Shown here: positions 1 through 64,000 of the stretch, piece after piece | How positions within the stretch are numbered: position 1 is the first letter of the stretch | How the letters are laid out: each line of letters begins with the position of its first letter | DNA from: Acidobacteriaceae bacterium | GTDB taxonomy: Bacteria > Acidobacteriota > Terriglobia > Terriglobales > Acidobacteriaceae | Length of the DNA: 64,000 nt | Direction: 5' to 3' | Assembly (NCBI GenBank): GCA_003131315.1 | Contig: PKUV01000154.1 | Span: 1 to 64,000 of the forward strand | The notes under the pieces: model-generated | What the model was told of the DNA's origin: nothing | The model's database searches: none | Seen by the model: only the letters and a program-made list of their open reading frames with translations | Made by a program: the position numbers and the translations under genes

Positions 1-250
1 ACTATACGGTCAGAGACCTAGTTTGCGCATTATACTCCAAAGTGGGTGCCCCCTCGTTATGAATGCAACAGTCTCGTGCTAGTCCCACTTCGCGGATCGT
101 CTCAAAAGCTTTGACCTTTTCCAAATCTACAGCACACTCGGGACTATATAGGGGAACGACGTAAGCGTCCGACCAACACACCTGTTCGAGGGTTCGAGGA
201 GCGATGTTTGTCCCACAAACTCCATGTCGGCTATCGCTTCAGCCAGAATA
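1..250. other. intergenic or upstream edge, nothing recognised
   Basis: No convincing coding frame, repeat or RNA was seen here. The stretch lies downstream of the stop codon of the minus-strand TPR gene. No clear stem plus T-run terminator could be picked out. Confidence 0.4.
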
Positions 251-1612
251 TCAACGGCGAATATTTGGGTGCAATTTCTGTGGCTCTGCGTCCGGAGCAC
301 TGGCTGATCCGGGATCCAATATTGTGAATCGCTTCTCGACTTCCTGGTGCTCGAGTTGGGTTGCTTTCTCTAGCTCCTGCTCCGATTCTGCCTTGCGGTC
401 CATCCGCGAATAGGTGAGACCGAGGTAATAGTGCGCTACACGGAGCGAATCGTCATTAGCTATGGCCTTCTGCAGCAGTTCGAGAGCTTCGTTGTAGCGC
501 TTTTGTTCGAATTCGATTCTTCCCAACCCCGCCATGGCGCCCGCGTGTTTCGGATCATGTTCCAGTGCATGGCGGAAGTTCGTGGCAGCTGAGTCCAAGT
601 CTTTCGAGTCGAGATCCAACAACCCGAGCCGGAAGTAAGATTCGGTTTGCGCAGGTGCAAGCTTGATTGAGTGCTCGAACTGAGTTCTTGCTTCCCTGGA
701 CCGCTCAAGAGCGGCAAGAGTCATGCCCAGAGCGCAATGACCGGAGGAATCGTCCGGACGCATGGCGACGTAACGGGCAAACTGTTGGCGTGCGTCCTCG
801 AATTTCGAGAGGCCTGTAAACGCGCGCCCTAAGCCCCAGATCGCTACCGGATCATTCTTACGTCGCCGCAACGTTTGCTGGAAGGCCTCAATCGCGTCCT
901 GCCATAGAAACATTCGCAGAGCCGCCGTTCCGAACTCCAATTGAACATCGGCGTTTTTGGGCGCAAGCTTCCGCGCATCGGTTAGTAGTGCCAGCGCTGT
1001 TGCGAAATCTCCAGCCGTGGTCGCCGCCTCGGCCTGTTGGCGCCAGATGTGCACCAGGGCAACGGAAGCGTCAGTCCGAGCAGGATCAAGACGGACGGCT
1101 TCCCGCAATTGGGGAACAGCTTCGCCTGGCCGGTCCATCTGTACATAAAGAAGTCCTAGATGCGCATGCCCGCTCGCGAAGTCCGGTTTTATCGCAACCA
1201 CCCTGTGGAAAAGGTCTTGAGCGTCGTTCTCACGTCCTTGCAGGATCCGGATCACTCCCAGCAGGTCCAGAGCGCGGTACTCGTCGGGTGTAACCCGCAG
1301 CACTGGCTGCAATTCGCTCTCCGCGCCCTTCAGATTTCCAGCAGTAAGAAGGTGCGCAGCATTACGTAGGCGAGCGCTGGTTACATCTTGGGTGAAGAGT
1401 TGCGCGGGTGCTGTGAGCATTGCCGCAAAAAGCAGTGTGTAGATCCAACGGAATCGCGCCCGATCGCGCCGCATGAGAATGCAAACTATCTGCGCTGCGG
1501 CTTGGCGGGGATTCTTCCACGTTAGGTGGCGCAGCCTTTGCAAGCTTTGATCGTCAAAGCGTTTGGCACTCAAGTCTTCCAGCCGCGGACCATTTCTAAT
1601 GATTGCCGACAT
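251..1612 (-). CDS. TPR-repeat protein, probably secreted or periplasmic
   Basis: A 453-residue protein of about ten tetratricopeptide repeats (roughly residues 78-440), with the usual alternation of small residues and A-x-x-x-x-P spacing (e.g. AIKPDFASGHAHLGLLY). TPR superhelices bind protein partners; no enzymatic domain is visible. A hydrophobic segment near residues 55-70 (WIYTLLFAAMLTAPA) looks like a signal peptide. That suggests the internal ATG at 1474 (MRRDRARFRW) as an alternative start. The upstream ATG at 1612 has a good GGAG ribosome site but places 46 extra residues before the signal and overlaps the preceding gene by 17 bp. It is the last gene of the minus-strand run and is probably translationally coupled to the CRTAC1-like protein. 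TPR plus FG-GAP/UnbV pairs are common in Acidobacteria, but their joint role is not established. Confidence 0.85.
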   Translation of the reverse strand: MSAIIRNGPRLEDLSAKRFDDQSLQRLRHLTWKNPRQAAAQIVCILMRRDRARFRWIYTLLFAAMLTAPAQLFTQDVTSARLRNAAHLLTAGNLKGAESELQPVLRVTPDEYRALDLLGVIRILQGRENDAQDLFHRVVAIKPDFASGHAHLGLLYVQMDRPGEAVPQLREAVRLDPARTDASVALVHIWRQQAEAATTAGDFATALALLTDARKLAPKNADVQLEFGTAALRMFLWQDAIEAFQQTLRRRKNDPVAIWGLGRAFTGLSKFEDARQQFARYVAMRPDDSSGHCALGMTLAALERSREARTQFEHSIKLAPAQTESYFRLGLLDLDSKDLDSAATNFRHALEHDPKHAGAMAGLGRIEFEQKRYNEALELLQKAIANDDSLRVAHYYLGLTYSRMDRKAESEQELEKATQLEHQEVEKRFTILDPGSASAPDAEPQKLHPNIRR

Positions 1613-3326
1613 ACGGCTCCGTGACGGTCACGATCTGATCGCCTCCCTGAGGACCAATCGTCTGGCGAATGCCGCTCGGCCAGCGAATTTCAATTTCGCG
1701 GACCGAATCTGCTGTTCCTAAACCAAAGTGCACGCGCTTGTCGCTCGAAGACTGATAGCTCCCGGTGGTGGACACCGTCGCAAATTGGTCGCCCGCCTGC
1801 GTTGAAACCCTGAGTTGGGCGCCAATCGCATCGCGATTGCTCTTCACTCCGATGAGCTTGAGCGTGATCCAGTGATTTGATGTATCCGTCCGATTCAACA
1901 ATACCCAAGATGGTCCGTTGTTGGAGCTGACCACCGCATCCAACTTCCCGTCATTGTTAATGTCTCCCACCGCCAATCCGCGCGCCGCCCATTTTTGATG
2001 GAAAATATCGCCGGAGAGCGCTGAAACGTCGACAAACTTATTTCCTTGTTGATTATGCAAAAGCAAGGGCGGTTCGCGATAGTGCAGGTTGGGCTCGTTG
2101 ACTTGGATTGTGTCCATCACATGAGATTGCACAATCAAAAGATCCTTCCAGCCATCATTATCATAGTCGAGAAAACGCACGCCCCAACCCGAGTGCAGCA
2201 GCGAGATCGCTCCCAATCCGGTCGAAGAACTCGCGTATTCGAATGTCCCGTCTTTGGCGTTCGCATAAAGCGCGTACCTCTGATGAGCAAGATCCGTTAT
2301 GACAATGTCGGGCCAGCCGTCGTTGTTGTAATCTTCGAAATCCACGCCCATTCCTGCGAAGCTGTTGCCGTTGTCATCGAGCCCTACGCCGGATGGTAGG
2401 CCAACTTCCTTAAACGTTCCGTTGCCGAGATTATGGAAGAGATATTCAGGGATGGAGTCGTTGGTGAGTATTATGTCCATCCAGCCGTCATGATCGTAAT
2501 CCGCGATCGCAAGGCCGAGTCCTTTGCCGGGTTTATCAATGCCTGCCTGGTGGGAGACTTCGGAAAACTTCCCATTGCCGTCGTTGTGATACAACAAAAC
2601 CGACTCTGGCTTGAACAGATCGGGATGACAGTAAGAACGCAGCCCTTGTTTGGGGAACCCGCAGTAAATGTCATCCACTTCCCATTGCATATAGCGGGCA
2701 ACGACCAAATCCAGCCGCCCGTCGTTGTCGTAGTCGACCCAAGCAGCACTGGTCATCCATCCTGAACCGGCCACGCCGGCGGCGGCGGTCACGTTGGTGA
2801 AGGTGCCGTCACCATTGTTGTGGTACAGCGTGCTGCTGCCGTATCCCGCGACGAACAGGTCTTCGAATCCATCGTTGTCATAGTCGCCAACCGCGACGCC
2901 AGTGGAATAGCCGATGCCAGCGAGGCCGGCCTTCTCGGTAACATCTTCAAAAGTGCCGTCTGGCTTCTGGTGATAAAGGCGGTTCCAATACTTGGCATCG
3001 TCTTTCTTTGGAATCGACCCTTTTGGCGCAGGATCATCGAGCCGCGCGCCATTGCTGAAAAAGATGTCAAGCCGGCCGTCGTTGTCGTAATCGAATAAGG
3101 CGACTCCTGAGCCCATCGACTCGATCAGATATTTCTTGCTGGTTGGAGACCCTTGATGACGGAAATGAATTCCGAGCTTTTCTGTGACGTCCACGAAGCA
3201 GCCGGGAGGAACTGGGGTCTGAGGCCCTGCGGCGAGGATCTCCTTTGTGGCAAATGCAGCCCCGATTTCGAGAAGAATGGCGATCCCGGAAAGAGCCAGC
3301 AGAATTATTCTGAGAGATCTGCCCAT
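1596..3326 (-). CDS. CRTAC1-like FG-GAP/VCBS propeller protein with ASPIC/UnbV C-terminus
   Basis: A 576-residue exported protein: N-terminal signal segment (MGRSLRIILLALSGIAILL), then seven or so calcium-binding-like repeats of the form D-Y-D-N-D-G-x-x-D (for example DYDNDGRLDIFF, DYDHDGWMDIIL, DINNDGKLDAVV) spread over residues 75-470. This is typical of an integrin-like beta-propeller. The C-terminal ~90 residues (IGAQLRV ... EIEIRWPSG) match the ASPIC/UnbV domain. Function in bacteria is not settled; it is probably an extracellular or periplasmic binding protein. Its stop overlaps the start of the TPR gene, and the FAH-family gene lies about 20 bp upstream, so it belongs to the same transcript. 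Confidence 0.9.
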   Translation of the reverse strand: MGRSLRIILLALSGIAILLEIGAAFATKEILAAGPQTPVPPGCFVDVTEKLGIHFRHQGSPTSKKYLIESMGSGVALFDYDNDGRLDIFFSNGARLDDPAPKGSIPKKDDAKYWNRLYHQKPDGTFEDVTEKAGLAGIGYSTGVAVGDYDNDGFEDLFVAGYGSSTLYHNNGDGTFTNVTAAAGVAGSGWMTSAAWVDYDNDGRLDLVVARYMQWEVDDIYCGFPKQGLRSYCHPDLFKPESVLLYHNDGNGKFSEVSHQAGIDKPGKGLGLAIADYDHDGWMDIILTNDSIPEYLFHNLGNGTFKEVGLPSGVGLDDNGNSFAGMGVDFEDYNNDGWPDIVITDLAHQRYALYANAKDGTFEYASSSTGLGAISLLHSGWGVRFLDYDNDGWKDLLIVQSHVMDTIQVNEPNLHYREPPLLLHNQQGNKFVDVSALSGDIFHQKWAARGLAVGDINNDGKLDAVVSSNNGPSWVLLNRTDTSNHWITLKLIGVKSNRDAIGAQLRVSTQAGDQFATVSTTGSYQSSSDKRVHFGLGTADSVREIEIRWPSGIRQTIGPQGGDQIVTVTEPYVGNH

Positions 3327-3347
3327 GTGAGAAGAAATCCTTCTTTT

Positions 3348-4196
3348 CTAGTCGTTCTCGGCAACAACGCGCTGGTTTTGCTCGCCGAGTCCTTCTATGC
3401 CCAGCCGTATCCGGTTTCCGGAGCGCAGATAGACCGTGGGCCGCAGTCCCATACCCACTCCTGGCGGAGTGCCGGTCGAGATAATGTCTCCCGATTGCAG
3501 GCTCATAAACCGGCTGACATAGCTGACTAGTTGGCGAACGCCAAAGATCATGGTTCGCGTCGATCCGTTCTGGTAGCGGTGGCCGTCGACCTCAAGCCAT
3601 AAGTTCAGGTTTTGCGGGTCGCGGACCTCATCGGTGGTCACCAACGAGGGCCCGATGGGGCCGAATGTATCCGCGCTCTTGCCCTTGACCCATTGCCCGG
3701 TACCTTCGAGCTGAAACGCGCGATCTGAAAGGTCGTTGATGACGCAGTAGCCAGCTACGTGAGAGATTGCATCGTCCTCACTGACGTATTTTGCTAGCGA
3801 CCCAATGACGACGCCTAACTCAACTTCCCAGTCCACCTTGGTGCCACCCCTCGGAATTACAATATCGTCGTTCGGTCCGCAGATGGCAGACGTGGCTTTC
3901 ATGAAAATGACGGGCTCGCTCGGGACTTTCATGCCGGCCTCCGCAGCATGATCGGAGTAGTTCAATCCGATACAAATGAATTTGCCGACTCGACCCACGC
4001 ACGGGCCGACCCTTTTGTTGCCTGGCATGACCGGCAACTTCGAAAGGTCGAGGCCCTTCAGGTACGCGAGAGCTTTCGGCGACAGATATTCACCCGCAAT
4101 GTCAGGCACAGTTCCCGAAAGGTCACGAATGTTGCCATTGGAATCGATGATTCCTGGCTTTTCCTGCTGAGGTTGACCGCAGCGCACAAGCTTCAT
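3348..4196 (-). CDS. fumarylacetoacetate hydrolase-family enzyme, probable 2,4-diketo-3-deoxy-sugar-acid hydrolase
   Basis: A 282-residue FAH-fold hydrolase. I chose the ATG at 4196 (MKLVRCGQ) because the frame upstream of it is low-complexity and overlaps the esterase gene. Visible family features are the catalytic region FICIGLNYSDHAAEAG, the metal-ligand motif DWEVELGVVIG (two acidic residues two apart), KGKSADTFGPIGP and GDIISTGTPPGVG. The sequence resembles the subgroup annotated as ureidoglycolate lyase or L-2,4-diketo-3-deoxyfuconate hydrolase, which splits the diketo acid into pyruvate and lactate. The neighbours include an SMP-30 lactonase, an enolase-superfamily dehydratase and two SDRs, which supplies the rest of such a pathway, so the diketo-acid hydrolase role is favoured. 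The exact sugar is inferred. Confidence 0.85.
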   Translation of the reverse strand: MKLVRCGQPQQEKPGIIDSNGNIRDLSGTVPDIAGEYLSPKALAYLKGLDLSKLPVMPGNKRVGPCVGRVGKFICIGLNYSDHAAEAGMKVPSEPVIFMKATSAICGPNDDIVIPRGGTKVDWEVELGVVIGSLAKYVSEDDAISHVAGYCVINDLSDRAFQLEGTGQWVKGKSADTFGPIGPSLVTTDEVRDPQNLNLWLEVDGHRYQNGSTRTMIFGVRQLVSYVSRFMSLQSGDIISTGTPPGVGMGLRPTVYLRSGNRIRLGIEGLGEQNQRVVAEND

Positions 4197-4219
4197 TTCG
4201 TCATTTCTCTCTCTGTCGT

Positions 4220-5119
4220 TTACTCCGAAACGCGCCGCCGTTGTTCCGATATAACCTCTGCGGCAGAGCGCAACACATCCTGCACCGACCGGTCCCAATA
4301 ATCCCACGCGTGCCCGCCGGCAGTCTCGTGATATTCGTAGGCAGCGGCGCGAGCCGACAGTTGTGCCACGAATTCGCGATTGACGGGGAGGAAGGCGTCT
4401 GCGCTCCCGCAAGCCAGATAGAAGTAAGGAATGTCGTTCGCGCTGGCACTCTGGATCATGGAAAACACGTTGTTGTCTGCGCGCGTGGCGCTCCCCGATG
4501 TTCCAAAAACTTTCAGTAATTGATCGCGAAACGCCGGCTGCTGCTCGCTTAGATCGAGAGACGCATTCAACGCGCCGCTAAGACTCCCGGCAAAGGCAAA
4601 GTCTTCATGGTACCGAAGCGCGACTTTCAAAGCTCCGTAGCCTCCCATCGAAAGGCCTGCGATTGCCCTCGCATGGCGCGAGCGAATCGTGCGAAACTTG
4701 CCGTCGATTTCCGCGACTATATCTTTCGCGATGTAGTCTTCGAACTTCTCTTTGGCGTCAGTCGCTGAATTCGTGTACCAGGAGTCTCCGGCATCCGGTG
4801 TCACTACGATCATTTGGTATTTGCTGGCATAGAGTTCCAAGTTTGTGCGGGTATCCCAGTTCAAATAATCTCCGTAGAGACCGTGGAGAAGGTATAAGAC
4901 GGGAAAACGCCCGCTACCCCTCTGGTAGGTGCACGGGAGCAAGATACGGTACTTCATTTCCCGATCGAGGGCGGAGCTGTGAAACGCACCATCATGGACT
5001 CGCACGCAGGACGCCGCCATCCTGGCGGCGGGAGGAGTGGCTTTGGTTGGCACCTGCGCTACACAAGATGTGACCAGAACCACAAGCAGACATCGGACCA
5101 GAACCTTATTCACGCTCAA
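4220..5119 (-). CDS. secreted esterase, esterase D/antigen 85 family
   Basis: A 299-residue alpha/beta-hydrolase of the PF00756 type. It has an N-terminal signal with a possible lipobox-like stretch (VVLVTSCVAQ), the oxyanion region YLLHGLYGDYLNW, the nucleophile elbow GLSMGGYG, an acid in GSADAFLPVN and the catalytic histidine in GGHAWDYW. Such enzymes cleave acyl or feruloyl esters from glycans or other substrates. Its location in a glycan/sugar operon suggests deacylation of carbohydrate, which is inference. It ends 23 bp before the FAH-family start. Confidence 0.85.
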   Translation of the reverse strand: MSVNKVLVRCLLVVLVTSCVAQVPTKATPPAARMAASCVRVHDGAFHSSALDREMKYRILLPCTYQRGSGRFPVLYLLHGLYGDYLNWDTRTNLELYASKYQMIVVTPDAGDSWYTNSATDAKEKFEDYIAKDIVAEIDGKFRTIRSRHARAIAGLSMGGYGALKVALRYHEDFAFAGSLSGALNASLDLSEQQPAFRDQLLKVFGTSGSATRADNNVFSMIQSASANDIPYFYLACGSADAFLPVNREFVAQLSARAAAYEYHETAGGHAWDYWDRSVQDVLRSAAEVISEQRRRVSE

Positions 5120-5143
5120 ATTCCTCCAGGGAACAGCAGACTC

Positions 5144-6904
5144 CTAGGGATTGGTTCTTACGAAAGCCTTCACGGTCGCGCACTCCGTCCCCGTGGCCTC
5201 GCCGAAGGGACGGACAGTATAGTCGCCGGCGGCGGCCGGAACGATAAACGTCTCGGCATAGTGCACTACGAAAGGCTCGAACGCACCCGTGGGACTTTCG
5301 ACCACTGCCTCGCGTCCTTCGACAAGATTGAGAACATTGACGCCGCCTGTTCCTCGATGTGGCACGGTGCCGGTAAACCAGTGGCGGCGAGTCTCGATGA
5401 ACTCGCGTTCATGCAGGCCAGTGCGTTCTTCACGCCATCCCTGACCCGAAGCGATCTCACCAATCTGGTTGACGAGGTTCCGGCGAACCCAGTCTGTGGT
5501 GCGGTCCCACTGGATATTGGCTGCTCCGTGATCAAGATGAATCGGACGCGGCAGGCCATTCAAGCCCAATCTGCCCCAGTCCCACAACTTGAACGTGAAG
5601 ATATAAGGAGTGGCGCTGATTTCAAGCACCATACTGTTCTTCCCGGAGCAGTGGATAGTTCCTGCTGGAATCAGAAAATGGTCGTGCTTCTTTGCCGGCC
5701 AGACATTCACGTGATTCTCGGCAGGGAAGGCGGGGCCCCCCGTTTGGGCGAGTTTCAACTGTTGCAACATGAGTTCGCGGTTGATATCTTCCTGCAGCCC
5801 CAGATAGACACAACCAGCGTCGCCGGCGTCCAGCATGTAGTAGCTTTCGTCCTGTGTGTAGTTCATGCCGAACTTGTCCTGGATGTACTCGGTCAAGGGA
5901 TGAACTTGAAGCGAGAGGTTGCCTCCGCCCATGGTGTCTAGAAAATCGAAGCGAATCGGGAACTCTTTGCCGAAGCGCGCGTGGACGGCATCGCCCAACA
6001 GTTCGCGGGGATGTTGAAAGACTAGATTGATGGACGGGATTTCAACTTTCACATCCCCGAAACCCAGAAGCAAGCTGTTTTCTTCCGGCACACAGTCAAA
6101 ACACCAGGCGTGATTGGGAACACCCTCGGGAGAAAGTCCGCAGACCTCTTCCATCCAGTGCCCGCCCCAAGGTCCGGGGTCGAAATAGGGAACGATCCGA
6201 AACGGCCGGTGGGCGGCGATTCGTAGGCCGGCGTGAAAATCGTCTCCCGAAATCATTTTTGGGTTCCGAGGATCGTTCGTGTCCAGAAGAAAATCAATTT
6301 TGGGCAGGAGTTTCTGCTTCAAGCGGTCCACCGCACGCCAGTCGACGAAGTATGCGCGCTTGTACTTCACTGCGGTGGTTGCGGAAGTGTTATCTGCGCC
6401 GAGATTGCCAATCTCGTTTCGGCGATAGCGCATCTGAATTTCCCAGCGCGCCATGTCGGCATAAACCAGGACGTCGGGGTCGGGGGCGACGAGAGCAGCG
6501 CCGGTACCAACCACCAAAATCAGCCCGGCTTTGGTATTCCGCAGCCCGGCTTGCGCCGACGTCAACTTTGCGGGATCGAAATAATCTTCAAGTTGAATTC
6601 CGTTCATGCGCCCGAAAACCGGATCGTCGCCGAGGAATTGCTCGACCACCTGGTCGACACTGGCTGCATTCTTGAAGAGCGCTTCTGTGCGAATCAGTGA
6701 CGCTGGGCGCAACAACTGAGACAGAGCGTCAATTTGCTCGGTCAAGACTCCGGGATAACATTCAACACAGACGACGGGACGATCGCCGCGGACGACGCCT
6801 TGAATTGCCTTCGCAATCGCAGTCCAGCCCACGTGGCACGAGGACGGCAAAGAGCTGACAGCAACAAAAGGGAATTTGTCGTAGTTGGAAGGCTTCTTCA
6901 TCAT
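5144..6904 (-). CDS. class I mannose-6-phosphate isomerase with an N-terminal kinase-like domain
   Basis: A 586-residue fusion. The C-terminal half (about residues 280-586) is a cupin-type phosphomannose isomerase, with SLQVHPLTEYIQDKFG (metal-binding His), a Glu/His region KKHDHFLIPAGTIHCSG and WDWGRLGLNG. It should interconvert mannose-6-P and fructose-6-P. The N-terminal ~260 residues look like a uridine-kinase-type alpha/beta domain (VVCVECYPGVL, YFVDWRAVDRLK, FLLDTNDPRNPK). I find no GxxxxGK[ST] Walker A motif where one would be expected, so ATP binding is doubtful. The usual stand-alone ManA is 300-400 residues. It sits beside a ROK kinase that could make the sugar phosphate and overlaps the start of its neighbour's stop codon region (6904). 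Confidence 0.85.
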   Translation of the reverse strand: MMKKPSNYDKFPFVAVSSLPSSCHVGWTAIAKAIQGVVRGDRPVVCVECYPGVLTEQIDALSQLLRPASLIRTEALFKNAASVDQVVEQFLGDDPVFGRMNGIQLEDYFDPAKLTSAQAGLRNTKAGLILVVGTGAALVAPDPDVLVYADMARWEIQMRYRRNEIGNLGADNTSATTAVKYKRAYFVDWRAVDRLKQKLLPKIDFLLDTNDPRNPKMISGDDFHAGLRIAAHRPFRIVPYFDPGPWGGHWMEEVCGLSPEGVPNHAWCFDCVPEENSLLLGFGDVKVEIPSINLVFQHPRELLGDAVHARFGKEFPIRFDFLDTMGGGNLSLQVHPLTEYIQDKFGMNYTQDESYYMLDAGDAGCVYLGLQEDINRELMLQQLKLAQTGGPAFPAENHVNVWPAKKHDHFLIPAGTIHCSGKNSMVLEISATPYIFTFKLWDWGRLGLNGLPRPIHLDHGAANIQWDRTTDWVRRNLVNQIGEIASGQGWREERTGLHEREFIETRRHWFTGTVPHRGTGGVNVLNLVEGREAVVESPTGAFEPFVVHYAETFIVPAAAGDYTVRPFGEATGTECATVKAFVRTNP

Positions 6905-7797
6905 TAGCGGATCACACCCTGTGCCTTGAGAAAAGCGTTGATCTTCGTGAAAGCGTCCTGGTATTGCTCTGGAGTAAAGCCGCCGTGATCGCCTCCATGA
7001 ATCGTAATTAACTCATTCTTGACACCCGCCTGGGTAAGCGCCTGATGCAGGCGAACCGATTGTGAATAAGGAACTACCGAATCAGCATCGCCGTGAATTG
7101 TGAGCACGGGAGGATTACCGGTGTGCACATACGTTAGCGGCGAAACCCGTTTGGCGATTGCCGCGCGTTCCGGCTGGCTGCCGAGCCATTGGACCGCGTA
7201 ATTCTTGCGGTTGGGGCCTGCGATCAAATCCGCCACATCGGAAATGCCATACCAGTTGATGATCGCGGCGACTTTAAGCGTCTCCGTGCCAAAACATTGG
7301 CTGTCGAGTCCGGCCTCTGGTGTCAGAAGGCCTGTAATCAAGGAAAGGTGGCCACCAGCCGAGTGTCCCGTTAGTACGATACGGTTCGTGTCAATGTTGT
7401 ATTCCGATGCGTGCTGGACGACCCAACGCAGGGCGCAGCGGCAATCCTCGACAGCCGCAGGCGCGAGCGAGGCACTTGCCATACGATACTCAACGTTCAC
7501 CACGTTCCAGCCCATCTGAAGGTAGGGCAGAAACTGCAATGTTGCTCCGGTGCGGTCGCCGAAAATCCACCCACCACCGTGGATGTAAATAAGAGTGGGA
7601 GCGGGCTCTTTGAGATTCTGTTTCTGCCAGACGTCGAGCTTCAGTTGATAATTGTTGGCGACTCCATATACGCGATCGGGATAGATCAAATAGTCACTGG
7701 CAGCGGTCGCTGCCCAGCGCGCTGACTCTGAGAGCTGGGCGCTACAAACCGAACAGACCATCAGCAGGAGAAAAGCAGTAATCTTGGACTTGGTCAT
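6904..7797 (-). CDS. secreted alpha/beta hydrolase (HSL/BD-FAE-like esterase)
   Basis: A 297-residue exported esterase. It has a signal peptide (MTKSKITAFLLLMVCSVCSA), the oxyanion motif HGGGWIFG, the nucleophile motif GHSAGGH, an aspartate in IHGDADSVVPYSQS and the catalytic histidine in GGDHGGF. All are typical of carbohydrate esterases and lipases of the hormone-sensitive-lipase-like family. The start at 7797 overlaps the stop of the ROK kinase gene by 4 bp (ATGA-type coupling). A glycan deacetylase or deacylase role is suggested by context only. Confidence 0.85.
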   Translation of the reverse strand: MTKSKITAFLLLMVCSVCSAQLSESARWAATAASDYLIYPDRVYGVANNYQLKLDVWQKQNLKEPAPTLIYIHGGGWIFGDRTGATLQFLPYLQMGWNVVNVEYRMASASLAPAAVEDCRCALRWVVQHASEYNIDTNRIVLTGHSAGGHLSLITGLLTPEAGLDSQCFGTETLKVAAIINWYGISDVADLIAGPNRKNYAVQWLGSQPERAAIAKRVSPLTYVHTGNPPVLTIHGDADSVVPYSQSVRLHQALTQAGVKNELITIHGGDHGGFTPEQYQDAFTKINAFLKAQGVIR

Positions 7798-8732
7798 CTT
7801 TGCTCCATTAGTAGCGGAATCGCGCCCAACAAGCCTGCATTGTTTCCCAATTCCGCTGCTTTGACTTTAACTTTCCCCCATGGCGTCCACGCATGTTTTT
7901 CAACATACGCCTGCACGAAAGGAAGGATGATATCGGCGCTCTTCATTACACCGCCGCCATAGACGACGATTTCCGGATCATAGGCGTGAATGAGTCCGGT
8001 TGTGCTCGCGGCCCAGATTTGCAGGCAGCGATCGCGAAGTGCGGTCGCCACTGGATCTCTCTTCGCGGCATAGCGAAAAAGCTTCTCGAAATTCACGGGC
8101 TCATCCTTGCCGAGCGCGCTGTCAGCGTATCCGGGCCAGTCGCGCGCAACAAGAGGGAGGGACCAGCCGGCAGCCTCGGCCTCGGGGCATCCGATATTGC
8201 CGCAGGTGCAGGTGCGACCATTGAAGAGCACAGGAAGGTGGCCGCCGAGGCATCCGGCCTGCGCGTGCTTGCCACGAATCAAGGTGCCACCAATCATGGC
8301 CGCGCCGCCGATGCCGGTGCCAAGCGTGGTCATGACGACATCGGTATAGCCGCGAGCGGCTCCGGCGTATTGCTCGCCGAGCAAGGCCATGCGGGCGTCA
8401 TTTTCGATTCTCAGGAGCAAGCCAAATTCCTGCCGGGACCAATCCATGAAGTCGATTCCGACGGCGTCGTCGTATTTCTGGTTGGTGGATACGATGCGGC
8501 CGATGCGGGTGTCGGCGAGTCCACAAAAACTGAATGCGATTCCGGCACAATCTTCAGCGGCGACTCCGGTTGTTTGCAGAAGTTGACGAAACGTCCGAGC
8601 GAACATGGGGAGAACCGGTCTTAATCCTTGCGTTCCGTCGGTACTCACGACTTGCTCGGCAAGAATGGAGTGATCATCCAGAACCGCACAGGTGGCGTGT
8701 GTGCCGCCGAGATCGATGGCAAGTGCTTTCAT
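7794..8732 (-). CDS. ROK-family sugar kinase
   Basis: A 312-residue kinase. The ATG at 8732 (MKALAIDLGGTHA) is chosen because the ROK ATP-binding motif DLGGT must sit at the very N-terminus; the open frame further upstream overlaps the permease. Features are the DLGGTHATCAV phosphate loop, the G-T-G-I-G-G loop, the sugar site ENDARMALLGE with catalytic Asp, and the zinc motif CTCGNIGCPE. Lack of a helix-turn-helix N-terminus argues for a kinase rather than a NagC-type repressor. With the adjacent phosphomannose isomerase it plausibly phosphorylates mannose, fructose or glucose after transport. Confidence 0.88.
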   Translation of the reverse strand: MKALAIDLGGTHATCAVLDDHSILAEQVVSTDGTQGLRPVLPMFARTFRQLLQTTGVAAEDCAGIAFSFCGLADTRIGRIVSTNQKYDDAVGIDFMDWSRQEFGLLLRIENDARMALLGEQYAGAARGYTDVVMTTLGTGIGGAAMIGGTLIRGKHAQAGCLGGHLPVLFNGRTCTCGNIGCPEAEAAGWSLPLVARDWPGYADSALGKDEPVNFEKLFRYAAKRDPVATALRDRCLQIWAASTTGLIHAYDPEIVVYGGGVMKSADIILPFVQAYVEKHAWTPWGKVKVKAAELGNNAGLLGAIPLLMEQR

Positions 8733-8740
8733 GTGTTCTC

Positions 8741-9760
8741 CTAAACCCAGCGGCTGGCCGCAGCCAGAACAAACACCGCCATTACCAGCACGACCACGCC
8801 ACCCACCTGGATGCGCAGCGGCTGTTTGCCACTGCCCTTCCATTCCCCGGTAATGAATCCCAGAATGCTTGCGGTGATGACGATCAGCGACATAAATAGT
8901 GGCCAACCAAGAATTGTTCCCCAACTGCCCAGCTTGCCGGTAGCGATGCCGTAGAGCGCGGTGCTCGCAAACCAGAAGAAGGCCATGACTGCGGCGAGAA
9001 ACCAGTACGACGCAGTGCCGGAGCGGCTGAAGCGGTCTGCTGTCTTATTCTTGCTAAGCAGATAAAAGCAGTACGCAGAGTTTGGGATCGAACCGGCGAG
9101 CATCAACGGCAGCCAAACGGCGTTCCCCGCCCAAAGGGTAGCGGCTCCGTGCTTCGTAGCTCCTTCAAGGAGGGGGCCGCCGAATGCGAGCCCGAAATTC
9201 ACGAGCGCGGCTCCGAAACCGCAGAGGATAGCGAAGGCCAGACCGCGACTCATATTCACTTTCGCACTGCCGTCCTGCGACGTCATGGCGGCCTCGCGGC
9301 GACGCCCCGCGACTGCGCAGATTGCAACCCCGATGATCACCAGAGCCACTCCTGCGAAAGTGATCAGGCCGCCCGTACTGAATACTTTCTCTGGATGAAG
9401 ACGAATCAGCGGAATGACGCTTCCGACCGCCGCCGAAATTCCCAGCACGATTGAGAAGGTGAGCGCGATTCCGATCGAAGCAACGGACAATCCGAACAGG
9501 ACTTGTGCGATGCCCCATCCCGCGCCGAAAATGGCGACGGTCACCACGAGACCTGTACCGACTTCTCCATAAAGTTGCCCGAGTTGGGGAATGGTGGCAA
9601 AGGCCGCTACTGGCGGAAAAATTACGAGCGCGAACAGCGTCCACACCAGCCACGTGTTTTCCCAGTTCCAGTTTCGTGTGAACTTCATGGGCAATGTGAA
9701 GCTGGCGTTCATGACGCCCGCCACCAACAAAATCACGAAACCCGCAGCCGCTTGATCCAT
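8741..9760 (-). CDS. L-rhamnose/proton symporter (RhaT)-family permease
   Basis: A 339-residue inner-membrane protein with about ten hydrophobic helices. It begins MDQAAAGFVILLVAGVMNASFTLPMKF, the region conserved in RhaT (N-A-S-F-x-L-P-M-K). The ATG at 9760 is preferred over one 18 bp upstream because RhaT homologues start there. It is a drug/metabolite-superfamily sugar-proton symporter, so it probably brings a deoxyhexose or other monosaccharide across the inner membrane for the kinase and dehydrogenases encoded around it. Sugar specificity cannot be read from sequence. Confidence 0.88.
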   Translation of the reverse strand: MDQAAAGFVILLVAGVMNASFTLPMKFTRNWNWENTWLVWTLFALVIFPPVAAFATIPQLGQLYGEVGTGLVVTVAIFGAGWGIAQVLFGLSVASIGIALTFSIVLGISAAVGSVIPLIRLHPEKVFSTGGLITFAGVALVIIGVAICAVAGRRREAAMTSQDGSAKVNMSRGLAFAILCGFGAALVNFGLAFGGPLLEGATKHGAATLWAGNAVWLPLMLAGSIPNSAYCFYLLSKNKTADRFSRSGTASYWFLAAVMAFFWFASTALYGIATGKLGSWGTILGWPLFMSLIVITASILGFITGEWKGSGKQPLRIQVGGVVVLVMAVFVLAAASRWV

Positions 9761-9793
9761 ATCATCTCCAGTTCTCAAACTTCTTCGATTCCG

Positions 9794-10987
9794 CTACGTG
9801 CGGGCGGTAAGGCCTAATTTGCTGAGTCCGGTGGCCTTTAACTCTAACTGCTCTCCTTGTTCCTCAGTTACGATGATCTTGTCGGGCGCGGTTTGAATGT
9901 CGCGGATTGAGCGCCATCCGGTCGAAACTCTGGAAAGAAACGCGACATAAGGAACGCGCAGTTCCGACGTTGCGGGAATTCGGCGGAACGTCGCCGTGTC
10001 AAACAGCGATCCGCGTGCAAACGTTTCTTCTTTTCCGATCGGCATCGGGGTTGAGCCGAACTCGACGCCGCGGGCACGCACCTTTCCGTCCCAGGGGGAA
10101 CCTGCGCGAGCAACGTTCTCCTCCCAGATCGCGACCCAAGGGAAGTCTGCGCGACGGAAGCAGTAGCCGAGCAAAAGCCCGAGTTGCCAGTTCAGCGCCG
10201 TCACGAAACCGAGTTGGCGATTAGGATCAATCAGCACGGCAACCACAAAGCCTTTGCCGTCTCGTGCGAACGGCCGCGCGAGATTTACCGTTTCGCCTGT
10301 AAGCGCCGGTGCGTGTGGCCATGTGAATTCCTGATTGTCACGCACCAGACTAGCTCCCTCATACCCGTGCGGCCAGGTGACCGCGCGAGTGCCAGGCAGG
10401 TTCGTGACGCTGTGGTCTGAATGCAGCAAGGGCGTGCCAAGAGTGACGTGCTGGACCCAATGAAAAAAATGATCCTGTGAACGTTCGTTGCGCAGACTCT
10501 CCTGAACGTACACAACGCGTTCGTCGCGGCGTATTGAGATCTGGCGACGGAATTGAAGACCAGCGGCGGGCAAGCGCAGACCGAGGGAAAGACGAACTTC
10601 CGAAGCACTTCGGACGATGCCTTGCAATTTCCAAAGCGTGTTAGCCGCTTCTCCGTGAAGCGCCAGGCCTTGCGCGGCCTCGGCCTCGGACGGGCCGCCG
10701 AAGTAGTCCACGCAAACAGCATGTCCGGTGAAGCCGGCCAGGAACTTCCCGACAGGAGCCGGTCCGTACTTGCGAACATGTCTGCCACGGAACTTGTCCG
10801 GATCCATCGTGGCCCAGGGAACTTCCCAGAGCGAGTTCGCACTATTGGCGTCCGGGTCGCTAAGGCGAAAATCGGCGATGTGTCCTCCACCGCTGAGTGT
10901 GGTCATCTGGACGACGCCATTGTTCAGGCAATAGGCGGGCCGATTGCGCCATTTCGTTTCCGAGCACACTGGACGAGGAGATTTCAT
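9794..10987 (-). CDS. uncharacterised protein, galactose-mutarotase-like fold suspected
   Basis: A 397-residue protein with no signal peptide. I do not recognise a named family with certainty. The segment GLALHGEAANTLWKL resembles the L-H-G-x-x-x-N motif of aldose 1-epimerase-like beta-sandwich proteins. The profile (many short strands, FFHWVQHVTLGTPLL, WPHGYEG, CFRRADFPWVAIWEE) fits a carbohydrate-binding sandwich. Its place between the sugar permease and the two SDR dehydrogenases would suit a mutarotase that supplies the correct anomer to a sugar dehydrogenase. That role is inference. It lies 4 bp from the SDR stop, which indicates co-transcription. Confidence 0.6.
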   Translation of the reverse strand: MKSPRPVCSETKWRNRPAYCLNNGVVQMTTLSGGGHIADFRLSDPDANSANSLWEVPWATMDPDKFRGRHVRKYGPAPVGKFLAGFTGHAVCVDYFGGPSEAEAAQGLALHGEAANTLWKLQGIVRSASEVRLSLGLRLPAAGLQFRRQISIRRDERVVYVQESLRNERSQDHFFHWVQHVTLGTPLLHSDHSVTNLPGTRAVTWPHGYEGASLVRDNQEFTWPHAPALTGETVNLARPFARDGKGFVVAVLIDPNRQLGFVTALNWQLGLLLGYCFRRADFPWVAIWEENVARAGSPWDGKVRARGVEFGSTPMPIGKEETFARGSLFDTATFRRIPATSELRVPYVAFLSRVSTGWRSIRDIQTAPDKIIVTEEQGEQLELKATGLSKLGLTART

Positions 10988-10990
10988 CGG

Positions 10991-11752
10991 CTAAACAGCG
11001 AAGCCTCCATCGACCGAGAAGGCAGTCCCGGTGACAAACGTGGCACTGTCCGAAACGAGGAACAGCGCGGCCTCAGCGACTTCCTCGGCGTTGCCCAGCC
11101 GTCCCATTGGCTGGCGCGCTACAAACTGTTTCCGCGCTTCCTCCGGATCGGCGAATGCCGCGAGGCGTCCGCGCAGGGAAGGCGTGTCGATCGTGCCAGG
11201 ACAGAGACAGTTCACTCGAATTCCGTCGCGAACGTAGTCGATTGCCATGCTTTTTGTGAGTGCCAACACGGCGCCCTTCGTAGCGCTGTACGCCGCACGG
11301 TCAACGACGCTGCGCAACGCCGTTGCCGACGACGTGTTCAGAATTACGCCCCCGCCCTGTTTTAGAAAAATCGGGACGATTGCACGTGACATCAGATACA
11401 TGCTTTTGACGTTGACGGTCATGGCACGGTCCCAGTCGGCTTCCGCCGTCTGATGGATCTTGCCGTGAGTCACAATGCCGGCGTTGTTGAACAGGATATG
11501 GACCGTAGAAAAAGCGTCGCAGGCGGCCGAGACAATGCGTTCGACATCCGCAGCGCGCGAGACATCCGCTTGAATCGCGAGGATTGCGCCTCCAGCCCGC
11601 CGGACGTCAGTGCTCACGGAATCGAGAGAAGCGTGATCGAGATCAACGGCGACAACCTTTGCGCCCTCCGCGGCAAACAACAGACAGCACGCGCGTCCGA
11701 TGCCCGCGCCCGCGCCAGTGATGATCGCGACTCTGTCCTTCAGTTGCACCAT
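10991..11752 (-). CDS. SDR-family oxidoreductase, 2-keto-3-deoxy-L-fuconate dehydrogenase-like
   Basis: A 253-residue classical short-chain dehydrogenase. It has the NAD-binding motif TGAGAGIG, NNAG, a catalytic serine in LNTSSATA, and Y-S-A-T-K. The long stretch around VRDGIRVNCLCPGTIDTPSLRGR is typical of enzymes annotated as 2-keto-3-deoxy-L-fuconate dehydrogenase, which oxidise the C4 hydroxyl to give the 2,4-diketo acid used by the FAH-family hydrolase at 3348. That places it as the penultimate step of a non-phosphorylative sugar pathway. Substrate assignment is from family resemblance plus context. Confidence 0.85.
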   Translation of the reverse strand: MVQLKDRVAIITGAGAGIGRACCLLFAAEGAKVVAVDLDHASLDSVSTDVRRAGGAILAIQADVSRAADVERIVSAACDAFSTVHILFNNAGIVTHGKIHQTAEADWDRAMTVNVKSMYLMSRAIVPIFLKQGGGVILNTSSATALRSVVDRAAYSATKGAVLALTKSMAIDYVRDGIRVNCLCPGTIDTPSLRGRLAAFADPEEARKQFVARQPMGRLGNAEEVAEAALFLVSDSATFVTGTAFSVDGGFAV

Positions 11753-11758
11753 GCTCTC

Positions 11759-12574
11759 CTAATTCTTGGTGGCAGCGCCGGTGCCGCCCTCTTGAAAGCC
11801 CATGCCGCCGGTTGGCACCAGCATTCCCCCATCTACCATCAAAGCGGCACCGGTAATGAATGAAGCCCAATCACTGGCAAGAAACGCGATCGCGGAAGCA
11901 ACCTCTTCTGGTTTCCCCATGCGGCCGAGAGCATGCATACGGTCGCAGGTGGCGAGCACCTTCTCAGGGTTGGCATCAAGCCCGGCTGCCCACCGCAGCA
12001 TCGGAGTATCGATAGCCCCCGGACAGACACAGTTCACGCGAATATTCCGTTGTGCGTAATCGAGAGACATCGCCCGCACGAGTCCGAGCAGGGCGTGCTT
12101 GGCGGTAACGTATGCTGCTGAATTACCAACCGCAGTGAAACACTGCACGGAGCCGACGACGACGATAGCTCCACCGCCGCGTTGTTTCATGCTCGGCACC
12201 ACATGCTTGGCCGCATGGAAGCAACCTTTCAGGTTGACCGCCATCACTTCGTCCCATAACTCTTCTGTTGTCTGGATGACATCGCCGTAGCGCTGAATAC
12301 CGGCGTTACTGATGAGCACATCGATTCCACCGAAGTCGCGAATCACCGACGTGACGGCCTGCTCAACTTCGGAAGGAGAGCCAACATTGCATTGGTAGGA
12401 TTGGGCTCGCGATGTCTTGCTGAGATCGTTGGCCGTTTTTCGGGCGGCGTCTGCATTGACATCGAGAATGGCAACTCCGGCGCCCAGTTCCGCGAATGCG
12501 CGGGCAGTTGCCTCGCCAATTCCCATGGCTCCGCCGGTAACGACAACGACTTTATCCCTGAAGCTGATGTTCAT
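11759..12574 (-). CDS. SDR-family oxidoreductase, possible sugar dehydrogenase
   Basis: A 271-residue classical SDR with TGGAMGIG (cofactor loop), SNAG, a catalytic serine in VVGSVQCF and the Y-V-T-A-K pair. An acidic residue after the second strand (AILDVNAD) favours NAD over NADP. The C-terminal ~20 residues (GGMGFQEGGTGAATKN) extend past the normal family end. As the second SDR of the operon it is a candidate for the first step (sugar to lactone, upstream of the SMP-30 lactonase), but this is inference. The start lies 10 bp from the GH38 stop, and the downstream SDR begins 6 bp beyond its stop. Confidence 0.85.
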   Translation of the reverse strand: MNISFRDKVVVVTGGAMGIGEATARAFAELGAGVAILDVNADAARKTANDLSKTSRAQSYQCNVGSPSEVEQAVTSVIRDFGGIDVLISNAGIQRYGDVIQTTEELWDEVMAVNLKGCFHAAKHVVPSMKQRGGGAIVVVGSVQCFTAVGNSAAYVTAKHALLGLVRAMSLDYAQRNIRVNCVCPGAIDTPMLRWAAGLDANPEKVLATCDRMHALGRMGKPEEVASAIAFLASDWASFITGAALMVDGGMLVPTGGMGFQEGGTGAATKN

Positions 12575-12583
12575 GCGAGCGCC

Positions 12584-15500
12584 TCATTTTGAGTTAGATG
12601 ACTCCTTGGGAAGATCTGGCGTGGTTTGCAAGCGGAGGGTCACAATTTCGAATGGTTTGATGTCGATGCGGAAATCGTGGGCGCCGGCCACGATCTCCTG
12701 CAAATCATCTTCGAGCAGGGAACATCGCCACACCCGGTTCATTTTGAGATACGCGCTGCGAATGTCGACGGCTTGTGGCTGTCCCGCTATTTCTTGTAGT
12801 CGGAGAATGCTTCCTTTGCCATCTTCAGCTAGCTTCCAGGTTGAGACGGTAATGGCGGGGTTGTCGACTTCGAGCAGGCTAGCCGCTTCGCTTGGCAACT
12901 TGCCGGGTGCGGTAGCGCTGCCAACCTGATCGACCTCGAGCGGCGTCATCGCTTCGTTGCCAAGGCGGGTGAGGCTTGCGGGATCAAGCGCTCGTCCGCT
13001 TACCAGGCTGTAGCGAAAGCTGAAGTCTCCTCCCTGCTGTGGCGCGAAGTTCGTGCCCCAATAGTTGCTCATCAGCCAGGAAAAAATGGTTGCCGACTTC
13101 GGGCGGAATTCTGTCGGCCAGTTGCCGCGGACGATGTCACCAAAATTCACCAGAGGAGCATCATGCGGAATCACAGCGGCCATGAATCCGGAATCGTGTA
13201 TCGCAGCCCAATGTTGCACGACATACCACTCGTGGCTTCCACCCTGCAATTCGTCCTTGGCGGGGTTCACCCATCCGTTCTGCGTGTCATACCCGAATTC
13301 GGGATTGTTCGCGGCGAAGGGAAACGCGATGTAAACCGCTTCTTTCTTGATCGTCGCTTCCTTGTGCAGATGATAGGCGAGGTCAATCTGTTTCTTTGCG
13401 TCGTAGAGTGTGATTTCCAGCCGAATCGTTGGAGTGTTGGGAGCGGACGCTTCCATCGTGATGATTGTTCCGAACGGCACCTGCTTTGCTCCCAGCAAGC
13501 GACCGTGGCTGGAGACGGCAGGCGACAATGCCGGTGGTTTCAGCGTGGCGCCGTAGCGATACAAACTGTTGTTCGGCATGTCGTCGGCGCCAGTCACGTA
13601 AAGATACGCTCCGAAACGGAACGGGCTCGCGGAATCCACTAGTTCACGGTTAAGTTCTTTGTCCCAGATCTTGCCGATCGCGCCCGACGAAGGATCGACT
13701 GTAATTCGGTAGTACGGATTTTCAAAAGTATTTCCAGCGATCGCCTTGTCCGAGGAATCCGTGCCGTGGCCATCCGTCACGTTTCGCAACGCGAACAATT
13801 TGTAGCCCAGTCCCGGAATACCGTCCGCCAAGAAGCGGACGCGACGGTATCCTCCGCCGAACCCCGGAAGCGGCGTACTTTTGGCGACGCTGATGACTTC
13901 ATAGGGCACCGGGTTCCCGGTCGCGTCAAATATGCCGAGGCCGTCCTGCAAGTCGAATGTCACCATTCCGCTGCGGCGCCAGTTGAGGGGATTGAAGACC
14001 ACGACCGACGCATCTTTTGGCCCAAGAAACGATTCAAGCTGCGCCCAACTCCGTTGCAAGGACTCGGTAATCTCGCGTTCTCCTTCTGTGGTGCGGGCAC
14101 TCTTGAGTGCAAGTTGCTTTTCGGTCTGTTCGTTTTCCGGTTGCGTCGTTGCGCCCACGTAGGTCCATGTGTGCTCGTCGAAGAGCAGCATGTTGTCCCA
14201 GGCTTGCGAAAGCGGCCGGGGGTCGGGTCGGAGCTCAGAATTCAGAAGCGCGGGAATGGTTGCTAGCTTTTCCGCAGAAAGCACGCGCTGTTGATTCTGC
14301 CGATGCAGGGCTGTAGGTCTGCTGGCTGAGGCGAAGCCGTCTTCCCAATAAGGTCCGAGATCGCCGCGGTAGACAGGAATCTCCGATCCGAATTGCTTTT
14401 CGATCTCTCCCAATGCCTCGGCGAAATTGGAATACTCCAGGCGCGGCCACGCATATTGCTTCTGCCACTCGCCGCGAAGGTAGGCTTGGTCCTTGCTGAG
14501 TATAGTGTTCTCGAGTTGTGTTCCGAAGATAATGGCGGCATTCGCCTTGTAACGCTGGCCGGAATACGCCTGCAGAAAGACGGGCAGGGAATCGCGCACT
14601 GCTGCCAGGCGAGGCGGCGTTCCAAATAACGTCGCGGTTTGCAGGTAGGCGCGTGAGTACCACATCAGCACGCGGCCTCCATCGGGCCCTTCCCAGTAGA
14701 AAGGGGACTTTTCATTCCAACGCGCCTGTAGCATTCCGGGCGCGCGCCAGGAGTTGGCCGCAGCCGCGAAGTACTTCACGCCTGCATCGTGGAGGATGGA
14801 TGCGTACGACCAGGAATAGGACGGCACATCCGTGATGTGCGCCGCGCCCAGTTTGAAATCGTGCTGATTGGCAAACGCGTGGGAGTCGTAGAGCGAGCGG
14901 GCCAAACCCTCGAGTGACGCAACCCCAGTGTGCTGATTGGCAAACTGTGGTGGCACCGTGATCTTGCCTTCCTTGATCAATCGCAGCAGTTCGCTCCCGC
15001 GCTCGGGCGATCGGCCGTGCATGAACTGATCCACCACCCAGTATCCGTCGATGGTCCAGCGGAAATCGGGTACATCTCGCATCAGGTCGATCACGCCGTC
15101 CAGCGCCTGGGAGTGCAGCTCTGCGACTTTGGCAGAATAGTCGGTAAAGCCTACGTCAAGGTGTTCATGCGGGACAATGAACACGGTCCACTTCTTGGCC
15201 GGGGCTAAGTCTAGGGGAAAGCTACGAGCCGCGCTTGCGGTCTTGATTTCGAAAGCGCCTTGTATTGTGCCCTGCCACTCCGGAACGTCGAATGCAACGA
15301 GGTTTTCGCCAAACGCGTTCGTAGACTTGATCTGCTGCCGGTACTCTTTGCTTCCGACGCGAAGAGTGGCCAGCCACTCGGCTGGCATTGCGGCAAATGA
15401 CGAATAGACTTCGACCACTTCGGAGAGTCCCGTGCGAGAACTTCTGTAGAAAATGGTTGGCTGCACTTCGGCGGTGAGGCGATCATGCGCGTAGATTGCC

Positions 15501-16114
15501 GCTGAATCCTGTGTCAGTTCCAGCGCGTCATAAACCAGGCCGGTGTGTCCGAGGGCAATCGAACCGAGAGAATTTTCGACGGTCGCGGGATCATCGAGCG
15601 CCGTGAGCACTAACTGGTTGCCGGTCTGGCGAAGCCAGTCTGCAGGCAGGTCGATTGTTTTGCTGTCGCTTGACGTCTGCGGAACAAACGTACCTTCCCA
15701 ATCGCCGGCACCGTAGTCGAGTTGTGGGTGGAAATAGAACACTCCGGTATGACCATTGAGACTGAGGCGCAGGTGTGAAAGGCGAGGAGTCTCATACAGG
15801 ATGGCGATCTTCAAGTGAAAGACGCCGGTCAGAGACGCGCCTAAGTCGAACAGGATCGTGAAAGGATGCTCACGGCCGCCGGCCATTCCGTTGGCCGGGC
15901 CAGGTTGAAATCGCTGCCAGTCTTCACTGTCCTTGCTCTTGCCCACTCGATAGACCGGATCAGATTTCGGATCGCTGTAGTTGGCGGAACTGGGGCGGAA
16001 TTCTCCGGATGCGTGATCGAACGTACCGATTCGCCAGATCGTGCGTTCTTCCGCGAGGCATGGAATGCAGGCGATCCCAAGCACCAGCAACAACCACGTT
16101 TTGCGCAGATTCAT
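12584..16114 (-). CDS. secreted GH38 alpha-mannosidase with N-terminal lyase-like beta-sandwich
   Basis: A 1176-residue exported glycosidase. The start at 16114 (MNLRKTWLLLVLGIACIPCLA) gives a clean signal peptide. Residues ~25-190 (IWRIGTFDHASGEF ... GDWEGTFVPQT) resemble the C-terminal carbohydrate-binding domain of rhamnogalacturonan lyases. From about residue 315 comes the GH38 catalytic domain: FIVPHEHLDVGFTDY holds the zinc ligands H and D, and ITDVPSYSWSY holds the nucleophile-type Asp. The C-terminal beta domains follow (FNPLNWRRSG, ENPYYRITVDPSSGAIGKI). GH38 enzymes hydrolyse alpha-mannosides. A second, distinct GH38 is encoded at 22621. Being within the sugar operon, it probably releases mannose from glycans in the periplasm. 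Confidence 0.9.
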   Translation of the reverse strand: MNLRKTWLLLVLGIACIPCLAEERTIWRIGTFDHASGEFRPSSANYSDPKSDPVYRVGKSKDSEDWQRFQPGPANGMAGGREHPFTILFDLGASLTGVFHLKIAILYETPRLSHLRLSLNGHTGVFYFHPQLDYGAGDWEGTFVPQTSSDSKTIDLPADWLRQTGNQLVLTALDDPATVENSLGSIALGHTGLVYDALELTQDSAAIYAHDRLTAEVQPTIFYRSSRTGLSEVVEVYSSFAAMPAEWLATLRVGSKEYRQQIKSTNAFGENLVAFDVPEWQGTIQGAFEIKTASAARSFPLDLAPAKKWTVFIVPHEHLDVGFTDYSAKVAELHSQALDGVIDLMRDVPDFRWTIDGYWVVDQFMHGRSPERGSELLRLIKEGKITVPPQFANQHTGVASLEGLARSLYDSHAFANQHDFKLGAAHITDVPSYSWSYASILHDAGVKYFAAAANSWRAPGMLQARWNEKSPFYWEGPDGGRVLMWYSRAYLQTATLFGTPPRLAAVRDSLPVFLQAYSGQRYKANAAIIFGTQLENTILSKDQAYLRGEWQKQYAWPRLEYSNFAEALGEIEKQFGSEIPVYRGDLGPYWEDGFASASRPTALHRQNQQRVLSAEKLATIPALLNSELRPDPRPLSQAWDNMLLFDEHTWTYVGATTQPENEQTEKQLALKSARTTEGEREITESLQRSWAQLESFLGPKDASVVVFNPLNWRRSGMVTFDLQDGLGIFDATGNPVPYEVISVAKSTPLPGFGGGYRRVRFLADGIPGLGYKLFALRNVTDGHGTDSSDKAIAGNTFENPYYRITVDPSSGAIGKIWDKELNRELVDSASPFRFGAYLYVTGADDMPNNSLYRYGATLKPPALSPAVSSHGRLLGAKQVPFGTIITMEASAPNTPTIRLEITLYDAKKQIDLAYHLHKEATIKKEAVYIAFPFAANNPEFGYDTQNGWVNPAKDELQGGSHEWYVVQHWAAIHDSGFMAAVIPHDAPLVNFGDIVRGNWPTEFRPKSATIFSWLMSNYWGTNFAPQQGGDFSFRYSLVSGRALDPASLTRLGNEAMTPLEVDQVGSATAPGKLPSEAASLLEVDNPAITVSTWKLAEDGKGSILRLQEIAGQPQAVDIRSAYLKMNRVWRCSLLEDDLQEIVAGAHDFRIDIKPFEIVTLRLQTTPDLPKESSNSK

Positions 16115-16150
16115 CAGTCGTTCCCGTTCAGACCCCAGCACATTCAACCA

Positions 16151-17344
16151 TTACCACTTCGGTTGATACGTGATGACCCCAGGCCGATGAGGGTCTTCAA
16201 TCCACGATCCCATCGCGCGTTTCTTTGAAAGTTCGTGATACTTGGCCAGTTTGTCGCGATCGAGTTTCACGCCGAGACCCGGTCCTTTCGGAACTCGCAT
16301 CTTTCCACCCGCAAACTTGAGCTTTCCTCCCGCGATGACGTCATCGGTGAGGTGGTGATAATGCGAGTCAGGAGCCGCAATGAGATTCGGGAGCGACGCC
16401 GCTAAATGCAGCATGGCGGCCTGTGATACGCCGAATTCGGCTCCACTGTGCATGCCGACATCGACGCCCATGGCTTCACACAGCTGACCGGCCAACCGCG
16501 CGCGCGCGATGCCTCCGTACCAGTGCGGGTCGAGGAGCACGACGTCGAGAATATTCATCACTGCGTTCGGAACAAGGTCCTCGAACGCGAACACCGACAT
16601 GTTGGACGCCAGCGTGATCCAGGGAGCTTTCGCATTGACCCGCGCCATTGCCCGCATGCCCCAGACGGGGTCTTCGAGGTACTCCACGTCATAATCATGC
16701 AATTTCCGCGCTACGCGAACTGCCGTTGTAACCGACCATGCGGCATTCGGGTCGAGCCGGATGCGGTGACGGGGAAAGGCTTCGCGCAATGCAACAAAGG
16801 TCTCGATTTCTTCATCCGGCGGCATTACCCCATTCTTGTACTTAAGGGTTTGGAATCCGTACTTCTTGACGACTTCCTTCGCGAAAGCCACCATCTGATC
16901 ATGGTTGGAGATCTCGCCATTCCCCTTCTCGTTGGGGTAGCGGTAAAAGAGGTACGCGGAAAAATCGATTTCGTCGCGGAACTTTCCGCCGATAATCTCG
17001 CAAACTGGTTTGCCTAGTATTTGTCCTTGCAGATCGAGGCATGCGAACTCCAGTCCCGCAAATCCGAGAACGTGCCCGAACAACTTCAGGGAGCTGGGTG
17101 CGGCGAGCTTCCATCGGATTCGTTCCAATTGCATCGGGTCTTCGCCGATCAGCAACGGACGCATCTCTGCGAGTTGGCCTTCGCGGCTGGCGCCGCCGTA
17201 GCATTCGCCCAGGCCCAAGAGCCCTTCGTCGGTCTCAACCTCAATGATAATTCGTGAAAAACCCGGGTGGGCGCCGAAGGCATAACGTAGAGGGCTTTCG
17301 ATCGGAATGAATGCCGGAGTCCAGCGAACATCTGTGATTTTCAT
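16151..17344 (-). CDS. enolase-superfamily (mandelate racemase/glucarate dehydratase-like) sugar-acid dehydratase
   Basis: A 397-residue enolase-superfamily member. N-terminal capping domain residues 1-130, then a TIM barrel. Visible catalytic features are the Lys pair TLKYKNG, metal ligands in RLDPNAAW (D) and YLEDPVWG (E), ASNMSV (N), and the dyad Asp in DVVLLDPHWYGG and His in GVDVGMHSGAE. This arrangement is that of the glucarate-dehydratase subgroup, which abstracts the alpha-proton of an aldonic or aldaric acid and eliminates water to give the 2-keto-3-deoxy acid. With the lactonase upstream and the SDR and FAH downstream, it fits the dehydratase step of a diketo-acid pathway. The substrate is not assignable from sequence alone. 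Confidence 0.85.
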   Translation of the reverse strand: MKITDVRWTPAFIPIESPLRYAFGAHPGFSRIIIEVETDEGLLGLGECYGGASREGQLAEMRPLLIGEDPMQLERIRWKLAAPSSLKLFGHVLGFAGLEFACLDLQGQILGKPVCEIIGGKFRDEIDFSAYLFYRYPNEKGNGEISNHDQMVAFAKEVVKKYGFQTLKYKNGVMPPDEEIETFVALREAFPRHRIRLDPNAAWSVTTAVRVARKLHDYDVEYLEDPVWGMRAMARVNAKAPWITLASNMSVFAFEDLVPNAVMNILDVVLLDPHWYGGIARARLAGQLCEAMGVDVGMHSGAEFGVSQAAMLHLAASLPNLIAAPDSHYHHLTDDVIAGGKLKFAGGKMRVPKGPGLGVKLDRDKLAKYHELSKKRAMGSWIEDPHRPGVITYQPKW

Positions 17345-17364
17345 AAAAGAACTCTATGCCAGCG

Positions 17365-18213
17365 CTATCGCTGGTTGGCCAATAGTTGTCCCTTCACACC
17401 GGCCGGCACTTGGCACACGTGCCAGCGGCCAAGATTGGCAAAAAACATCTGATCAAAATCCGCTCCGCCGAACGCAATGTTCGTGGGGCGCGCAATCATA
17501 GTCCCGGCGGGATCGTATGCCAGCAACTGAACCTTTCCGCGAGCAGAAACCCTGTAAATGTTGTCGGAAGCATAGCAGGTGACGTATAGATTTCCGGCCG
17601 CGTCGAAGGCTGCGCCGTCCGGAACGCGCGCCAGTCCGGAAGCATAAATTCGGGGCTTTGCGGCGGTGCCGTCAGCGCGAATCTGGATTTCCAAAACGTT
17701 GTCGCGCGTGCTTTGGACTACGTAGAGGTGCCGCTCGTCGGCGCTGAGCGACAAGCCGTTAGCAAAAGCAAGATCCGTGGCGAACAAGTCCACGCGACCG
17801 CTCTTGCGCAGGCGATACACGCAGCCGTTTGCCTCTTCCCAGTCGCCTGAGTCGGAGAAGTAGAGATTGCCTTCCGAGTCGAAGACGGAGAAATTCGGCG
17901 TCTTGAACTTGCGATTGCCGCAGCGGTTCCACGAATCGAGGATGCGACCCTTTCGATTCATGCGAACCAGGGCTGGCAATTTGAAGTTGCAGACGTAGAG
18001 TTCCTGGGCGCGAGAAAATGTCAGACCCAGGCAAAAGCCGCCCATACGGGCAACTTCTCGAACGCGCCGGTTCGGTCCGATGCGGTAGACCTGCCCCAGT
18101 TCACCACCCGCCCAGAGGACGCCGTCGGCGTCGAACGCTAGTCCTTCGGGATGGTCGAGGCCCTCGGCAAATGTGTGGAAATGTGCGAGCGGTATGAGAG
18201 GGCGCATCTTCAT
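17365..18213 (-). CDS. SMP-30/gluconolactonase-family lactonase
   Basis: A ~282-residue six-bladed propeller. Metal-binding positions of the family are visible: HPEGLAF (Glu), TPNFSVF, FANGLSLS (Asn) and VPDGAAF (Asp). It should hydrolyse a sugar lactone to the aldonic acid used by the dehydratase encoded 20 bp downstream. I chose the ATG at 18213 (or 18207, MKMRPLIPL). The longer frame to 18330 would place the operator at 18286-18298 inside the coding region, and its extra residues are arginine-rich and unlike the family. No signal peptide is evident, so it acts in the cytoplasm. It is the first gene of the 14-gene run. Confidence 0.85.
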   Translation of the reverse strand: MKMRPLIPLAHFHTFAEGLDHPEGLAFDADGVLWAGGELGQVYRIGPNRRVREVARMGGFCLGLTFSRAQELYVCNFKLPALVRMNRKGRILDSWNRCGNRKFKTPNFSVFDSEGNLYFSDSGDWEEANGCVYRLRKSGRVDLFATDLAFANGLSLSADERHLYVVQSTRDNVLEIQIRADGTAAKPRIYASGLARVPDGAAFDAAGNLYVTCYASDNIYRVSARGKVQLLAYDPAGTMIARPTNIAFGGADFDQMFFANLGRWHVCQVPAGVKGQLLANQR

Positions 18214-18237
18214 GGTCCAATGGGTTAACTGGTCCAA
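18213..18237. repeat. direct repeat TGGTCCAA x2, 17 bp apart
   Basis: Two exact copies of TGGTCCAA (18213-18220 and 18230-18237) lie at and just upstream of the lactonase start. They may be a second regulator site or may be chance; the first copy touches the proposed start codon. Confidence 0.3.
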
Positions 18238-18285
18238 GATCAACGGCTCGAACCGCTGGTTCGATCGCCGACGGCCTGACAACCG

Positions 18286-18298
18286 TTTGTCCGACAAT
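18286..18298. promoter_or_regulatory. operator-like inverted repeat upstream of the sugar operon
   Basis: TTTGTCCGACAAT: half-sites TTTGTC and GACAA(A) around one central base. It is nearly identical to the site at 18471-18483 ahead of the divergent GntR gene. It lies about 75 bp upstream of the proposed lactonase start and is best read as the GntR-protein binding site controlling the minus-strand operon. Confidence 0.6.
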
Positions 18299-18449
18299 GG
18301 AACATAGTCCTTCCAGTCAATCGGTGTCAATTTAAAAAAAAAACGGGTTGCATCGAAGGTGGATCGCGTCCTGGGCGCAGTAAATATAGATCAATGTAGA
18401 TTTTCTCCCAAAAATCGTAGCCCGCGGAATTCTACAGGGGGCCACCTTT

Positions 18450-18463
18450 TTTGTCTTGACAAA
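18450..18463. promoter_or_regulatory. operator-like inverted repeat over the gntR -35 element
   Basis: TTTGTCTTGACAAA is a perfect TTTGTC/GACAAA inverted repeat with a two-base centre. The TTGACA hexamer at 18456-18461, a good -35 box for the plus-strand GntR gene, lies within it. Binding here would block polymerase, consistent with autoregulation. The -10 element is not obvious. Confidence 0.6.
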
Positions 18464-18470
18464 CTCTAAG

Positions 18471-18483
18471 TTTGTCGGACAAA
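18471..18483. promoter_or_regulatory. operator-like inverted repeat ahead of gntR
   Basis: TTTGTCGGACAAA is a perfect 6-1-6 inverted repeat located 30 bp before the GTG start of the GntR gene. It is the best of three copies in this intergenic region (others at 18286 and 18450). Confidence 0.65.
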
Positions 18484-18512
18484 CTCTGCGATAGCAAACT
18501 TGGATCTACTAA

Positions 18513-19325
18513 GTGGCGACCTCTCACTCCGTACCCGGCGAAACCGTTAAGCGCGAAACCGTCATGGAGACAGTTTCCCGCCGCATCGAAGGACTGATTC
18601 GATGCGGTGAACTGCGCGTCGGCAGCCGTCTTCCCTCCGAACCCAAACTGGCTGCGATGCTCGGCGTCAGCCGCAGTTCTCTGCGCGAAGTGCTTAAGGG
18701 TTTAATGTTCCTCGGCCTGATCAAGGCCCGTCCCGGGTATGGAACGTATATTCAATCGTCGCTCGGCCGCGCTGTAGGCAAGCAATTTCAGTGGATGCTG
18801 CTGCTCCAGGAGGTCAAATATCTGGAGCTCTTTGAACTGCGCAAGATCCTGGAGCCGGATGTGGCGGCGCTAGCGGCTCGCCGGGCCACGAAAGAAGATA
18901 TTGTCCGCATGGACGCAGCGGTTCGCGGAATGAAGGCGAGTTTTGACCGTCCAGAACAATACATGGCGTTCGAAATGTCTTTGCACGAAGAACTTGCGCA
19001 GGCCTCCAAGAACGTTGCCGTGGAAGCGATGTTGCGCATGATGTATGGCGCGCTGGCCGAAGGACGCCGCCGCACGTTGTACTTAATCGAGAATTTTGCC
19101 GGAAATTTTCGGCGCCATGAACGTATCTTCCGCCTGGTCGCCAAGCGTGACGCGGCGGGCGCCCGCAAAGCGGTGCTGGAGGATCTGGAATATGCCGAGG
19201 GCCTGTTGCGCCAGGACTTGGAGATCCGCGACAGTTTGCGCATGAAACTCAATAAGCCGGAGCTAGAGCTTTCCGCTGGGAAGACCATCGAAAAGAAACG
19301 ACCGGCACGCGCCACCAAGCCTTGA
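18513..19325 (+). CDS. GntR-family regulator, FadR/FCD subfamily
   Basis: A 270-residue regulator with a GTG start. Winged helix-turn-helix in residues ~17-85 (LRVGSRLPSEPKLAAMLGVS, SRSSLREVLKGLMFLGLI, RPGYGTYI), then an all-helical FCD effector domain (~95-230) with the metal-ligand-type residues ELRKILEPDVA, SLHEELAQAS and RRHERIFRLVAKRD. The last ~25 residues are basic. FCD regulators usually sense sugar acids or other organic acids. Divergent from the SMP-30 and dehydratase operon with shared TTTGTC-n-GACAAA sites, it is the obvious repressor of that operon and of itself. Confidence 0.9.
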   Translation: MATSHSVPGETVKRETVMETVSRRIEGLIRCGELRVGSRLPSEPKLAAMLGVSRSSLREVLKGLMFLGLIKARPGYGTYIQSSLGRAVGKQFQWMLLLQEVKYLELFELRKILEPDVAALAARRATKEDIVRMDAAVRGMKASFDRPEQYMAFEMSLHEELAQASKNVAVEAMLRMMYGALAEGRRRTLYLIENFAGNFRRHERIFRLVAKRDAAGARKAVLEDLEYAEGLLRQDLEIRDSLRMKLNKPELELSAGKTIEKKRPARATKP

Positions 19326-19360
19326 TGCTCGGTGCGCCAATCCACGTCGAGGGGGACGTT

Positions 19361-22300
19361 ATGTTGAACTGCAATAAGTGGCAAATCGGAGTGGCGGTAC
19401 TTCTACTCTGCGCGCTGGCGCTTCCGGCAATGGCGCAATTCGATACCGGCACGATCACTGGCACGGTAACCGACCCATCGGGCGCGTTAGTCCCTCACGC
19501 CAAGATCGCCGTCAAGAACGTCGGGACGGCGAATGAGAAAACGTTCGACACCGATAGCAGCGGCAGCTTTGTCAGCTCCGCGTTGCCGTTTGGAACTTAC
19601 GTGGTCTCAGCGAAGGCGAGCGGCTTCGCAGAGACCATGAGTCAGCAAGTCGTGCTGAACGTGGGTGCAACGGTCCATGTGACTCTGGCGCTGGCGGTGG
19701 CAGGTACTCAGCAGAAAGTGGAAGTTACCGGTACGGTGACGACGGTCGATACAGAGTCGAGTGCTACGGGAACGACGCTGAACGCTACCCAGATCGCCAA
19801 TCTCCCTGTCAACGGGAGAGACGTCAGTGACTTTCTGGAAATCGCTCCGGGATCAGTGGGCTCGACCGGGTTTTTCCAGGGCAGTGTCAACGGCATGGAA
19901 AACATCTTCACCGGGCTCAATATTACGGTCGACGGGCAGAATGCTTCGCGCGGCGACATTAACGGCTTCCTGGATACCGAAGGGCAGGAACAAGCACGTG
20001 TCACGCGTTCGAGCGTTGACAGCATCCAGGAAATCGACTTTACCAATAGCGGCTATAGCGCCCAGACTGGGCACTCGCTGGGTCCACAGATGAACATCAT
20101 CACGAAGTCCGGAGCCAATCAGTATCACGGGACGGTGTTCGAATTTCTGCGCAACGATGCTCTGGACTCGAGGGACTACTTCGAACCCGTAGGTGCGAGG
20201 CAACCCCTGCGGCTCAATCAATTCGGGGGCAACTTCTCTGGTCCGATCGTCAAGAATAAGCTCTTTTTCTTTGTGAACTATGAGGGCGATCGAACCCACG
20301 TCACGTCCTTCAACTCTCTTTACGAGATTCCGAGCGCCTACGTTCGTTCGCAGTTCCAGGCGAATATGCAGCCCGTCTTGGCACAAATGGCGCCTCTGCC
20401 GGCCGGTTGCACGGCCATTCCCGCTCCTGCTTCGTGCGCGGTCCCCGGTACGATTGATCCGACTCCAGGCGCCGGGGCGGACCTGGTTTATGATCCCGGC
20501 GTTTTTCCCAATATTCTCCGCGAAGATACTGGGTCGGTCAGGCTGGACTACAACATCTCGTCCAAAGACCAGGTCATGTTCCGGTACAACATCAACGACT
20601 CCTTGACCACGGACACTTTAGGTCTGAACGAAGGGCAAGTTTCGCCCCAGGCTCTGAGAACTCAATTGGCGAAGATTGACGAGACCCATACCTTCGGTTC
20701 GACACTTCTGAATCAATTCGGTGTTTCGATCAACCGGTTCTATTCCGACACGAACTCTAATACCCCTACGCCGCTGGTCGGATTTACCGGCTTTTTCACC
20801 AACTTAGGTTCGCTGCCTGGACCGAACACGTTTAACCAGGTCACTCCCTACAACGTGTTTGAAGTGTTCGATAACGTAACAAAGACGGTGCGAAAGCATA
20901 CCCTAAAATTCGGCACCCAGATTCGCGCCAATCAGCTCAATGAGTGGTTGCGTCCGCAGCAGACTTACTATTTTGGCAGCTTTGGCGATCTGGAGACTGG
21001 CAATACATTCGTTTTGGCAAAGAATGGATTTCCGAACTTTGTTGGTATCCAAAATTCCAATTGGGATTTCTATCTGCAGGATGACTGGAAAGTGACGCGC
21101 AGGCTTACGCTGAACCTGGGGCTTCGCTACGACTACAACACGGTGTGGCACGAGCGGCACAATCAGGAGCAGAATTTCGATTTTGCTACGCAAGCGTTAC
21201 TGCCTGCCAGCCAGCCCGCATACACTGCGCCGAAAAAAGACTTTGCGCCACGGGTCGGATTCGCGTGGGATCCGTACGGAACGGGAAAGACGGTTGTACA
21301 TGGCTACGGCGGGTTGTTCTACCTGCCGATGCAGTTCGGCTTTGGCCTGGTTAGCAACGTTCCCGCGCTCTCGAGTTACAACGTGAATGTCTTTCAGGCG
21401 ATCTTTGCCAATCCGCCCTTCTCGATAGCCTATCCTTCCCCCAACCCACCACTGATTCCCGGAACGCAAAACGTATCCATATTTCCACAACACCCCAGGG
21501 ACGCTTATTCCACGAACTGGTTGTTCGGAATCCAGCAGGAGGTGGCCCCAAATACGATCCTGAGCGTCAACTACACGGGAAATAAGACTCAGCACATGCA
21601 GGCCGGCGTAAACTTCGCCGCGGTCAATCTCAATCCCGCAAACACGGTGACTGCTGCGCGCACCCTGTCGGGTTTTGCCAATGAAAACTACGATGCCGAC
21701 ACCCTCTCGTCCACTTACAATGCGCTCCAAGTGCAGCTGCGCCGCAATCTCGGAAAGCTGACTCTTGAGGCGAACTACACTTGGTCGCACGAAATCGATG
21801 ACCTGGTCAACGTGTTCGGGGGCTTTTCCGATCCTTTTAATCTGAGCCTCGACCGTGGCAGCGGAGACTGGGACGTGCGGCACAATTTCACTGCCAGCGC
21901 GGTTTATAGCCTGCCGGAAATGAGAGGGTCGAACTCGCTGGTTCGCGGCTTCCTTGGTGGGTGGGAAACATCCAGCATTTTCCAGACCCGCTCAGGTCTC
22001 CCCACAAACATTCAACTTGTAAGCGGCTTCTTTGGTATCCCTATGCGGCCCAACTACGTTCAGGGACAGCCACTCGTCTCGAAGGCGAACTGGCCGAACG
22101 GTGGCTATAACATCAACGCGTTCTCAGTTCCGACGGGCTACGACGGCAGCTGGGGAGACAATCTCGGGAACGTGGGGCGTAATGCTCTCCGCGGTCCTGG
22201 ATTCTTCCAGTGGGACATGTCGGTAATGAAGAATTTTCCGATAACGGAGCGAATAAAGGTGCAATTCCGGGCGGATATTTTCAACATCCTGAATCATCCC

Positions 22301-22522
22301 AATTTCGCTAACCCCGACGGTGGAATTTGCACGGGCGTTGCCCCGTCGTCGGCCGGGCCGCCGTTTAAACCTGCGACTTGTTCGCTGGATCCCATTACCC
22401 AGTTGCGAGTGCCTAATCCCAAATTCGGCATTACCGGTCAAACGGTCGCCGACGCCAATGGAAGCCAGATTGGGAATGGCACTTCGCGCCAGACGCAATT
22501 CTCCCTCAAGCTCATATTCTGA
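19361..22522 (+). CDS. TonB-dependent, Oar-like outer-membrane receptor
   Basis: A 1053-residue receptor. The ATG at 19361 is preceded by GAGGGGG (19349-19355) and begins a signal peptide ending PAMAQ; the frame 39 bp upstream overlaps the GntR stop. Residues ~25-110 are a carboxypeptidase-regulatory-like domain (TGTITGTVTDPSGALVPHA), followed by a plug-like region (NLPVNGRDVSDFLEIAPG ... GPQMNIITKSGANQYHG) and a long beta-barrel ending in a terminal Phe (FSLKLIF). Acidobacteria carry many of these; they import glycans or other large ligands. Its position between the GntR regulator and a GH38 gene suggests a mannose-containing glycan ligand. Confidence 0.9.
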   Translation: MLNCNKWQIGVAVLLLCALALPAMAQFDTGTITGTVTDPSGALVPHAKIAVKNVGTANEKTFDTDSSGSFVSSALPFGTYVVSAKASGFAETMSQQVVLNVGATVHVTLALAVAGTQQKVEVTGTVTTVDTESSATGTTLNATQIANLPVNGRDVSDFLEIAPGSVGSTGFFQGSVNGMENIFTGLNITVDGQNASRGDINGFLDTEGQEQARVTRSSVDSIQEIDFTNSGYSAQTGHSLGPQMNIITKSGANQYHGTVFEFLRNDALDSRDYFEPVGARQPLRLNQFGGNFSGPIVKNKLFFFVNYEGDRTHVTSFNSLYEIPSAYVRSQFQANMQPVLAQMAPLPAGCTAIPAPASCAVPGTIDPTPGAGADLVYDPGVFPNILREDTGSVRLDYNISSKDQVMFRYNINDSLTTDTLGLNEGQVSPQALRTQLAKIDETHTFGSTLLNQFGVSINRFYSDTNSNTPTPLVGFTGFFTNLGSLPGPNTFNQVTPYNVFEVFDNVTKTVRKHTLKFGTQIRANQLNEWLRPQQTYYFGSFGDLETGNTFVLAKNGFPNFVGIQNSNWDFYLQDDWKVTRRLTLNLGLRYDYNTVWHERHNQEQNFDFATQALLPASQPAYTAPKKDFAPRVGFAWDPYGTGKTVVHGYGGLFYLPMQFGFGLVSNVPALSSYNVNVFQAIFANPPFSIAYPSPNPPLIPGTQNVSIFPQHPRDAYSTNWLFGIQQEVAPNTILSVNYTGNKTQHMQAGVNFAAVNLNPANTVTAARTLSGFANENYDADTLSSTYNALQVQLRRNLGKLTLEANYTWSHEIDDLVNVFGGFSDPFNLSLDRGSGDWDVRHNFTASAVYSLPEMRGSNSLVRGFLGGWETSSIFQTRSGLPTNIQLVSGFFGIPMRPNYVQGQPLVSKANWPNGGYNINAFSVPTGYDGSWGDNLGNVGRNALRGPGFFQWDMSVMKNFPITERIKVQFRADIFNILNHPNFANPDGGICTGVAPSSAGPPFKPATCSLDPITQLRVPNPKFGITGQTVADANGSQIGNGTSRQTQFSLKLIF

Positions 22523-22536
22523 GTGGCGGTTTGCTC

Positions 22537-22570
22537 CAGCGGCGGCAGCGATGAATCGTTGCCGCCGCTG
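22537..22570. terminator. strong intergenic hairpin after the receptor gene
   Basis: The 11-bp arms CAGCGGCGGCA and TGCCGCCGCTG flank an inner CGAT/ATCG pairing, giving a near-continuous stem with a tiny loop. There is no T-run, so it may be a transcription attenuator or mRNA 3'-end stabiliser between the receptor and the GH38 gene rather than a classical terminator. Confidence 0.55.
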
Positions 22571-22620
22571 AATTCTCCTCTGAGGTCTATCTTTTTGCGG
22601 AGGCGCGCGGAGGAACGGGA

Positions 22621-25389
22621 TTGATCAAGATTACTACTGGCGCACTCCTGCTGCTGGTGCTCGCTGCGTCTGGGCTCGGGCAAACAAACGACGGGTCAAC
22701 CTCCGAAGCACAAGCGAAGCATTCCATCCAAACCATCTACGTAATGCCCTCCAGCCATTGGGACCTGGGTTTCATCGCACCTCCAGAAGAGGTTCTGCCA
22801 AAACTAAAGCCGCACATTGACGAGGTGATCGCCAACGCCAAGCGCGACCCCGAGTTTCGCTGGACCATCGAGAGCGTCTGGCAGATTCGCGAATGGCTGG
22901 CGCGTACGAGCGATCCGCAGCAGATCAAGGACTTCGTTGACCTCGTCAATAAAGGACAGATTCAAGTCTCGGCTGTGTTCGGCAGCATGCACACCGAGTT
23001 CATGGGCGCGGAGCAACTCAACCGCCTCACCTATGACATGAAGGACGTGGAGAAGCGGTTGGGCATCAAAACCGACTTCGCCATGATGGATGATGTTCCC
23101 GGCTTTACGCTCCGCCTGCCTCAGGTTCTGGCGCGCAGCGGCGTCCATTATTTTGTAAATGGCTCAAACTTGTTCATCGGCGGAGGAACCTCGCTGAGTC
23201 CGGGGCGTGATCCTTTTTATTGGCAATCGCCGGACGGCAGCCGCGTTTTGACCTGGCAGACGCAGAGCCGCTTCGGTGGCTACACTGAGGCCTTCGCCGA
23301 CTACTATCTCGACCCAGGGGCGCGTGAACCCTATACCCAGGAACACTTCTATCCCAAGGAGTGGGAAGGTCTCCCGAAACTCGAGATCATGCAGCGCGGC
23401 ATCGACAAGCTTCTGGACAAGTACGCAAAAGCCGGCTATCCCTACGACGCGGCCCTGGTGCTTCACCTCCACGATTTTGTCTCCAGTAATGAGGAAGAGA
23501 CGCAGTTGTTGCCGGCGGTGCGTGAATGGAACGAGGCCGGGAAACAGCCGAAGATTGTCGTCTGCACGCCTGCCGAGTTCTTTCATCACATGGAAGCGCA
23601 ATACGGCAACGACAAGTTCCCGTCGTACGCGGGCGACTGGAGCGGCCTCTGGGCGGAGGTGAAGTTGAACTCGCCGACAATCAGTGCGCAGGCGCGCTGG
23701 CTGCAGGATCACACGCCGGTTGCCGAGTTGATTTGGAGTCTGCTCACGTTCCGCAACTTCACCAGCCTGCCTTCCGGCAACCTCGAGGACACGCGAATCA
23801 AGCTGTTCAAGTACGACGAACACTCGGGCTCCGGACAGGTGGGCTGGCCCAAACTCATGTCTCGGGCGGAAATCGAGCGGCAAAACAGCGAATACGTCAG
23901 CTACACGAGCGGCGGTGAAGAAGACATTCGCAAGCTCATCAATTCCGGCTTGCAGACGCTGTTTTCGCAGCAGCCAGCCGGAAAGAGAACGGTGGTTGTC
24001 TTCAATCCTCTGAGTTGGCAACGTACCGACTTGGCAAGCCTCAAGTCGAAAGAAGATGTCATTCTGCGCGACGTCGTCACGGGACAGCCAGTCGCTATTC
24101 AGCGCGTGTCGCCCGATGAAATCGAGTTTGCCGCCACGGATATTCCCGCGTTCGGAAACAAGAGTTATCTGATTGAGGCCAAGGCGGGCAATGCCGCGCC
24201 CGAAAGCACGAAAGCGGCCACGGAAGAAAAGCCTGCCGCATCAACCACGATCGAAAATCCCTTCTATCGCGTTCGCGTACGTTCTTCGGACGGAGCCGTC
24301 GTCAGCATTTATGACAAGCAACTGCAGCGGGAGCTGATCGATGCCGGAGGCGACAAGGCTGCGTCCCAGTTGCTGCGTTGGACAGCATGGTCGAGTCTGC
24401 CCATCGGCGCGGCGCAAGTCGCTGTCCATGTAGAACGTGGTCCGCTCTTCGATCGCATCATCGTGCAGCGCCCGGGAAGCCTGTGGCCGGAAACACAGAT
24501 CACGCTTCCTCGCGAAATGAAGCGCATCGAGTTTGCTAATCTCCTCGACCGCGAACGCATGCCGTTTGTCGCCAGCAATCAGCCTGGCGAATATTACTCT
24601 TTCAACTTGCCGTTTCATTTTCAGGGGGCAGCCCAGGTGTGGGTGGAAGACGGCATTGGATATCACCGCATCCCTGAGGACTACCTTCCCGGCGCGCGAA
24701 CTGATGCCGCCGTCGCCCAGCATTCGCTCGTGCTCGTAGGCCAATCCGACGGACGGACGATCCACGTCACTCTCTCAGAACGTGAGCCCTTCTTTAACCA
24801 CCTGCCCAGCCTGCCGAACGCAAAAGGAGCCAACACGTTCCTCAACACAGTCCGCGTTTCTGTCATGCGCAAACAGGACCAGGGCGATACGCGCGATCTG
24901 GGCATGGTCAATTTCTCCACCGTCGAGCCCGGACTGCCACCGCAGTCGTGGTACCGCTTTTCTCTCAGCTCTGAGGACGGCGACCTGAATCCGGTTGCTT
25001 GCTACCGCGAAGGCACTTCGTTTGACGTACCGTTGATTGCGGCAGAGTTGGGTGGAGGTATGGCTCCGGCGCAGCCGCAAGGTTCGTACTTCTCGCTGAC
25101 CGCAGATAACGTCGTGTTGCTGGCGTTCAAACCGAGCTCGGACGGCAACCCCGAGCATTACATCGTGCGCCTGCAGGAAATCGCCGGCAATAAAGCCGTC
25201 ACCGAGTTAAGAACGCCGCTAAAGATCACGGCCGCGGAAGAGACGAGCCTGACCGAGACCGAAGCGCTGGGCGCCATACCCACAAATCCGCTGCGGGTCA
25301 CGCTTTTGCCGCACCAGACCCTGACCGTGCGCCTCACCGTTCCGCATCCGCATAAAGAGCGCTCCGAACGCTGGTGGGAATGGGACTGA
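22621..25389 (+). CDS. secreted GH38 alpha-mannosidase-like glycosidase
   Basis: A 922-residue exported enzyme with a TTG start preceded by AGGAACGGGA and a signal peptide (LLLLVLAASGLGQ). GH38 features are YVMPSSHWDLGF (zinc His and Asp), FAMMDDVPGFTLRLP with the catalytic Asp, HLHDFVSSNEEE, and C-terminal beta domains (VFNPLSWQRTDLAS, IENPFYRVRVRSSDGAVVSI). It lacks the lyase-like N-terminal sandwich of the GH38 protein encoded at 12584, and the two are divergent. It probably cleaves alpha-mannosides delivered by the upstream receptor. It ends 7 bp from the convergent hypothetical gene. Confidence 0.88.
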   Translation: MIKITTGALLLLVLAASGLGQTNDGSTSEAQAKHSIQTIYVMPSSHWDLGFIAPPEEVLPKLKPHIDEVIANAKRDPEFRWTIESVWQIREWLARTSDPQQIKDFVDLVNKGQIQVSAVFGSMHTEFMGAEQLNRLTYDMKDVEKRLGIKTDFAMMDDVPGFTLRLPQVLARSGVHYFVNGSNLFIGGGTSLSPGRDPFYWQSPDGSRVLTWQTQSRFGGYTEAFADYYLDPGAREPYTQEHFYPKEWEGLPKLEIMQRGIDKLLDKYAKAGYPYDAALVLHLHDFVSSNEEETQLLPAVREWNEAGKQPKIVVCTPAEFFHHMEAQYGNDKFPSYAGDWSGLWAEVKLNSPTISAQARWLQDHTPVAELIWSLLTFRNFTSLPSGNLEDTRIKLFKYDEHSGSGQVGWPKLMSRAEIERQNSEYVSYTSGGEEDIRKLINSGLQTLFSQQPAGKRTVVVFNPLSWQRTDLASLKSKEDVILRDVVTGQPVAIQRVSPDEIEFAATDIPAFGNKSYLIEAKAGNAAPESTKAATEEKPAASTTIENPFYRVRVRSSDGAVVSIYDKQLQRELIDAGGDKAASQLLRWTAWSSLPIGAAQVAVHVERGPLFDRIIVQRPGSLWPETQITLPREMKRIEFANLLDRERMPFVASNQPGEYYSFNLPFHFQGAAQVWVEDGIGYHRIPEDYLPGARTDAAVAQHSLVLVGQSDGRTIHVTLSEREPFFNHLPSLPNAKGANTFLNTVRVSVMRKQDQGDTRDLGMVNFSTVEPGLPPQSWYRFSLSSEDGDLNPVACYREGTSFDVPLIAAELGGGMAPAQPQGSYFSLTADNVVLLAFKPSSDGNPEHYIVRLQEIAGNKAVTELRTPLKITAAEETSLTETEALGAIPTNPLRVTLLPHQTLTVRLTVPHPHKERSERWWEWD

Positions 25390-25399
25390 CCATCGGTCA
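25387..25399. terminator. small inverted repeat spanning two convergent stop codons
   Basis: TGACCATCGGTCA is a 5-3-5 inverted repeat whose outer TGA and TCA are the stop codons of the plus-strand GH38 and minus-strand hypothetical genes. It is too small to be a strong terminator but is the only structure between the convergent genes. Confidence 0.3.
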
Positions 25400-26521
25400 A
25401 GGGAAGGGAACGCGCACGACTTTCGGAAAGTAGATATCCAGCTCAGTCGTGATTTTCTGCACGTTCATCGTGTTGCAAGCGTATGTAATAAGGAGGGAAC
25501 CGGGCCGCCGAAATTCGGGATGTTCCTTGGCGGCATAACAAAAGGTGTCCTTGTCATATCCCGCATAGCTTTTCTGCAGCTCCGGGATACGATAGACCAC
25601 CTTGTCCGCGCTCCACGGACCTGTAATTTGGGGTGAGGTGCGGGTCACGATCTTGTCGGAGAAGAGATTCGGGTAATTCAGCACCGCAACCCACTCCTTT
25701 AAGAGCGGGTGATACCGCACCGTCATTTCAGTATTTCCGTGCTTCATGACGTGCATGGCGTCGGCCGGCTTCAGGCCCGCCTTCCAAGAGCCGTTCTTGG
25801 AAAGGTACTGCAAGTGCTCTGCCGGGGCGTCGAGACCATGCAGCGGGATGCGCGTCATCAGCATCGGGCGTGAATCTGCTTCGAGCAGCGCGAAAATGTA
25901 AACGTACTCGCCTTCTACAACGGCCGTGGCGGAAGGATAAGCGTGAACGCCGTCAGGGACGAGCGGGAAGTACTTTACGCTCCACCGCTGCGGATCATTT
26001 TCAAGACCAGAAATCTTCGCCAGGTCGGTTCCGCAGGTTTCAAAGCCCATTGCAGCCGACGTTGTCTTTGGTGAACTGCGAACGCAGAGCAGAGTCACCC
26101 ACAAGTCATCCTTATAGAGAAATCCGTCAAGGGCCCAGTACCAGGTGCTTTTGTGCTGCGCCTGAAAGAAGTCCTGGGGTTGCCCTTTGTCGCCGTGGCG
26201 GATCACGTATTCGAGCTTCCAGCCGCTGTCGCTGCAGGTCGAGATTCCGATGCTGTTGCGCACCATGCGAGGGTCGCTAGCCTCAACAACCCTCCTGTCG
26301 CCATACAAAGTGTCCCCGAAGATCCAGACAGAGCGCCCGTCCAGCAAGGGAATCGAGTAGGCCGCGTCTGCACCCCACCAGGACTCCTTGAAGGGAAAGC
26401 TGGGCACGCAATCGCCTGTCGATTTTTCCTGTGCATGCAGCGAGGTGGCGCAGGAGAGAGCCAACGTAAGGACGAGGACGATTCGTCCCACGCAACGCCT
26501 TCTCGAATCTCCAACCGGCAT
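25397..26521 (-). CDS. secreted propeller-like hypothetical protein (DUF4185-like)
   Basis: A 374-residue exported protein. The ATG at 26521 (MPVGDSRRRCVGRIVLVLTLALS) has an AAAGGAG site and gives a signal peptide ending LHAQ; the open frame to 26701 lacks support. The body (PFKESWWGADAAYSIPLLDG, RSVWIFGDTLYGDRR, MVRNSIGIS ... WYWALDGFLYKDDLWVTLL) resembles five-bladed-propeller, glycosidase-like proteins of the DUF4185 group, which carry no assigned activity. It converges on the GH38 gene and may be part of the glycan locus. Confidence 0.7.
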   Translation of the reverse strand: MPVGDSRRRCVGRIVLVLTLALSCATSLHAQEKSTGDCVPSFPFKESWWGADAAYSIPLLDGRSVWIFGDTLYGDRRVVEASDPRMVRNSIGISTCSDSGWKLEYVIRHGDKGQPQDFFQAQHKSTWYWALDGFLYKDDLWVTLLCVRSSPKTTSAAMGFETCGTDLAKISGLENDPQRWSVKYFPLVPDGVHAYPSATAVVEGEYVYIFALLEADSRPMLMTRIPLHGLDAPAEHLQYLSKNGSWKAGLKPADAMHVMKHGNTEMTVRYHPLLKEWVAVLNYPNLFSDKIVTRTSPQITGPWSADKVVYRIPELQKSYAGYDKDTFCYAAKEHPEFRRPGSLLITYACNTMNVQKITTELDIYFPKVVRVPFP

Positions 26522-26624
26522 GACTGAAAGCTCCTTTCGCAGTGTCACTATATTACTTAGGTCAGTGTAGCGCGTGGCAGAAAGAGAATTTAGAGAAACT
26601 TGGCAGAATGTTAGACTGTTTTTC

Positions 26625-26771
26625 ATGAACGGATGCTCTTTTTGCGACATCGCGGAACCGGTGCTTGTCCGCAACCAGCACGGTCTAGCCATCAGCGACA
26701 AAAATCCAATTTCTCCGGGACATTCGCTGATCGTCCCGACTGTCCCTAACGAAAACCCTGTCGGGCACTAG
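26625..26771 (+). pseudogene. truncated HIT-family protein, N-terminal fragment
   Basis: About 48 residues (CSFCDIAEPVLVRNQHGLAI, then SDKNPISPGHSLIVP) match the N-terminal part of small histidine-triad hydrolases, where C-x-F-C starts the domain and the SPGH-x-L-x-x-P loop precedes the missing catalytic HxHxH region. The frame then stops after NENPVGH, and no HIT C-terminal half is seen downstream. The fragment therefore cannot have HIT activity. The neighbouring transposase is a plausible cause of the truncation. The start at 26625 is a guess. Confidence 0.6.
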
Positions 26772-26929
26772 CGGGTGCTGTTGCCCGAGGAACCGTGAAT
26801 CTCACGAGCGGTTTGTCACTCATTCGAGTCTGTGAAAGAAATTCAAAGGGCATGCGTGAGCAAGTGAGCACAGTTCATTACACAGATTTCAAGAGACCGA
26901 GCAGAAATCGAACACAGACTCTGGCTGTT

Positions 26930-27961
26930 TCACGCGGCTCGTCGTTCGTAGCGGTGGTGCAGCCCACCGACCTGAGGCACCGCCATGACTGGCCCAATTC
27001 CGGGCGGCTCAATCGGGCGTGGCTCGGGCGAGTCTTTCCCCAGGGACAGATGCGTTCTGGATCGGTGGTAGTAGTAAAAATAGGAAGCGAGGGTTCGGCG
27101 TAGTGAACTTTCATGGAACACGATCACATGGTCGAGACACTCGCGCCGAATGGATCCAATCACTCGCTCCACATAGGCTCGCTGCCATGGTGATCGAGGC
27201 GTAGAGAGCACCTCCTCTATTCCCATGTTTCGCACGTGTTCTCTGAAGTCATTGCCGAAGATCGCGTTCCGGTCCCGCAGCAGGTAGCACGGGAGTTGGT
27301 CAAAGGGAAATGCTTCCCGCAGTTGCTGTCCAGTCCACTCGGCGGTCGGGCGTCTGGTCACATTAAAGTGAATAATGCGGCGACGATCATGGGCCAATAC
27401 CAGAAACACGTAAAGGATGTGGAAACGGATCGTAGGGACAGTGAAGAAATCGATGGAGACGAGCTGCGAGGCGTGGTTCTCCAGGAATGTGCGCCAAATC
27501 TGAGAGGGCGGTTTACGGCAGCGCACCATGTATTTGCCGACACTGGTCTCGCCGATGTCGATACCGAGTTTGAGCAGCTCGCCGTGAATGCGTGGTGCAC
27601 CCCAACCGGGATTCTCCCGGCACATCTTCCGGATCAGATCTCGGGTCTCGCATGCAATGACGGGGCGTCCGAGTTGTCCGTGCCGAAACTTCCAAGTCCA
27701 AAACAGGCGAAAGGCCTTGCGATGCCAAGCCACGACCGTTTCGCGCTTAACAATGACCAACGTCGAGCGCCAATCGCGCCAAAGGCGTGATAGACAGACC
27801 CAGAAGAATCGATCCCCCGAAGTCAACTTCGGGCGTTTCTTTGACCAGCGACGAAGCACGTTGATTTGGTGCCGCAGCGCCGGATTTTGAAATTGGAGAT
27901 CACTGCGTGAGCGGATGATCAAACACAGGACGACGAGAAGTGCGGCCAGAAAAATTGGCAT
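26930..27961 (-). mobile_element. DDE transposase, integrase-core (IS3/IS481-like) gene
   Basis: A complete 343-residue integrase-core transposase. It has an N-terminal hydrophobic/basic leader (LAALLVVLCLIIRSRSDLQF), a helix-turn-helix-like zone with CRENPGWGAPRIHGELLKLG, and catalytic D in VSIDFFTVPT, D in LLRDRNAIFG and E in RAYVERVIGSIRREC about 35 residues later. There is no orfA partner as in IS3. I could not identify convincing terminal inverted repeats or a target duplication in the flanks, so the element limits are unknown. It may be intact but immobile. It sits between a broken HIT gene and a tRNA-derived scar. Confidence 0.85.
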
Positions 27962-28589
27962 GGACAGACTTCGGAAGGAAGTATAGTTCGCATCCGCTCA
28001 GATCTTTTGGGATTTTCGAGAGGCACAGTCGCCCTGATCGTGTTGGCTCCCGCAAAGAAGTCACGAGAACGGGCATCACTTTAGGCTCGCAGTTTGGAAA
28101 ATTGACATTCCCTACAATAGCGCCTTCAACGATCACAATGCGCCGAACATGTTGGGCAGCACCTCTCCTGCTTTCCCTAAATAGCAAATCTTGGAATTGG
28201 TTGCCAGAGTCATCTAGGCAGAGTTTGTTGGTTACGGGTCGAGCGGGCCGATTTTCTGGTCTGCGAGCGACACGTCTATGTAGGTCGACGCCAGACTCGC
28301 GGAGTAGAACTCTTGCACGAGAAAAACAGCCACCTCGGCTTTGTCGGCAGATTCTCGGCCCGATCTCGGTGCCCGGTGGCGGACGGGTTCGAGATTACAT
28401 CCCTCTTTATCTTGGGAGCATCGTGAGCATGTGCCCTCAGCCTAGTCAACAGCGGGACGGTGCCCAGAGTTGTCCTGACGATTCTGCTGTTCATTGAAAC
28501 GCACCGGTAGGGCGCAAGGGCGCATTCCAGTCTCCATCACTGATTCGTAAGCGCAACCAGACCAATCAGTTACAGACTAAACTCCTTAC
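27962..28589. other. non-coding, scrambled intergenic region
   Basis: No reading frame in this ~630-bp stretch looks like a real protein. Composition is lower in GC and less periodic than the neighbours, as expected for decayed mobile DNA. No IS end, repeat or RNA was recognised with confidence. Confidence 0.4.
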
Positions 28590-28634
<45 letters not shown>

Positions 28635-28839
28635 ATTTTACCCTAGTCGTTTGAGGAAAATAGCAGAGATTCCGCTGCTGTCTTTTTTCACGAGCATCCC
28701 CGCCGTGCCCAAAATTGTGCCCACTCAGCCGATCTAAAGCAGAAACGTGTGACGCAACTGCCAGACCTGCCCCCAGATCGTGCCTGTGACATAAGTCGCA
28801 GGCATCGTCGTGCTGAATGTTCAACGTTGTGCGGATGCG
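28635..28839. other. short spacer between tRNA scar and dctA, possible integrase tail remnant
   Basis: No intact gene. On the minus strand the ~130 bp entering the tRNA scar could be the decayed 3' end of an integrase gene, as often found abutting att sites, but I cannot match a domain. Confidence 0.25.
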
Positions 28840-30138
28840 TCAACCAACGGCCTCATCGTCGGCAGGCGGTGGGGCAGGCAGCCGGTTTTCCATAATCTGC
28901 CGTGTTTTGGCCATGTCCAGCTCACCTTCCCACCGGCTGACTACAAGGGTTGCGACGCCGTTGCCCACGACATTGGTCAGCGCGCGGCATTCGCTCATGA
29001 ACTTGTCGATGCCCAGCAAAAGCGCCAGGGTTTGCATGGGGATATCGGGAACCACGGCCAGCGTGGCAGCCAGTGTGACGAATCCTGTGCCGGTCACTCC
29101 TGAGCTGCCTTTGGAGGCAATCATGGCAAACAGCAGAATGCGGAGTTCCTGTCCCAAGGTGAGGTGAATATTAGTAGCCTGCGCCAGAAACAACACGGCC
29201 AGCGTCAAATAAATGTTGGTACCGTCGGTATTGAAGCTGTAGCCGGTGGGGAAGACCAGGCCGACCACCGAGCGCGAGGCGCCGAGGCGCTCCAGTTTCT
29301 CCATCATGTTAGGAAGTACGGTCTCGGAAGAACTCGTCCCCAGGACAATCAAGAGCTCATCCTTGATGTAAGCCAGGAAACGCAGAATCGAGAATCCTGT
29401 CATTCTCGCGATGGTCCCCAGTACCAGCAATACGAAGATTGCACTGGTCAGATAAAAGGTGCCGATCAGTTTGGCCAGATTCGAGAGCGATCCCATGTTG
29501 TAACGCCCCACGGTGAAAGCGATCGCGCCGAACGCGCCAATAGGAGCGGCCCGCACGACGATCCGGATGATGCCGAAGAAAACTTTACCCGCGAGACCGA
29601 TGGCGTGATTCACGCGCTGGCCCAATTCGCCCATAAGAGAAATGGCGAAGCCGGAAAGGATCGCGAGAAAGAGCACCTGGAGCACGTCGCCGCGAGCGAA
29701 AGCATCGACAAAGGTGCTCGGGACGATGGCCTCAAGCCAGGGAACGATTCCCAGTTCCCTGGCGTGTCCGATGAACCCGGATACGGCTTTGGGATCGAAG
29801 GTTGCAGGATCGATATTGAGGCCTTTGCCGGGTTGAACAAACTGGGCGACCAGGATGCCTATGACCAGCGCAAAGGTAGAGACCAGTTCGAAATAGACCA
29901 GCGCTTTTACGCCCACGCGCCCGACCTTCTTGAGGTCGGACATGGAGGCGATCCCCTGAACCACAATGCAGAACACCACCGGCGCGATCATCATCTTGAT
30001 GAGCGCGACGTAACCATCCCCGAGTGGTTTCAGGGCTATGCCGAGGTTGGGAAAGAAATGTCCGACAAGAATTCCGAGTCCAATCGCCAGCAGCACCTGC
30101 AGGTAGAGGACGGTGTACCAGGGTCGACGCTGCGGCAT
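28840..30138 (-). CDS. dctA: C4-dicarboxylate/proton (sodium) symporter, DctA family
   Basis: A 432-residue inner-membrane carrier of the DAACS family. It begins [19 protein letters not shown] and has [18 protein letters not shown]. The substrate-binding signatures [14 protein letters not shown], the [19 protein letters not shown] region (NTDGT), [15 protein letters not shown] and [18 protein letters not shown] are complete. It takes up succinate, fumarate, malate or similar dicarboxylates. It is downstream of and on the same strand as the hydroxyacid dehydrogenase operon (64-bp gap), so a structurally similar hydroxy- or sulfo-acid could be the physiological ligand. Confidence 0.93.
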
Positions 30139-30202
30139 GAATCCTCTTCTCCTTCTTGCGATGGCTCATCCCTGCGATGGCCAGGTATCGAACCAGCCGG
30201 AA

Positions 30203-31183
30203 TCAATACGCCCGGTTCAGGGGCGGTTCCATTGCGATGAGTACCCGCTCTACATTGCGCCACGCGGACCAATACAGGAATGCGGAAGACTGCCGGGTGA
30301 CACCTGCGATGTGCGGGGTAAACAAAAGCCGTCGTGCCGCGTCTCCGTCGAGGGCCAGCAGAGGGTTTCCGGGCGCGGGTGGCTCACTCGAGTAGACGTC
30401 GACGGCCGCGCCGCCAAGATGGCCGGAGATCAAATGCCGCGCCAGTACTTCTTCGTCCACAATGCCACCACGCGAAGCCTGGATCAGAACTGCTCCGCTT
30501 TTCATCGCCTGGAGTTCACGGTCGCCGATGAGTCCATGGGTTGCCGGCAGCAGGGGCACGTGGAGAGTGACCACATCGGAGGTTTGGAGCAGTTCCTCCA
30601 ATGAGAGCGGCTGCGCTCCGAGCGCCTGCGCGGCTTGCAGGTCGCGCGGAACCGGATCGTAATAGCAGAGGCGGCATCCCCGCTTGTGAAACGCCTCGGC
30701 GACCGTCTGTCCGATGATGCCGAGACCTACGACGCCGACGAGCAGACCGTCGAGTCCAGCCAGGTTGCCGGCAATCATGCGCGCGCGAAACGATGCGTAA
30801 TTTCCACTCCGAATTTCGGCATCCGCCCAAGCGAATCTTCGAAGCAGGACCGAAGCGGCAGTGACAGCGTATTCTGCCACCGCGCTGTTGCTTCCACCCG
30901 GGACATTCGCGACCGGTATGCCGAGACGCTGCAAAGTGGGTTGGTCAAGACGGTCGAGGCCTGCGCCGGTAATTTGCACCAACTTCACCGTGGTTCCTTC
31001 GAACAGAGAAGGGGAGAGCTTCGGGCCAACGGCGGGAATGACCAGCGCTTGGGCCCGCTTCATGAGGACTGGAACATCTGCGTCCGCAGGCGCGCGGTAA
31101 GACACCTTAAGCGAGGAGGGCGGTAAGGCTCCCACCCGCTCGAAATCGGCTTCCGGGCGCAGACAAAGCACGTCAGCAGTCAT
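30203..31183 (-). CDS. D-isomer-specific 2-hydroxyacid dehydrogenase
   Basis: A 326-residue NAD-dependent dehydrogenase. The ATG at 31183 (MTADVLCLRPEADF) overlaps the stop of the cupin gene by 4 bp. Features are the Rossmann motif GVVGLGIIGQTVAE, the substrate Arg region LIQASRGGIVDEE, the catalytic Glu region AVDVYSSEPP and His in LLFTPHIAGVTR. It interconverts a 2-keto acid and a D-2-hydroxy acid. The family also includes (S)-sulfolactate dehydrogenase SlcC and phosphoglycerate and glyoxylate reductases, which matters because a split SuyAB/UxaA-type lyase is encoded nearby. Confidence 0.88.
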   Translation of the reverse strand: MTADVLCLRPEADFERVGALPPSSLKVSYRAPADADVPVLMKRAQALVIPAVGPKLSPSLFEGTTVKLVQITGAGLDRLDQPTLQRLGIPVANVPGGSNSAVAEYAVTAASVLLRRFAWADAEIRSGNYASFRARMIAGNLAGLDGLLVGVVGLGIIGQTVAEAFHKRGCRLCYYDPVPRDLQAAQALGAQPLSLEELLQTSDVVTLHVPLLPATHGLIGDRELQAMKSGAVLIQASRGGIVDEEVLARHLISGHLGGAAVDVYSSEPPAPGNPLLALDGDAARRLLFTPHIAGVTRQSSAFLYWSAWRNVERVLIAMEPPLNRAY

Positions 31184-31575
31184 GGTTTTGCCGGCCCCTT
31201 GGGGGAGAGAGGTTCCTCGGTTCCTCCGGTGATGTCGGAAACGGGGAAGAAGCACAAAAGCAAAAGCGGAGTGCCGCCGGTGTTGCGAGTGACGTGCTTT
31301 TCGCCGGGAGGGATGAGGATAGTGTCGCCGGGGTTGAGTTGGTACTCGCCGCTGTCGGCGTAAGTGACGCCTTGGCCCGACAGCACGAAGATGCATTCTT
31401 CGAAATCGTAGTGGTGATGCGGTCCGCGCGGTGTTTCCCTGGGTTCGGAGACGGGAATCTCCGCCAGCCGCAAGGTCACTCCGCGTGCGCCCGTTTTCCC
31501 CGACACAATTTCCAGGGACTTGCGCCCGGGAAGACCGAGACGTTTTGCCTCCGCCTGTGTGTAGACGCGTGCCAT
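31180..31575 (-). CDS. small cupin-domain protein
   Basis: A 131-residue single-domain cupin starting at 31575 (MARVYTQAEAKRLG). The metal-binding motif is visible as GPHHHYDFEECIFVLSG (H, H, E) with the second motif PGDTILIPPGEKHVTRN. Its start overlaps the creatininase stop (TGATG) and its stop overlaps the dehydrogenase start, so all three are translationally coupled. Function is unknown; small cupins in such operons are often isomerases, dioxygenases or binding proteins. Confidence 0.8.
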   Translation of the reverse strand: MARVYTQAEAKRLGLPGRKSLEIVSGKTGARGVTLRLAEIPVSEPRETPRGPHHHYDFEECIFVLSGQGVTYADSGEYQLNPGDTILIPPGEKHVTRNTGGTPLLLLCFFPVSDITGGTEEPLSPKGPAKP

Positions 31576-32378
31576 CAGCCTGCCTGGTTCAACTGTTTGA
31601 CTTCTCGTACTCCGCCCTGGATGAGGTCCAGTTGTTTGAAGATCTCCGCGGCATCCTTGGCAATGGCGTCGGCGATGGTGTTCACCATTTTGCCGCTCTT
31701 CTCCACCGTGGCGTTTTGCGGGCTGCCGTACCAACCGGTGGGCGCGATGGAGCGGACGTCCGTCAGCACCGGTTGATAGCTTCGGGTGCGTCGCAGGTGA
31801 TCCATCTTGCGACCGTGCTGCTGGTCGGATGCGTTTTCAATGCGATCCAGGTGCACCAGTTCAGGGCGACAAGCAAGCACGGCCAGGGCTTCGATCTCGC
31901 CGCCGTGAGTTAGTCCGTTGCACTCTTTGCCGAACATATCTTCGGCGACAAAGCAGGCCTGCACAGTAAGCACAGTCATTCCATATTCGCGATGCAGGGA
32001 TTCGGCAGCTAAGGCGAGTGCGGGAATGTTCAGTTCGTGCCAGTTGAGGATGAGCAGGTATTTCGCACCGTGTTGTGCGGTGGAGGCGCAAGTCTCTGTG
32101 ACCAGCCGGATGTAAGTTTCCGGAGTCAGCGTGATCGTGCCTTCGTAGGACATGTGCAGAGGAGTGACGCCGAGTGGACCGCCGGGCAGCACAAGTCCAT
32201 CCATGCGTTCCGCGATGGCATGGGCGATCACGTTGGCGGCAAAAATGTCGGTTCCGGTTGGCAGGTGCGCCCCGTGTTGCTCGACGCTGCCCTGGGGCAG
32301 AATCACCAGCGGATTCTTCTTCAACTGGGCGGCGATTTCCGGTTGCGTCAGATCGATGAAGTACCGGCTAGACACCAT
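31575..32378 (-). CDS. creatininase-family amidohydrolase
   Basis: A 267-residue protein of the creatininase/formamide-amidohydrolase fold. It carries the metal-binding motif PQGSVEQHGAHLPTGTD (Glu, His, Asp), LGVTPLHMSYEGTITL and LTHGGEIEALA. The usual N-G-H-G-G-N stretch is here LNWHELN, which keeps the His but changes the surrounding glycines, so the substrate probably differs from creatinine. The family hydrolyses cyclic or linear amides and lactam-like bonds. The start overlaps the Gfo/Idh/MocA gene by 11 bp. Confidence 0.8.
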   Translation of the reverse strand: MVSSRYFIDLTQPEIAAQLKKNPLVILPQGSVEQHGAHLPTGTDIFAANVIAHAIAERMDGLVLPGGPLGVTPLHMSYEGTITLTPETYIRLVTETCASTAQHGAKYLLILNWHELNIPALALAAESLHREYGMTVLTVQACFVAEDMFGKECNGLTHGGEIEALAVLACRPELVHLDRIENASDQQHGRKMDHLRRTRSYQPVLTDVRSIAPTGWYGSPQNATVEKSGKMVNTIADAIAKDAAEIFKQLDLIQGGVREVKQLNQAG

Positions 32379-33459
32379 GAGGGCTCCTGTGAGCGACGCG
32401 CTCGCGGGCGTCCTCCATCACGTCGGCCAAGCGTACATACTGGCCGTTGCGTTCGATCGAGCGCAATGCAGCATAAACCACGGCCACGGCAACATTCCCG
32501 TTGTGCGCATTCAGTTCGTTCGGTTTGCCGGTTCTGCAGCTCTGGGCAAACATCTCCAGTTCGGCGCGGAACATGTTGCTTTCTGGAACCTGCAATTCTT
32601 CGCGCTTTCCGTAGCCGTCTTTGCCGCGCTGAATGTACAGGGTCGATGAGAGGTGCAGCTTGCCGGGAGTATCCCAGGTGCCGAAATCGATTTCGTAATG
32701 CATCAATCCTTTGGAACCGAACACCCGCACCGCGAAAATTCCGGGAGAAGTCCAGCATGATCCAACGTAGCCTACTTTACCGTCGGCGAACTTGATCAAG
32801 GTCATCGACTGATCGTCCACTTCCGCGCCCACGGGAGAGAGCCTGGAAGCCATGGAACTGGCCTCCAGCACATCGCCCCCCAGGTAATGCAACACGTCGA
32901 ACTGGTGAATCGCGAGTTGCGAGAGAGGGCCGCCGGGCGCTTTGTCCTTATACCAACGCCAGGTCTTCGGCGTCAGTTCCAGGGCGCGTTCGTTGGAAAA
33001 ATTGGCCTCCATGAATGCGACTCGTCCCAACTCGCCGGCGTCGATAGCGGCACGAATCTTCTGGATTCCGGCCATCAGTCGCGCGCTATGTCCCACGGTG
33101 ACGGTAATTCCATATCTCTTCTCGAGCGCGGCGATTTCCAGGCCTTCTTCAAGAGTGCTGGCGATGGGCTTCTCGGTGTAGACGTGTTTGCCGGCCTTGG
33201 CTACCTGGGCGGCGACCGGGAGGTGCTGCTCATTGGGGATGGTGAGAATCACGCCCTTAATCTTAGGGTCGGAGAGCAACGCCTCCAGACTGGATGCCGC
33301 CGGGACGCCCAGTTCCTGCTGAAACGCCTGACGTTTCTCCTCCGAACGGCTAAAACCGGCAATGATCTTGACCTGATCGGACTTGGCGGCGGCACGGGTC
33401 AGCACCTTGGCCCAGCGGCCGAGTCCGATGATACCGACCTGGACGGGATCTGCGCTCAT
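32368..33459 (-). CDS. Gfo/Idh/MocA-family oxidoreductase
   Basis: A 363-residue NAD(P)-dependent dehydrogenase. N-terminal Rossmann motif VGIIGLGRWAKVL, the family hallmark YTEKPIAS, and the C-terminal domain with LSQLAIHQFDVLHYLGG carrying the His-x-x-D-type catalytic region. Members oxidise hydroxyls of sugars, inositols or related polyols. It is the first gene of a five-gene minus-strand run, divergent from the GntR gene at 33539. Confidence 0.87.
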   Translation of the reverse strand: MSADPVQVGIIGLGRWAKVLTRAAAKSDQVKIIAGFSRSEEKRQAFQQELGVPAASSLEALLSDPKIKGVILTIPNEQHLPVAAQVAKAGKHVYTEKPIASTLEEGLEIAALEKRYGITVTVGHSARLMAGIQKIRAAIDAGELGRVAFMEANFSNERALELTPKTWRWYKDKAPGGPLSQLAIHQFDVLHYLGGDVLEASSMASRLSPVGAEVDDQSMTLIKFADGKVGYVGSCWTSPGIFAVRVFGSKGLMHYEIDFGTWDTPGKLHLSSTLYIQRGKDGYGKREELQVPESNMFRAELEMFAQSCRTGKPNELNAHNGNVAVAVVYAALRSIERNGQYVRLADVMEDARERVAHRSPHGV

Positions 33460-33496
33460 AGAGTCCTCTTTTGCGAATACGGAATATTAAGATAAG

Positions 33497-33508
33497 TGCG
33501 CTTGCGCA
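33497..33508. promoter_or_regulatory. inverted repeat in the divergent promoter region
   Basis: TGCGCTTGCGCA (5-2-5) lies between the Gfo/Idh/MocA start and the GntR start. It is a plausible regulator site in this 79-bp divergent promoter. Confidence 0.3.
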
Positions 33509-33538
33509 ATCTCAAATCTCATAGTACGGTATTACGGT

Positions 33539-34261
33539 ATGACGGTGCAGTCAAGCGCCATTCCGGGTAAGGCGGCCCTCCCCCCCATTCCCAGGTCTGC
33601 CGCACCTCTGCGCCGCCAGGTGCTCGACGAGCTGCGGCAGTCGATTATTACCGGACGCCTGGTGCCTGGAGCCCGTCTGGTGGAGCGCGAATTAATCGGC
33701 ATGATGGGGGTCTCGCGTACGGTGATCCGCGAGGCCCTGCGCCAGCTCGAGTCCGAAGGGCTCATTGCCATGATCCCCAACAAGGGTCCAGTGGTCCGGG
33801 AGTTGACGTTGGCCGAGTCCAAGGATCTGTATTCGATCCGCGCGGTGCTCGAGGGACTGGCCGCACGATTGTTCGTCGAAAACGCGAACCACACGCTGAT
33901 CCGGAAGCTGGAGAAGGCGCTGGACCGGACCTCCGACGCGTACAAGAGCGGCGATCCGGAGCCGATTCTTGAGGCCAAAAACAGTTTTTACGATGTGCTC
34001 TTCGAAGGCGCCGGCAGCGAAACCTTGTCCTTAATGATCGCCACCTTGCACGGCCGCATCTGGCGCTGGCGCGCTTTGGGTCTGAGTCACCCGCAACGCT
34101 CCGCCGGACGCTGGAAGGAGAGCATTCGGAACCTGCGCGCGATGCTCGCCGCCATCAAGGTTGGAGACGCAGATCTGGCAGAGAAGATTATTCGCGCCGA
34201 AGTCACCGAAGCTGCAACCGAAGTCACGCGGCTGCTTGCCGGGAGCGAGCGTGGCGCTTGA
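33539..34261 (+). CDS. GntR-family regulator, FadR/FCD subfamily
   Basis: A 240-residue regulator. The winged-helix domain spans residues ~20-90 (ELRQSIITGRLVPGARLVER, SRTVIREALRQLESEGLI, MIPNKGPVV) and the FCD ligand domain ~95-235 (DLYSIRAVLEGLAARLF, and the HPQRSAGRWKESIRNLRAM stretch with a metal-binding His). There is no obvious ribosome site before the ATG at 33539, so the true start could be a little downstream or the mRNA leaderless. It is divergent from the Gfo/Idh/creatininase operon and directly upstream of the split lyase genes, and is likely to control both in response to an organic acid. Confidence 0.88.
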   Translation: MTVQSSAIPGKAALPPIPRSAAPLRRQVLDELRQSIITGRLVPGARLVERELIGMMGVSRTVIREALRQLESEGLIAMIPNKGPVVRELTLAESKDLYSIRAVLEGLAARLFVENANHTLIRKLEKALDRTSDAYKSGDPEPILEAKNSFYDVLFEGAGSETLSLMIATLHGRIWRWRALGLSHPQRSAGRWKESIRNLRAMLAAIKVGDADLAEKIIRAEVTEAATEVTRLLAGSERGA

Positions 34262-34312
34262 AGTGTGCACGCGAACCGATTTGCATCAATTTCTCACGGG
34301 GGTAGAAACAGA

Positions 34313-34597
34313 ATGGCTACCGATTTCATCGTTCACGACAAGGCCGATACGGTCGGCGTCGTGGTTGTGGAAGATGTAAAGTCCGGAAAAGACCTGACAG
34401 GTTGGATCATGGAAACCGACGAGACCATAACTCTGAAGTCTCTCGAAGCGGTTCCGCTCGGGCACAAGATCGCGCTCAGAGATCTCAAGTCCGGCGACAC
34501 GGTCCTGAAATACGGCCACGACGTGGGGCGCACCGTGGCCGACATCGCGCAGGGGCGTCACGTTCATATTCATAACCTGAAGACGAAAAGGTGGTAA
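34313..34597 (+). CDS. small subunit of a two-subunit UxaA/SuyA-type lyase (SAF domain)
   Basis: A 94-residue SAF-domain protein ([19 protein letters not shown] ... [20 protein letters not shown]). The start at 34313 follows a GGGGG-containing ribosome site. It corresponds to the N-terminal domain of altronate/galactarate dehydratases, here on its own gene, as in sulfolactate sulfo-lyase SuyA (~90 residues). The partner subunit starts 3 bp after its stop. Without biochemical data, altronate-type dehydratase and sulfo-lyase cannot be separated. Confidence 0.82.
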
Positions 34598-34599
34598 TC

Positions 34600-35766
34600 A
34601 TGGGAGCGCATCGGTTCTACGGGTTTCGCCGCGAAAATGGCCGGGTAGGAATTCGCAATCATGTAATCGTTCTCCCGCTCGACGATTTGTCGAACGCCGC
34701 GGCGGAAGCGGTCGCCAATAACATCAAGGGCACGATGGCTCTTCCGCATGCTTACGGCCGGCTGCAGTTCGGCGAAGATCTGGAATTGTTCTTCCGCACC
34801 TTGATTGGTACCGGCTCCAACCCCAATGTTGCGGCCTGCGTGGTGATCGGCATCGAACCCGGTTGGACAGGACGCATCGTTGACGGCATCGCGCAGACGG
34901 GTAAGCCGGTGGCCGGATTTTCCATCGAGGGCAATGGCGACATCGGCACAATCGCCTCCGCATCGCGCCAAGCCCGCGAATTCGTACAATGGGCGACGGA
35001 GAAGCAGCGCGAACCTTGTCCGATCGAAGATCTTTTTATTTCCGTAAAATGCGGAGAAAGCGATACTACCTCCGGCCTCGCCTCCTGTCCCACAGTGGGG
35101 AATCTGATCGATAAGCTCGATCCTTTGGGAGTGACGACTTGTTTTGGGGAAACCTCGGAAATCACGGGCGCCGAGGCGGTATGCGCGAGTCGCGCAGCCA
35201 CGCCTGAGGTGGGAGCCAAGTTCATGCAGGTCTTCAATGCCTACCAGGAAGTGATCGACCGTCACAAGACGAACGACTTGTCGGAATCGCAGCCGACCAA
35301 AGGAAACATCGCCGGCGGCTTGACGACGATCGAGGAGAAGGCGTTTGGCAATCTGCAGAAGATTGGCCGGAAAACCAAATTCATCGATGTCTTAAAGCCG
35401 GCGGCGCCGCCGGCCAAAGGCGCGGGGTTGTATTACATGGATACGTCTTCCGCGGCTGCGGAATGTATCACTCTGCAGGCGGCCGCGGGTTTTGTCGTGC
35501 ATCTGTTCCCTACGGGGCAAGGCAACATCATCGGCAATGCCATCGAGCCGGTGATTAAGCTCACGGCCAACCCGAAGACGGCGCGGACCATGGCAGAACA
35601 CGTGGACTTGGATGTCTCCGGCATTCTGCGGCGCGAGATGACTCTGGACCAAGCTGGCGATCGGTTGATCGACATCATGATCCGCACGTGCAACGGCCGC
35701 CTCACCTCCGCCGAGGCGCTGGGACATCGCGAATTCGTGCTTACGAAGCTTTATCAGAGCGCGTAA
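34600..35766 (+). CDS. large subunit of a two-subunit UxaA/SuyB-type lyase
   Basis: A 388-residue UxaA-family catalytic subunit. The ATG at 34600 ([20 protein letters not shown]) sits behind AGGTGG. Hallmarks are [18 protein letters not shown], the Cys-containing loop [29 protein letters not shown], and the C-terminal [19 protein letters not shown]. Such enzymes eliminate water (altronate, galactarate) or sulfite (3-sulfolactate) from hydroxy acids using iron. The 94+388 split matches SuyA/SuyB in size, and the cluster also encodes a SlcC-family dehydrogenase, a DctA carrier and an SsuA-like binding protein, so a C3-sulfonate role is possible. Sugar-acid dehydration is the conservative alternative. 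Confidence 0.82.
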
Positions 35767-35785
35767 ACGCGGAGGGGGGAAGGTT

Positions 35786-36772
35786 TCACGGCTTCAGTTT
35801 CGCCAACGCCCGCTGGTAGTAGGAGAGATCGAAATACTTATCTGCTGCTGGCGGCGTTCCGCCCCACTGGCCTTCCACTTCCGCTCGTAACTTCAGCACG
35901 TTCTTGAAGCCATCGATATCGAAGCGTGCGTCTTCTTCATACCAGCCGTTCTTGGTCATGAGGTCGTAGGTCTCGGCTGCTTCCGTCGCGGACAGGTGCC
36001 ACTGCTTCGCGAGGAGTTCGAGAACCGGTTGCTTGTTTGCCGGCGAGAGCAGCCAACGCTGAGCTTCGACGTAGGCAGCCAAATAGCGGACCAGCACATC
36101 GGCATGATCCTTCGCCCATGCAGACCGTACGAATGCCCCCGTCGCCTGGTACGGTCCAATCAGGTCCTTGGTGGAGGCTAGGCTGACGAAGCCAGCAGTT
36201 TTGGCTTGGACCGATGTCGGAGGCCCGAGCATCGAAGCGGCATAGTTCTTGTTTTCCAGCATCGCTGCCAGCCGCAGCGGAGTGGCTCCTACCGGCTTGA
36301 TTTCGTAATCCACGCCCGCTTTGAGCCCACTGCTGAGCAGGATCTTCTTTAGCTGCAGGGCGTAGGCGGTATTGGGCGCGTCCACGATCACGGTTTTGCC
36401 GCGCAACTGCCCAATCGAATGGATGCCCGGCTGTGCCACCAGTTCATTCACTGAGCCTTCGCCTCCGAGGACGATTACTACGTCGGCGCCCGCGGTTTCC
36501 ACCATGGCCACTGCATTGTCGGCTGCGGCGTGAGCAAGGTCAGCCTTCCCGCTTGCCAGTTCGTCGCGCAGCGCGTTGGATGCCGGCACGGTTTCGGTTT
36601 GCACTTCGACGCCATACTTGGTAAATGTGCCATGCGCTTGTCCAACGACGATCGGGAGGTGGGGATAAAGCAGAACTACCCGAATGGGCTGGAGACTCGG
36701 GGTTTGCGCGAGCAGAACGCCCGTGTTGGCGGCAACAACTCCGACCCACAAACACACTTGCCAGAATTTCAT
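35786..36772 (-). CDS. ABC-type NMT1/SsuA-like periplasmic substrate-binding protein
   Basis: A 328-residue exported binding protein: signal peptide (MKFWQVCLWVGVVAANTGVLLAQ), then a two-lobed NMT1/nitrate-sulfonate-type fold (VVGQAHGTFTKYGVEVQTE, LRDELASGKADLAHAAADNA, QLRGKTVIVDAPNTAYALQL). This family binds sulfonates, taurine, thiamine precursors or aromatic acids. No ABC permease or ATPase gene lies next to it, so it is an orphan component. It converges on the UxaA-type large subunit with a 19-bp gap. Confidence 0.83.
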   Translation of the reverse strand: MKFWQVCLWVGVVAANTGVLLAQTPSLQPIRVVLLYPHLPIVVGQAHGTFTKYGVEVQTETVPASNALRDELASGKADLAHAAADNAVAMVETAGADVVIVLGGEGSVNELVAQPGIHSIGQLRGKTVIVDAPNTAYALQLKKILLSSGLKAGVDYEIKPVGATPLRLAAMLENKNYAASMLGPPTSVQAKTAGFVSLASTKDLIGPYQATGAFVRSAWAKDHADVLVRYLAAYVEAQRWLLSPANKQPVLELLAKQWHLSATEAAETYDLMTKNGWYEEDARFDIDGFKNVLKLRAEVEGQWGGTPPAADKYFDLSYYQRALAKLKP

Positions 36773-36780
36773 ATTGATCC

Positions 36781-37998
36781 TTAGCGAAGAAGCTGTGCCC
36801 TCAGCCAGTTCATCACCAGCTTGTTGGCCCCCGGATCGCCTCCCATGTGGCCGCCTTCCGGATAGACGCGCGCTGCTTTGGGATCGCCGCTTTCCAGCAG
36901 GATATAGGCGTCCTGAATGGTGATCCAGCCATCCTTTGCACCATTGACGGCCAGCAGGGGGGCGGCCGGTTTATTGAACCAGCCCTGGGCCTTGAGTGAC
37001 AGCGTCGGTGCTTGCCGCAGCAGTTCGTCGAAGTCCTTCACGTGATTGGCGTAGATCATCGAATCCAGAATCGACCACAGGTACAGCTTGTCGTCCTTCA
37101 GGCCTCGCAGCCAGGGTTCCTGGAAAGTGTAGTGAATTGGTCCGCCCCAGTCCACCGCGGCGCGGAGGCGCTTGCTCTCGACGTACGCCATCTTGCCGCC
37201 CCAATATCCGCCATAGCTGCGGCCGAGGATTCCAAGGCGCTGTCCGTCCACGTCATCGCGCTTCACCAGGTAGTCAATGATTGCCGTGTAGAAGCGCTCG
37301 GCATCTGCGGTGTACCACAGCGGACATTCTCCGTTCCCCGGCATGTCGGTCGCGAAGGCCGCAAGGCCTGCATCCAACAGGTCGGAGTTTTCGCGTTCTT
37401 CTTTGTAAACATCCACTCCACCGGTAGCAATGACGACCGGAGGTCTGGAGATGCCTTTCGGCAATCTCAGATATCCGACGATCTCCTTGCCTTCAAATGG
37501 AATGGCTACCCGCTCCAGCGGCGGGTCGAGGTAGCGCGCCGCCTTCAAAAACGTCTCGATGCATTTGCGATACGCGGCCTGCTTGGCGGGATGATTGATG
37601 ACCGGGAATTTGGCGATTCCGTAATAAAAAGAAGCTTTCTGAAACGCAGCACTGGCTTCTTCTGTCTTGCCTTGCGCTTCCAGAGTTGCGCCCTGGGTTT
37701 CCAGGGGCTGGGCGAGTCGCGACCAGGCATCCACCCAAGGTTGCGGTTCGAGATCGGTGAGGCTGCGAAAAATAGCTTCCGCCGCTTTGGGATCGGCCCC
37801 CTTCTGGATGAACTGCCCCATGCGGAACTTCGCTCCTACCGTGAAGCGCGGATCGGTGAGCAGGTTGAGATCGCCGCCTGGCAAGGGCAAAGAAGGCTTT
37901 TCCGCTTTAGCGGTTGCCCGAGTGGAGGAGGCGGCGAGCGCCAGAGCCCCGGTTGCTGCACTGTGGAGGAACTGGCGGCGAGTCGAGTGATTCGTCAT
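36781..37998 (-). CDS. Tat-exported alpha/beta hydrolase, FrsA/dihydroxypseudooxynicotine-hydrolase-like
   Basis: A 405-residue hydrolase with a twin-arginine signal (STRRQFLHSAATGALALAA). After a helical cap of ~170 residues comes the hydrolase core: VVIATGGVDVYKEE, the nucleophile elbow LGRSYGGYWGG, acid in VNGAKDGWITIQD and His in PEGGHMGGDPG. The architecture resembles FrsA-like esterases and 2,6-dihydroxypseudooxynicotine hydrolase, which includes C-C bond hydrolases. It lies 8 bp upstream of the orphan binding protein and may be co-expressed with it. Confidence 0.83.
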   Translation of the reverse strand: MTNHSTRRQFLHSAATGALALAASSTRATAKAEKPSLPLPGGDLNLLTDPRFTVGAKFRMGQFIQKGADPKAAEAIFRSLTDLEPQPWVDAWSRLAQPLETQGATLEAQGKTEEASAAFQKASFYYGIAKFPVINHPAKQAAYRKCIETFLKAARYLDPPLERVAIPFEGKEIVGYLRLPKGISRPPVVIATGGVDVYKEERENSDLLDAGLAAFATDMPGNGECPLWYTADAERFYTAIIDYLVKRDDVDGQRLGILGRSYGGYWGGKMAYVESKRLRAAVDWGGPIHYTFQEPWLRGLKDDKLYLWSILDSMIYANHVKDFDELLRQAPTLSLKAQGWFNKPAAPLLAVNGAKDGWITIQDAYILLESGDPKAARVYPEGGHMGGDPGANKLVMNWLRAQLLR

Positions 37999-38022
37999 GG
38001 AAACCTCCTGCCTTCAGAAGAT

Positions 38023-39573
38023 CTAAACTGCCCCTTCATTCAATCGCGGCAGCGACCACTCGCGGACCGGCATCGGATCGAGAATCGGTTTCCCGAGATT
38101 CGGGCAACTCAGCACATAAATGCCGGTGTCGGCCGCCACGTAAATCACCTTGCGGTCCCATTCCACGAGAACGTTGCTAACCGTGCGGTCTCCAGTGCCG
38201 AACTTGCTCAGGTCGCCGCCTTGCGGAGGAACGAAATACCCGACTTCCTCCGGACGATAGGGATTCGCGATGTCATAACAACGCAGGCCTGCGTTGAAGT
38301 AGGCGTAGGCAATGAATCCCGGAACGATCTTGCCGGGAGCCTTCAGGTGCGGCGGATTGTGCGCTCCAAAGCGCCCGCGCTTGAAACAAAAATCGCGATA
38401 GGGAGCGTTGGGCGGCGGCACGGGGAAGGGAAACATGGCCACCGGGGTCGGCCGAGTTTCATCGCGAATATCGATTACCCAGACCGGCAGATCAATCTGG
38501 TTGCAGTCGGAGTTTGTGGTTTCGCCATTCGCGATCACGAAACCGCGATCGAGCATACCGCACCAGATCGTGTGGAACGCGATTCCCATTCCTCCATACT
38601 GCGGAGGCGGTTCGAACTGTCCGATCTTTTTCCAATTTTTGGGATCGGAGAGATCGTGAATGACCAAGCCAAAGCATCCCCACGCGCCGTAACCCCGGTT
38701 ACCGCCGTCTTCCAGTTTCTTGGGAACGTACACCGGGCCGTGCAGTCCCGCGAACGGCGTCCGATCGCCCGCGACTTTCGGCGGAACTAACTTTGACCAT
38801 ATCCACTCGTCGTACTCAGCCTCCTCGCCCATGCGCGAACCGGGTACCCACCACATCGAGACTTCTTTGGGATTCGCCGGATCGGAAACGTCGACAACCA
38901 TGTTGCCGTTCACAAGAGGCCGGAAGTAGGAGGGCTGGTGGATGAAAGTGTCGTCGGGCGCAGTGTCGAGATAAGCGTACCGCCCGCCATCGTAGTAATT
39001 GCGATGGGTACCCGATCCCGTGGCGCCGGTGCTGAACTCCGAGAGCTTCGCGATTTTCGCAGGATCGCTTGCGTCGTAGAAGCGGACACCGCGTAGCCCT
39101 TTGTAATTTCTCCATCGATCGGCGAGATGTGGGTCGTCGTACTTCCCCATCGGGGCTTGCGGCGTGGAATCGGTGATTGGCGCCTGGGCGCCGGTCATCA
39201 GGATCCATTTCTTCAGCTTGTTGTTGTAAGCGACCTGCAGCTGCATTCCCTCGAAACCGGCTTTGTTGTACATCTCTGGCTGGCGCAGATCGCTGATGTC
39301 GATAACGTCGCCCTGCTGCAGCAAATAGCGACGGTTGCCGATCGCCATGAACTGCATTTTTCCGCCGCGCTCCTCACCGGGAAGAATGTGCGCGATCACA
39401 TCGGTATTCTTGCTATAGGAATTGCGATCGAGGTAGGGAAGGCTTTGTGGGGTGGGATGCGGATGGTGATCGGCCCAGGCCGGCAACGCGGAGCCGATCA
39501 GCGCGGCACTCGCTCCTGTCGCCACGCGTTGCAGGAACTGCCGGCGTGTCGGCGGCCGGGTTTCGTGCTTCAT
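38023..39573 (-). CDS. Tat-exported LVIVD-repeat beta-propeller protein
   Basis: A 516-residue exported protein. The ATG at 39573 starts a twin-arginine signal (TRRQFLQRVATGASAALIG). The body contains LVIVD-type propeller repeats (GDVIDISDLRQPEMYNKAGF, NMVVDVSDPANPKEVSMWW, PVWVIDIRDETRPTPVAMF, DIANPYRPEEVGYF). Such propellers are probably ligand- or surface-binding; no enzyme signature is seen. It follows the receptor gene on the same strand and could be its surface or periplasmic partner. Confidence 0.8.
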   Translation of the reverse strand: MKHETRPPTRRQFLQRVATGASAALIGSALPAWADHHPHPTPQSLPYLDRNSYSKNTDVIAHILPGEERGGKMQFMAIGNRRYLLQQGDVIDISDLRQPEMYNKAGFEGMQLQVAYNNKLKKWILMTGAQAPITDSTPQAPMGKYDDPHLADRWRNYKGLRGVRFYDASDPAKIAKLSEFSTGATGSGTHRNYYDGGRYAYLDTAPDDTFIHQPSYFRPLVNGNMVVDVSDPANPKEVSMWWVPGSRMGEEAEYDEWIWSKLVPPKVAGDRTPFAGLHGPVYVPKKLEDGGNRGYGAWGCFGLVIHDLSDPKNWKKIGQFEPPPQYGGMGIAFHTIWCGMLDRGFVIANGETTNSDCNQIDLPVWVIDIRDETRPTPVAMFPFPVPPPNAPYRDFCFKRGRFGAHNPPHLKAPGKIVPGFIAYAYFNAGLRCYDIANPYRPEEVGYFVPPQGGDLSKFGTGDRTVSNVLVEWDRKVIYVAADTGIYVLSCPNLGKPILDPMPVREWSLPRLNEGAV

Positions 39574-39610
39574 TTCGTGGCCCGTCTTTCGGTTGCGTTG
39601 CGATCGAATC

Positions 39611-39638
39611 GCGAGGGCCGGACGCATCCGGCCCTCGC
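39611..39638 (-). terminator. 12-bp perfect hairpin between receptor and LVIVD gene
   Basis: GCGAGGGCCGGA (39611-39622) and TCCGGCCCTCGC (39627-39638) form a perfect 12-bp stem with a four-base loop. It lies just downstream of the receptor stop on the minus strand. No U-tract follows, so it could attenuate rather than end transcription into the LVIVD gene. Confidence 0.6.
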
Positions 39639-39668
39639 CTGTTCCTTCAAGCCCCCGTTGGCCGGAAG

Positions 39669-42600
39669 CTAGAAGATAAACTTCAAGCCCAACTGAATCG
39701 CGCGTGCACCGCCCGTGCCGATGACCGGGTTGGCGCCGGCAACGTCGGGAGTGGCTCCGGCGAAGCCGAATGAGAGGGGAGCTGACGGATCCACAAGTCC
39801 ATACGTTCCAGAAGCGCCCCAGGGATTGGCGAAGTTAGGATGATTGAGCACATTGAAGAACTCACCGCGGAACTGCGTGGTGAGCCGCTCACCAAATTTC
39901 CAGCTCTTGACCACCGACAGGTGCCAATCCCGGAAGTGCGGGCCGGTAAAGATGTTGCGGCCCATCGTGCCGAAGGTTCCGGCCGCTGGCGGTGTCAGTA
40001 TTCCCGAGCCCTTTATAAAGCATCCCCAATTCGCAAGTTGGTCGATGGCAGATTGACTGCCGCCGGCGGCAATGCACTTGGTCCCGTTTGGGTTTCCGTT
40101 GAGGACAATGCCTGTAACGTGCCCTGTTTCCGGATCGACAGCGAAATTGGACGGATCAATAAACGGAATGGGCCCAAAAGGAGAGGGACTGAAGTCTTTC
40201 GGATTGCCGGTGAAATTCCAGCGGTCAGCCAGTTCTCCGGTCAGGCTGATGTCGCTGCCATTCTGTTGTCCGTCGATGGCGCCCCAAGGTTGCCCGCTCT
40301 GCAAGGTGACGATCGAGTTGATCTGCCACCCCTCCATCATTTGCGCGAATCCTTTTCTTCCCGGAATGTCGTACGTCATGGTAAACGTTAGCCGCTGCGG
40401 AACGTTGAGATCGCTGTTGCCATACTCCGCCGCCGGATTGAGGCTATTCTGCGGCTGCGGGTCACGATTGGCCGAGACCTGATCGAGCGCATGGGACCAA
40501 GTGTAGCCGACAATGAACGACAACCCGTGTTTGGTCCGTTGGGTCAAGGTCGCTTGCAGGCCGTGGTAGCTCGACTTGTAGCCGTTGCCGAGTTGATTGA
40601 TGAATTTCAAGAAAGGAAACTTTGCGTTGAACGGGCGGCCAAGTTGCTCACTTCCGTCATCGAGAGACGGATTTACCTGGTTAATGTCGTAAACGCTGTA
40701 TAGCTTCGTACCATGATTGCCGACATACCCAATCTGCAGCGAAAGGCTGTCGGTGATGGCTTGCTGTAGATTCAGATTCCAACTGGAAACATACGGGGTT
40801 CGTAGATCCCGCTTCACTCCCAGAATGGAACAAGGGGTGTTCAGGCAATTGAGGTTGCTTACCGTAAACACCGGTCCAGGATTCAAATCGCCAGCGGTTA
40901 ACGGGGTGTCAACGGCGCCGGCGACGATCATACCGCCGCCCGGCTGAACCCCTGCCGCGCCGGTGGGAATGACGCTGATCCCAGGGGTAGAGCTATTGTC
41001 CACGCCGAAGTAGCCGATGAATGCGTTGAAAGGCGGAATCTCATAAACTATGCCGCCGCCGGCGCGCAGCACGGTTTTGCCCTTGCCGGTCACGTCCCAG
41101 GCGAGGCCCACGCGCGGCGCCCAGTTGTTGTGATCGCCGTTGTAGGGAGATTTGATCTGCTGGCCTACCTGCACCAGACCGATGTTGGGATCGAAATTAC
41201 CCAACAGGTTGTGATCTTCTTTCATCACGCTGTTCAACTCGTAGCGGACCCCAAGATTCGCCGTGAATCTCGGTGAAATTCGCCAGTCATCCTGGAAGAA
41301 GCCGGCATACGACCACATGTGTACGTGCCGTTGGGTGTTGCCTACAGCAATGCGTCCGTCCCTGGGAGTTCCGGCGAGGAGGTCTTCCAACGCAGTTGCT
41401 CCGGGGAAAGCGGAAACCTTTCCGAAGCGGACGCGTCCTTTGCCGTACCGGTCCTTGATGTTGTTGATGCTGGCGCGCCGCAGTTCACCGCCGAACTTGA
41501 ATGCGTGGTTTCCGCGCATATAAGACACGGTATCCGCAAACTGGTAATTCAATGCCGGATTCTGCAGAGATGGAAATCCGGGATTGCCCCCTAATGGGTA
41601 GAAGCCGCCGACGATAATCACTGGCATGCCAAAGTCCCGAGGGGTGGTCACGCCTGTGTTGATGCCGTAAGTAGTCGGATTGACGGTGCTGTCGGCAGTG
41701 GTGATGAACTGGCGCTGCCGGGTATAAGCAAACTTGGCTTGGTTCACCCACGTGGGGCTGGGCGTCCAGGTCCAGTTGACGCCAAAGACCTGAGAACGTG
41801 TCTGGGCTTCCGATATCCAAGCCGCCTTCAGAACCGCCTGGTCCGATTCAAACTGCGTGCTCCCGCCAATGAAGTAGAGTCCACTGAGCGTGTTGCGTTC
41901 GTTGATGTGATAGTCGATCTTGGCGAGACCATTATTGCCGTTGTTGGTGTTGGGAAAGCCCAGTACGATGTTTGGAGTGCCCGTGGTGTTGGTGGGAAAC
42001 AGATTCGCCAGACTTTGACCGACGGAGCTGATTGGCAGGCCAGCGGCCTGGACTCCCAGGATGGCATCGGGGATGCTATTGGCGCAGTCTCCGGTGACAC
42101 CGGTTGGGCAATTGCCCGCGTCCGGAAGCGAAGTGGTCGCGGGGCTAGACAGCGAAAACGTGTTGCCCACCAGGTCGTGAATCCCCTCAAAGCCGCCGAA
42201 GAAAAACAGCTTATCCTTCACGATGGGGCCGCCGACAGTCGCGCCGAACTGGTGCAAACGCAGAGGAGTCTGGGGAGTTCCCGCCTTATTGAACCAATTG
42301 CGCGCGTCCAGCGCGCTGTTGCGCTCAAACCCATACACCGTGCCATGCAGACCGTTGGTTCCCGATTTCAATCCAATATTGACGATGGCGCCGGGTTTCC
42401 ATCCATACTCGGCCGAGGGATTTTCTTCGACGTTGAATTCCTGAATGGAGTCGATGGGCAGAATGGTCGCCGGGCTGCCTTGCACGCCGACCCCGTTGAT
42501 GACTGACTGCGCCCCGTAGGGATCGTTGCTGTCGAAGCCATCGATGAGGAAATTGTTATCCTCGGGACGCACGCCGTTGGACGAAACCGAGTAATGGCCG

Positions 42601-43151
42601 CCGCCGGGGTAGCGCTGAATGCCCGGGCGCAGCACCACGAGGTTGAGGAAGTCGCGGCCATTCAGCGGCATTTCGTTGATCTGCGCGTTGCTGATTGTGC
42701 CGCCAAGGGTGTCGTTGGTAGTTTCGACTTGGGGGGCCTCGTCCGTTACCGTGATGGTCTCGGAGGCCTGGCCGGGCGGCAGGCTGAAGTCAATGAGAGC
42801 GTCCTTGGCCACTTCCAACTGGATGCTGGGGCGCTCCACCACCTTGAAGCCAGGGGCTCCCGCGCGAACCTTGTAGGTACTGGGAAGCAAACCTGGAGCC
42901 ACATAGGCGCCGGCATCGTCGGTGGTAAGAGTGCGAGTGGCGCCGCGAAGCGTGTCCGTAATGGTGACGGTTGCGCCTTTAATCGCCGCGCCGGTTTGGT
43001 CTTTCACACTACCCAGAATGCGGCCGGTGTCGGTTTGCGCTAAGCCCGGAAGGCAGAACAGCAGAAGCAAGCCGAGACTCCCTCCGGCGATCCGAACAGC
43101 CTTTAACACGCGGACCAACCGCGTGGAGATGCGTAATCTTGTCGATGGCAT
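39669..43151 (-). CDS. TonB-dependent, Oar-like outer-membrane receptor
   Basis: A 1160-residue receptor. The start at 43151 (MPSTRLRISTRLVR) has a GGGAGA site and gives a signal ending FCLPGLAQ; the open frame to 43355 runs back across the promoters and is not coding. Domains: carboxypeptidase-regulatory-like (~40-125, TGRILGSVKDQTGAAIKGAT), plug (ETTNDTLGGTISNAQINEMP, MPLNGRDFLNLVVLRPG), and a long barrel ending AIQLGLKFIF. It shares the fold but not close sequence with the receptor encoded at 19361. Its promoter region carries two different operator types that also occur at the flavoprotein and ThDP-enzyme promoters 10-15 kb away, which links its ligand to that catabolic region. Confidence 0.9.
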   Translation of the reverse strand: MPSTRLRISTRLVRVLKAVRIAGGSLGLLLLFCLPGLAQTDTGRILGSVKDQTGAAIKGATVTITDTLRGATRTLTTDDAGAYVAPGLLPSTYKVRAGAPGFKVVERPSIQLEVAKDALIDFSLPPGQASETITVTDEAPQVETTNDTLGGTISNAQINEMPLNGRDFLNLVVLRPGIQRYPGGGHYSVSSNGVRPEDNNFLIDGFDSNDPYGAQSVINGVGVQGSPATILPIDSIQEFNVEENPSAEYGWKPGAIVNIGLKSGTNGLHGTVYGFERNSALDARNWFNKAGTPQTPLRLHQFGATVGGPIVKDKLFFFGGFEGIHDLVGNTFSLSSPATTSLPDAGNCPTGVTGDCANSIPDAILGVQAAGLPISSVGQSLANLFPTNTTGTPNIVLGFPNTNNGNNGLAKIDYHINERNTLSGLYFIGGSTQFESDQAVLKAAWISEAQTRSQVFGVNWTWTPSPTWVNQAKFAYTRQRQFITTADSTVNPTTYGINTGVTTPRDFGMPVIIVGGFYPLGGNPGFPSLQNPALNYQFADTVSYMRGNHAFKFGGELRRASINNIKDRYGKGRVRFGKVSAFPGATALEDLLAGTPRDGRIAVGNTQRHVHMWSYAGFFQDDWRISPRFTANLGVRYELNSVMKEDHNLLGNFDPNIGLVQVGQQIKSPYNGDHNNWAPRVGLAWDVTGKGKTVLRAGGGIVYEIPPFNAFIGYFGVDNSSTPGISVIPTGAAGVQPGGGMIVAGAVDTPLTAGDLNPGPVFTVSNLNCLNTPCSILGVKRDLRTPYVSSWNLNLQQAITDSLSLQIGYVGNHGTKLYSVYDINQVNPSLDDGSEQLGRPFNAKFPFLKFINQLGNGYKSSYHGLQATLTQRTKHGLSFIVGYTWSHALDQVSANRDPQPQNSLNPAAEYGNSDLNVPQRLTFTMTYDIPGRKGFAQMMEGWQINSIVTLQSGQPWGAIDGQQNGSDISLTGELADRWNFTGNPKDFSPSPFGPIPFIDPSNFAVDPETGHVTGIVLNGNPNGTKCIAAGGSQSAIDQLANWGCFIKGSGILTPPAAGTFGTMGRNIFTGPHFRDWHLSVVKSWKFGERLTTQFRGEFFNVLNHPNFANPWGASGTYGLVDPSAPLSFGFAGATPDVAGANPVIGTGGARAIQLGLKFIF

Positions 43152-43214
43152 ATGGTCTCCCGGTGATGGCGTCAGGCGGTACCCAAACCGATTTTCAGTG
43201 GAGGTGCGGCGCTC

Positions 43215-43244
43215 AATATATACATTCGTATGAACCTTCGTCAA
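43215..43244 (-). promoter_or_regulatory. receptor promoter P2 with TetR-type box in the spacer
   Basis: On the minus strand, -35 TTGACG (43239-43244) and an AT-rich -10 (TATATA/TATATT, 43215-43222) flank the box TTCATACGAATGTA (43221-43234). The 25 bp from box through -35 match the promoter at 53807-53831 at 21 of 25 positions. The same 14-bp box precedes the TetR gene at 44529. Confidence 0.6.
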
Positions 43245-43332
43245 GTGCCTTCTCGCGAATGCCCCCACGGTCATTGTTTGCCGGACTCCGTTCTTGCGGA
43301 GTCCCGCACATTCCGATTGCGATTTTCGCCTG

Positions 43333-43372
43333 CGGTCTGACAGCTGTACCATCACTATGATGACGATGTCAA
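43333..43372 (-). promoter_or_regulatory. receptor promoter P1 with 19-bp palindromic operator on the -10
   Basis: Minus strand: -35 TTGACA (43367-43372), 17-bp spacer, -10-like GTACAG inside the operator TGGTACAGCTGTCAGACCG (43333-43351). The same operator in the same register occurs at 58303-58321 and 58406-58424. Confidence 0.6.
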
Positions 43373-43439
43373 GGAAATATATTACGGTACGGTGGCCTTA
43401 CCAGACAAAATGCACCTATCAAAGCAAGTACTTAACGTC

Positions 43440-43469
43440 TTGACAGCCCCTCGCTATACGTGGTATAGA
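43440..43469 (+). promoter_or_regulatory. promoter of the SnoaL-like gene with a 6-3-6 palindrome
   Basis: TTGACA (43440-43445), 18-bp spacer, TATAGA (43464-43469). The perfect inverted repeat CTATACGTGGTATAG (43454-43468) overlaps the -10, so this promoter is probably controlled by a repressor. Confidence 0.55.
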
Positions 43470-43598
43470 GGTCAGACCATCGGTGGGCTTCCGCTCCTGT
43501 GCGGCCCGTTTGGTTGTATTTTCAGGGAAAAATATAGACACGGAAGGCGACTGCCAGCACGCAAGTAGGAGCCTCTCCTCAACTGTAGGGGGTTGATT

Positions 43599-44480
43599 GT
43601 GAAGCATTCTTTCAATGGTCCAGTTGTCGCGGCGGTATTTGCATTTCTCTTGGCGGCTGGGATGGACAGCCTTGCGCTCGGGGCGAACGAACAGGCGGTG
43701 CTCCAAGCCGATCACACATTGTTGCAAGCCCTCGGGAAATCTGACAAGACCACGGCAGGCGCACTCTTGCACGACGATTTTGCCTGGATTGACCAGGCGG
43801 GAAAGACGCGCACGAAACCAGAATTAATTCGGGAACCGGCCTTGTTCACCGCCGGTGATACGAACCTCAAGGCCCATGACTATGGCACGGTCGTATATCT
43901 CACCGGCACCAGCCAGCCGGCGTCCCAGAAAGTCCGCTTCGTGAGGGTCTGGGTGAAAGACAAGTCCGGCTGGCAGATAATTCTTCACCAGGATACGACG
44001 ATCTTTGGAAAGACCGCTTCGGCTCAGGCGACGGTGCCCGTGGGCACGCGCTGTGACAATCCGTGCAAGACGGTGCCCTATGATGCTCCGTCGGTTGACG
44101 CGCAAGCGGTGGTCGTGTCGTGGGAGGGATTGGAAGATGCCGTCAATCACCGTGACGCGGATGCGTGGGCATCCCACGTTGCCGACGAGTTTGTCTTCAA
44201 CGTGAAAGAGGACGGCAACCCGCTCACCAAGGCCGACCGGGTAGCCACTATCCGTAAGCAAGCTCTGGGCAACACGGTGACTGACATTGGGACCGTGATC
44301 CCCGGATCCATGGTGGTCCATGTTTTCGGGAATGCCGCGGTAATGACCGACCGGCAGCAGCCCACCGCCGGCGGCAGTCCGTATCAGGCGATGCGAATCT
44401 GGATCAAGCGCGACGGGCGCTGGCAGTTAATTTATAGCCAACAGACGACAATCGAAGGATCCAATCCAGCGGTCCCATGA
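43599..44480 (+). CDS. exported protein with two tandem SnoaL/DUF4440-like domains
   Basis: A ~293-residue secreted protein. The GTG at 43599 lies 6 bp after AGGGGG; a TTG at 43593 is possible. After a signal peptide (residues ~1-30, ending LALGA), two NTF2-like cone domains follow: ~33-140 (QADHTLLQALGKSDKTTAGA ... GWQIILHQDTT) and ~175-290 (WEGLEDAVNHRDADAWASHV ... GRWQLIYSQQTT). They are joined by a linker with the DNPCKTVPY cysteine pair. The family includes cyclases, isomerases and ligand-binding proteins; activity here is unknown. A clear paralogue lies at 45489, on the other side of the TetR gene. Confidence 0.8.
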   Translation: MKHSFNGPVVAAVFAFLLAAGMDSLALGANEQAVLQADHTLLQALGKSDKTTAGALLHDDFAWIDQAGKTRTKPELIREPALFTAGDTNLKAHDYGTVVYLTGTSQPASQKVRFVRVWVKDKSGWQIILHQDTTIFGKTASAQATVPVGTRCDNPCKTVPYDAPSVDAQAVVVSWEGLEDAVNHRDADAWASHVADEFVFNVKEDGNPLTKADRVATIRKQALGNTVTDIGTVIPGSMVVHVFGNAAVMTDRQQPTAGGSPYQAMRIWIKRDGRWQLIYSQQTTIEGSNPAVP

Positions 44481-44528
44481 GTCCAGGATGCGGTGCAGTT
44501 GAAGATGGCTACGTCACATTCCGCATGG

Positions 44529-44542
44529 TACATTCGTATGAA
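44529..44542. promoter_or_regulatory. TetR-type operator box
   Basis: TACATTCGTATGAA, a near palindrome around CG (CATnCGnATG), lies 12 bp before the proposed TTG start of the TetR gene. It is identical to the box at 43221-43234 and similar to 53807-53820. Autoregulation is the simplest reading. Confidence 0.6.
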
Positions 44543-44553
44543 ATCGAGCCGGG

Positions 44554-45213
44554 TTGCTGCGCTCGCGGGAAAGGTTCAAGAGTTTGTTCGCCAGAGTCCA
44601 GACCGCACCGACTTCCCGGGAGCGCTTGCTTGACGCCGCTGAGAAGCTTTTCGCGGACTACGGATTTAACGGCGTATCGGTACGTAAGATTGTTCAGGCC
44701 GCGAAAGTAAATCTGGGGGCCATTCCCTATCACTTCGGGACCAAGGAAAATCTGTTCAAAGAAGTCATCTATCGCCGCGCCGTCCCGCTGCAGAAAGAGC
44801 GTGAGGCTCGGATGCGGAGCCTGACCGACAATGACAAGAAGCCTCAGTTGGAAGAAGTGCTTTGGGCTTTGTTGGAGCCGTTGTTTCGCACCAGTCGTGA
44901 GAATGACTCATTCCGGCGGTTGATGGGGCGCGCCTCGATGGATCCGACCCCGCAGGTACGAAAGCTGATGGCGGAAATCTACAGCCTCGATTTCATGATC
45001 GCCCCTCGTGAATTGCGTAAGGCATGCGCCGACCTGCCGGAGGAGGTTTTCAACTGGCGGCTGAACTGCTTTTACGGCGCGATGCTGTTTGTCCAGGCCG
45101 ACACCGGAAAGATCCAAACCATCGCTGGCAAGAAGTTCGATACTTCGAGGCCCGATACTGCTTTGAAGTACGTGATTCCATTCTTGGCAGCGGGCTTTAG
45201 ATGCCCCCTGTGA
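44554..45213 (+). CDS. TetR/AcrR-family transcriptional regulator
   Basis: A 219-residue repressor, TTG start (another TTG lies 30 bp further in; no ATG fits). The helix-turn-helix is in residues ~20-66: RERLLDAAEKLFADYGFNGV, SVRKIVQAAKVNLGAIPYHF, GTKENLFKEVIYRRA. The C-terminal ligand domain (LEEVLWALLEPLFRTSRE, DDP-like SMDPTPQVRKLM, LNCFYGAMLF) resembles the PsrA/CerR-type C-terminus. Boxes matching its own upstream site occur at the receptor promoter (43221) and the ThDP-enzyme promoter (53807), making it the likely regulator of both. Confidence 0.88.
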   Translation: MLRSRERFKSLFARVQTAPTSRERLLDAAEKLFADYGFNGVSVRKIVQAAKVNLGAIPYHFGTKENLFKEVIYRRAVPLQKEREARMRSLTDNDKKPQLEEVLWALLEPLFRTSRENDSFRRLMGRASMDPTPQVRKLMAEIYSLDFMIAPRELRKACADLPEEVFNWRLNCFYGAMLFVQADTGKIQTIAGKKFDTSRPDTALKYVIPFLAAGFRCPL

Positions 45214-45257
45214 ATTTGCGCGAGTCAAAGCAGGCGTGGCTTCAGGGAAAGCGGAAA

Positions 45258-45406
45258 ATGGCAATCGCAACGATGAACCCGGCAACCGGAGAGTTGCTCA
45301 AGACCTTCGAACCGCTGTCCGATTCCCAGATCGACGAAAAGATCGGGCGCGCAGGGGCTCGTACGGGATTCGCGAGTTCGCCAATATCAAGACGGTGTGG
45401 GTCGAG
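45258..45406 (+). pseudogene. aldehyde (succinate-semialdehyde-like) dehydrogenase remnant with internal deletion
   Basis: Frame one (45258-45353) reads MAIATMNPATGELLKTFEPL then SDSQIDEKIGRA, the N-terminus of NAD(P)-dependent succinate-semialdehyde-type dehydrogenases. At about 45353-45356 it jumps frame to GSYGIREFANIKTVWVE, the C-terminus of the same family. The ~420-residue middle with the catalytic Cys and Glu is gone. It is therefore a deletion scar of a once complete gene that followed tetR. No product is expected. Confidence 0.75.
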
Positions 45407-45488
45407 GGCGCGAGTTCGTCGAGCCGCCACGTCCGCACAGCGCCTTCCGACCAAACTTTCATTCATCCTTAAAGCCAAGGAACCGATT

Positions 45489-46328
45489 ATGAGAAGGTTT
45501 ATTCTCCATGCACTCGTGGTGGTTGTTATCTGCGGAGTACGGGCCACCCTGGCACAGCCTGCTGCCGCGGACGACAACCAGCAGGCAGTCCTGCAGGCCG
45601 ACCAGACCCTAGTCCAGGCAATTGCAAAAGCGGACAAGAAGGCCGCCGGGGCGCTTCTGGACAAGGATTTCACCTGGACGGACTCCGCGGGCAAGACCCT
45701 GGACAAAGCCGAGGTCCTGCAGGGTCTGCCCACTCCTGCGAGTGGCGATGAAAACGGCGCCGAAGTAAAGGAGCGCACCTACGGGGATGTTGGAGTCGTG
45801 ACCTCGGTCCGCGGACGCGTTCACGTGGTGCGCGTCTGGACGAAGCAGGCGGCGGGATGGCGCGCGCTCATCTATCACGAAGCGACTCTCGCCGAGAAGG
45901 CAGAGCCGCCGAAGCCTGGTCCGGCTGATTGCGAAAATCCCTGCAAGACTTTGCCTTATGCACCCAAGAACGCCGCGGAGCAGGGAATCGTCACTTCGTG
46001 GCAGGCTCTGGAGACAGCCGTCACTCATCATGATTCCGGCGGTTGGGCTCCTCATGTTGCGGACGAGTTCGTCCTGATCAATTCGAACAACGACCATGTG
46101 TACACCAAAGCGGACCGGATGGCGATCCTCGACAAGCAGAAGCAGAGCGGATCTGGTTCGGCGCCGGTGCCTTTGGTTTCGGCGCGCATGTTCGACTTCG
46201 GGGATACCGTGGTGATGACCGCGCAGCACCAGCGCGGAACCGCGAAGCCGATCCACGTTTCGCGTGTCTGGATCAAGCGCGACGGTCAATGGGTGATGGC
46301 TTTCAGCGAGCAGACAGTGGTTCAGTAA
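45489..46328 (+). CDS. exported protein with two tandem SnoaL/DUF4440-like domains (paralogue)
   Basis: A 279-residue protein starting at 45489 (MRRFILHALVVVVICGV) behind AAGGAA, with a signal peptide ending ALAQPAAA. Two NTF2-like domains occupy ~28-135 (QADQTLVQAIAKADKKAAGA) and ~160-277 (WQALETAVTHHDSGGWAPHV ... GQWVMAFSEQT), linked by CENPCKTLPY. The layout and many residues match the protein at 43599, so the two arose by duplication. The frame upstream is the aldehyde dehydrogenase scar and not part of this protein. Confidence 0.8.
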   Translation: MRRFILHALVVVVICGVRATLAQPAAADDNQQAVLQADQTLVQAIAKADKKAAGALLDKDFTWTDSAGKTLDKAEVLQGLPTPASGDENGAEVKERTYGDVGVVTSVRGRVHVVRVWTKQAAGWRALIYHEATLAEKAEPPKPGPADCENPCKTLPYAPKNAAEQGIVTSWQALETAVTHHDSGGWAPHVADEFVLINSNNDHVYTKADRMAILDKQKQSGSGSAPVPLVSARMFDFGDTVVMTAQHQRGTAKPIHVSRVWIKRDGQWVMAFSEQTVVQ

Positions 46329-46340
46329 TCCGGGATCGGC

Positions 46341-47240
46341 TTATTGGCTGTGCGATCCCACTCCAACGGCCGCGCGTAGCGCGTCGATGACTTCACTGTC
46401 GTTCGCCGCACCCATTCCCAAGTTGACCATCTGCTCGAAGACATGTGCGGCTGCCTTGCCGATTTCTGCCTGGCGTCCCAGTTTCTCGGCCAGATGCACT
46501 CCGTAGAGCGAATCCTTCAGCCTGCCACGTCCAGAGAATGCGACCGCTTGTCCGCGTTTCCCCTCTGCCATCACAGCCGAGTGGCGGATCACGTGGGGAC
46601 TTCCGGTGAAACCATTCGAGAAAGCTTCCGCCGCGACGTGCAGGTCAATGCCCGCGCCTTCCGCCTGAACCATCGCTTCCGCGAGGGCGGCGACTTGGAT
46701 CGCTCCCATAAGGTTGTAGATCAGTTTGAACGCAGTTCCTGCCCCGACTGGTCCGAAATGGAAGACCTTTTTTGAGATCGGCTGGAAGAGCGGACCGGCC
46801 GCGTTGAGATCGGCTTCATGGGCGCCTACGAAGAGCCTGAGATCTCCTGACGCTGCGGCGTCGGGCCGGCCGGCAACCGGGCAATCGATGTAGCGCAGCC
46901 CTTTTGACACGACGATTCCCGCCAGTTCCATCACCCAGTCGTGAGAAAGGGTAGAGCACTCGATGACCAGCGTCTGCGGCGGCAGCTTTGAAGAGAGTGC
47001 ACCTTCAGGTCCCGTCCAAACCAGCCGCGAGGCTTGATCGTCACTGACCGAGGAAAAGATTGCGTCCACGTCTTCCGCAGCGGCACGCGGGCTCGCCGCA
47101 AAATTGGCTCCCCGCTCTTGTAATGGACGAGTCTTTTCCGGGCTGCGGTTGTAGACCGCGACCTTATGACCCGCGCTCAGCAGACGCAAAATCATGCCCT
47201 GTCCCATGTTGCCGGCGCCGAGATAAGCGATCTTTGCCAT
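46341..47240 (-). CDS. NAD(P)-dependent beta-hydroxyacid dehydrogenase (HIBADH family)
   Basis: A 299-residue 3-hydroxyisobutyrate-dehydrogenase-like enzyme. N-terminal YLGAGNMGQGMILRLLSAG (cofactor loop), NRSPEKTR after strand two (Asn-Arg favours NADP), substrate loop IDCPVAGRPDAAASGDLRLF, and the catalytic-lysine helix GAGTAFKLIYNLMGA. It oxidises or reduces a 3-hydroxy acid. It follows the crotonase-type hydrolase gene by 21 bp on the same strand, so it may handle a ring-opened hydroxy or keto acid. Confidence 0.88.
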   Translation of the reverse strand: MAKIAYLGAGNMGQGMILRLLSAGHKVAVYNRSPEKTRPLQERGANFAASPRAAAEDVDAIFSSVSDDQASRLVWTGPEGALSSKLPPQTLVIECSTLSHDWVMELAGIVVSKGLRYIDCPVAGRPDAAASGDLRLFVGAHEADLNAAGPLFQPISKKVFHFGPVGAGTAFKLIYNLMGAIQVAALAEAMVQAEGAGIDLHVAAEAFSNGFTGSPHVIRHSAVMAEGKRGQAVAFSGRGRLKDSLYGVHLAEKLGRQAEIGKAAAHVFEQMVNLGMGAANDSEVIDALRAAVGVGSHSQ

Positions 47241-47261
47241 GGTGTTGCTCCTATCGATTTC

Positions 47262-48014
47262 TTATTGCGCGATGGCCATTCCCTCGAGCGCCAGTCCGTA
47301 CGCCAGGAGGTCATTCATCTGACGACGCAGATGTTCGGTCAGCAGGATGCGCGTATAACGCCGGTTCAGAGCGGGCTGCAACATGAGTTGCCGCGCCAAT
47401 TCCCACGCCCGGGGAAGCAACTTCGGCGCCGGCAAGAGTTCGTTCACTAATCCCATTTGCAGCGCGTCCGTTGCCGAGAGCGTTTGCCCGGTGAGCAGAA
47501 AATAGCGGGCGCGGTTCAGCCCCATGAGCAGGGGGAAAATAACGTGCACACCATCTCCCGGCACCAGTCCTCCCACGAAATGTGCCGAATCTTGAAAGGC
47601 AGCCGAGTCCGTCGCCAGCACGATGTCGCACATGAGCGGCAATTCCGGATGCCGCAACGCGGGGCCATTGACAGCAGCGATCATCGGCACTTCGATATTC
47701 AGCATGTTCATGGTGAAACGCCGCGATTCGCTGCCTAGTTTTCCCCATTGCTCAGCCGATAGTTTTGGCACAGCGCGGTCCGCCGAAGGCGTCACCGCTG
47801 GACCGGAGAATTCCTTTCCGGCGCCGGTCAGAAGGATGACCTGATTCTCGGGGTCTCGCCCGACATCAAGGAACGCTTGTTCCAGTTCCGCGTGGGCCCT
47901 AGGTCCCCAGCGCAAAGAGTCTCCCTCCGTATGCACGGTCATTTCGAGAATGCCGTCCTCGCGCCGCAAGCGAATGGTTTGGAACTTCTTTGCATATTCG
48001 TCAAAAGCTGCCAT
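47262..48014 (-). CDS. crotonase-family hydrolase, 6-oxocamphor-hydrolase-like (retro-Claisen C-C hydrolase)
   Basis: A 250-residue crotonase-fold protein. It is not a standard enoyl-CoA hydratase: the usual glutamate pair and CoA loop are absent. It resembles Rhodococcus 6-oxocamphor hydrolase, with the same opening style (FDEYAKKFQTIRLRREDGIL), AAVNGPALRHPELPLMCDIV, FQDSAHFVGGLVPGDGVHV and RYFLLTGQTLSATDAL. The catalytic residues described for that enzyme, His122, His145, Asp154 and Glu244, are all present at exactly those numbers here. That family hydrolyses a C-C bond of cyclic beta-diketones without CoA. This is the strongest clue that the surrounding genes degrade an alicyclic or terpenoid-like compound. 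The actual substrate is unknown. Confidence 0.8.
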   Translation of the reverse strand: MAAFDEYAKKFQTIRLRREDGILEMTVHTEGDSLRWGPRAHAELEQAFLDVGRDPENQVILLTGAGKEFSGPAVTPSADRAVPKLSAEQWGKLGSESRRFTMNMLNIEVPMIAAVNGPALRHPELPLMCDIVLATDSAAFQDSAHFVGGLVPGDGVHVIFPLLMGLNRARYFLLTGQTLSATDALQMGLVNELLPAPKLLPRAWELARQLMLQPALNRRYTRILLTEHLRRQMNDLLAYGLALEGMAIAQ

Positions 48015-48031
48015 CTCGACTCTCCTTCGAT

Positions 48032-48055
48032 GTCACCGAAAGCGCCGGCGGTGAC
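48032..48055 (-). terminator. hairpin between the ABC ATPase and crotonase genes
   Basis: GTCACCG (48032-48038) and CGGTGAC (48049-48055) can pair with a 10-base loop, in the 69-bp gap downstream of the ATPase. It is a possible attenuator or processing site; there is no T-run. Confidence 0.4.
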
Positions 48056-48083
48056 CCGGTTGAATTTCGTAGCTAGTGCAAGT

Positions 48084-49142
48084 TCAGTTCCGCAGAAAAA
48101 TTGTATCTGCCGCTTGCCACGTGAGCCCGACTTGCTCACCACTTCGGCGCAACGCGACCCTGGGGCGTTTTTGCTCTTGCACAATCACCCGATCCCCTAA
48201 CTTGAGGTCAACTGCGTACTCCATCGTCGCGCCCAATTGAGTTGCCTGTCGGATTACCCCCGGCTGAGCATGGGTCGCGTCTGGAGATACAAACTCGATT
48301 TTTTCTGGGCGGACCGCAATCGTCCCAGCACCGAAATCGCTGCTTTCCGCATGGGCTTCGATTTCCAGGCCGCTCTTGCAACGGAATACCTTACGGCCGG
48401 CGACGGAGACGATCGATCCCTCAAAAAAATTTGCCGTGCCGATGAAGCCGGCGACAAATCGAGTTCTTGGGTGGTCGTAAATCTCCTCCGCTGTTCCCAC
48501 TTGCGCGATCCGGCCTCGCTCCAACAACACGATCCGGTCGGCCATGGTCATGGCTTCTTCCTGATCGTGGGTAACGAACAGAGCGGTGACTCCCAGCTCT
48601 CGTTGCAGGCGCCGAATCTCCTCCCGCATTTGCACCCGCAGCTTGGCGTCGAGATTCGAGAGCGGCTCGTCAAACAACAAGAGATCGGGCTTGAGTGCCA
48701 GCACGCGGGCGAGTGCCACCCTCTGCTGCTGGCCGCCAGACAGTTCCCGCGGATATCGCTCTGCATAGGGAGTCAGGCCTACGAGTTCAAGCACGCTTCC
48801 GACGCTCTTGTTCATCGGCGCAGCCTCTACGTGATGGGACTTCAGGCCGAACTCGATATTGGCGCGCACCGTCATGTGCGGAAACAGCGCATAGTTCTGA
48901 AACACCAGCCCCACATTCCGCCGGTGTGGTGGCAGGGGGGTGACGTTCGTATCTTTGATCCAAATCTCGCCCTTTGTCGGTGCCACGAAACCGGCAATCA
49001 TGCGTAGGGTCGTGGTCTTGCCGCATCCCGAGGGCCCGAGCAGAGCCACGAACTCTCCGGCCTCGACCGACAGATCAAAGTCCTTCACGACGGTTGCCGT
49101 GCCGTAAACCTTAGAGAGGTTGCGGAGCGCGAGATACGCCAT
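48084..49142 (-). CDS. ABC transporter ATPase, spermidine/putrescine/iron (PotA-like) type
   Basis: A 352-residue nucleotide-binding subunit: Walker A GPSGCGKTT, Q-loop region FQNYALFPHMTV, signature LSGGQQQRVALARVLALKPD, Walker B LLLFDEPLSNLD, H-loop FVTHDQEEAM, then a C-terminal TOBE-type domain (AVRPEKIEFV). It powers the two permeases encoded directly upstream. Import of a polyamine, iron or another organic cation or acid is typical of this family; specificity rests with the binding protein. Confidence 0.92.
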   Translation of the reverse strand: MAYLALRNLSKVYGTATVVKDFDLSVEAGEFVALLGPSGCGKTTTLRMIAGFVAPTKGEIWIKDTNVTPLPPHRRNVGLVFQNYALFPHMTVRANIEFGLKSHHVEAAPMNKSVGSVLELVGLTPYAERYPRELSGGQQQRVALARVLALKPDLLLFDEPLSNLDAKLRVQMREEIRRLQRELGVTALFVTHDQEEAMTMADRIVLLERGRIAQVGTAEEIYDHPRTRFVAGFIGTANFFEGSIVSVAGRKVFRCKSGLEIEAHAESSDFGAGTIAVRPEKIEFVSPDATHAQPGVIRQATQLGATMEYAVDLKLGDRVIVQEQKRPRVALRRSGEQVGLTWQAADTIFLRN

Positions 49143-49158
49143 TAGCGGGCTCTTCTCC

Positions 49159-49935
49159 TCATGAGTGCCGGACCGACAGGAACCGCGTGTAAACCGGAAT
49201 TCCGATGGCGAGCCATGCCACGATCAGACAGGTAGAGATCGCCGAGATGGTCGGGTCGCTCGAGTACTGCACATAGTTGAAAATCCGGATGGGGAGCGTC
49301 TGCAACGCTGGCCCCGCCAGCAACAACGTCACCACCAGCTCATCGAATGACATGATGAACGCGAACACCGCCCCGGCCAGAATGCCCGGCAGGATCAGCG
49401 GCAGGGTGATCCGGAAAAACGTGCGCTGCCAGCTTGCACCGAGGTTCTGCGCGGCCTCCTCCAGTGAGGGATCGAACTCCGCCGCGCTGGCCATCGCCAG
49501 GCGAACCACGAAGGGTGTTATGACCAAGGTATGCGCCGCCACCAGCCCAGTGAAAGTTTGCGCCAGACCGATCCTTTGGAATGCCACCAGCAAAGCTAGC
49601 GCCAGCACGATCGCCGGAAATAGAATGGGCGACAGCAGCATCGTCGAAATCGCGCTCTTACCGCGTATTCCGTGACGCGCTAGCGCCAGCGCGCTTCCGG
49701 TCCCAATGATTGTCGCCAGCGTCGTACTTGTCAGGCTCAACATCGCACTGATCCGCAAGGAGTCCCGGAGTTCGGGCGTGCTCCAGAAGTGGACGAACCA
49801 CTTCAAGGTGAAGCCTTGGGGAGGGAAGATAGGATACGCACTGGTCCCGAACGCGGTCGCGATCACGACCACGATCGGCGCCAAAAGATAGAGCAGGATA
49901 ACCCCGTTGACCAGCCGAAACGCACCCTTCATCAA
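49159..49935 (-). CDS. ABC transporter permease (PotC-like)
   Basis: A 258-residue membrane protein with about six helices and the inner-membrane EAA loop (LEEAAQNLGASWQRTFFRIT LP-type), which docks the ATPase. It overlaps the preceding permease gene by 4 bp. It is the second permease of a PotABCD-type importer. Confidence 0.9.
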   Translation of the reverse strand: MMKGAFRLVNGVILLYLLAPIVVVIATAFGTSAYPIFPPQGFTLKWFVHFWSTPELRDSLRISAMLSLTSTTLATIIGTGSALALARHGIRGKSAISTMLLSPILFPAIVLALALLVAFQRIGLAQTFTGLVAAHTLVITPFVVRLAMASAAEFDPSLEEAAQNLGASWQRTFFRITLPLILPGILAGAVFAFIMSFDELVVTLLLAGPALQTLPIRIFNYVQYSSDPTISAISTCLIVAWLAIGIPVYTRFLSVRHS

Positions 49936-50786
49936 GCCGTCCGCCTCCGCTCAGTCAGTGTCAGGGACGCCACCATCAGGATCAGGATGACCGCCAGCAT
50001 GATGAAGGCGACGGCCGCTCCAAACGGCCAATCCAGGAGCGCCATCGCCTGCTGGTAGATAATGGTCGACATCACCTTGACCCTTGCACCCGCAATCAGC
50101 GTGGGCGTGACGAATGCGCTCAGCGCTCCGGTAAATACCAGCACGCAACCGGAGATTATTCCGGGCAGCGACAACGGCAAAGTAATGCGGAGGAAGATGC
50201 GAGTCCCACGCGCTCCCAGGTTCCGGGCCGCTTCGTAAAGCGACGGATTGATGTTAAGCAAAGCTGTGTCGAGCGCCAGTACCATGAAAGGCAGCAACAC
50301 TTCTACCAAAGCAATAATCACGCCCGTGGTGTTGTACATCAGGCGCAGCGGGCGATTGATCGCATGCAGCGCCATCAGTGTGCGATTGATGAATCCGTTA
50401 TTGCCGAGCAGGATCATCCAGCCGAAAGTCCGGACTACCGTGCTGGTCAGGAGCGGCATCAGGATGCAGAAGTACAGCAGGCTGCGTTTCAGCCCTCGGG
50501 ATCGAGAGAGCGCGTAAGCCAGCGGGAAGCCGAGCACCAGGCACAGGGCAGTGACTTCGGCTCCGAGCAGCAGAGTTCCCCAGAGAACCTCCCGGTAAAA
50601 GGGATCGAAGAGGAACTTCGTGTAGTTGGATATTTGCCAGGTATCGATGATTCCGCTTCCAGCTTCGTAGGCATCAAAGCTGATCCTGGCCAGCAGGAGG
50701 AGCGGTCCCAGCATCAAGAGCCCGATGAGCACGAGATTCGGGCCCAGCAGGAACCATGGCTTGAGCGCCTCGCCTCTTTCTCTCAT
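49932..50786 (-). CDS. ABC transporter permease (PotB-like)
   Basis: A 284-residue permease with six predicted helices (WFLLGPNLVLIGLLMLGPLL, LLYFCILMPLLTSTVVRTFG) and the EAA loop YEAARNLGARGTRIFLRITL. The start overlaps the binding-protein stop (ATGA), giving translational coupling within the transporter operon. Confidence 0.9.
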   Translation of the reverse strand: MRERGEALKPWFLLGPNLVLIGLLMLGPLLLLARISFDAYEAGSGIIDTWQISNYTKFLFDPFYREVLWGTLLLGAEVTALCLVLGFPLAYALSRSRGLKRSLLYFCILMPLLTSTVVRTFGWMILLGNNGFINRTLMALHAINRPLRLMYNTTGVIIALVEVLLPFMVLALDTALLNINPSLYEAARNLGARGTRIFLRITLPLSLPGIISGCVLVFTGALSAFVTPTLIAGARVKVMSTIIYQQAMALLDWPFGAAVAFIMLAVILILMVASLTLTERRRTA

Positions 50787-51832
50787 TGGGTAATTTCCCG
50801 ATTCCAGCGGTCAATCCATTGCGGACGAAGCTCATTTGCCTTTTTCCAATCCGGGCGCGTCAACGTCTTGATCATCTGAGGCCCGTTCGGGATTTTCTTC
50901 GCAGTGTCGGCATCGAGCACTGTTTTTGAGTTGGTCGGCGAGAGAAAAGTGTACTTGGCATTGGCGGCCTGAGCCTCCCGGCTCAATGCGAAGTCGACAT
51001 ACTTTTGAGCGGCGTCGAGATGCTTGGTCCCTTTGGCGATCACCAGTCCACCTTCTTGCATGATGCCGCCTTCTTTCGGGATCGCCCACGCTATCGGCAC
51101 GCCTTTGCTGGCGAGCAGCAGAGCACGGTCGGAGGTCCATGGCGCCATCACGATGTCGCCTTGCGTAAACAACTGCGCCAATTGTGCGTGCTGCTCGGGA
51201 AAAGTGAGAATGCTGGGCTTGAGTCGCTTCATCGCGGCAAAGGCCGGATCGACCTTGTCCATGGTCGCCCCCTCCGTCTTCAGCAGCATGAGGAAGAAGC
51301 TCAGCCCAGTGGCGCTGTCGAGATTGTTGATGGCGATCCGGCCTGCGTACTTCTTGTCCCAGAAATCCTTGTAGGAATCGGGCGCCGGTTTCACCTGCTG
51401 ACTGTTGTAGGCGATCACGGCTGCATCGAACATGAATTTGCAGAAGGCATCGTCCGCCACCCGGAACTCGGGATAAAGTTCAGCCAGATGCGGCACCGTC
51501 TTGGGCGACACGGGTTGAACCAGACCTTCTGCCGTGGCCTGGGCCGCACCCACCTCGTCCATCATGAACACGTCAACCCTGACGTCGTTCTTCTGCGCTC
51601 GCATCAGCGCCATACTCTCGAACACCAGCTTCTGGACGAGCTTGACCTTGATGTCGGGATGCGCCTTCTCGAACGGCTCGACGACAGACTTACGCCATCC
51701 GTCTTCGAACGATCCGCCGTAGTTGGTAACGACCAGTTCGGTTTGAGCGCTGGCAAAGGTTGTGCATGCGGCCAGGACCATCCCGGCCAGAAGGCCGAAG
51801 GCGATTCGTTTGTGTAGACGCATCCCGTTCAT
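50783..51832 (-). CDS. ABC transporter extracellular solute-binding protein (PotD-like)
   Basis: A 349-residue exported binding protein (alternative ATG at 51823, MRLHKR). Signal peptide ends TTFASAQ; the mature part starts TELVVTNYGGSFEDGWRKSV, typical of the spermidine/putrescine and iron-binding cluster. Later motifs are YAGRIAINNLDSATGLSFF and QGDIVMAPWTSDRALLLASK. Acidic residues typical of PotD amine binding cannot be confirmed by eye. In this context it may bind a pathway substrate or product rather than a polyamine. Confidence 0.88.
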   Translation of the reverse strand: MNGMRLHKRIAFGLLAGMVLAACTTFASAQTELVVTNYGGSFEDGWRKSVVEPFEKAHPDIKVKLVQKLVFESMALMRAQKNDVRVDVFMMDEVGAAQATAEGLVQPVSPKTVPHLAELYPEFRVADDAFCKFMFDAAVIAYNSQQVKPAPDSYKDFWDKKYAGRIAINNLDSATGLSFFLMLLKTEGATMDKVDPAFAAMKRLKPSILTFPEQHAQLAQLFTQGDIVMAPWTSDRALLLASKGVPIAWAIPKEGGIMQEGGLVIAKGTKHLDAAQKYVDFALSREAQAANAKYTFLSPTNSKTVLDADTAKKIPNGPQMIKTLTRPDWKKANELRPQWIDRWNREITQ

Positions 51833-51864
51833 ACTTGACCGAAGCTTTCCCTTCCTGGACTAGC

Positions 51865-51980
51865 AGCCCGTGGTGGAAGTGGGATTCGTATCAGGGCATC
51901 GCTTTAGCGATGCCGTAACTTCTTGAAATCAGGTGCCCCTTTAGGGGCTGGCCATCGGAAATCGACTTTCACCACAGGCT
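51865..51980. repeat. palindromic interspersed repeat element (REP/MITE-like)
   Basis: The 116-bp unit has outer arms AGCCCGTGGTGGAAGT (51865-51880) and ACTTTCACCACAGGCT (51965-51980), which pair at 14 of 16 positions. Inside are two perfect hairpins: GGCATCGC-TTTA-GCGATGCC (51895-51914) and GCCCC-TTTA-GGGGC (51935-51948). It lies between the ThDP-enzyme stop and the binding-protein start, so it also forms structure in any read-through mRNA. Confidence 0.75.
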
Positions 51981-51981
51981 C

Positions 51982-53682
51982 CTAGGTTCGTTGACTGCGT
52001 ACCGACTCTAGGTGATCGTCAAAAAGAGTCAGCGGCGGATAAGCTTCCGGATCTGTCAGAACGTCAATGACAGTTGTCTCGTTAGCCGCGAGTGCTTCGC
52101 GTACTGCACCCAGATATTCGCCGGGCCGCTTCACTGTAATGCCGCGGCAGCCGCAGGCCCGCGCGATGGCCGCATGATCGACCGGAGCGAAGACGCAAGC
52201 ACTGGTGTGCCGTCCGAACTTCACATCTTCAGCGTCCTTCTGATAAGCAAGCACGCCATTGTTGAGAACGGTTACGACGATCGAGATGCCGTTGCGGTGA
52301 GCCGTCTCCAGCTCCGACCACACGTGCCCGAAACCGCCGTCGCCGGTGATGCACAGTACGGGGCTGGCGGGTCGCGCAACCTTCGCCCCCAACGCCATCG
52401 GCAATCCCCAACCCAGCCCTGCGAGACCGCGGGGAGTGAGGAACCGCATCCCGGGCGCCAGCGATTGCAGATAACATGCCATCCAGACCGTAGAGTAGCT
52501 CGCGTCCGCGACGACGATCGTATCCGGTGTCAGGACCTGCTGCAGGTCACCCATCAACCGTTCCGGACGGATAGGGACAGCCTCGGAACGAAGTAAGGCC
52601 GCGATTTCCCGGGCATTGCACGCGCGTGCTTCCGCGATGGCTCGCTCCAGTTCCGGTTTTGCCTTGCAGCGCCCGCCGAGCCGTTCGGTGAGCGCCGCCA
52701 ATGTCAGCTTCGCATCCCCCACCAGTCGCAAGGCCTCGTAGTTGCGTCCAACCTCCACGCCGTCGATGTCGAGATGAATATACTTTGCGCCGGCAGGGAG
52801 GAGCGTCCAGGAATCGGTGCCGTTCTGCGCCGTGCGAGTGCCGGCCAGGAAGACCAGGTCTGCCCGCTCGATCAGCGGACGGAAATGGCGGCTTGGCGAA
52901 AGGCGGCCCAGAACATTTCCGCCAACTCCCAGGGAAAGCGGATGACGTTCGTCCACCGCGCCCTTTCCCATCACCGTGGTCATCACGGGCAGATGCGCTT
53001 TCCGCTGCAGTGCCGCCAACTCGGCGGTGGCACCGGAGAGATGAACTCCTCCGCCCGAGAAAATCAAAGGATGTTTCGCTGCGGCGATCCATTCCGCCGC
53101 TTGGTCAATTCGCGCGGGGTCGGCCAGTACGCGGTCGAGGGGGAAACGTCCCAGGCATGTCTGGCGGCCAAATACGCTGGTACTCTCGTTCAACAAATCG
53201 GCCGGCAGCAGCAGGACAGCTGGCCCCGGTCTTCCGCCGGTCGCGTTGGCGAAGGCCATGTCGACATAATCTTCGACTCGGTCGGGTTCCGTGACCCGGC
53301 GGATCCACTTGGCGCAGGCCCGGAACAAGTCGATGTGGTCGATTTCCTGGAAGGCATTGCGGTCGGTGGCCGGCCGGTTGACTTCCTGCACCAGCGCGAC
53401 GACCGGTACGGAAGATTTAAATGCTTCCGCCAGAGGAGGCACGAGCAAGGTCGCCGCCGGGCCGTTTTGCGCCGTCACGACAGCGGCCTTGCCCGAAACT
53501 CGGGCAAAGCCATCGGCCATGGCCCCACCCGCATTTTCCGTCCGATAGGTGAACTGCCGCAGACCCAGGTCTTCCGCCGCTAACAACACCGCGGATGGCA
53601 GGCTTTGAGAAAAGACGGTTTCCACGCCGTGACGCGCAAGCGAGGCGGCAATCACCTGCGAAACAGTTTTCTCATGGCTCAT
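51982..53682 (-). CDS. thiamine-diphosphate-dependent enzyme (acetolactate synthase/benzoylformate decarboxylase-like)
   Basis: A 566-residue ThDP enzyme starting at 53682 (MSHEKTVSQVIAASLARHGV); the extra 37 residues of the longer frame have no family counterpart. Catalytic glutamate in FTYRTENAGGAMADGFAR, central domain LIFSGGGVHLSG, and ThDP-magnesium motif GDGGFGHVWSELETAHRNGI followed by NNGVLAYQK. Such enzymes decarboxylate 2-keto acids or cleave alpha-diketones; the ThDP-dependent cyclohexane-1,2-dione hydrolase is a relative. A true acetolactate synthase would usually have an IlvH partner, and none is here. The promoter at 53803-53830 carries the TetR-type box. Confidence 0.88.
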   Translation of the reverse strand: MSHEKTVSQVIAASLARHGVETVFSQSLPSAVLLAAEDLGLRQFTYRTENAGGAMADGFARVSGKAAVVTAQNGPAATLLVPPLAEAFKSSVPVVALVQEVNRPATDRNAFQEIDHIDLFRACAKWIRRVTEPDRVEDYVDMAFANATGGRPGPAVLLLPADLLNESTSVFGRQTCLGRFPLDRVLADPARIDQAAEWIAAAKHPLIFSGGGVHLSGATAELAALQRKAHLPVMTTVMGKGAVDERHPLSLGVGGNVLGRLSPSRHFRPLIERADLVFLAGTRTAQNGTDSWTLLPAGAKYIHLDIDGVEVGRNYEALRLVGDAKLTLAALTERLGGRCKAKPELERAIAEARACNAREIAALLRSEAVPIRPERLMGDLQQVLTPDTIVVADASYSTVWMACYLQSLAPGMRFLTPRGLAGLGWGLPMALGAKVARPASPVLCITGDGGFGHVWSELETAHRNGISIVVTVLNNGVLAYQKDAEDVKFGRHTSACVFAPVDHAAIARACGCRGITVKRPGEYLGAVREALAANETTVIDVLTDPEAYPPLTLFDDHLESVRSQRT

Positions 53683-53802
53683 GATTTGGATCCTTTTGTT
53701 CGACTGAGAGATGGCCCCGGAAGAAATGTCATGTGTAAGAGATGTCAAGCGCCGCGGATAATCCTTGGCAATGGAAATCGGTACCAGCCGCATGGTGCGT
53801 TA

Positions 53803-53830
53803 ATCATACAGTCGTATAAATCTGCGTCAA
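53803..53830 (-). promoter_or_regulatory. ThDP-enzyme promoter with TetR-type box in the spacer
   Basis: Minus strand: -35 TTGACG (53825-53830), 16-bp spacer, -10 TATGAT (53803-53808). The box TTTATACGACTGTA (53807-53820) is related to those at 43221 and 44529. The layout is the same as at the receptor promoter P2. Confidence 0.6.
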
Positions 53831-53889
53831 GATGTTTTTCCCCGCCGCGCCCGTGTGCTCCTTTCGGTTGCGCCAGCCAGCCTTAAGCG

Positions 53890-56151
53890 CTAAGCACTTA
53901 GATTGTTTCGCGACAGTGGCAGCTCTCGGACCCGTTTGCCGGTCGCCGCGAATATGGCGTTGCAAAACGCCGGGATAAATGGAGGCACCCCAGGCTCGCC
54001 CACGCCCGCCGGCGGAGCGCTGCTGTCGACAATGTACACATTGGTGTGAAGCGGGGCTTCGTCGATCCGAGCCACCGGATAGTCATCGAAGTTCGACTGT
54101 TCCACCGCGCCGTCCTTCACCGTAATTTCTCCAGTGCGGGCAATGCTGGTTCCGAAGACGGCCGCTCCTTCGAACTGCGCCCGCGTCGACTCCGGGTTCA
54201 CGACCAGGCCCGCATCCACCGCTGTATCCACGCGCGGGATCCGGATCTCGCCCTTGTCGCTGACTTCGACCTGGACTACCGAGGCGGCGTAGGTCAGGAA
54301 GCTGCGATGGACCGCAATACCCCATCCGATACCCTTGCGCGGTTTTCGATTTCTCCAGCCCGACTTTTCCGCAGCGATTTCCGCTACCCGGCGTAAGCGG
54401 CCGGTATCGAAGGGATAGGCTTCGTACGACGCGTCGTAGTTCGGATAGTTTGTATCCTTCAGGTTCAGAATGCGCGGCGATCCAATTAAATCAAGCAAGT
54501 ACTCGAGAGGATCGCGACCCGCCGCATGCGCCAGCTCGTCGGTGAAGGATTGCACCGCGAACGCGTGATAAATATTGGCCACCGCGCGCAGCCAACCGAT
54601 GCGTACGGCCGGTTTTGCCGGACCATTTTCCACACGCAGGTTGGGGATATCGAACGGCACGTCGGTCCAGCCTTGTTGCAGGTGGCGCGGCGCGCCATAA
54701 ACCGCGGTCACATCGAAGATGGAAGTGATGGGCGTGAAGGCCGATCGTTGCAGCCACGCGGTCGGCTTGCCATTCGCGTCCAAGGCCGCTTTCATGTACA
54801 TCGCGGCCACGGCGTTGTAGTAGTCGAACTGGATGTCATCTTCGCGGCTCCAGACCACTTTCACTGGACGGCCTACTTTCTTTGAAAGCACGGCCGCCTC
54901 GGCCACAAAGTCTGCTTTTGACTTCCGCCCAAAGCCGCCACCCAGCAGCGTCACGTGGCAAGTCACATTCTCTTTCGCAATTCCCACCGCCTTGGCGACG
55001 GTCTCCTGCACTCCCTGTGGATCCTGCGTCGGCGCCCAGATGGTTACTTTCCCGTCACGGAAATCGGCCAGGGCGACCGGAGGTTCCATCGAGGCATGGG
55101 CCAGCAAAGGGACGTAGTAGTCCGCCTCCACCACTTTTCCACCTTTGGCGAACGCGGCCTCCACATCACCTTCGTTGCGGATCAGCTTTCCCGGCTTGCG
55201 CGCCGTCTCCTGCAGCTCTTTCTTGAACTGGTCGGAATTGTAGCTTTCGTTCGCTCCGTGGTCCCAAGTGATCTGCAGTTTCCGCCGGCCTTGCATGGCT
55301 GCCCAGGTGTTGTCGGCGATTACCGCGACTCCGCCCAGTGGCTGAAATGCGGGAGGAGGCTGGAAGGGGTCGATGGCCACTGTCTGACGGACCCCGGTCA
55401 CCTTCAACGCGGCCTTGTCGTCATAAGATTTCACCTTGCCGCCGAAGACTGGCGGACGCGCGATCGACGCATAGACCATGCCGTCTACCCGCGCGTCCAT
55501 GCCGAAGCCGGCTTTCCCGGTGCAGAGATCCTCGAGGTCATAGCTCGGCATCCCCTTGCCGACGTAGCGCCACTCGCCCCTGGTCTTGAACTGCAGCTCT
55601 TCTTTCTTCGGCACCGGCAACTTGGAGGCAGCCGCGGCCAGTTCGCCGTATCCTGCTTTGCGACCGGTTTTCGGATGCACTACTGTATGCAGATCGGTGT
55701 GGCACTCTGACGCTGGAACACTCCATTGCTGCGCCGCAGCCTGGACCAACATCAGCCGGGCCGTGGCTCCGGCCTCGCGCATTGCCGGATAGAACTCCCG
55801 GATGGAGTGCGACCCATCGGTGTTTTGCGAGCCGTAGCGCGCATCGCCAATTGCCTGCTCGATTCTGACTTTTTTCCAGTCGGCATCCAATTCGTCCGCT
55901 ACGATCAGCGGCAAAGAGGTGCGGCTGGTCGTCCCCATCTCGGAACGATGAGCGACCAGGTAAACTATCCCGTCCGTGTTTACTCCTACGAACAGGTTGG
56001 CATGAAGGGTAGCGGCGTCCGCATGCGTGCCCCTAGAAGCGGTCTCGGCCCGCAGCGATTCCGGATAAAACCGCGCCGCGATCACCAGAGCTCCCGCCGA
56101 CATCAGTCCTTGCAGCACGCCTCGCCGGCTGACATTGACGATCTCGATCAT
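53890..56151 (-). CDS. Tat-exported molybdenum hydroxylase large subunit (xanthine dehydrogenase/IorB family)
   Basis: A 753-residue molybdopterin-binding subunit with a Tat-like N-terminus ([19 protein letters not shown]). Mo-cofactor segments are visible ([58 protein letters not shown]). The catalytic glutamate lies in [10 protein letters not shown] near the C-terminus. The family (isoquinoline 1-oxidoreductase, periplasmic aldehyde dehydrogenases) hydroxylates N-heterocycles or oxidises aldehydes using water. It overlaps the 2Fe-2S subunit gene by 4 bp. No FAD subunit is present, so electrons should leave to a cytochrome, for which a pentaheme protein is encoded nearby. Confidence 0.92.
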
Positions 56152-56603
56152 GGCTTTGCCTCCGCCGCAGCTTTGATGGCCGCACGAATTCGCTGATAGG
56201 TTCCGCAGCGGCAGATGTTGCCGGCCATCGCTGCCTCGATGTCTTGGTCGGTCGGATTAGGTTTCTTGCTCAACAGCGCGGCAGCTTGCATGATCTGTCC
56301 CGACTGACAGTAACCGCATTGCGGAACATTGACCTGCATCCAGGCGCGCTGCACGGGGTGCAGTCCAGTTTTATTCAGATCTTCAATCGTTCGGATCTCG
56401 CTCCCGGCCGCGGCGCTCATCGGTGTGACGCACGACCGGATGGCATCTCCATTTTGGTGGACGGTGCAAGCTCCGCACAATGCCATGCCACAGCCGAACT
56501 TGGTTCCGGTGAGTCCCAACACGTCCCGCAGATACCACAGCAGCGGCATTTCGGGATCGCCGTCAAAGGAACGATCCGTGCCATTCACCCTCAACCGAAT
56601 CAT
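56148..56603 (-). CDS. 2Fe-2S subunit of the molybdenum hydroxylase (IorA/CoxS-type)
   Basis: A ~151-residue subunit (start [13 protein letters not shown] at 56603; an ATG 12 bp upstream is also open). The plant-type cluster ligands are in [18 protein letters not shown] and a later C. The alpha-helical second cluster is in [17 protein letters not shown] and [12 protein letters not shown]. It transfers electrons from the Mo subunit encoded immediately downstream. It has no signal of its own and probably travels with the Tat-tagged large subunit. Confidence 0.93.
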
Positions 56604-56611
56604 GTTTCCCT

Positions 56612-58279
56612 TCAAGCTCTCTTTGCCACCTCTTCAATGCTCGTGCCGAAATCCTTCAGCATCACGGTGGCGGCGTTGCGCCCGGGCGCGCCCGTGACCG
56701 AGCCTCCAGGATGAGTCGTCGCGCCGGTTTGATATAGGCCAGGAATGGGCATGCGATGCTGAGCCCAGCCGGGCATGGGACGCATGGCGCCCGCCTGCGA
56801 CGGCTCCATGCCTCCCGCGTGATAGCTGCCGTGCCAGTTGTGCGGATTCATGCGCTCGAGATCGAGCGGGCTCTCGACAAAGCACGCAAGCAATTTATCC
56901 GCGGTAAGATTCGGTGCGAAACGGCGTGCGTAGTTCAGTTGCGCCTTCGAAACCTGGTCTTTGATGTTGTCCCAATGTTGCGGCCCCTCTTTCAGGTTGT
57001 AAAGATGATAGCCAATCACGCGTACCGTGTGCATGCCCGCGGGCGCGCGTGTGGGATCGGCCATCGTGGCGCAGCTGATTTCGAGAGGCGGTTCTTGATC
57101 GTCGAGCTTGCCGGCCGCGAACTCGTACGCGTACCGCAGGACCCGCTCGGAGCTTGGCATGATGCAGGTTTCCACTGGCGATATGGTTCCGCCGGCTACA
57201 GGAAACTTCGGCGGCTCCGTGGCAGCATAGTGCGAGACGAGGGCTGATATCTCTCCTTCCCAGGTATCCACTCCGAAGAGAAAGTCTTCCCCCCAGAGCT
57301 CGCGAGGCGCCATATCCACGAGTTGTTTGATGTGGATGGTGGAAAGCACCGCCTTCTTCGCGCGATAGGAACTGCCATCGCCGCACTCGACTCCGGTGCA
57401 TTTGCCACCCTCCACAATGAGCCGCTGGACCGGTTGGTTGACCAGGATCACGCCGTTGTGGGCCTCGATGAAACGAGCGAGTGCCTGCGTCAGCGCACCC
57501 GATCCGCCTTTCGGAATAAAGCGTGGAGGCCGGCGGACGGCACTGTATGCGAGCCGGCCGGTCATCGGATACTGCGGCGGTTGGTGGGTGAACGGACTGC
57601 CCAGCAGAAAAGCGCGGCAGTGATCGTCTTCAAAGTTGTCGCGAACGATCTCCCACTGCGACATGGCCACGCGGCGCTGCCACAACTTGCCCTGTGGAAG
57701 CTCGGCCAGCCGCTCATTCACCGGCTTGTCAAAGCCGATGGGCGTAAACATCGCCGACTCAAAGATGGCTTTGACCGTGGCGTATTGCAGGCCAAGTTTC
57801 CGGTAGGCCTCGGCATCTTTTCTCGAGAATTTGGCGAACTCCGCAATCGTGCGTTCGCGGTCGCGCCACTCGGTAAGATAGCTACCGTCCGGAAACGGCA
57901 TGTGAATGACCGGATCGGGTTCGATGTATTCGAGTCCGTAGTCGGCGAGATTGAGTTCGCGATTGCGCATCAGCGGATTCTGCAGAATGAAGCTGTGCGC
58001 TGCCGAGCAGGTGTCGTGATAGAAGCCGCGCAACGTTAACTCCTCGGTTCTGACTCCTCCCCCGACGAGCGGCCGTCCTTCCAGCACCAGGCAGCGATAG
58101 CCCGCTTTTGCCAGGTATGCGGTGGCGATCAGGCTATTGTGTCCGGCGCCCGCGACGACCACGTCAAAACGCTCGGTTGGAACCGCGGTCGGTTGCTGCT
58201 GTCCGCGCGCGAAAGGTTGCAGAGCCAGAGGAGCAAGCGCGGCTCCCTTTACAAATCCGCGTCGCGTCATGGCGCTCAT
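56612..58279 (-). CDS. Tat-exported phytoene-dehydrogenase-like FAD oxidoreductase (copy 1)
   Basis: A 555-residue flavoprotein starting at 58279 ([20 protein letters not shown]), a twin-arginine signal behind GGAGGAAT. FAD motif [31 protein letters not shown], and the C-terminal FAD loop [20 protein letters not shown]. This is the CrtI/PYROXD2-type amine-oxidase superfamily, acting on hydrophobic C-C or C-N bonds. The divergent gene at 58509 encodes a close paralogue with an almost identical signal. Its promoter (-35 at 58337-58342, -10 at 58313-58318) is overlapped by the shared 19-bp operator. It heads the operon with the Mo hydroxylase. Confidence 0.9.
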
Positions 58280-58302
58280 CGGATTCCTCCAGAAGAGATA
58301 GT

Positions 58303-58342
58303 TGGTCGGACAGCTATACCAATAGCGGGCGAGCTGTGTCAA
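58303..58342 (-). promoter_or_regulatory. promoter of flavoprotein copy 1 with 19-bp operator
   Basis: Minus strand: TTGACA (58337-58342), 18-bp spacer, TATAGC (58313-58318) inside the operator TGGTATAGCTGTCCGACCA (58303-58321). It matches the operator at 58406 at 16 of 19 positions. Confidence 0.65.
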
Positions 58343-58384
58343 GTAGTACCTATATCACAATGGGTTGCAGGAACGAAAAATTCC

Positions 58385-58424
58385 TTGACACCCAATCTTG
58401 GACAGTGGTACAGCTGTCTAACCA
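58385..58424 (+). promoter_or_regulatory. promoter of flavoprotein copy 2 with 19-bp operator
   Basis: TTGACA (58385-58390), 17-bp spacer, GTACAG-type -10 inside TGGTACAGCTGTCTAACCA (58406-58424). The inverted halves TGGT/ACCA with the AGCT core suggest a dimeric regulator acting as a repressor. Confidence 0.65.
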
Positions 58425-58508
58425 TTTTGATTCCGCCTCAAATACGCAGCTCTTGGCTGCGTGTTTCGGAGAGAACAACATCCGCGACCGTGGTTCCGAG
58501 GAAGACAG

Positions 58509-60185
58509 ATGAGCGCGATGACACGACGCGGGTTTGTGAAAGGTGCGGCCCTGGCTCCCCTTGCTCTTCAGCCTCTCGCCTGGGGGCAACAGACTCCGGC
58601 CCCAGTTCCCAGCGAACGCTTTGACATCGTCGTTGCCGGCGCCGGACACAACAGTCTGATCACCACAGCTTATCTGGCGAAGGCTGGCTATCGCTGCCTG
58701 GTGCTGGAAGGACGGCCCATCCTCGGCGGCGGAGTAAAAACCGCGGAGATTTTGCTGGCCGGCTTTCAGCACGATACCTGTTCCTCCGCGCACACGGCGA
58801 TCTTCGACAATCCGTTGATGCGCGACGACGAACTGAAACTTGGCGACTACGGTCTCGAGTACATCCATCCCGATCCCGTCTTTCACATGCCGTTTCCCGA
58901 TGGCAGCCACATCACGCAGTGGCGCGATCCGCGGCGCACTGCGGCCGAGTTCGGCAAGTTTTCGAAAAAGGACGAAGCGGCTTATCTGCGGATGATGGAA
59001 GAGTACGAATCGGTGAAGCCGATTCTCGAGGCCGCCACGTTCCTGCCCATCGGTTTCGGCAAGCCGGTAAATGAGCGGCTGGCGGAGCATCCCAGGGGCA
59101 GACTATGGCAGCGCCGTCTTGCCATGTCAGCCTGGGAAATCATTCGCGACAATTTTGAAGACGACCACTCGCGCGCCTTCATGCTGGCGTCGCCGTGGGG
59201 AAACCTGCCGCCGGAGAATCCCATGACCGGGCGATCGGCTTACTCCATCTTCCATCAACAGCGTTACAGCCGGCCGCTTCCCAAAGGCGGCTCGGGCAAA
59301 TTGACCGAAGCGCTGGCGCGCTTCATCGAGGCTCACGGCGGAGTGATCCTCGCCAACAAACCGGTCGCGCGGCTCATCATTGAAAACCGCCGCTGCGCCG
59401 GGGTGGAATGCGTCGACGGCAGTTCATTCCGGGCACAGAAAGCTGTGGTCTCCACCATCCATATCAAGCAACTGGTCGACATGGCGCCGCGACAGTTGTG
59501 GGGACAGGACTTCATTGACGGCGTGGAAACGTGGCAAGCGGAATGTGCGCTCGTTGTTACCAATCTCGCCACCACCGAACCACCCAAGTATTCATTCGAA
59601 GGCGGCACGATTTCTCCGGTGCACTCGGGGATTATGCCGACCGCCGACCGCGCCCTGCGTTTTGGCTACGACTTTGCGCGCAGCGCCGTCAACGTGGAAG
59701 ACCCGCCGCTGCATATCATATGTTGCACGGTGGCAGACCCAACGCGCGCGCCTGCAGGTATGCACACGGTAAAGATTCTAGGATACCAACCCTACGACCT
59801 GAAGGAAGGCGCCCAGCATTGGGACCAGATCAAGAACCAGGTTGCAGACGCCAACCTGAATTACCTGCGCCGCTTTTCGCCCAATCTGACGGACGATAAG
59901 ATTCTCGCGAAAATTGTCGACAGCCCGCTCGACTTCGAGCGCATGAATCCGCACAACTGGCACGGCAGTTGTCACGGCGGCGCCTGGGGCCCGTCGCAGT
60001 CGGGACCGCTGCGACCCATGGCGGGATGGGCGCAACATCGCATGCCGATCCCCAGCCTGTATCAAACTGGCGCGACCACGCATCCTGGAGGTTCGGTAAC
60101 GGGCGCTCCCGGGCGGAACGCTGCCATGGTGATACTCAAAGACTTGGGGACCAGCATCGAAGAAGTGGTGAAGAGGAAAACGTAG
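58509..60185 (+). CDS. Tat-exported phytoene-dehydrogenase-like FAD oxidoreductase (copy 2)
   Basis: A 558-residue paralogue of the protein at 56612. The ATG at 58509 ([20 protein letters not shown]) follows GAGGAAG. FAD motif [34 protein letters not shown], and C-terminal [20 protein letters not shown] are all conserved, so it should be active. The two copies differ mainly in the substrate-side central region (residues ~200-400), which suggests related but distinct substrates. It is followed 19 bp later by the pentaheme cytochrome gene, a possible electron acceptor. Confidence 0.9.
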   Translation: MSAMTRRGFVKGAALAPLALQPLAWGQQTPAPVPSERFDIVVAGAGHNSLITTAYLAKAGYRCLVLEGRPILGGGVKTAEILLAGFQHDTCSSAHTAIFDNPLMRDDELKLGDYGLEYIHPDPVFHMPFPDGSHITQWRDPRRTAAEFGKFSKKDEAAYLRMMEEYESVKPILEAATFLPIGFGKPVNERLAEHPRGRLWQRRLAMSAWEIIRDNFEDDHSRAFMLASPWGNLPPENPMTGRSAYSIFHQQRYSRPLPKGGSGKLTEALARFIEAHGGVILANKPVARLIIENRRCAGVECVDGSSFRAQKAVVSTIHIKQLVDMAPRQLWGQDFIDGVETWQAECALVVTNLATTEPPKYSFEGGTISPVHSGIMPTADRALRFGYDFARSAVNVEDPPLHIICCTVADPTRAPAGMHTVKILGYQPYDLKEGAQHWDQIKNQVADANLNYLRRFSPNLTDDKILAKIVDSPLDFERMNPHNWHGSCHGGAWGPSQSGPLRPMAGWAQHRMPIPSLYQTGATTHPGGSVTGAPGRNAAMVILKDLGTSIEEVVKRKT

Positions 60186-60203
60186 TCGTAGTCGATATCA
60201 ACT

Positions 60204-60785
60204 TTGGCAGGCAAACCGGTGAAACCAAGACACGGAAGTCTCGTCGCTTTGTTGTTATTCACGATCGCATCACTCCTGGTTTTTTCAGTCGCAGTCTCAT
60301 CTCAGACTGTGAATCAGGAAGTCGCGAAGAATCCCATGCACCCGGCAGCTCCCGAGCAGCCCATCCCCTACAGCCACAAAAAGCATCTGGCCCTGGGACT
60401 CGAATGTCAGATATGCCACGGCGGGCCGGATCCCGGGAGCCAGATGACCTTTCCACCAACGACGGCCTGCATGACGTGCCATGCCTCGGTAGCCACGAAC
60501 AAGCCTGCGATTCGGAAGCTGACGGAGTTTGCCAAGTCCGGACAACCGATTCCCTGGGTGCGCGTTTATAAGGTTCTCCCCGGGGTGAACTGGACGCACC
60601 GAAAACATCTGGAGGCGGGAGTGCACTGCGAAACCTGTCATGGTGAGGTTGCCCAGATGGATCGCATGTCTGAGGTCACGAGCGTGATCACCATGTATGT
60701 TTGCCTGGATTGCCACCAGAAGAGTAAGGCCAACACCACCTGCGAGGCCTGCCATTCATGGCCGAGAGCGGAAGATGCGCGATAG
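60204..60785 (+). CDS. exported pentaheme c-type cytochrome (class III/c7-like)
   Basis: A ~193-residue protein, TTG start at 60204 or GTG at 60219 (MKPRHGSLVALLLFTIASLL). After the signal peptide it has five CxxCH heme sites (residues ~68-72, 89-93, 142-146, 167-171, 180-184: CQICH, CMTCH, CETCH, CLDCH, CEACH). Two H-x-K-H-L stretches (YSHKKHL, THRKHL) provide distal ligands as in cytochromes c3/c7. It sits directly behind a Tat-exported flavoprotein and near a Mo hydroxylase lacking a FAD subunit, so it probably accepts electrons from them in the periplasm. Confidence 0.88.
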   Translation: MAGKPVKPRHGSLVALLLFTIASLLVFSVAVSSQTVNQEVAKNPMHPAAPEQPIPYSHKKHLALGLECQICHGGPDPGSQMTFPPTTACMTCHASVATNKPAIRKLTEFAKSGQPIPWVRVYKVLPGVNWTHRKHLEAGVHCETCHGEVAQMDRMSEVTSVITMYVCLDCHQKSKANTTCEACHSWPRAEDAR

Positions 60786-61203
60786 CCCGGCCGCGTCTGC
60801 GGTGGAAGTCGAGACCGGCACAGGCCGTCCTCCATTATTTATTTGCGTGACGCGTGTAACAAAGGGCTTCTTCGTGCAGCTAAGGAGTACCGACGTACGG
60901 AAACGCGATACAGTTAGGTTATCGGGGTGGTCACTTTAGACTCTCAAGAGCCATCTGGCCATCTGGTAAATTGCGGGATCGCAATCAAGTTCCGAGTTTC
61001 GCCAAATAAGTTGCAAAGTGTTGCAGCTTTCTGGATTTTCCACAAAATAAAGTGCTTGACGGGATTGCATTCTTCCGGCTTCCCTTGTTAAGATCACTCC
61101 CGATCTGTACGTGGGTTGGTTCGCGGAAGTCTCCCATCCTCCCCCTCGATTTCCGCGGAAGATAGCAAAATAAAAAATTGTTGCTCGTCTCCAGGAGAGA
61201 CCC
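60786..61203 (+). promoter_or_regulatory. intergenic region with promoter and leader hairpin for the anchor-D protein
   Basis: No gene is seen in the first ~270 bp. A promoter is plausible with TTGCAT (61065-61070), 17 bp, TTAAGA (61088-61093); an alternative -35, TTGACG, lies at 61056. Downstream the inverted repeat CGCGGAA/TTCCGCG (61122-61128 and 61151-61157) could form a leader hairpin. CAGGAGAG precedes the ATG at 61204. Confidence 0.45.
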
Positions 61204-64000
61204 TATGCGCCTCACCGCCTTCTCTGCGAACACTTCTGCGTCTTCCGTCGCCAAACAGTTTCACAAAGTCCTGTTGCTGTCGGCTCTGTTCGTGACCGCC
61301 AGCCTAAACTCGTTTGCGCAGATCGCCGTTTCACCGGCCAGCCTGACCTTCGCGAAAACGATCGTCGGGGTGACGAGCAGCTCCAAGCCGGTGACGATCG
61401 CCAATAGCGGCGCGTCGGCTCAGGCCGTCAATATTGTGATGAGCGGCGACTTCACGGAGACCGACAACTGCGGCGGCAGTATCTCGGGTGGCGGTTCCTG
61501 CACGGCGAACATTTCTTTTGCGCCAACACTCGTTGGAGCCATTTCGGGCGCGGCGAGCATATTCGACAACAGCAAAAACCTGCTGGCATTTGTTGGCCTC
61601 ACCGGAACCGGCGGGGCGCCGGTGACAACCGCGCCGACAAGCCTCAGTTTTACTTCGGTGCCGATCGGGACGCTCAGCGCAGCGAAGACCTTCAAGATTA
61701 CGAACAACACTGCCAACTCCATCAACGTCACGGCTATCACGGCAAGCAGCGACTACGTGATCAATACCGGAACCTGTTTGACGACGCCAATCGCCCACGC
61801 GAAATTTTGCACGGTGAGCGTGCAGGTGCAGCCCACATCGCCTACCGACAACGGCGCCATCATCATTACCGACAATGCGCCCAACGGCCTGCCGCTGGTG
61901 GTGAAGCTTTCCACGACCACGACGGGCAGCACGAACGCCCCCATTTCCCTGAGCAAGACCAGTCTCACATTCAAAGTGGTAACAGGCGGGACCAGTGCCA
62001 CCCAGACCATCACGGTGACCAACACCAGTGGCAGTACGGTCACACTCGGCACGATTTCCGCAAGCAGCGACTACGCGATCGTCGGCAATACCTGTCCGGG
62101 CTCGCTCGCAGCCGCCGGTACGTGCACGTTCGGCATTACGTTTAACCCTGTGTTTGTGGGCAGCGTCGGCGGATCGGTCGCGGTCGCCTATACCGGCAAT
62201 AACAGCCCGCAACTGGTCAATCTGGCCGGCACTTCGCTGGCGCCGCTGACGGTGGCCCCCGCCAAGCTGGCCTTCGCGGCGCAGGCGGTAGGTACGACCA
62301 GCACGGCGAAACCGGTCAAGATCACCAACAACAGCGCGAGCGCGGTAACCCTGAGCAGCGTCGTACCCTCCGGAGATTTCCAAATCCAGCTCAGTGGCAC
62401 CACCTGCTCGCTTACGGGCGGCACGCTGGCGGCGGGGAAGAACTGCACCATCCAGATCCAGTTTGCGCCGACCATCGCCGGATCCATCGTCGGCTCGCTC
62501 ACGGTGACCAACACCGCCAGCCCCAATCCGCTGCTGGTCCCACTCTCCGGCTCCGGCACCGGCAGCTCAGCGACGGCGGTGCTCAATCCCGCTTCGGCGC
62601 ACCAGGGCACGAACGAGACGATCGTGATCACGGGAAACGGCACCCACTTCGGACCGACCACGACGGTCAATTTTGGAGCCAACATCACGCCCGGCACGCT
62701 GACCGTGAATGGTCCGACCAGCGCGTCGGTTCCGATCACGATTGATAACGTGGCGGCCACCGGGCCGCGCACCGTGAACATCACCACGGGCTCGGAAGTG
62801 GCGCCCGCAACGTTCACCGTGATCGCCGGAGTACCCGCGGTAACGCTGATCAATCCGAATACGATTCAGCCGACGCAAACCGAAAGCGTGAGCGTGACTG
62901 GAGCATTCACCAACTGGGTCACCGGAACGACGAAAGCCAATTTCGGCCCGGGTATCAAAGTGGGAGGCGCGGCAGCAGGTACGTTCGGTCCAGTGACCGT
63001 CAACAGCGCCACGAGTGTGACGGCGAGTCTGGTCACTTCCGGCGCCGCAACTGGTTTCCGCACGGTGCAGATCCAGACCGGATCGCAGACGCTCAGCGTC
63101 AATAACGGAATTGACGTTATGACTTGCACCACGACCGCACCGACCATCCTGCAAATCAGCCCGGTCAACGGCGCCAGCAGCGTGCCGCTGAATACCCAGG
63201 TTCAAGTGCAGTTCAGCGTGCCCATGAATCGCAGCACGCTCTCGCAGCTCGGGAACACGAGCCCTGCCACTGTCTTCTTCTGGGACGCGACCACCGGCCT
63301 GGAAATACCGGGCACGATCGGCGTGGATGCCTCCGGCACGATTGCGACGATCACGCCCAGTGTATTGCTGCCAGCCGGCCGGACGTTCTACACGTACTGG
63401 AGCTACGCCGCGTACGTGCAGGATGCCTGCGGAAACAACTTTGGCGGCGCGGAATACTACTTCACCACCGCTTTCAGCACCGACACGACGGGCCCAACCC
63501 TCACTGGCACCAGCCCCGTCAATAGCGACACGAACATCCCGCTGAATGGGAACGCGAGTGGGGGGACACCGGTTGTTTTGCAGTTCAATATACCGATTGA
63601 TCCGATCACAGCGCAGACCGGCTTCTCGATGGTGAGCGGTAGCACTGCGGTGGCGGGCAACTTCACTTACTCCGCCGACGACAAGACCGTCACCTTTACG
63701 CCCGTCAATCCCCTGACGGCGAGCACCAGTTACACCGTCGGTTACAGTGCGCAAGTCACCGACACAGCCGGCAATCCGCTGACCAACCCGGGCAGCTTCA
63801 GCTTCACAACCGGGACCAGCACCGACACAACCGGGCCCTCTGTGACTTTCGTCGATCCGCCAAACGGTGCCTTTGGGGTTGGTTTGAACGTGACGCCACA
63901 CGTGACGTTCAGCGAGCCAGTCAACGGGCTAACCATTCCCGCGGCGCTGAACCTGTATTACGAAGGCTCTTTCACCATTCCCGCAACCGTGACGGTTTCG
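61204..64000 (+). CDS. secreted choice-of-anchor-D / Ig-like repeat protein, 3' end outside window
   Basis: An open frame of at least 932 codons continues past the window edge. It starts MRLTAFSANTSASSVAKQFH with a signal peptide ending SLNSFAQ. Four to five ASPM-SPD2-Hydin (choice-of-anchor-D) repeats of ~100 residues follow, each shaped like SPASLTFAKTIVGVTSSSKP ... CTANISFAPTLVG. Later come IPT-like segments, and from ~residue 640 Big_5-type Ig domains (SPVNGASSVPLNTQVQVQFS, TDTTGPTLTGTSPVNSDTNI). The repeated near-identical motifs suggest slippage-driven expansion. It is a surface or matrix protein of unknown ligand; the C-terminal part, which might carry an anchor or enzyme, is not visible. 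Confidence 0.88.

Follow-up and report, generated by a model that had tools for sequence, protein, structure and literature searches.

Proteins of the COG1233 group are widespread, and phytoene desaturase is their common annotation. In the window analysed here, a stretch of 64,000 nucleotides from a soil Acidobacteriaceae bacterium, two flavoproteins resembling this group, FadA and FadB, carry Tat signals and are encoded close to a pentaheme cytochrome, PHC, and to a two-subunit molybdenum (Mo) hydroxylase, IorAB. The question raised by this locus is by which route electrons would leave such exported enzymes and whether the Mo hydroxylase would share it. The reading preferred here, which is rather probable when taken as a whole, is that exported FadA and FadB would discharge into PHC, an electron outlet derived from ActA, that IorAB would perform a second oxidation and that the cell would import the resulting product.

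Organization of the locus

The five genes FadA, PHC, FadB, IorA and IorB are all present at the positions previously assigned to them (Table 1), and the Tat motifs and five heme motifs reported by the initial annotation are readily recognized. However, the single contiguous block that it had described has to be split, since FadB, IorA and IorB occur on the minus strand and FadA and PHC on the plus strand, thus forming two divergent units. PHC begins 18 bp past the end of FadA, while the minus-strand run extends beyond IorB through the TPP enzyme, the ABC importer, the crotonase-like and the HIBADH-like genes, the intervals between genes ranging from -4 to 149 bp. The likely ATG starts of FadA (58509) and FadB (58279) are both internal to longer open reading frames (ORFs). 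A search for shared 8-mers upstream of FadA did not reveal any shared operator.

Table 1. Features of the locus, with positions in the window, strand and basis of the assignment
Feature	Position	Strand	Basis
FadA, Tat-signalled CrtO/COG1233-like flavoprotein	58509..60185	+	ATG start, TRRGFVKG, FAD-binding motif GAGHNS, fold of the structure model
PHC, orphan ActA-like pentaheme cytochrome	60204..60785	+	phmmer match to ActA, five CXXCH and four other invariant His
FadB, Tat-signalled FadA paralogue	56612..58279	-	Tat motif, 70% identity to FadA
IorA, [2Fe-2S] subunit of Mo hydroxylase	56148..56615	-	Pfam Fer2 + Fer2_2
IorB, Tat-signalled molybdopterin subunit	53890..56151	-	MoCoBD_1 + MoCoBD_2, 8gy3 match
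Divergent region between FadB and FadA	58280..58508	.	229 bp
TPP-dependent enzyme, PRK06112 acetolactate-synthase-like	51982..53793	-	879 bits, cut-off 673
ABC importer substrate-binding protein, 2-aminoethylphosphonate/polyamine type	50783..51832	-	below model cut-offs
ABC importer permeases	49932-50786, 49159-49935	-	conserved in L030/L032
ABC importer ATPase	48084-49142	-	NCBIfam; conserved in L030/L032
Crotonase-like gene	47262-48014	-	conserved in L030/L032
3-Hydroxyisobutyrate-dehydrogenase-like (HIBADH-like) gene	46341-47240	-	conserved in L030/L032

The Tat-signalled flavoproteins and their probable substrate

FadA and FadB share the Tat motif TRRGFVKG, the Tat motifs being scored throughout by eye and pattern match rather than by SignalP, and both match the Pfam Amino_oxidase family (6e-14 to 6e-16). 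Their best NCBIfam model is CrtO, with 265 bits for FadB and 249 bits for FadA, far under the cut-off of 1000, and their crtI_fam scores of 81 and 103 bits are also under the corresponding cut-off of 238. Neither score places them with the CrtO beta-carotene ketolase or the CrtI phytoene desaturase. The structure model of FadA (pLDDT 85) retrieves the carotenoid desaturases 4rep and 4dgk as first Foldseek matches; NicA2 occupies rank 9 and is absent from the 50 rows of a second structural comparison. A plasmid search for close relatives of FadA was not informative, the 15 matches listed of 29 records displaying 28.6-36.4% identity.

The view that a phytoene-dehydrogenase-like enzyme working in the periplasm is unusual holds for COG1233, none being found among the literature matches listed, which cover few subscription journals. 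For the amine-oxidase-fold relatives NicA2 and Pnao, a periplasmic location is predicted in the accessible part of PMC12224317.

Depending on the lineage, the transport proteins encoded near FadA are an ABC importer, a DctA/SDF symporter or TctC receptors; a TPP enzyme or an E1/E2 2-oxoacid dehydrogenase and SSADH-like, HIBADH-like and DddP-like M24 proteins also occur at FadA loci. The TPP enzyme of the window has a counterpart of 75-79% identity at the related loci L030 and L032. Such neighbours point to a small, probably carboxylated substrate, e.g., a sugar acid or its precursor. An altronate/galactarate-dehydratase-like gene also occurs in the window. The closeness of fold and family to the carotenoid desaturases and CrtO would fit enzymes whose substrates are isoprenoids or carotenoids of the membrane, reached from its outer face. 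This activity is nevertheless unlikely, considering the distance from the CrtO and crtI_fam cut-offs and the fact that none of the annotated conserved neighbours is an isoprenoid gene, their products being importers, carboxylate symporters and enzymes of the TPP and 2-oxoacid types.

Conserved pairing of FadA with PHC

A Tat motif occurs in 35 of the 59 copies of FadA tabulated, one of the remainder being cut at the 5' end. The locus counts leave out sub-stretches, duplicates and more distant paralogues (L001-L008, L047-L052 and L059), together with the own-genome paralogues on contigs C54 and C194, which fall below the 300-bit limit. L046 is a fragment without a row, the downstream region lies beyond the end of L017 and L057, L042 lacks its 5' end, with PHC present and a Tat status that is not scorable, and L045 is cut at the 3' end. 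PHC lies just downstream of a FadA copy in 24 of the 26 Tat-positive loci judged, at a distance of 22-251 bp between alignment ends. Conversely, the DNA examined at the ten judged loci with only Tat-less copies contains no ORF with at least two CXXCH motifs (0/10); these loci belong nearly to one clade, so that the contrast amounts to about one or two independent events. At L012, one PHC follows a Tat-less FadA copy, and a Tat-less copy also accompanies the Tat-signalled one in 10 of 28 Tat-positive loci, for which the proposed model gives no account.

At two loci with Tat-positive copies, L016 and L021, no multiheme ORF occurs in the DNA examined. This absence of PHC would suit flavoproteins that function as O2-using periplasmic oxidases, PHC being adjacent for another purpose. 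According to the accessible part of PMC12224317, periplasmic oxidases may exist among the Tat-signalled enzymes of the FAO superfamily that have no cytochrome gene next to them, and Tat-less relatives react well with O2. Direct use of oxygen by FadA and FadB is nonetheless improbable in view of the 24/26 adjacency and of the association of PHC with other classes of dehydrogenases. With respect to the initial proposal that the cytochrome serves as a shared outlet, the predicted role of PHC as the electron outlet of the flavoproteins is thus well supported by this adjacency and by the orphan relatives described below, while the participation of the Mo enzyme is only suggested.

PHC, a predicted paralogue of ActA

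The five CXXCH motifs of PHC, at residues 68, 89, 142, 167 and 180, follow an N-terminal hydrophobic stretch corresponding to a Sec signal or an anchor, and Pfam assigns the protein to Cytochrome_C7/class III. The score of the best NCBIfam model, the menaquinone reductase cytochrome QrcA, is below its cut-off (65 bits for 180). A phmmer comparison relates PHC to the ActA chain 8k9e (9.7e-28), and the alignment of PHC proteins, including ActA from the same genome, shows as invariant the five CXXCH motifs, His 58, 61, 132 and 135, and Met 90, 155 and 164. The ligand set of ActA comprises four bis-His hemes and one His/Met heme (PMC5928083, accessible part). The structure model of PHC is poor (pLDDT 68, pTM 0.49) and its three Foldseek matches at E < 0.001 are all ActA chains, but with an rmsd of 14-17 A. 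As judged from its sequence, PHC is paralogous to the pentaheme ActA subunit of alternative complex III and is encoded outside any act operon; neither ActB nor ActC adjoins it in the window.

PHC could also be a spare ActA swapping into alternative complex III, next to FadA by history only. The kinship with ActA would agree with this, as would the act cluster with ActA-like genes occurring elsewhere in the same genome on C180; C133 carries another. It is very unlikely, because the orphan PHCs group apart from 20 act-linked ActAs (SH-aLRT 92 in a quick tree of 137 columns) and because, among the 34 best places recovered with the PHC profile from 396 acidobacterial genomes and then classified, none of the 23 orphan places is accompanied by ActB or ActC, which occur beside the other 11. 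At three orphan places (L101, L104 and L111), the sequence extends no more than some 400 bp downstream, and an act gene is possible on that side. Below rank 34, a partial look at seven of the ranks 37-47 plus G002 yielded seven act clusters and one place without a clear partner.

Depending on the orphan place, the partner is FadA (2 of 23), a GMC protein with a gluconate-2-dehydrogenase subunit 3 (13) or PQQ dehydrogenases (5, four lying between two PQQ dehydrogenases and one separated by two genes), three places having no clear partner. All 13 subunits 3 at the GMC loci display an RRxF motif, suggestive of a Tat 'hitchhiker'. The GMC adjacency is not background, since the 13 genomes counted contain 2-13 GMC matches each; the GMC family PF05199 has no match in the genome of the window. 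One further relative of PHC, from the order sample, is paired with a Tat-signalled SpdH-like spermidine dehydrogenase (6.5e-115 to 7d9i). The occurrence of PHC relatives beside other sugar, alcohol or amine dehydrogenases makes PHC look like a module that can be reused to connect enzymes to the respiratory chain. In a broader idea, Acidobacteriota would have turned ActA, which belongs to a quinol-oxidizing respiratory complex, into a general, detachable outlet for four classes of periplasmic dehydrogenases (COG1233, SpdH-like, GMC plus hitchhiker and PQQ enzymes) and possibly for IorAB, so that carbon oxidation would directly supply the chain at its high-potential end; this idea stands evenly between acceptance and doubt.

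UrdA-type systems contain exported flavoproteins that serve as terminal reductases fed by cytochromes. Periplasmic flavin reductases share the layout found here, an exported flavoprotein plus a multiheme cytochrome, e.g., the methacrylate reductase described with a tetraheme cytochrome (PMC4427408, accessible part), which would allow PHC to donate electrons to FadA and FadB. Little credit is given to this reverse flow: the SpdH-like, GMC and PQQ partners of PHC relatives belong to families of known dehydrogenases or oxidases, the superfamily of FadA is mostly oxidizing, and the importer and catabolic neighbours fit the use of a substrate.

The molybdenum hydroxylase and its relation to PHC

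IorAB consists of separate 2Fe-2S and Mo subunits and has no FAD subunit. The Tat motif, SRRGVLQG in IorB, is absent from IorA by eye and pattern. The small subunit of this class usually lacks a Tat motif. The best PDB sequence match of IorB is the aldehyde dehydrogenase large subunit 8gy3 (1.3e-80, near full length), presumably from acetic acid bacteria. No FAD-subunit domain occurs in the ORFs covered by the Pfam scans of the window, to which neither the ABC ATPase, compared with NCBIfam models alone, nor an Ig-like protein encoded at 61178 belongs. The missing FAD subunit pointed out by the initial annotation leaves no gap to be filled, being ordinary for IorAB-type enzymes.

Among the 24 loci with PHC, 13 have an IorB within 5 kb of a FadA copy. 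As the 6.0-Mb genome of the window contains IorB-like genes at nine places (grouped by the authors from 15 rows), this proportion is well above the density expected. In 9 of the 24 loci, moreover, PHC is the only gene separating FadA from IorA-IorB, and PHC, IorA and IorB are encoded in this order on the same strand; at L022, the gene after PHC is IorB. On such grounds, it is plausible that the Mo enzyme shares PHC as its outlet. There is a real chance, somewhat short of even, that only FadA and FadB use PHC and that the electrons of IorAB go to another, unlinked cytochrome c, the genes being neighbours because of a common pathway and not of a shared outlet: 11 of the 24 loci have no IorB within this distance, IorAB of the window sits on the unit opposite to PHC, and the nearest own-genome paralogue of IorB (64% identity, on C162), which adjoins an ABC transporter read by eye as of the molybdate type, is not accompanied by any CXXCH ORF within the 13 kb examined.

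Proposed pathway of electrons

The gene identities, the Tat and heme motifs, the kinship with ActA, the conserved adjacency and the association of PHC relatives with other classes of dehydrogenases can be read from the sequences, to which the preferred reading adds a flow of electrons, its direction, the sharing by IorAB and a substrate as its inferred parts. FadA and FadB would take up FAD and fold in the cytoplasm before being exported by the Tat pathway and, beyond the cytoplasmic membrane, would oxidize a small organic substrate. Electrons of the reduced flavin would pass to PHC, whose heme wire would conduct them to the respiratory chain, where the acceptor would be an oxidase or a cytochrome, either soluble cytochrome c or an ActE-like one. 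Oxygen and the quinone pool would then both be dispensable for the flavin half-reaction. A second oxidation in the same compartment, e.g., from aldehyde to acid, is probably the task of IorAB, and the product would enter the cell through the adjacent importer and be catabolized in the cytoplasm.

Comparison with known systems

The logic of the proposed system is already known from NicA2/CycN and from the FAD-glucose dehydrogenase; the novelty would lie in a periplasmic COG1233 enzyme and a recruited ActA. In the accessible part of PMC12224317, a Tat signal with an adjacent cytochrome c predicts the cytochrome-using dehydrogenases of the FAO superfamily, as tested kinetically. FadA similarly combines its Tat motif, shared by FadB, with a neighbouring gene that encodes an exported cytochrome of the c type, PHC. 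FadA and FadB resemble NicA2/Pnao with CycN (same source) as Tat-signalled flavoproteins of the amine oxidase superfamily beside an exported cytochrome c, and in having Tat-less relatives without a cytochrome in the same tree. They differ by the proximity of FadA to the CrtO/CrtI (COG1233) branch and by a pentaheme ActA paralogue in place of a cytochrome with one heme (one per CytC in the models of that source).

PHC resembles ActA (6f0k, 6lod, 8k9e) in the alignment of the five CXXCH motifs and four further His and in the N-terminal hydrophobic stretch, but has no adjoining ActB or ActC, forms a separate tree group and is located beside dehydrogenases. IorAB corresponds to isoquinoline 1-oxidoreductase, 8gy3 and the deoxyribose dehydrogenase of P. 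simiae (PMC6365646, accessible part), all being two-subunit Mo/2Fe-2S enzymes with Tat on the large subunit and no FAD subunit, some with a cytochrome nearby; the deoxyribose dehydrogenase has a cytochrome c and is suspected to be periplasmic. Here, in contrast, the nearby cytochrome is PHC, in a position shared with flavoproteins. The alpha-beta-gamma FAD-glucose dehydrogenase, exported through Tat by its hitchhiker subunit (PMC6719666), and SpdH (7d9i), reported to accept cytochrome c (PMC12564564, accessible part), are also exported flavin dehydrogenases with a heme outlet. They belong to other flavoprotein families, the acidobacterial relatives found adjoining an ActA-like pentaheme cytochrome. 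The limonene dehydrogenase CtmAB (PMC4109377) likewise requires a pair of COG1233-like flavoproteins for the oxidation of a small molecule, but CtmA and CtmB are only 27% identical and are linked to the ferredoxin CtmE and the reductase CtmF instead of a cytochrome.

An orphan ActA-like cytochrome associated with dehydrogenases was not found among the literature matches listed, which cover few subscription journals. Orphan cytochromes of this type could serve as a marker for unknown periplasmic dehydrogenases of soil acidobacteria and for their electron path, and the Tat signal with a fixed cytochrome partner gives this COG1233 branch a testable redox role. As suggested in the accessible part of PMC12224317, Tat and cytochrome signposts may help in other families of bacterial flavoproteins, and the FadA-PHC pair looks like a case foreseen there.

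Organization of the Five-Gene Locus

The initial annotation placed two Tat-signalled flavoproteins, a molybdenum hydroxylase and an exported pentaheme cytochrome side by side, a layout borne out by gene coordinates and by the Pfam and NCBIfam models. In this 6.0-Mb assembly, two units diverge from a region of 229 bp: FadB, IorA and IorB, overlapping by 4 bp, on the minus strand, and FadA and the cytochrome PHC, separated by 18 bp, on the plus strand. FadA and FadB share 70% identity and the same Tat motif at their starts, and their nearest NCBIfam model is CrtO, with scores of about one quarter of its cut-off. Nearly all of IorB aligns with the structurally solved large subunit of an acetic-acid-bacteria aldehyde dehydrogenase (8gy3, 1.3e-80).

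PHC possesses five CXXCH motifs and most closely resembles ActA of alternative complex III (8k9e, 9.7e-28). The five motifs, four further His and three Met are invariant in an alignment with ActA from the same genome. According to PMC5928083, the five hemes of ActA form a linear wire, heme I being His/Met-ligated and the others bis-His, and the protein has a membrane helix at its N-terminus. Residues for this ligand set occur in PHC, which would thus be ligated similarly.

Features of the locus and of its surroundings in the window
Feature	Position	Strand	Description
Putative sugar-acid block	28840-35766		SDF symporter, 2-hydroxyacid dehydrogenase, creatininase-family, GFO/IDH, GntR and altronate/galactarate-dehydratase-like genes
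Tat-motif protein	38023-39627	-	534 aa; no Pfam match at 1e-5; weak LVIVD repeat in a relative
DUF4440-containing ORF	45201-46328	+	residues ~15 to 70 match the N-terminal region of SSADH-like genes
IorB	53890-56151	-	molybdopterin subunit, Tat-signalled
IorA	56148-56615	-	[2Fe-2S] subunit
FadB	56612-58279	-	flavoprotein
FadA	58509-60185	+	flavoprotein
PHC	60204-60785	+	pentaheme cytochrome
Large repeat protein	61178-64000, on into locus L063	+	N-terminal hydrophobic stretch; Ig-like by eye

Distribution of FadA, Tat Signal and Cytochrome

FadA is an accessory trait, found in two of 200 genomes of the order (at 1e-60) and three of 396 of the phylum (at 1e-100), the own genome being counted in both. 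The survey (38 loci from one genome-contig scan, two from the phylum sample and the window, minus one fragment) comprises 40 loci with 59 FadA copies. By FadA, the sampled relatives of the assembly are mostly Terriglobia/Acidobacteria MAGs. A Tat-bearing copy occurs together with PHC in 24 loci; L016 and L021 have Tat-bearing copies and no multiheme ORF, and two loci end too early for judgement. Twelve loci show no Tat-bearing copy, two of them being truncated (L042 at its 5' end, with PHC present, and L045 at its 3' end). In the sequence around the ten others, nine alphaproteobacterial and one actinobacterial by their titles, neither PHC nor any ORF with at least two CXXCH was found. The Tat-less copies start directly at the FAD-binding strand.

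In the FadA tree (61 rows), the most divergent ingroup rows, L057 and L058, are Tat-bearing, L058 with PHC, and Tat-less copies occupy at least two positions, the alphaproteobacterial ones being nested among acidobacterial copies. The Tat/PHC contrast is thus based on few independent events. The tree would be read most simply as an ancestral state with Tat and PHC, from which Tat was lost and copies were transferred to lineages beyond the Acidobacteriota. Ten of the 28 Tat-bearing loci additionally contain a Tat-less copy, possibly a cytoplasmic isoenzyme or a partner co-exported with the Tat-bearing copy; co-export would parallel the ride of GMC enzymes with their hitchhiker.

Relatives of PHC and Their Dehydrogenase Partners

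The own genome contains act clusters with ActA-like genes on two contigs (C180 and C133). At 1e-40, PHC was detected in three of 200 order genomes, namely both FadA-bearing genomes and G162. In G162, a gap of 16 bp separates PHC from a Tat-signalled flavoprotein upstream, which belongs to a different family and is homologous to the spermidine dehydrogenase SpdH (6.5e-115); aminotransferase and aldehyde dehydrogenase genes lie nearby. A search with a PHC profile matched 222 of 396 phylum genomes at 1e-30, many presumably act-type, as were seven of eight lower-ranked places inspected.

Among the 34 best places, whose neighbourhoods were classified, ActB or ActC lies alongside in 11, FadA in two, a GMC enzyme with gluconate-2-dehydrogenase subunit 3 in 13, PQQ dehydrogenases in five and no clear partner in three; as several of these loci are orthologues from related genomes, independent pairings are fewer than the counts, and L101, L104 and L111 stop shortly downstream of PHC. 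Pfam identified the partners in the case of two GMC enzymes, two subunit-3 proteins and three PQQ dehydrogenases; the rest were assigned by tblastn to these proteins or by family search. An RRxF motif occurs in all 13 subunit-3 proteins. Four PHCs are flanked by two PQQ dehydrogenases; in L102, two genes lie between PHC and a PQQ dehydrogenase. In L116, L117, L121 and L122, where two such genes enclose the PHC relative, the first carries a Tat motif.

Since genomes hold few GMC matches (2-13 in 13 genomes) or PQQ-family rows (13-21 in five genomes, some genes giving several rows) among thousands of genes, chance adjacency is estimated at about a per cent or less. In a PHC tree built on a short alignment, a branch with SH-aLRT 92 sets the 20 act-linked sequences apart from the others, and another (97) does so for the 26 FadA-linked sequences.

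The Molybdenum Enzyme and the Wider Neighbourhood

The proposal that PHC serves as an outlet shared by the flavoproteins and IorAB stood only in part. A FadA copy has IorB no more than 5 kb away in 13 of the 24 PHC loci, nine of which show the order FadA-PHC-IorA-IorB on a single strand, but no CXXCH ORF was found in the 13 kb examined beside the nearest of the IorB paralogues, IorB-like genes occurring at nine places in the own genome. The IorBs of PHC loci share 27 to 65% identity with that of the window, so different subfamilies are involved. The shared outlet would thus be no more than a reasonable guess.

The minus-strand unit extends through seven further genes, for a TPP enzyme, the components of an ABC importer, a crotonase and a HIBADH-like protein, and all seven recur near FadA-PHC in L030 and L032 (71-85% identity). 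Loci L013-L015, L017-L019 and L023-L027 share an operon of varying completeness (GntR, HIBADH-like, E1 alpha/beta, DddP-like M24, E2, DctA, Tat-less FadA, Tat FadA, PHC and IorAB) which is predicted to encode a catabolic pathway. The 534-aa Tat protein, which may be a fourth exported pathway component, was detected in the two FadA-bearing genomes among the 200 of the order and in no others (in G095, FadA is on a different contig); it also lies near FadA in L012-L014, L017-L019, L026, L027, L030 and L032 (70-77% identity). The putative sugar-acid block recurs near FadA-PHC in L043/L059 (68-87% identity), and the window may therefore contain a sugar-acid catabolic island of ~30 kb. The SSADH-like genes matched by the DUF4440-containing ORF belong to related FadA loci, and the remainder of this ORF is DUF4440; it may contain an aldehyde dehydrogenase remnant fused into another ORF. 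The large repeat protein starts ~400 bp past PHC and extends several kb beyond the window.

Proposed Electron Path and Comparison with Known Systems

Electrons would probably pass from FadA/FadB to PHC and on to the respiratory chain. More tentatively, the flavin enzyme might produce an aldehyde which the Mo enzyme would convert to an acid, a guess less likely to hold than not; acetic acid bacteria offer an analogue of such a sequence in their oxidative fermentation.

The principle of an exported dehydrogenase with a cytochrome outlet is already known. Among the matches listed from open-licence literature, there was neither a periplasmic COG1233 enzyme nor an ActA-derived pentaheme common to several dehydrogenase classes. 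As CtmAB shows (PMC4109377), paired COG1233-like flavoproteins are able to use small molecules as substrates. In Akram et al. (PMC12224317), genomic signposts predicted cytochrome-c-using FAO dehydrogenases, with support from kinetics, and the FadA-PHC layout fits these signposts. The locus also resembles FAD-glucose dehydrogenase, with its Tat hitchhiker and triheme subunit (PMC6719666), SpdH, reported as accepting cytochrome c (PMC12564564), and a system in which cytochrome c accompanies an IorAB-like enzyme (PMC6365646).
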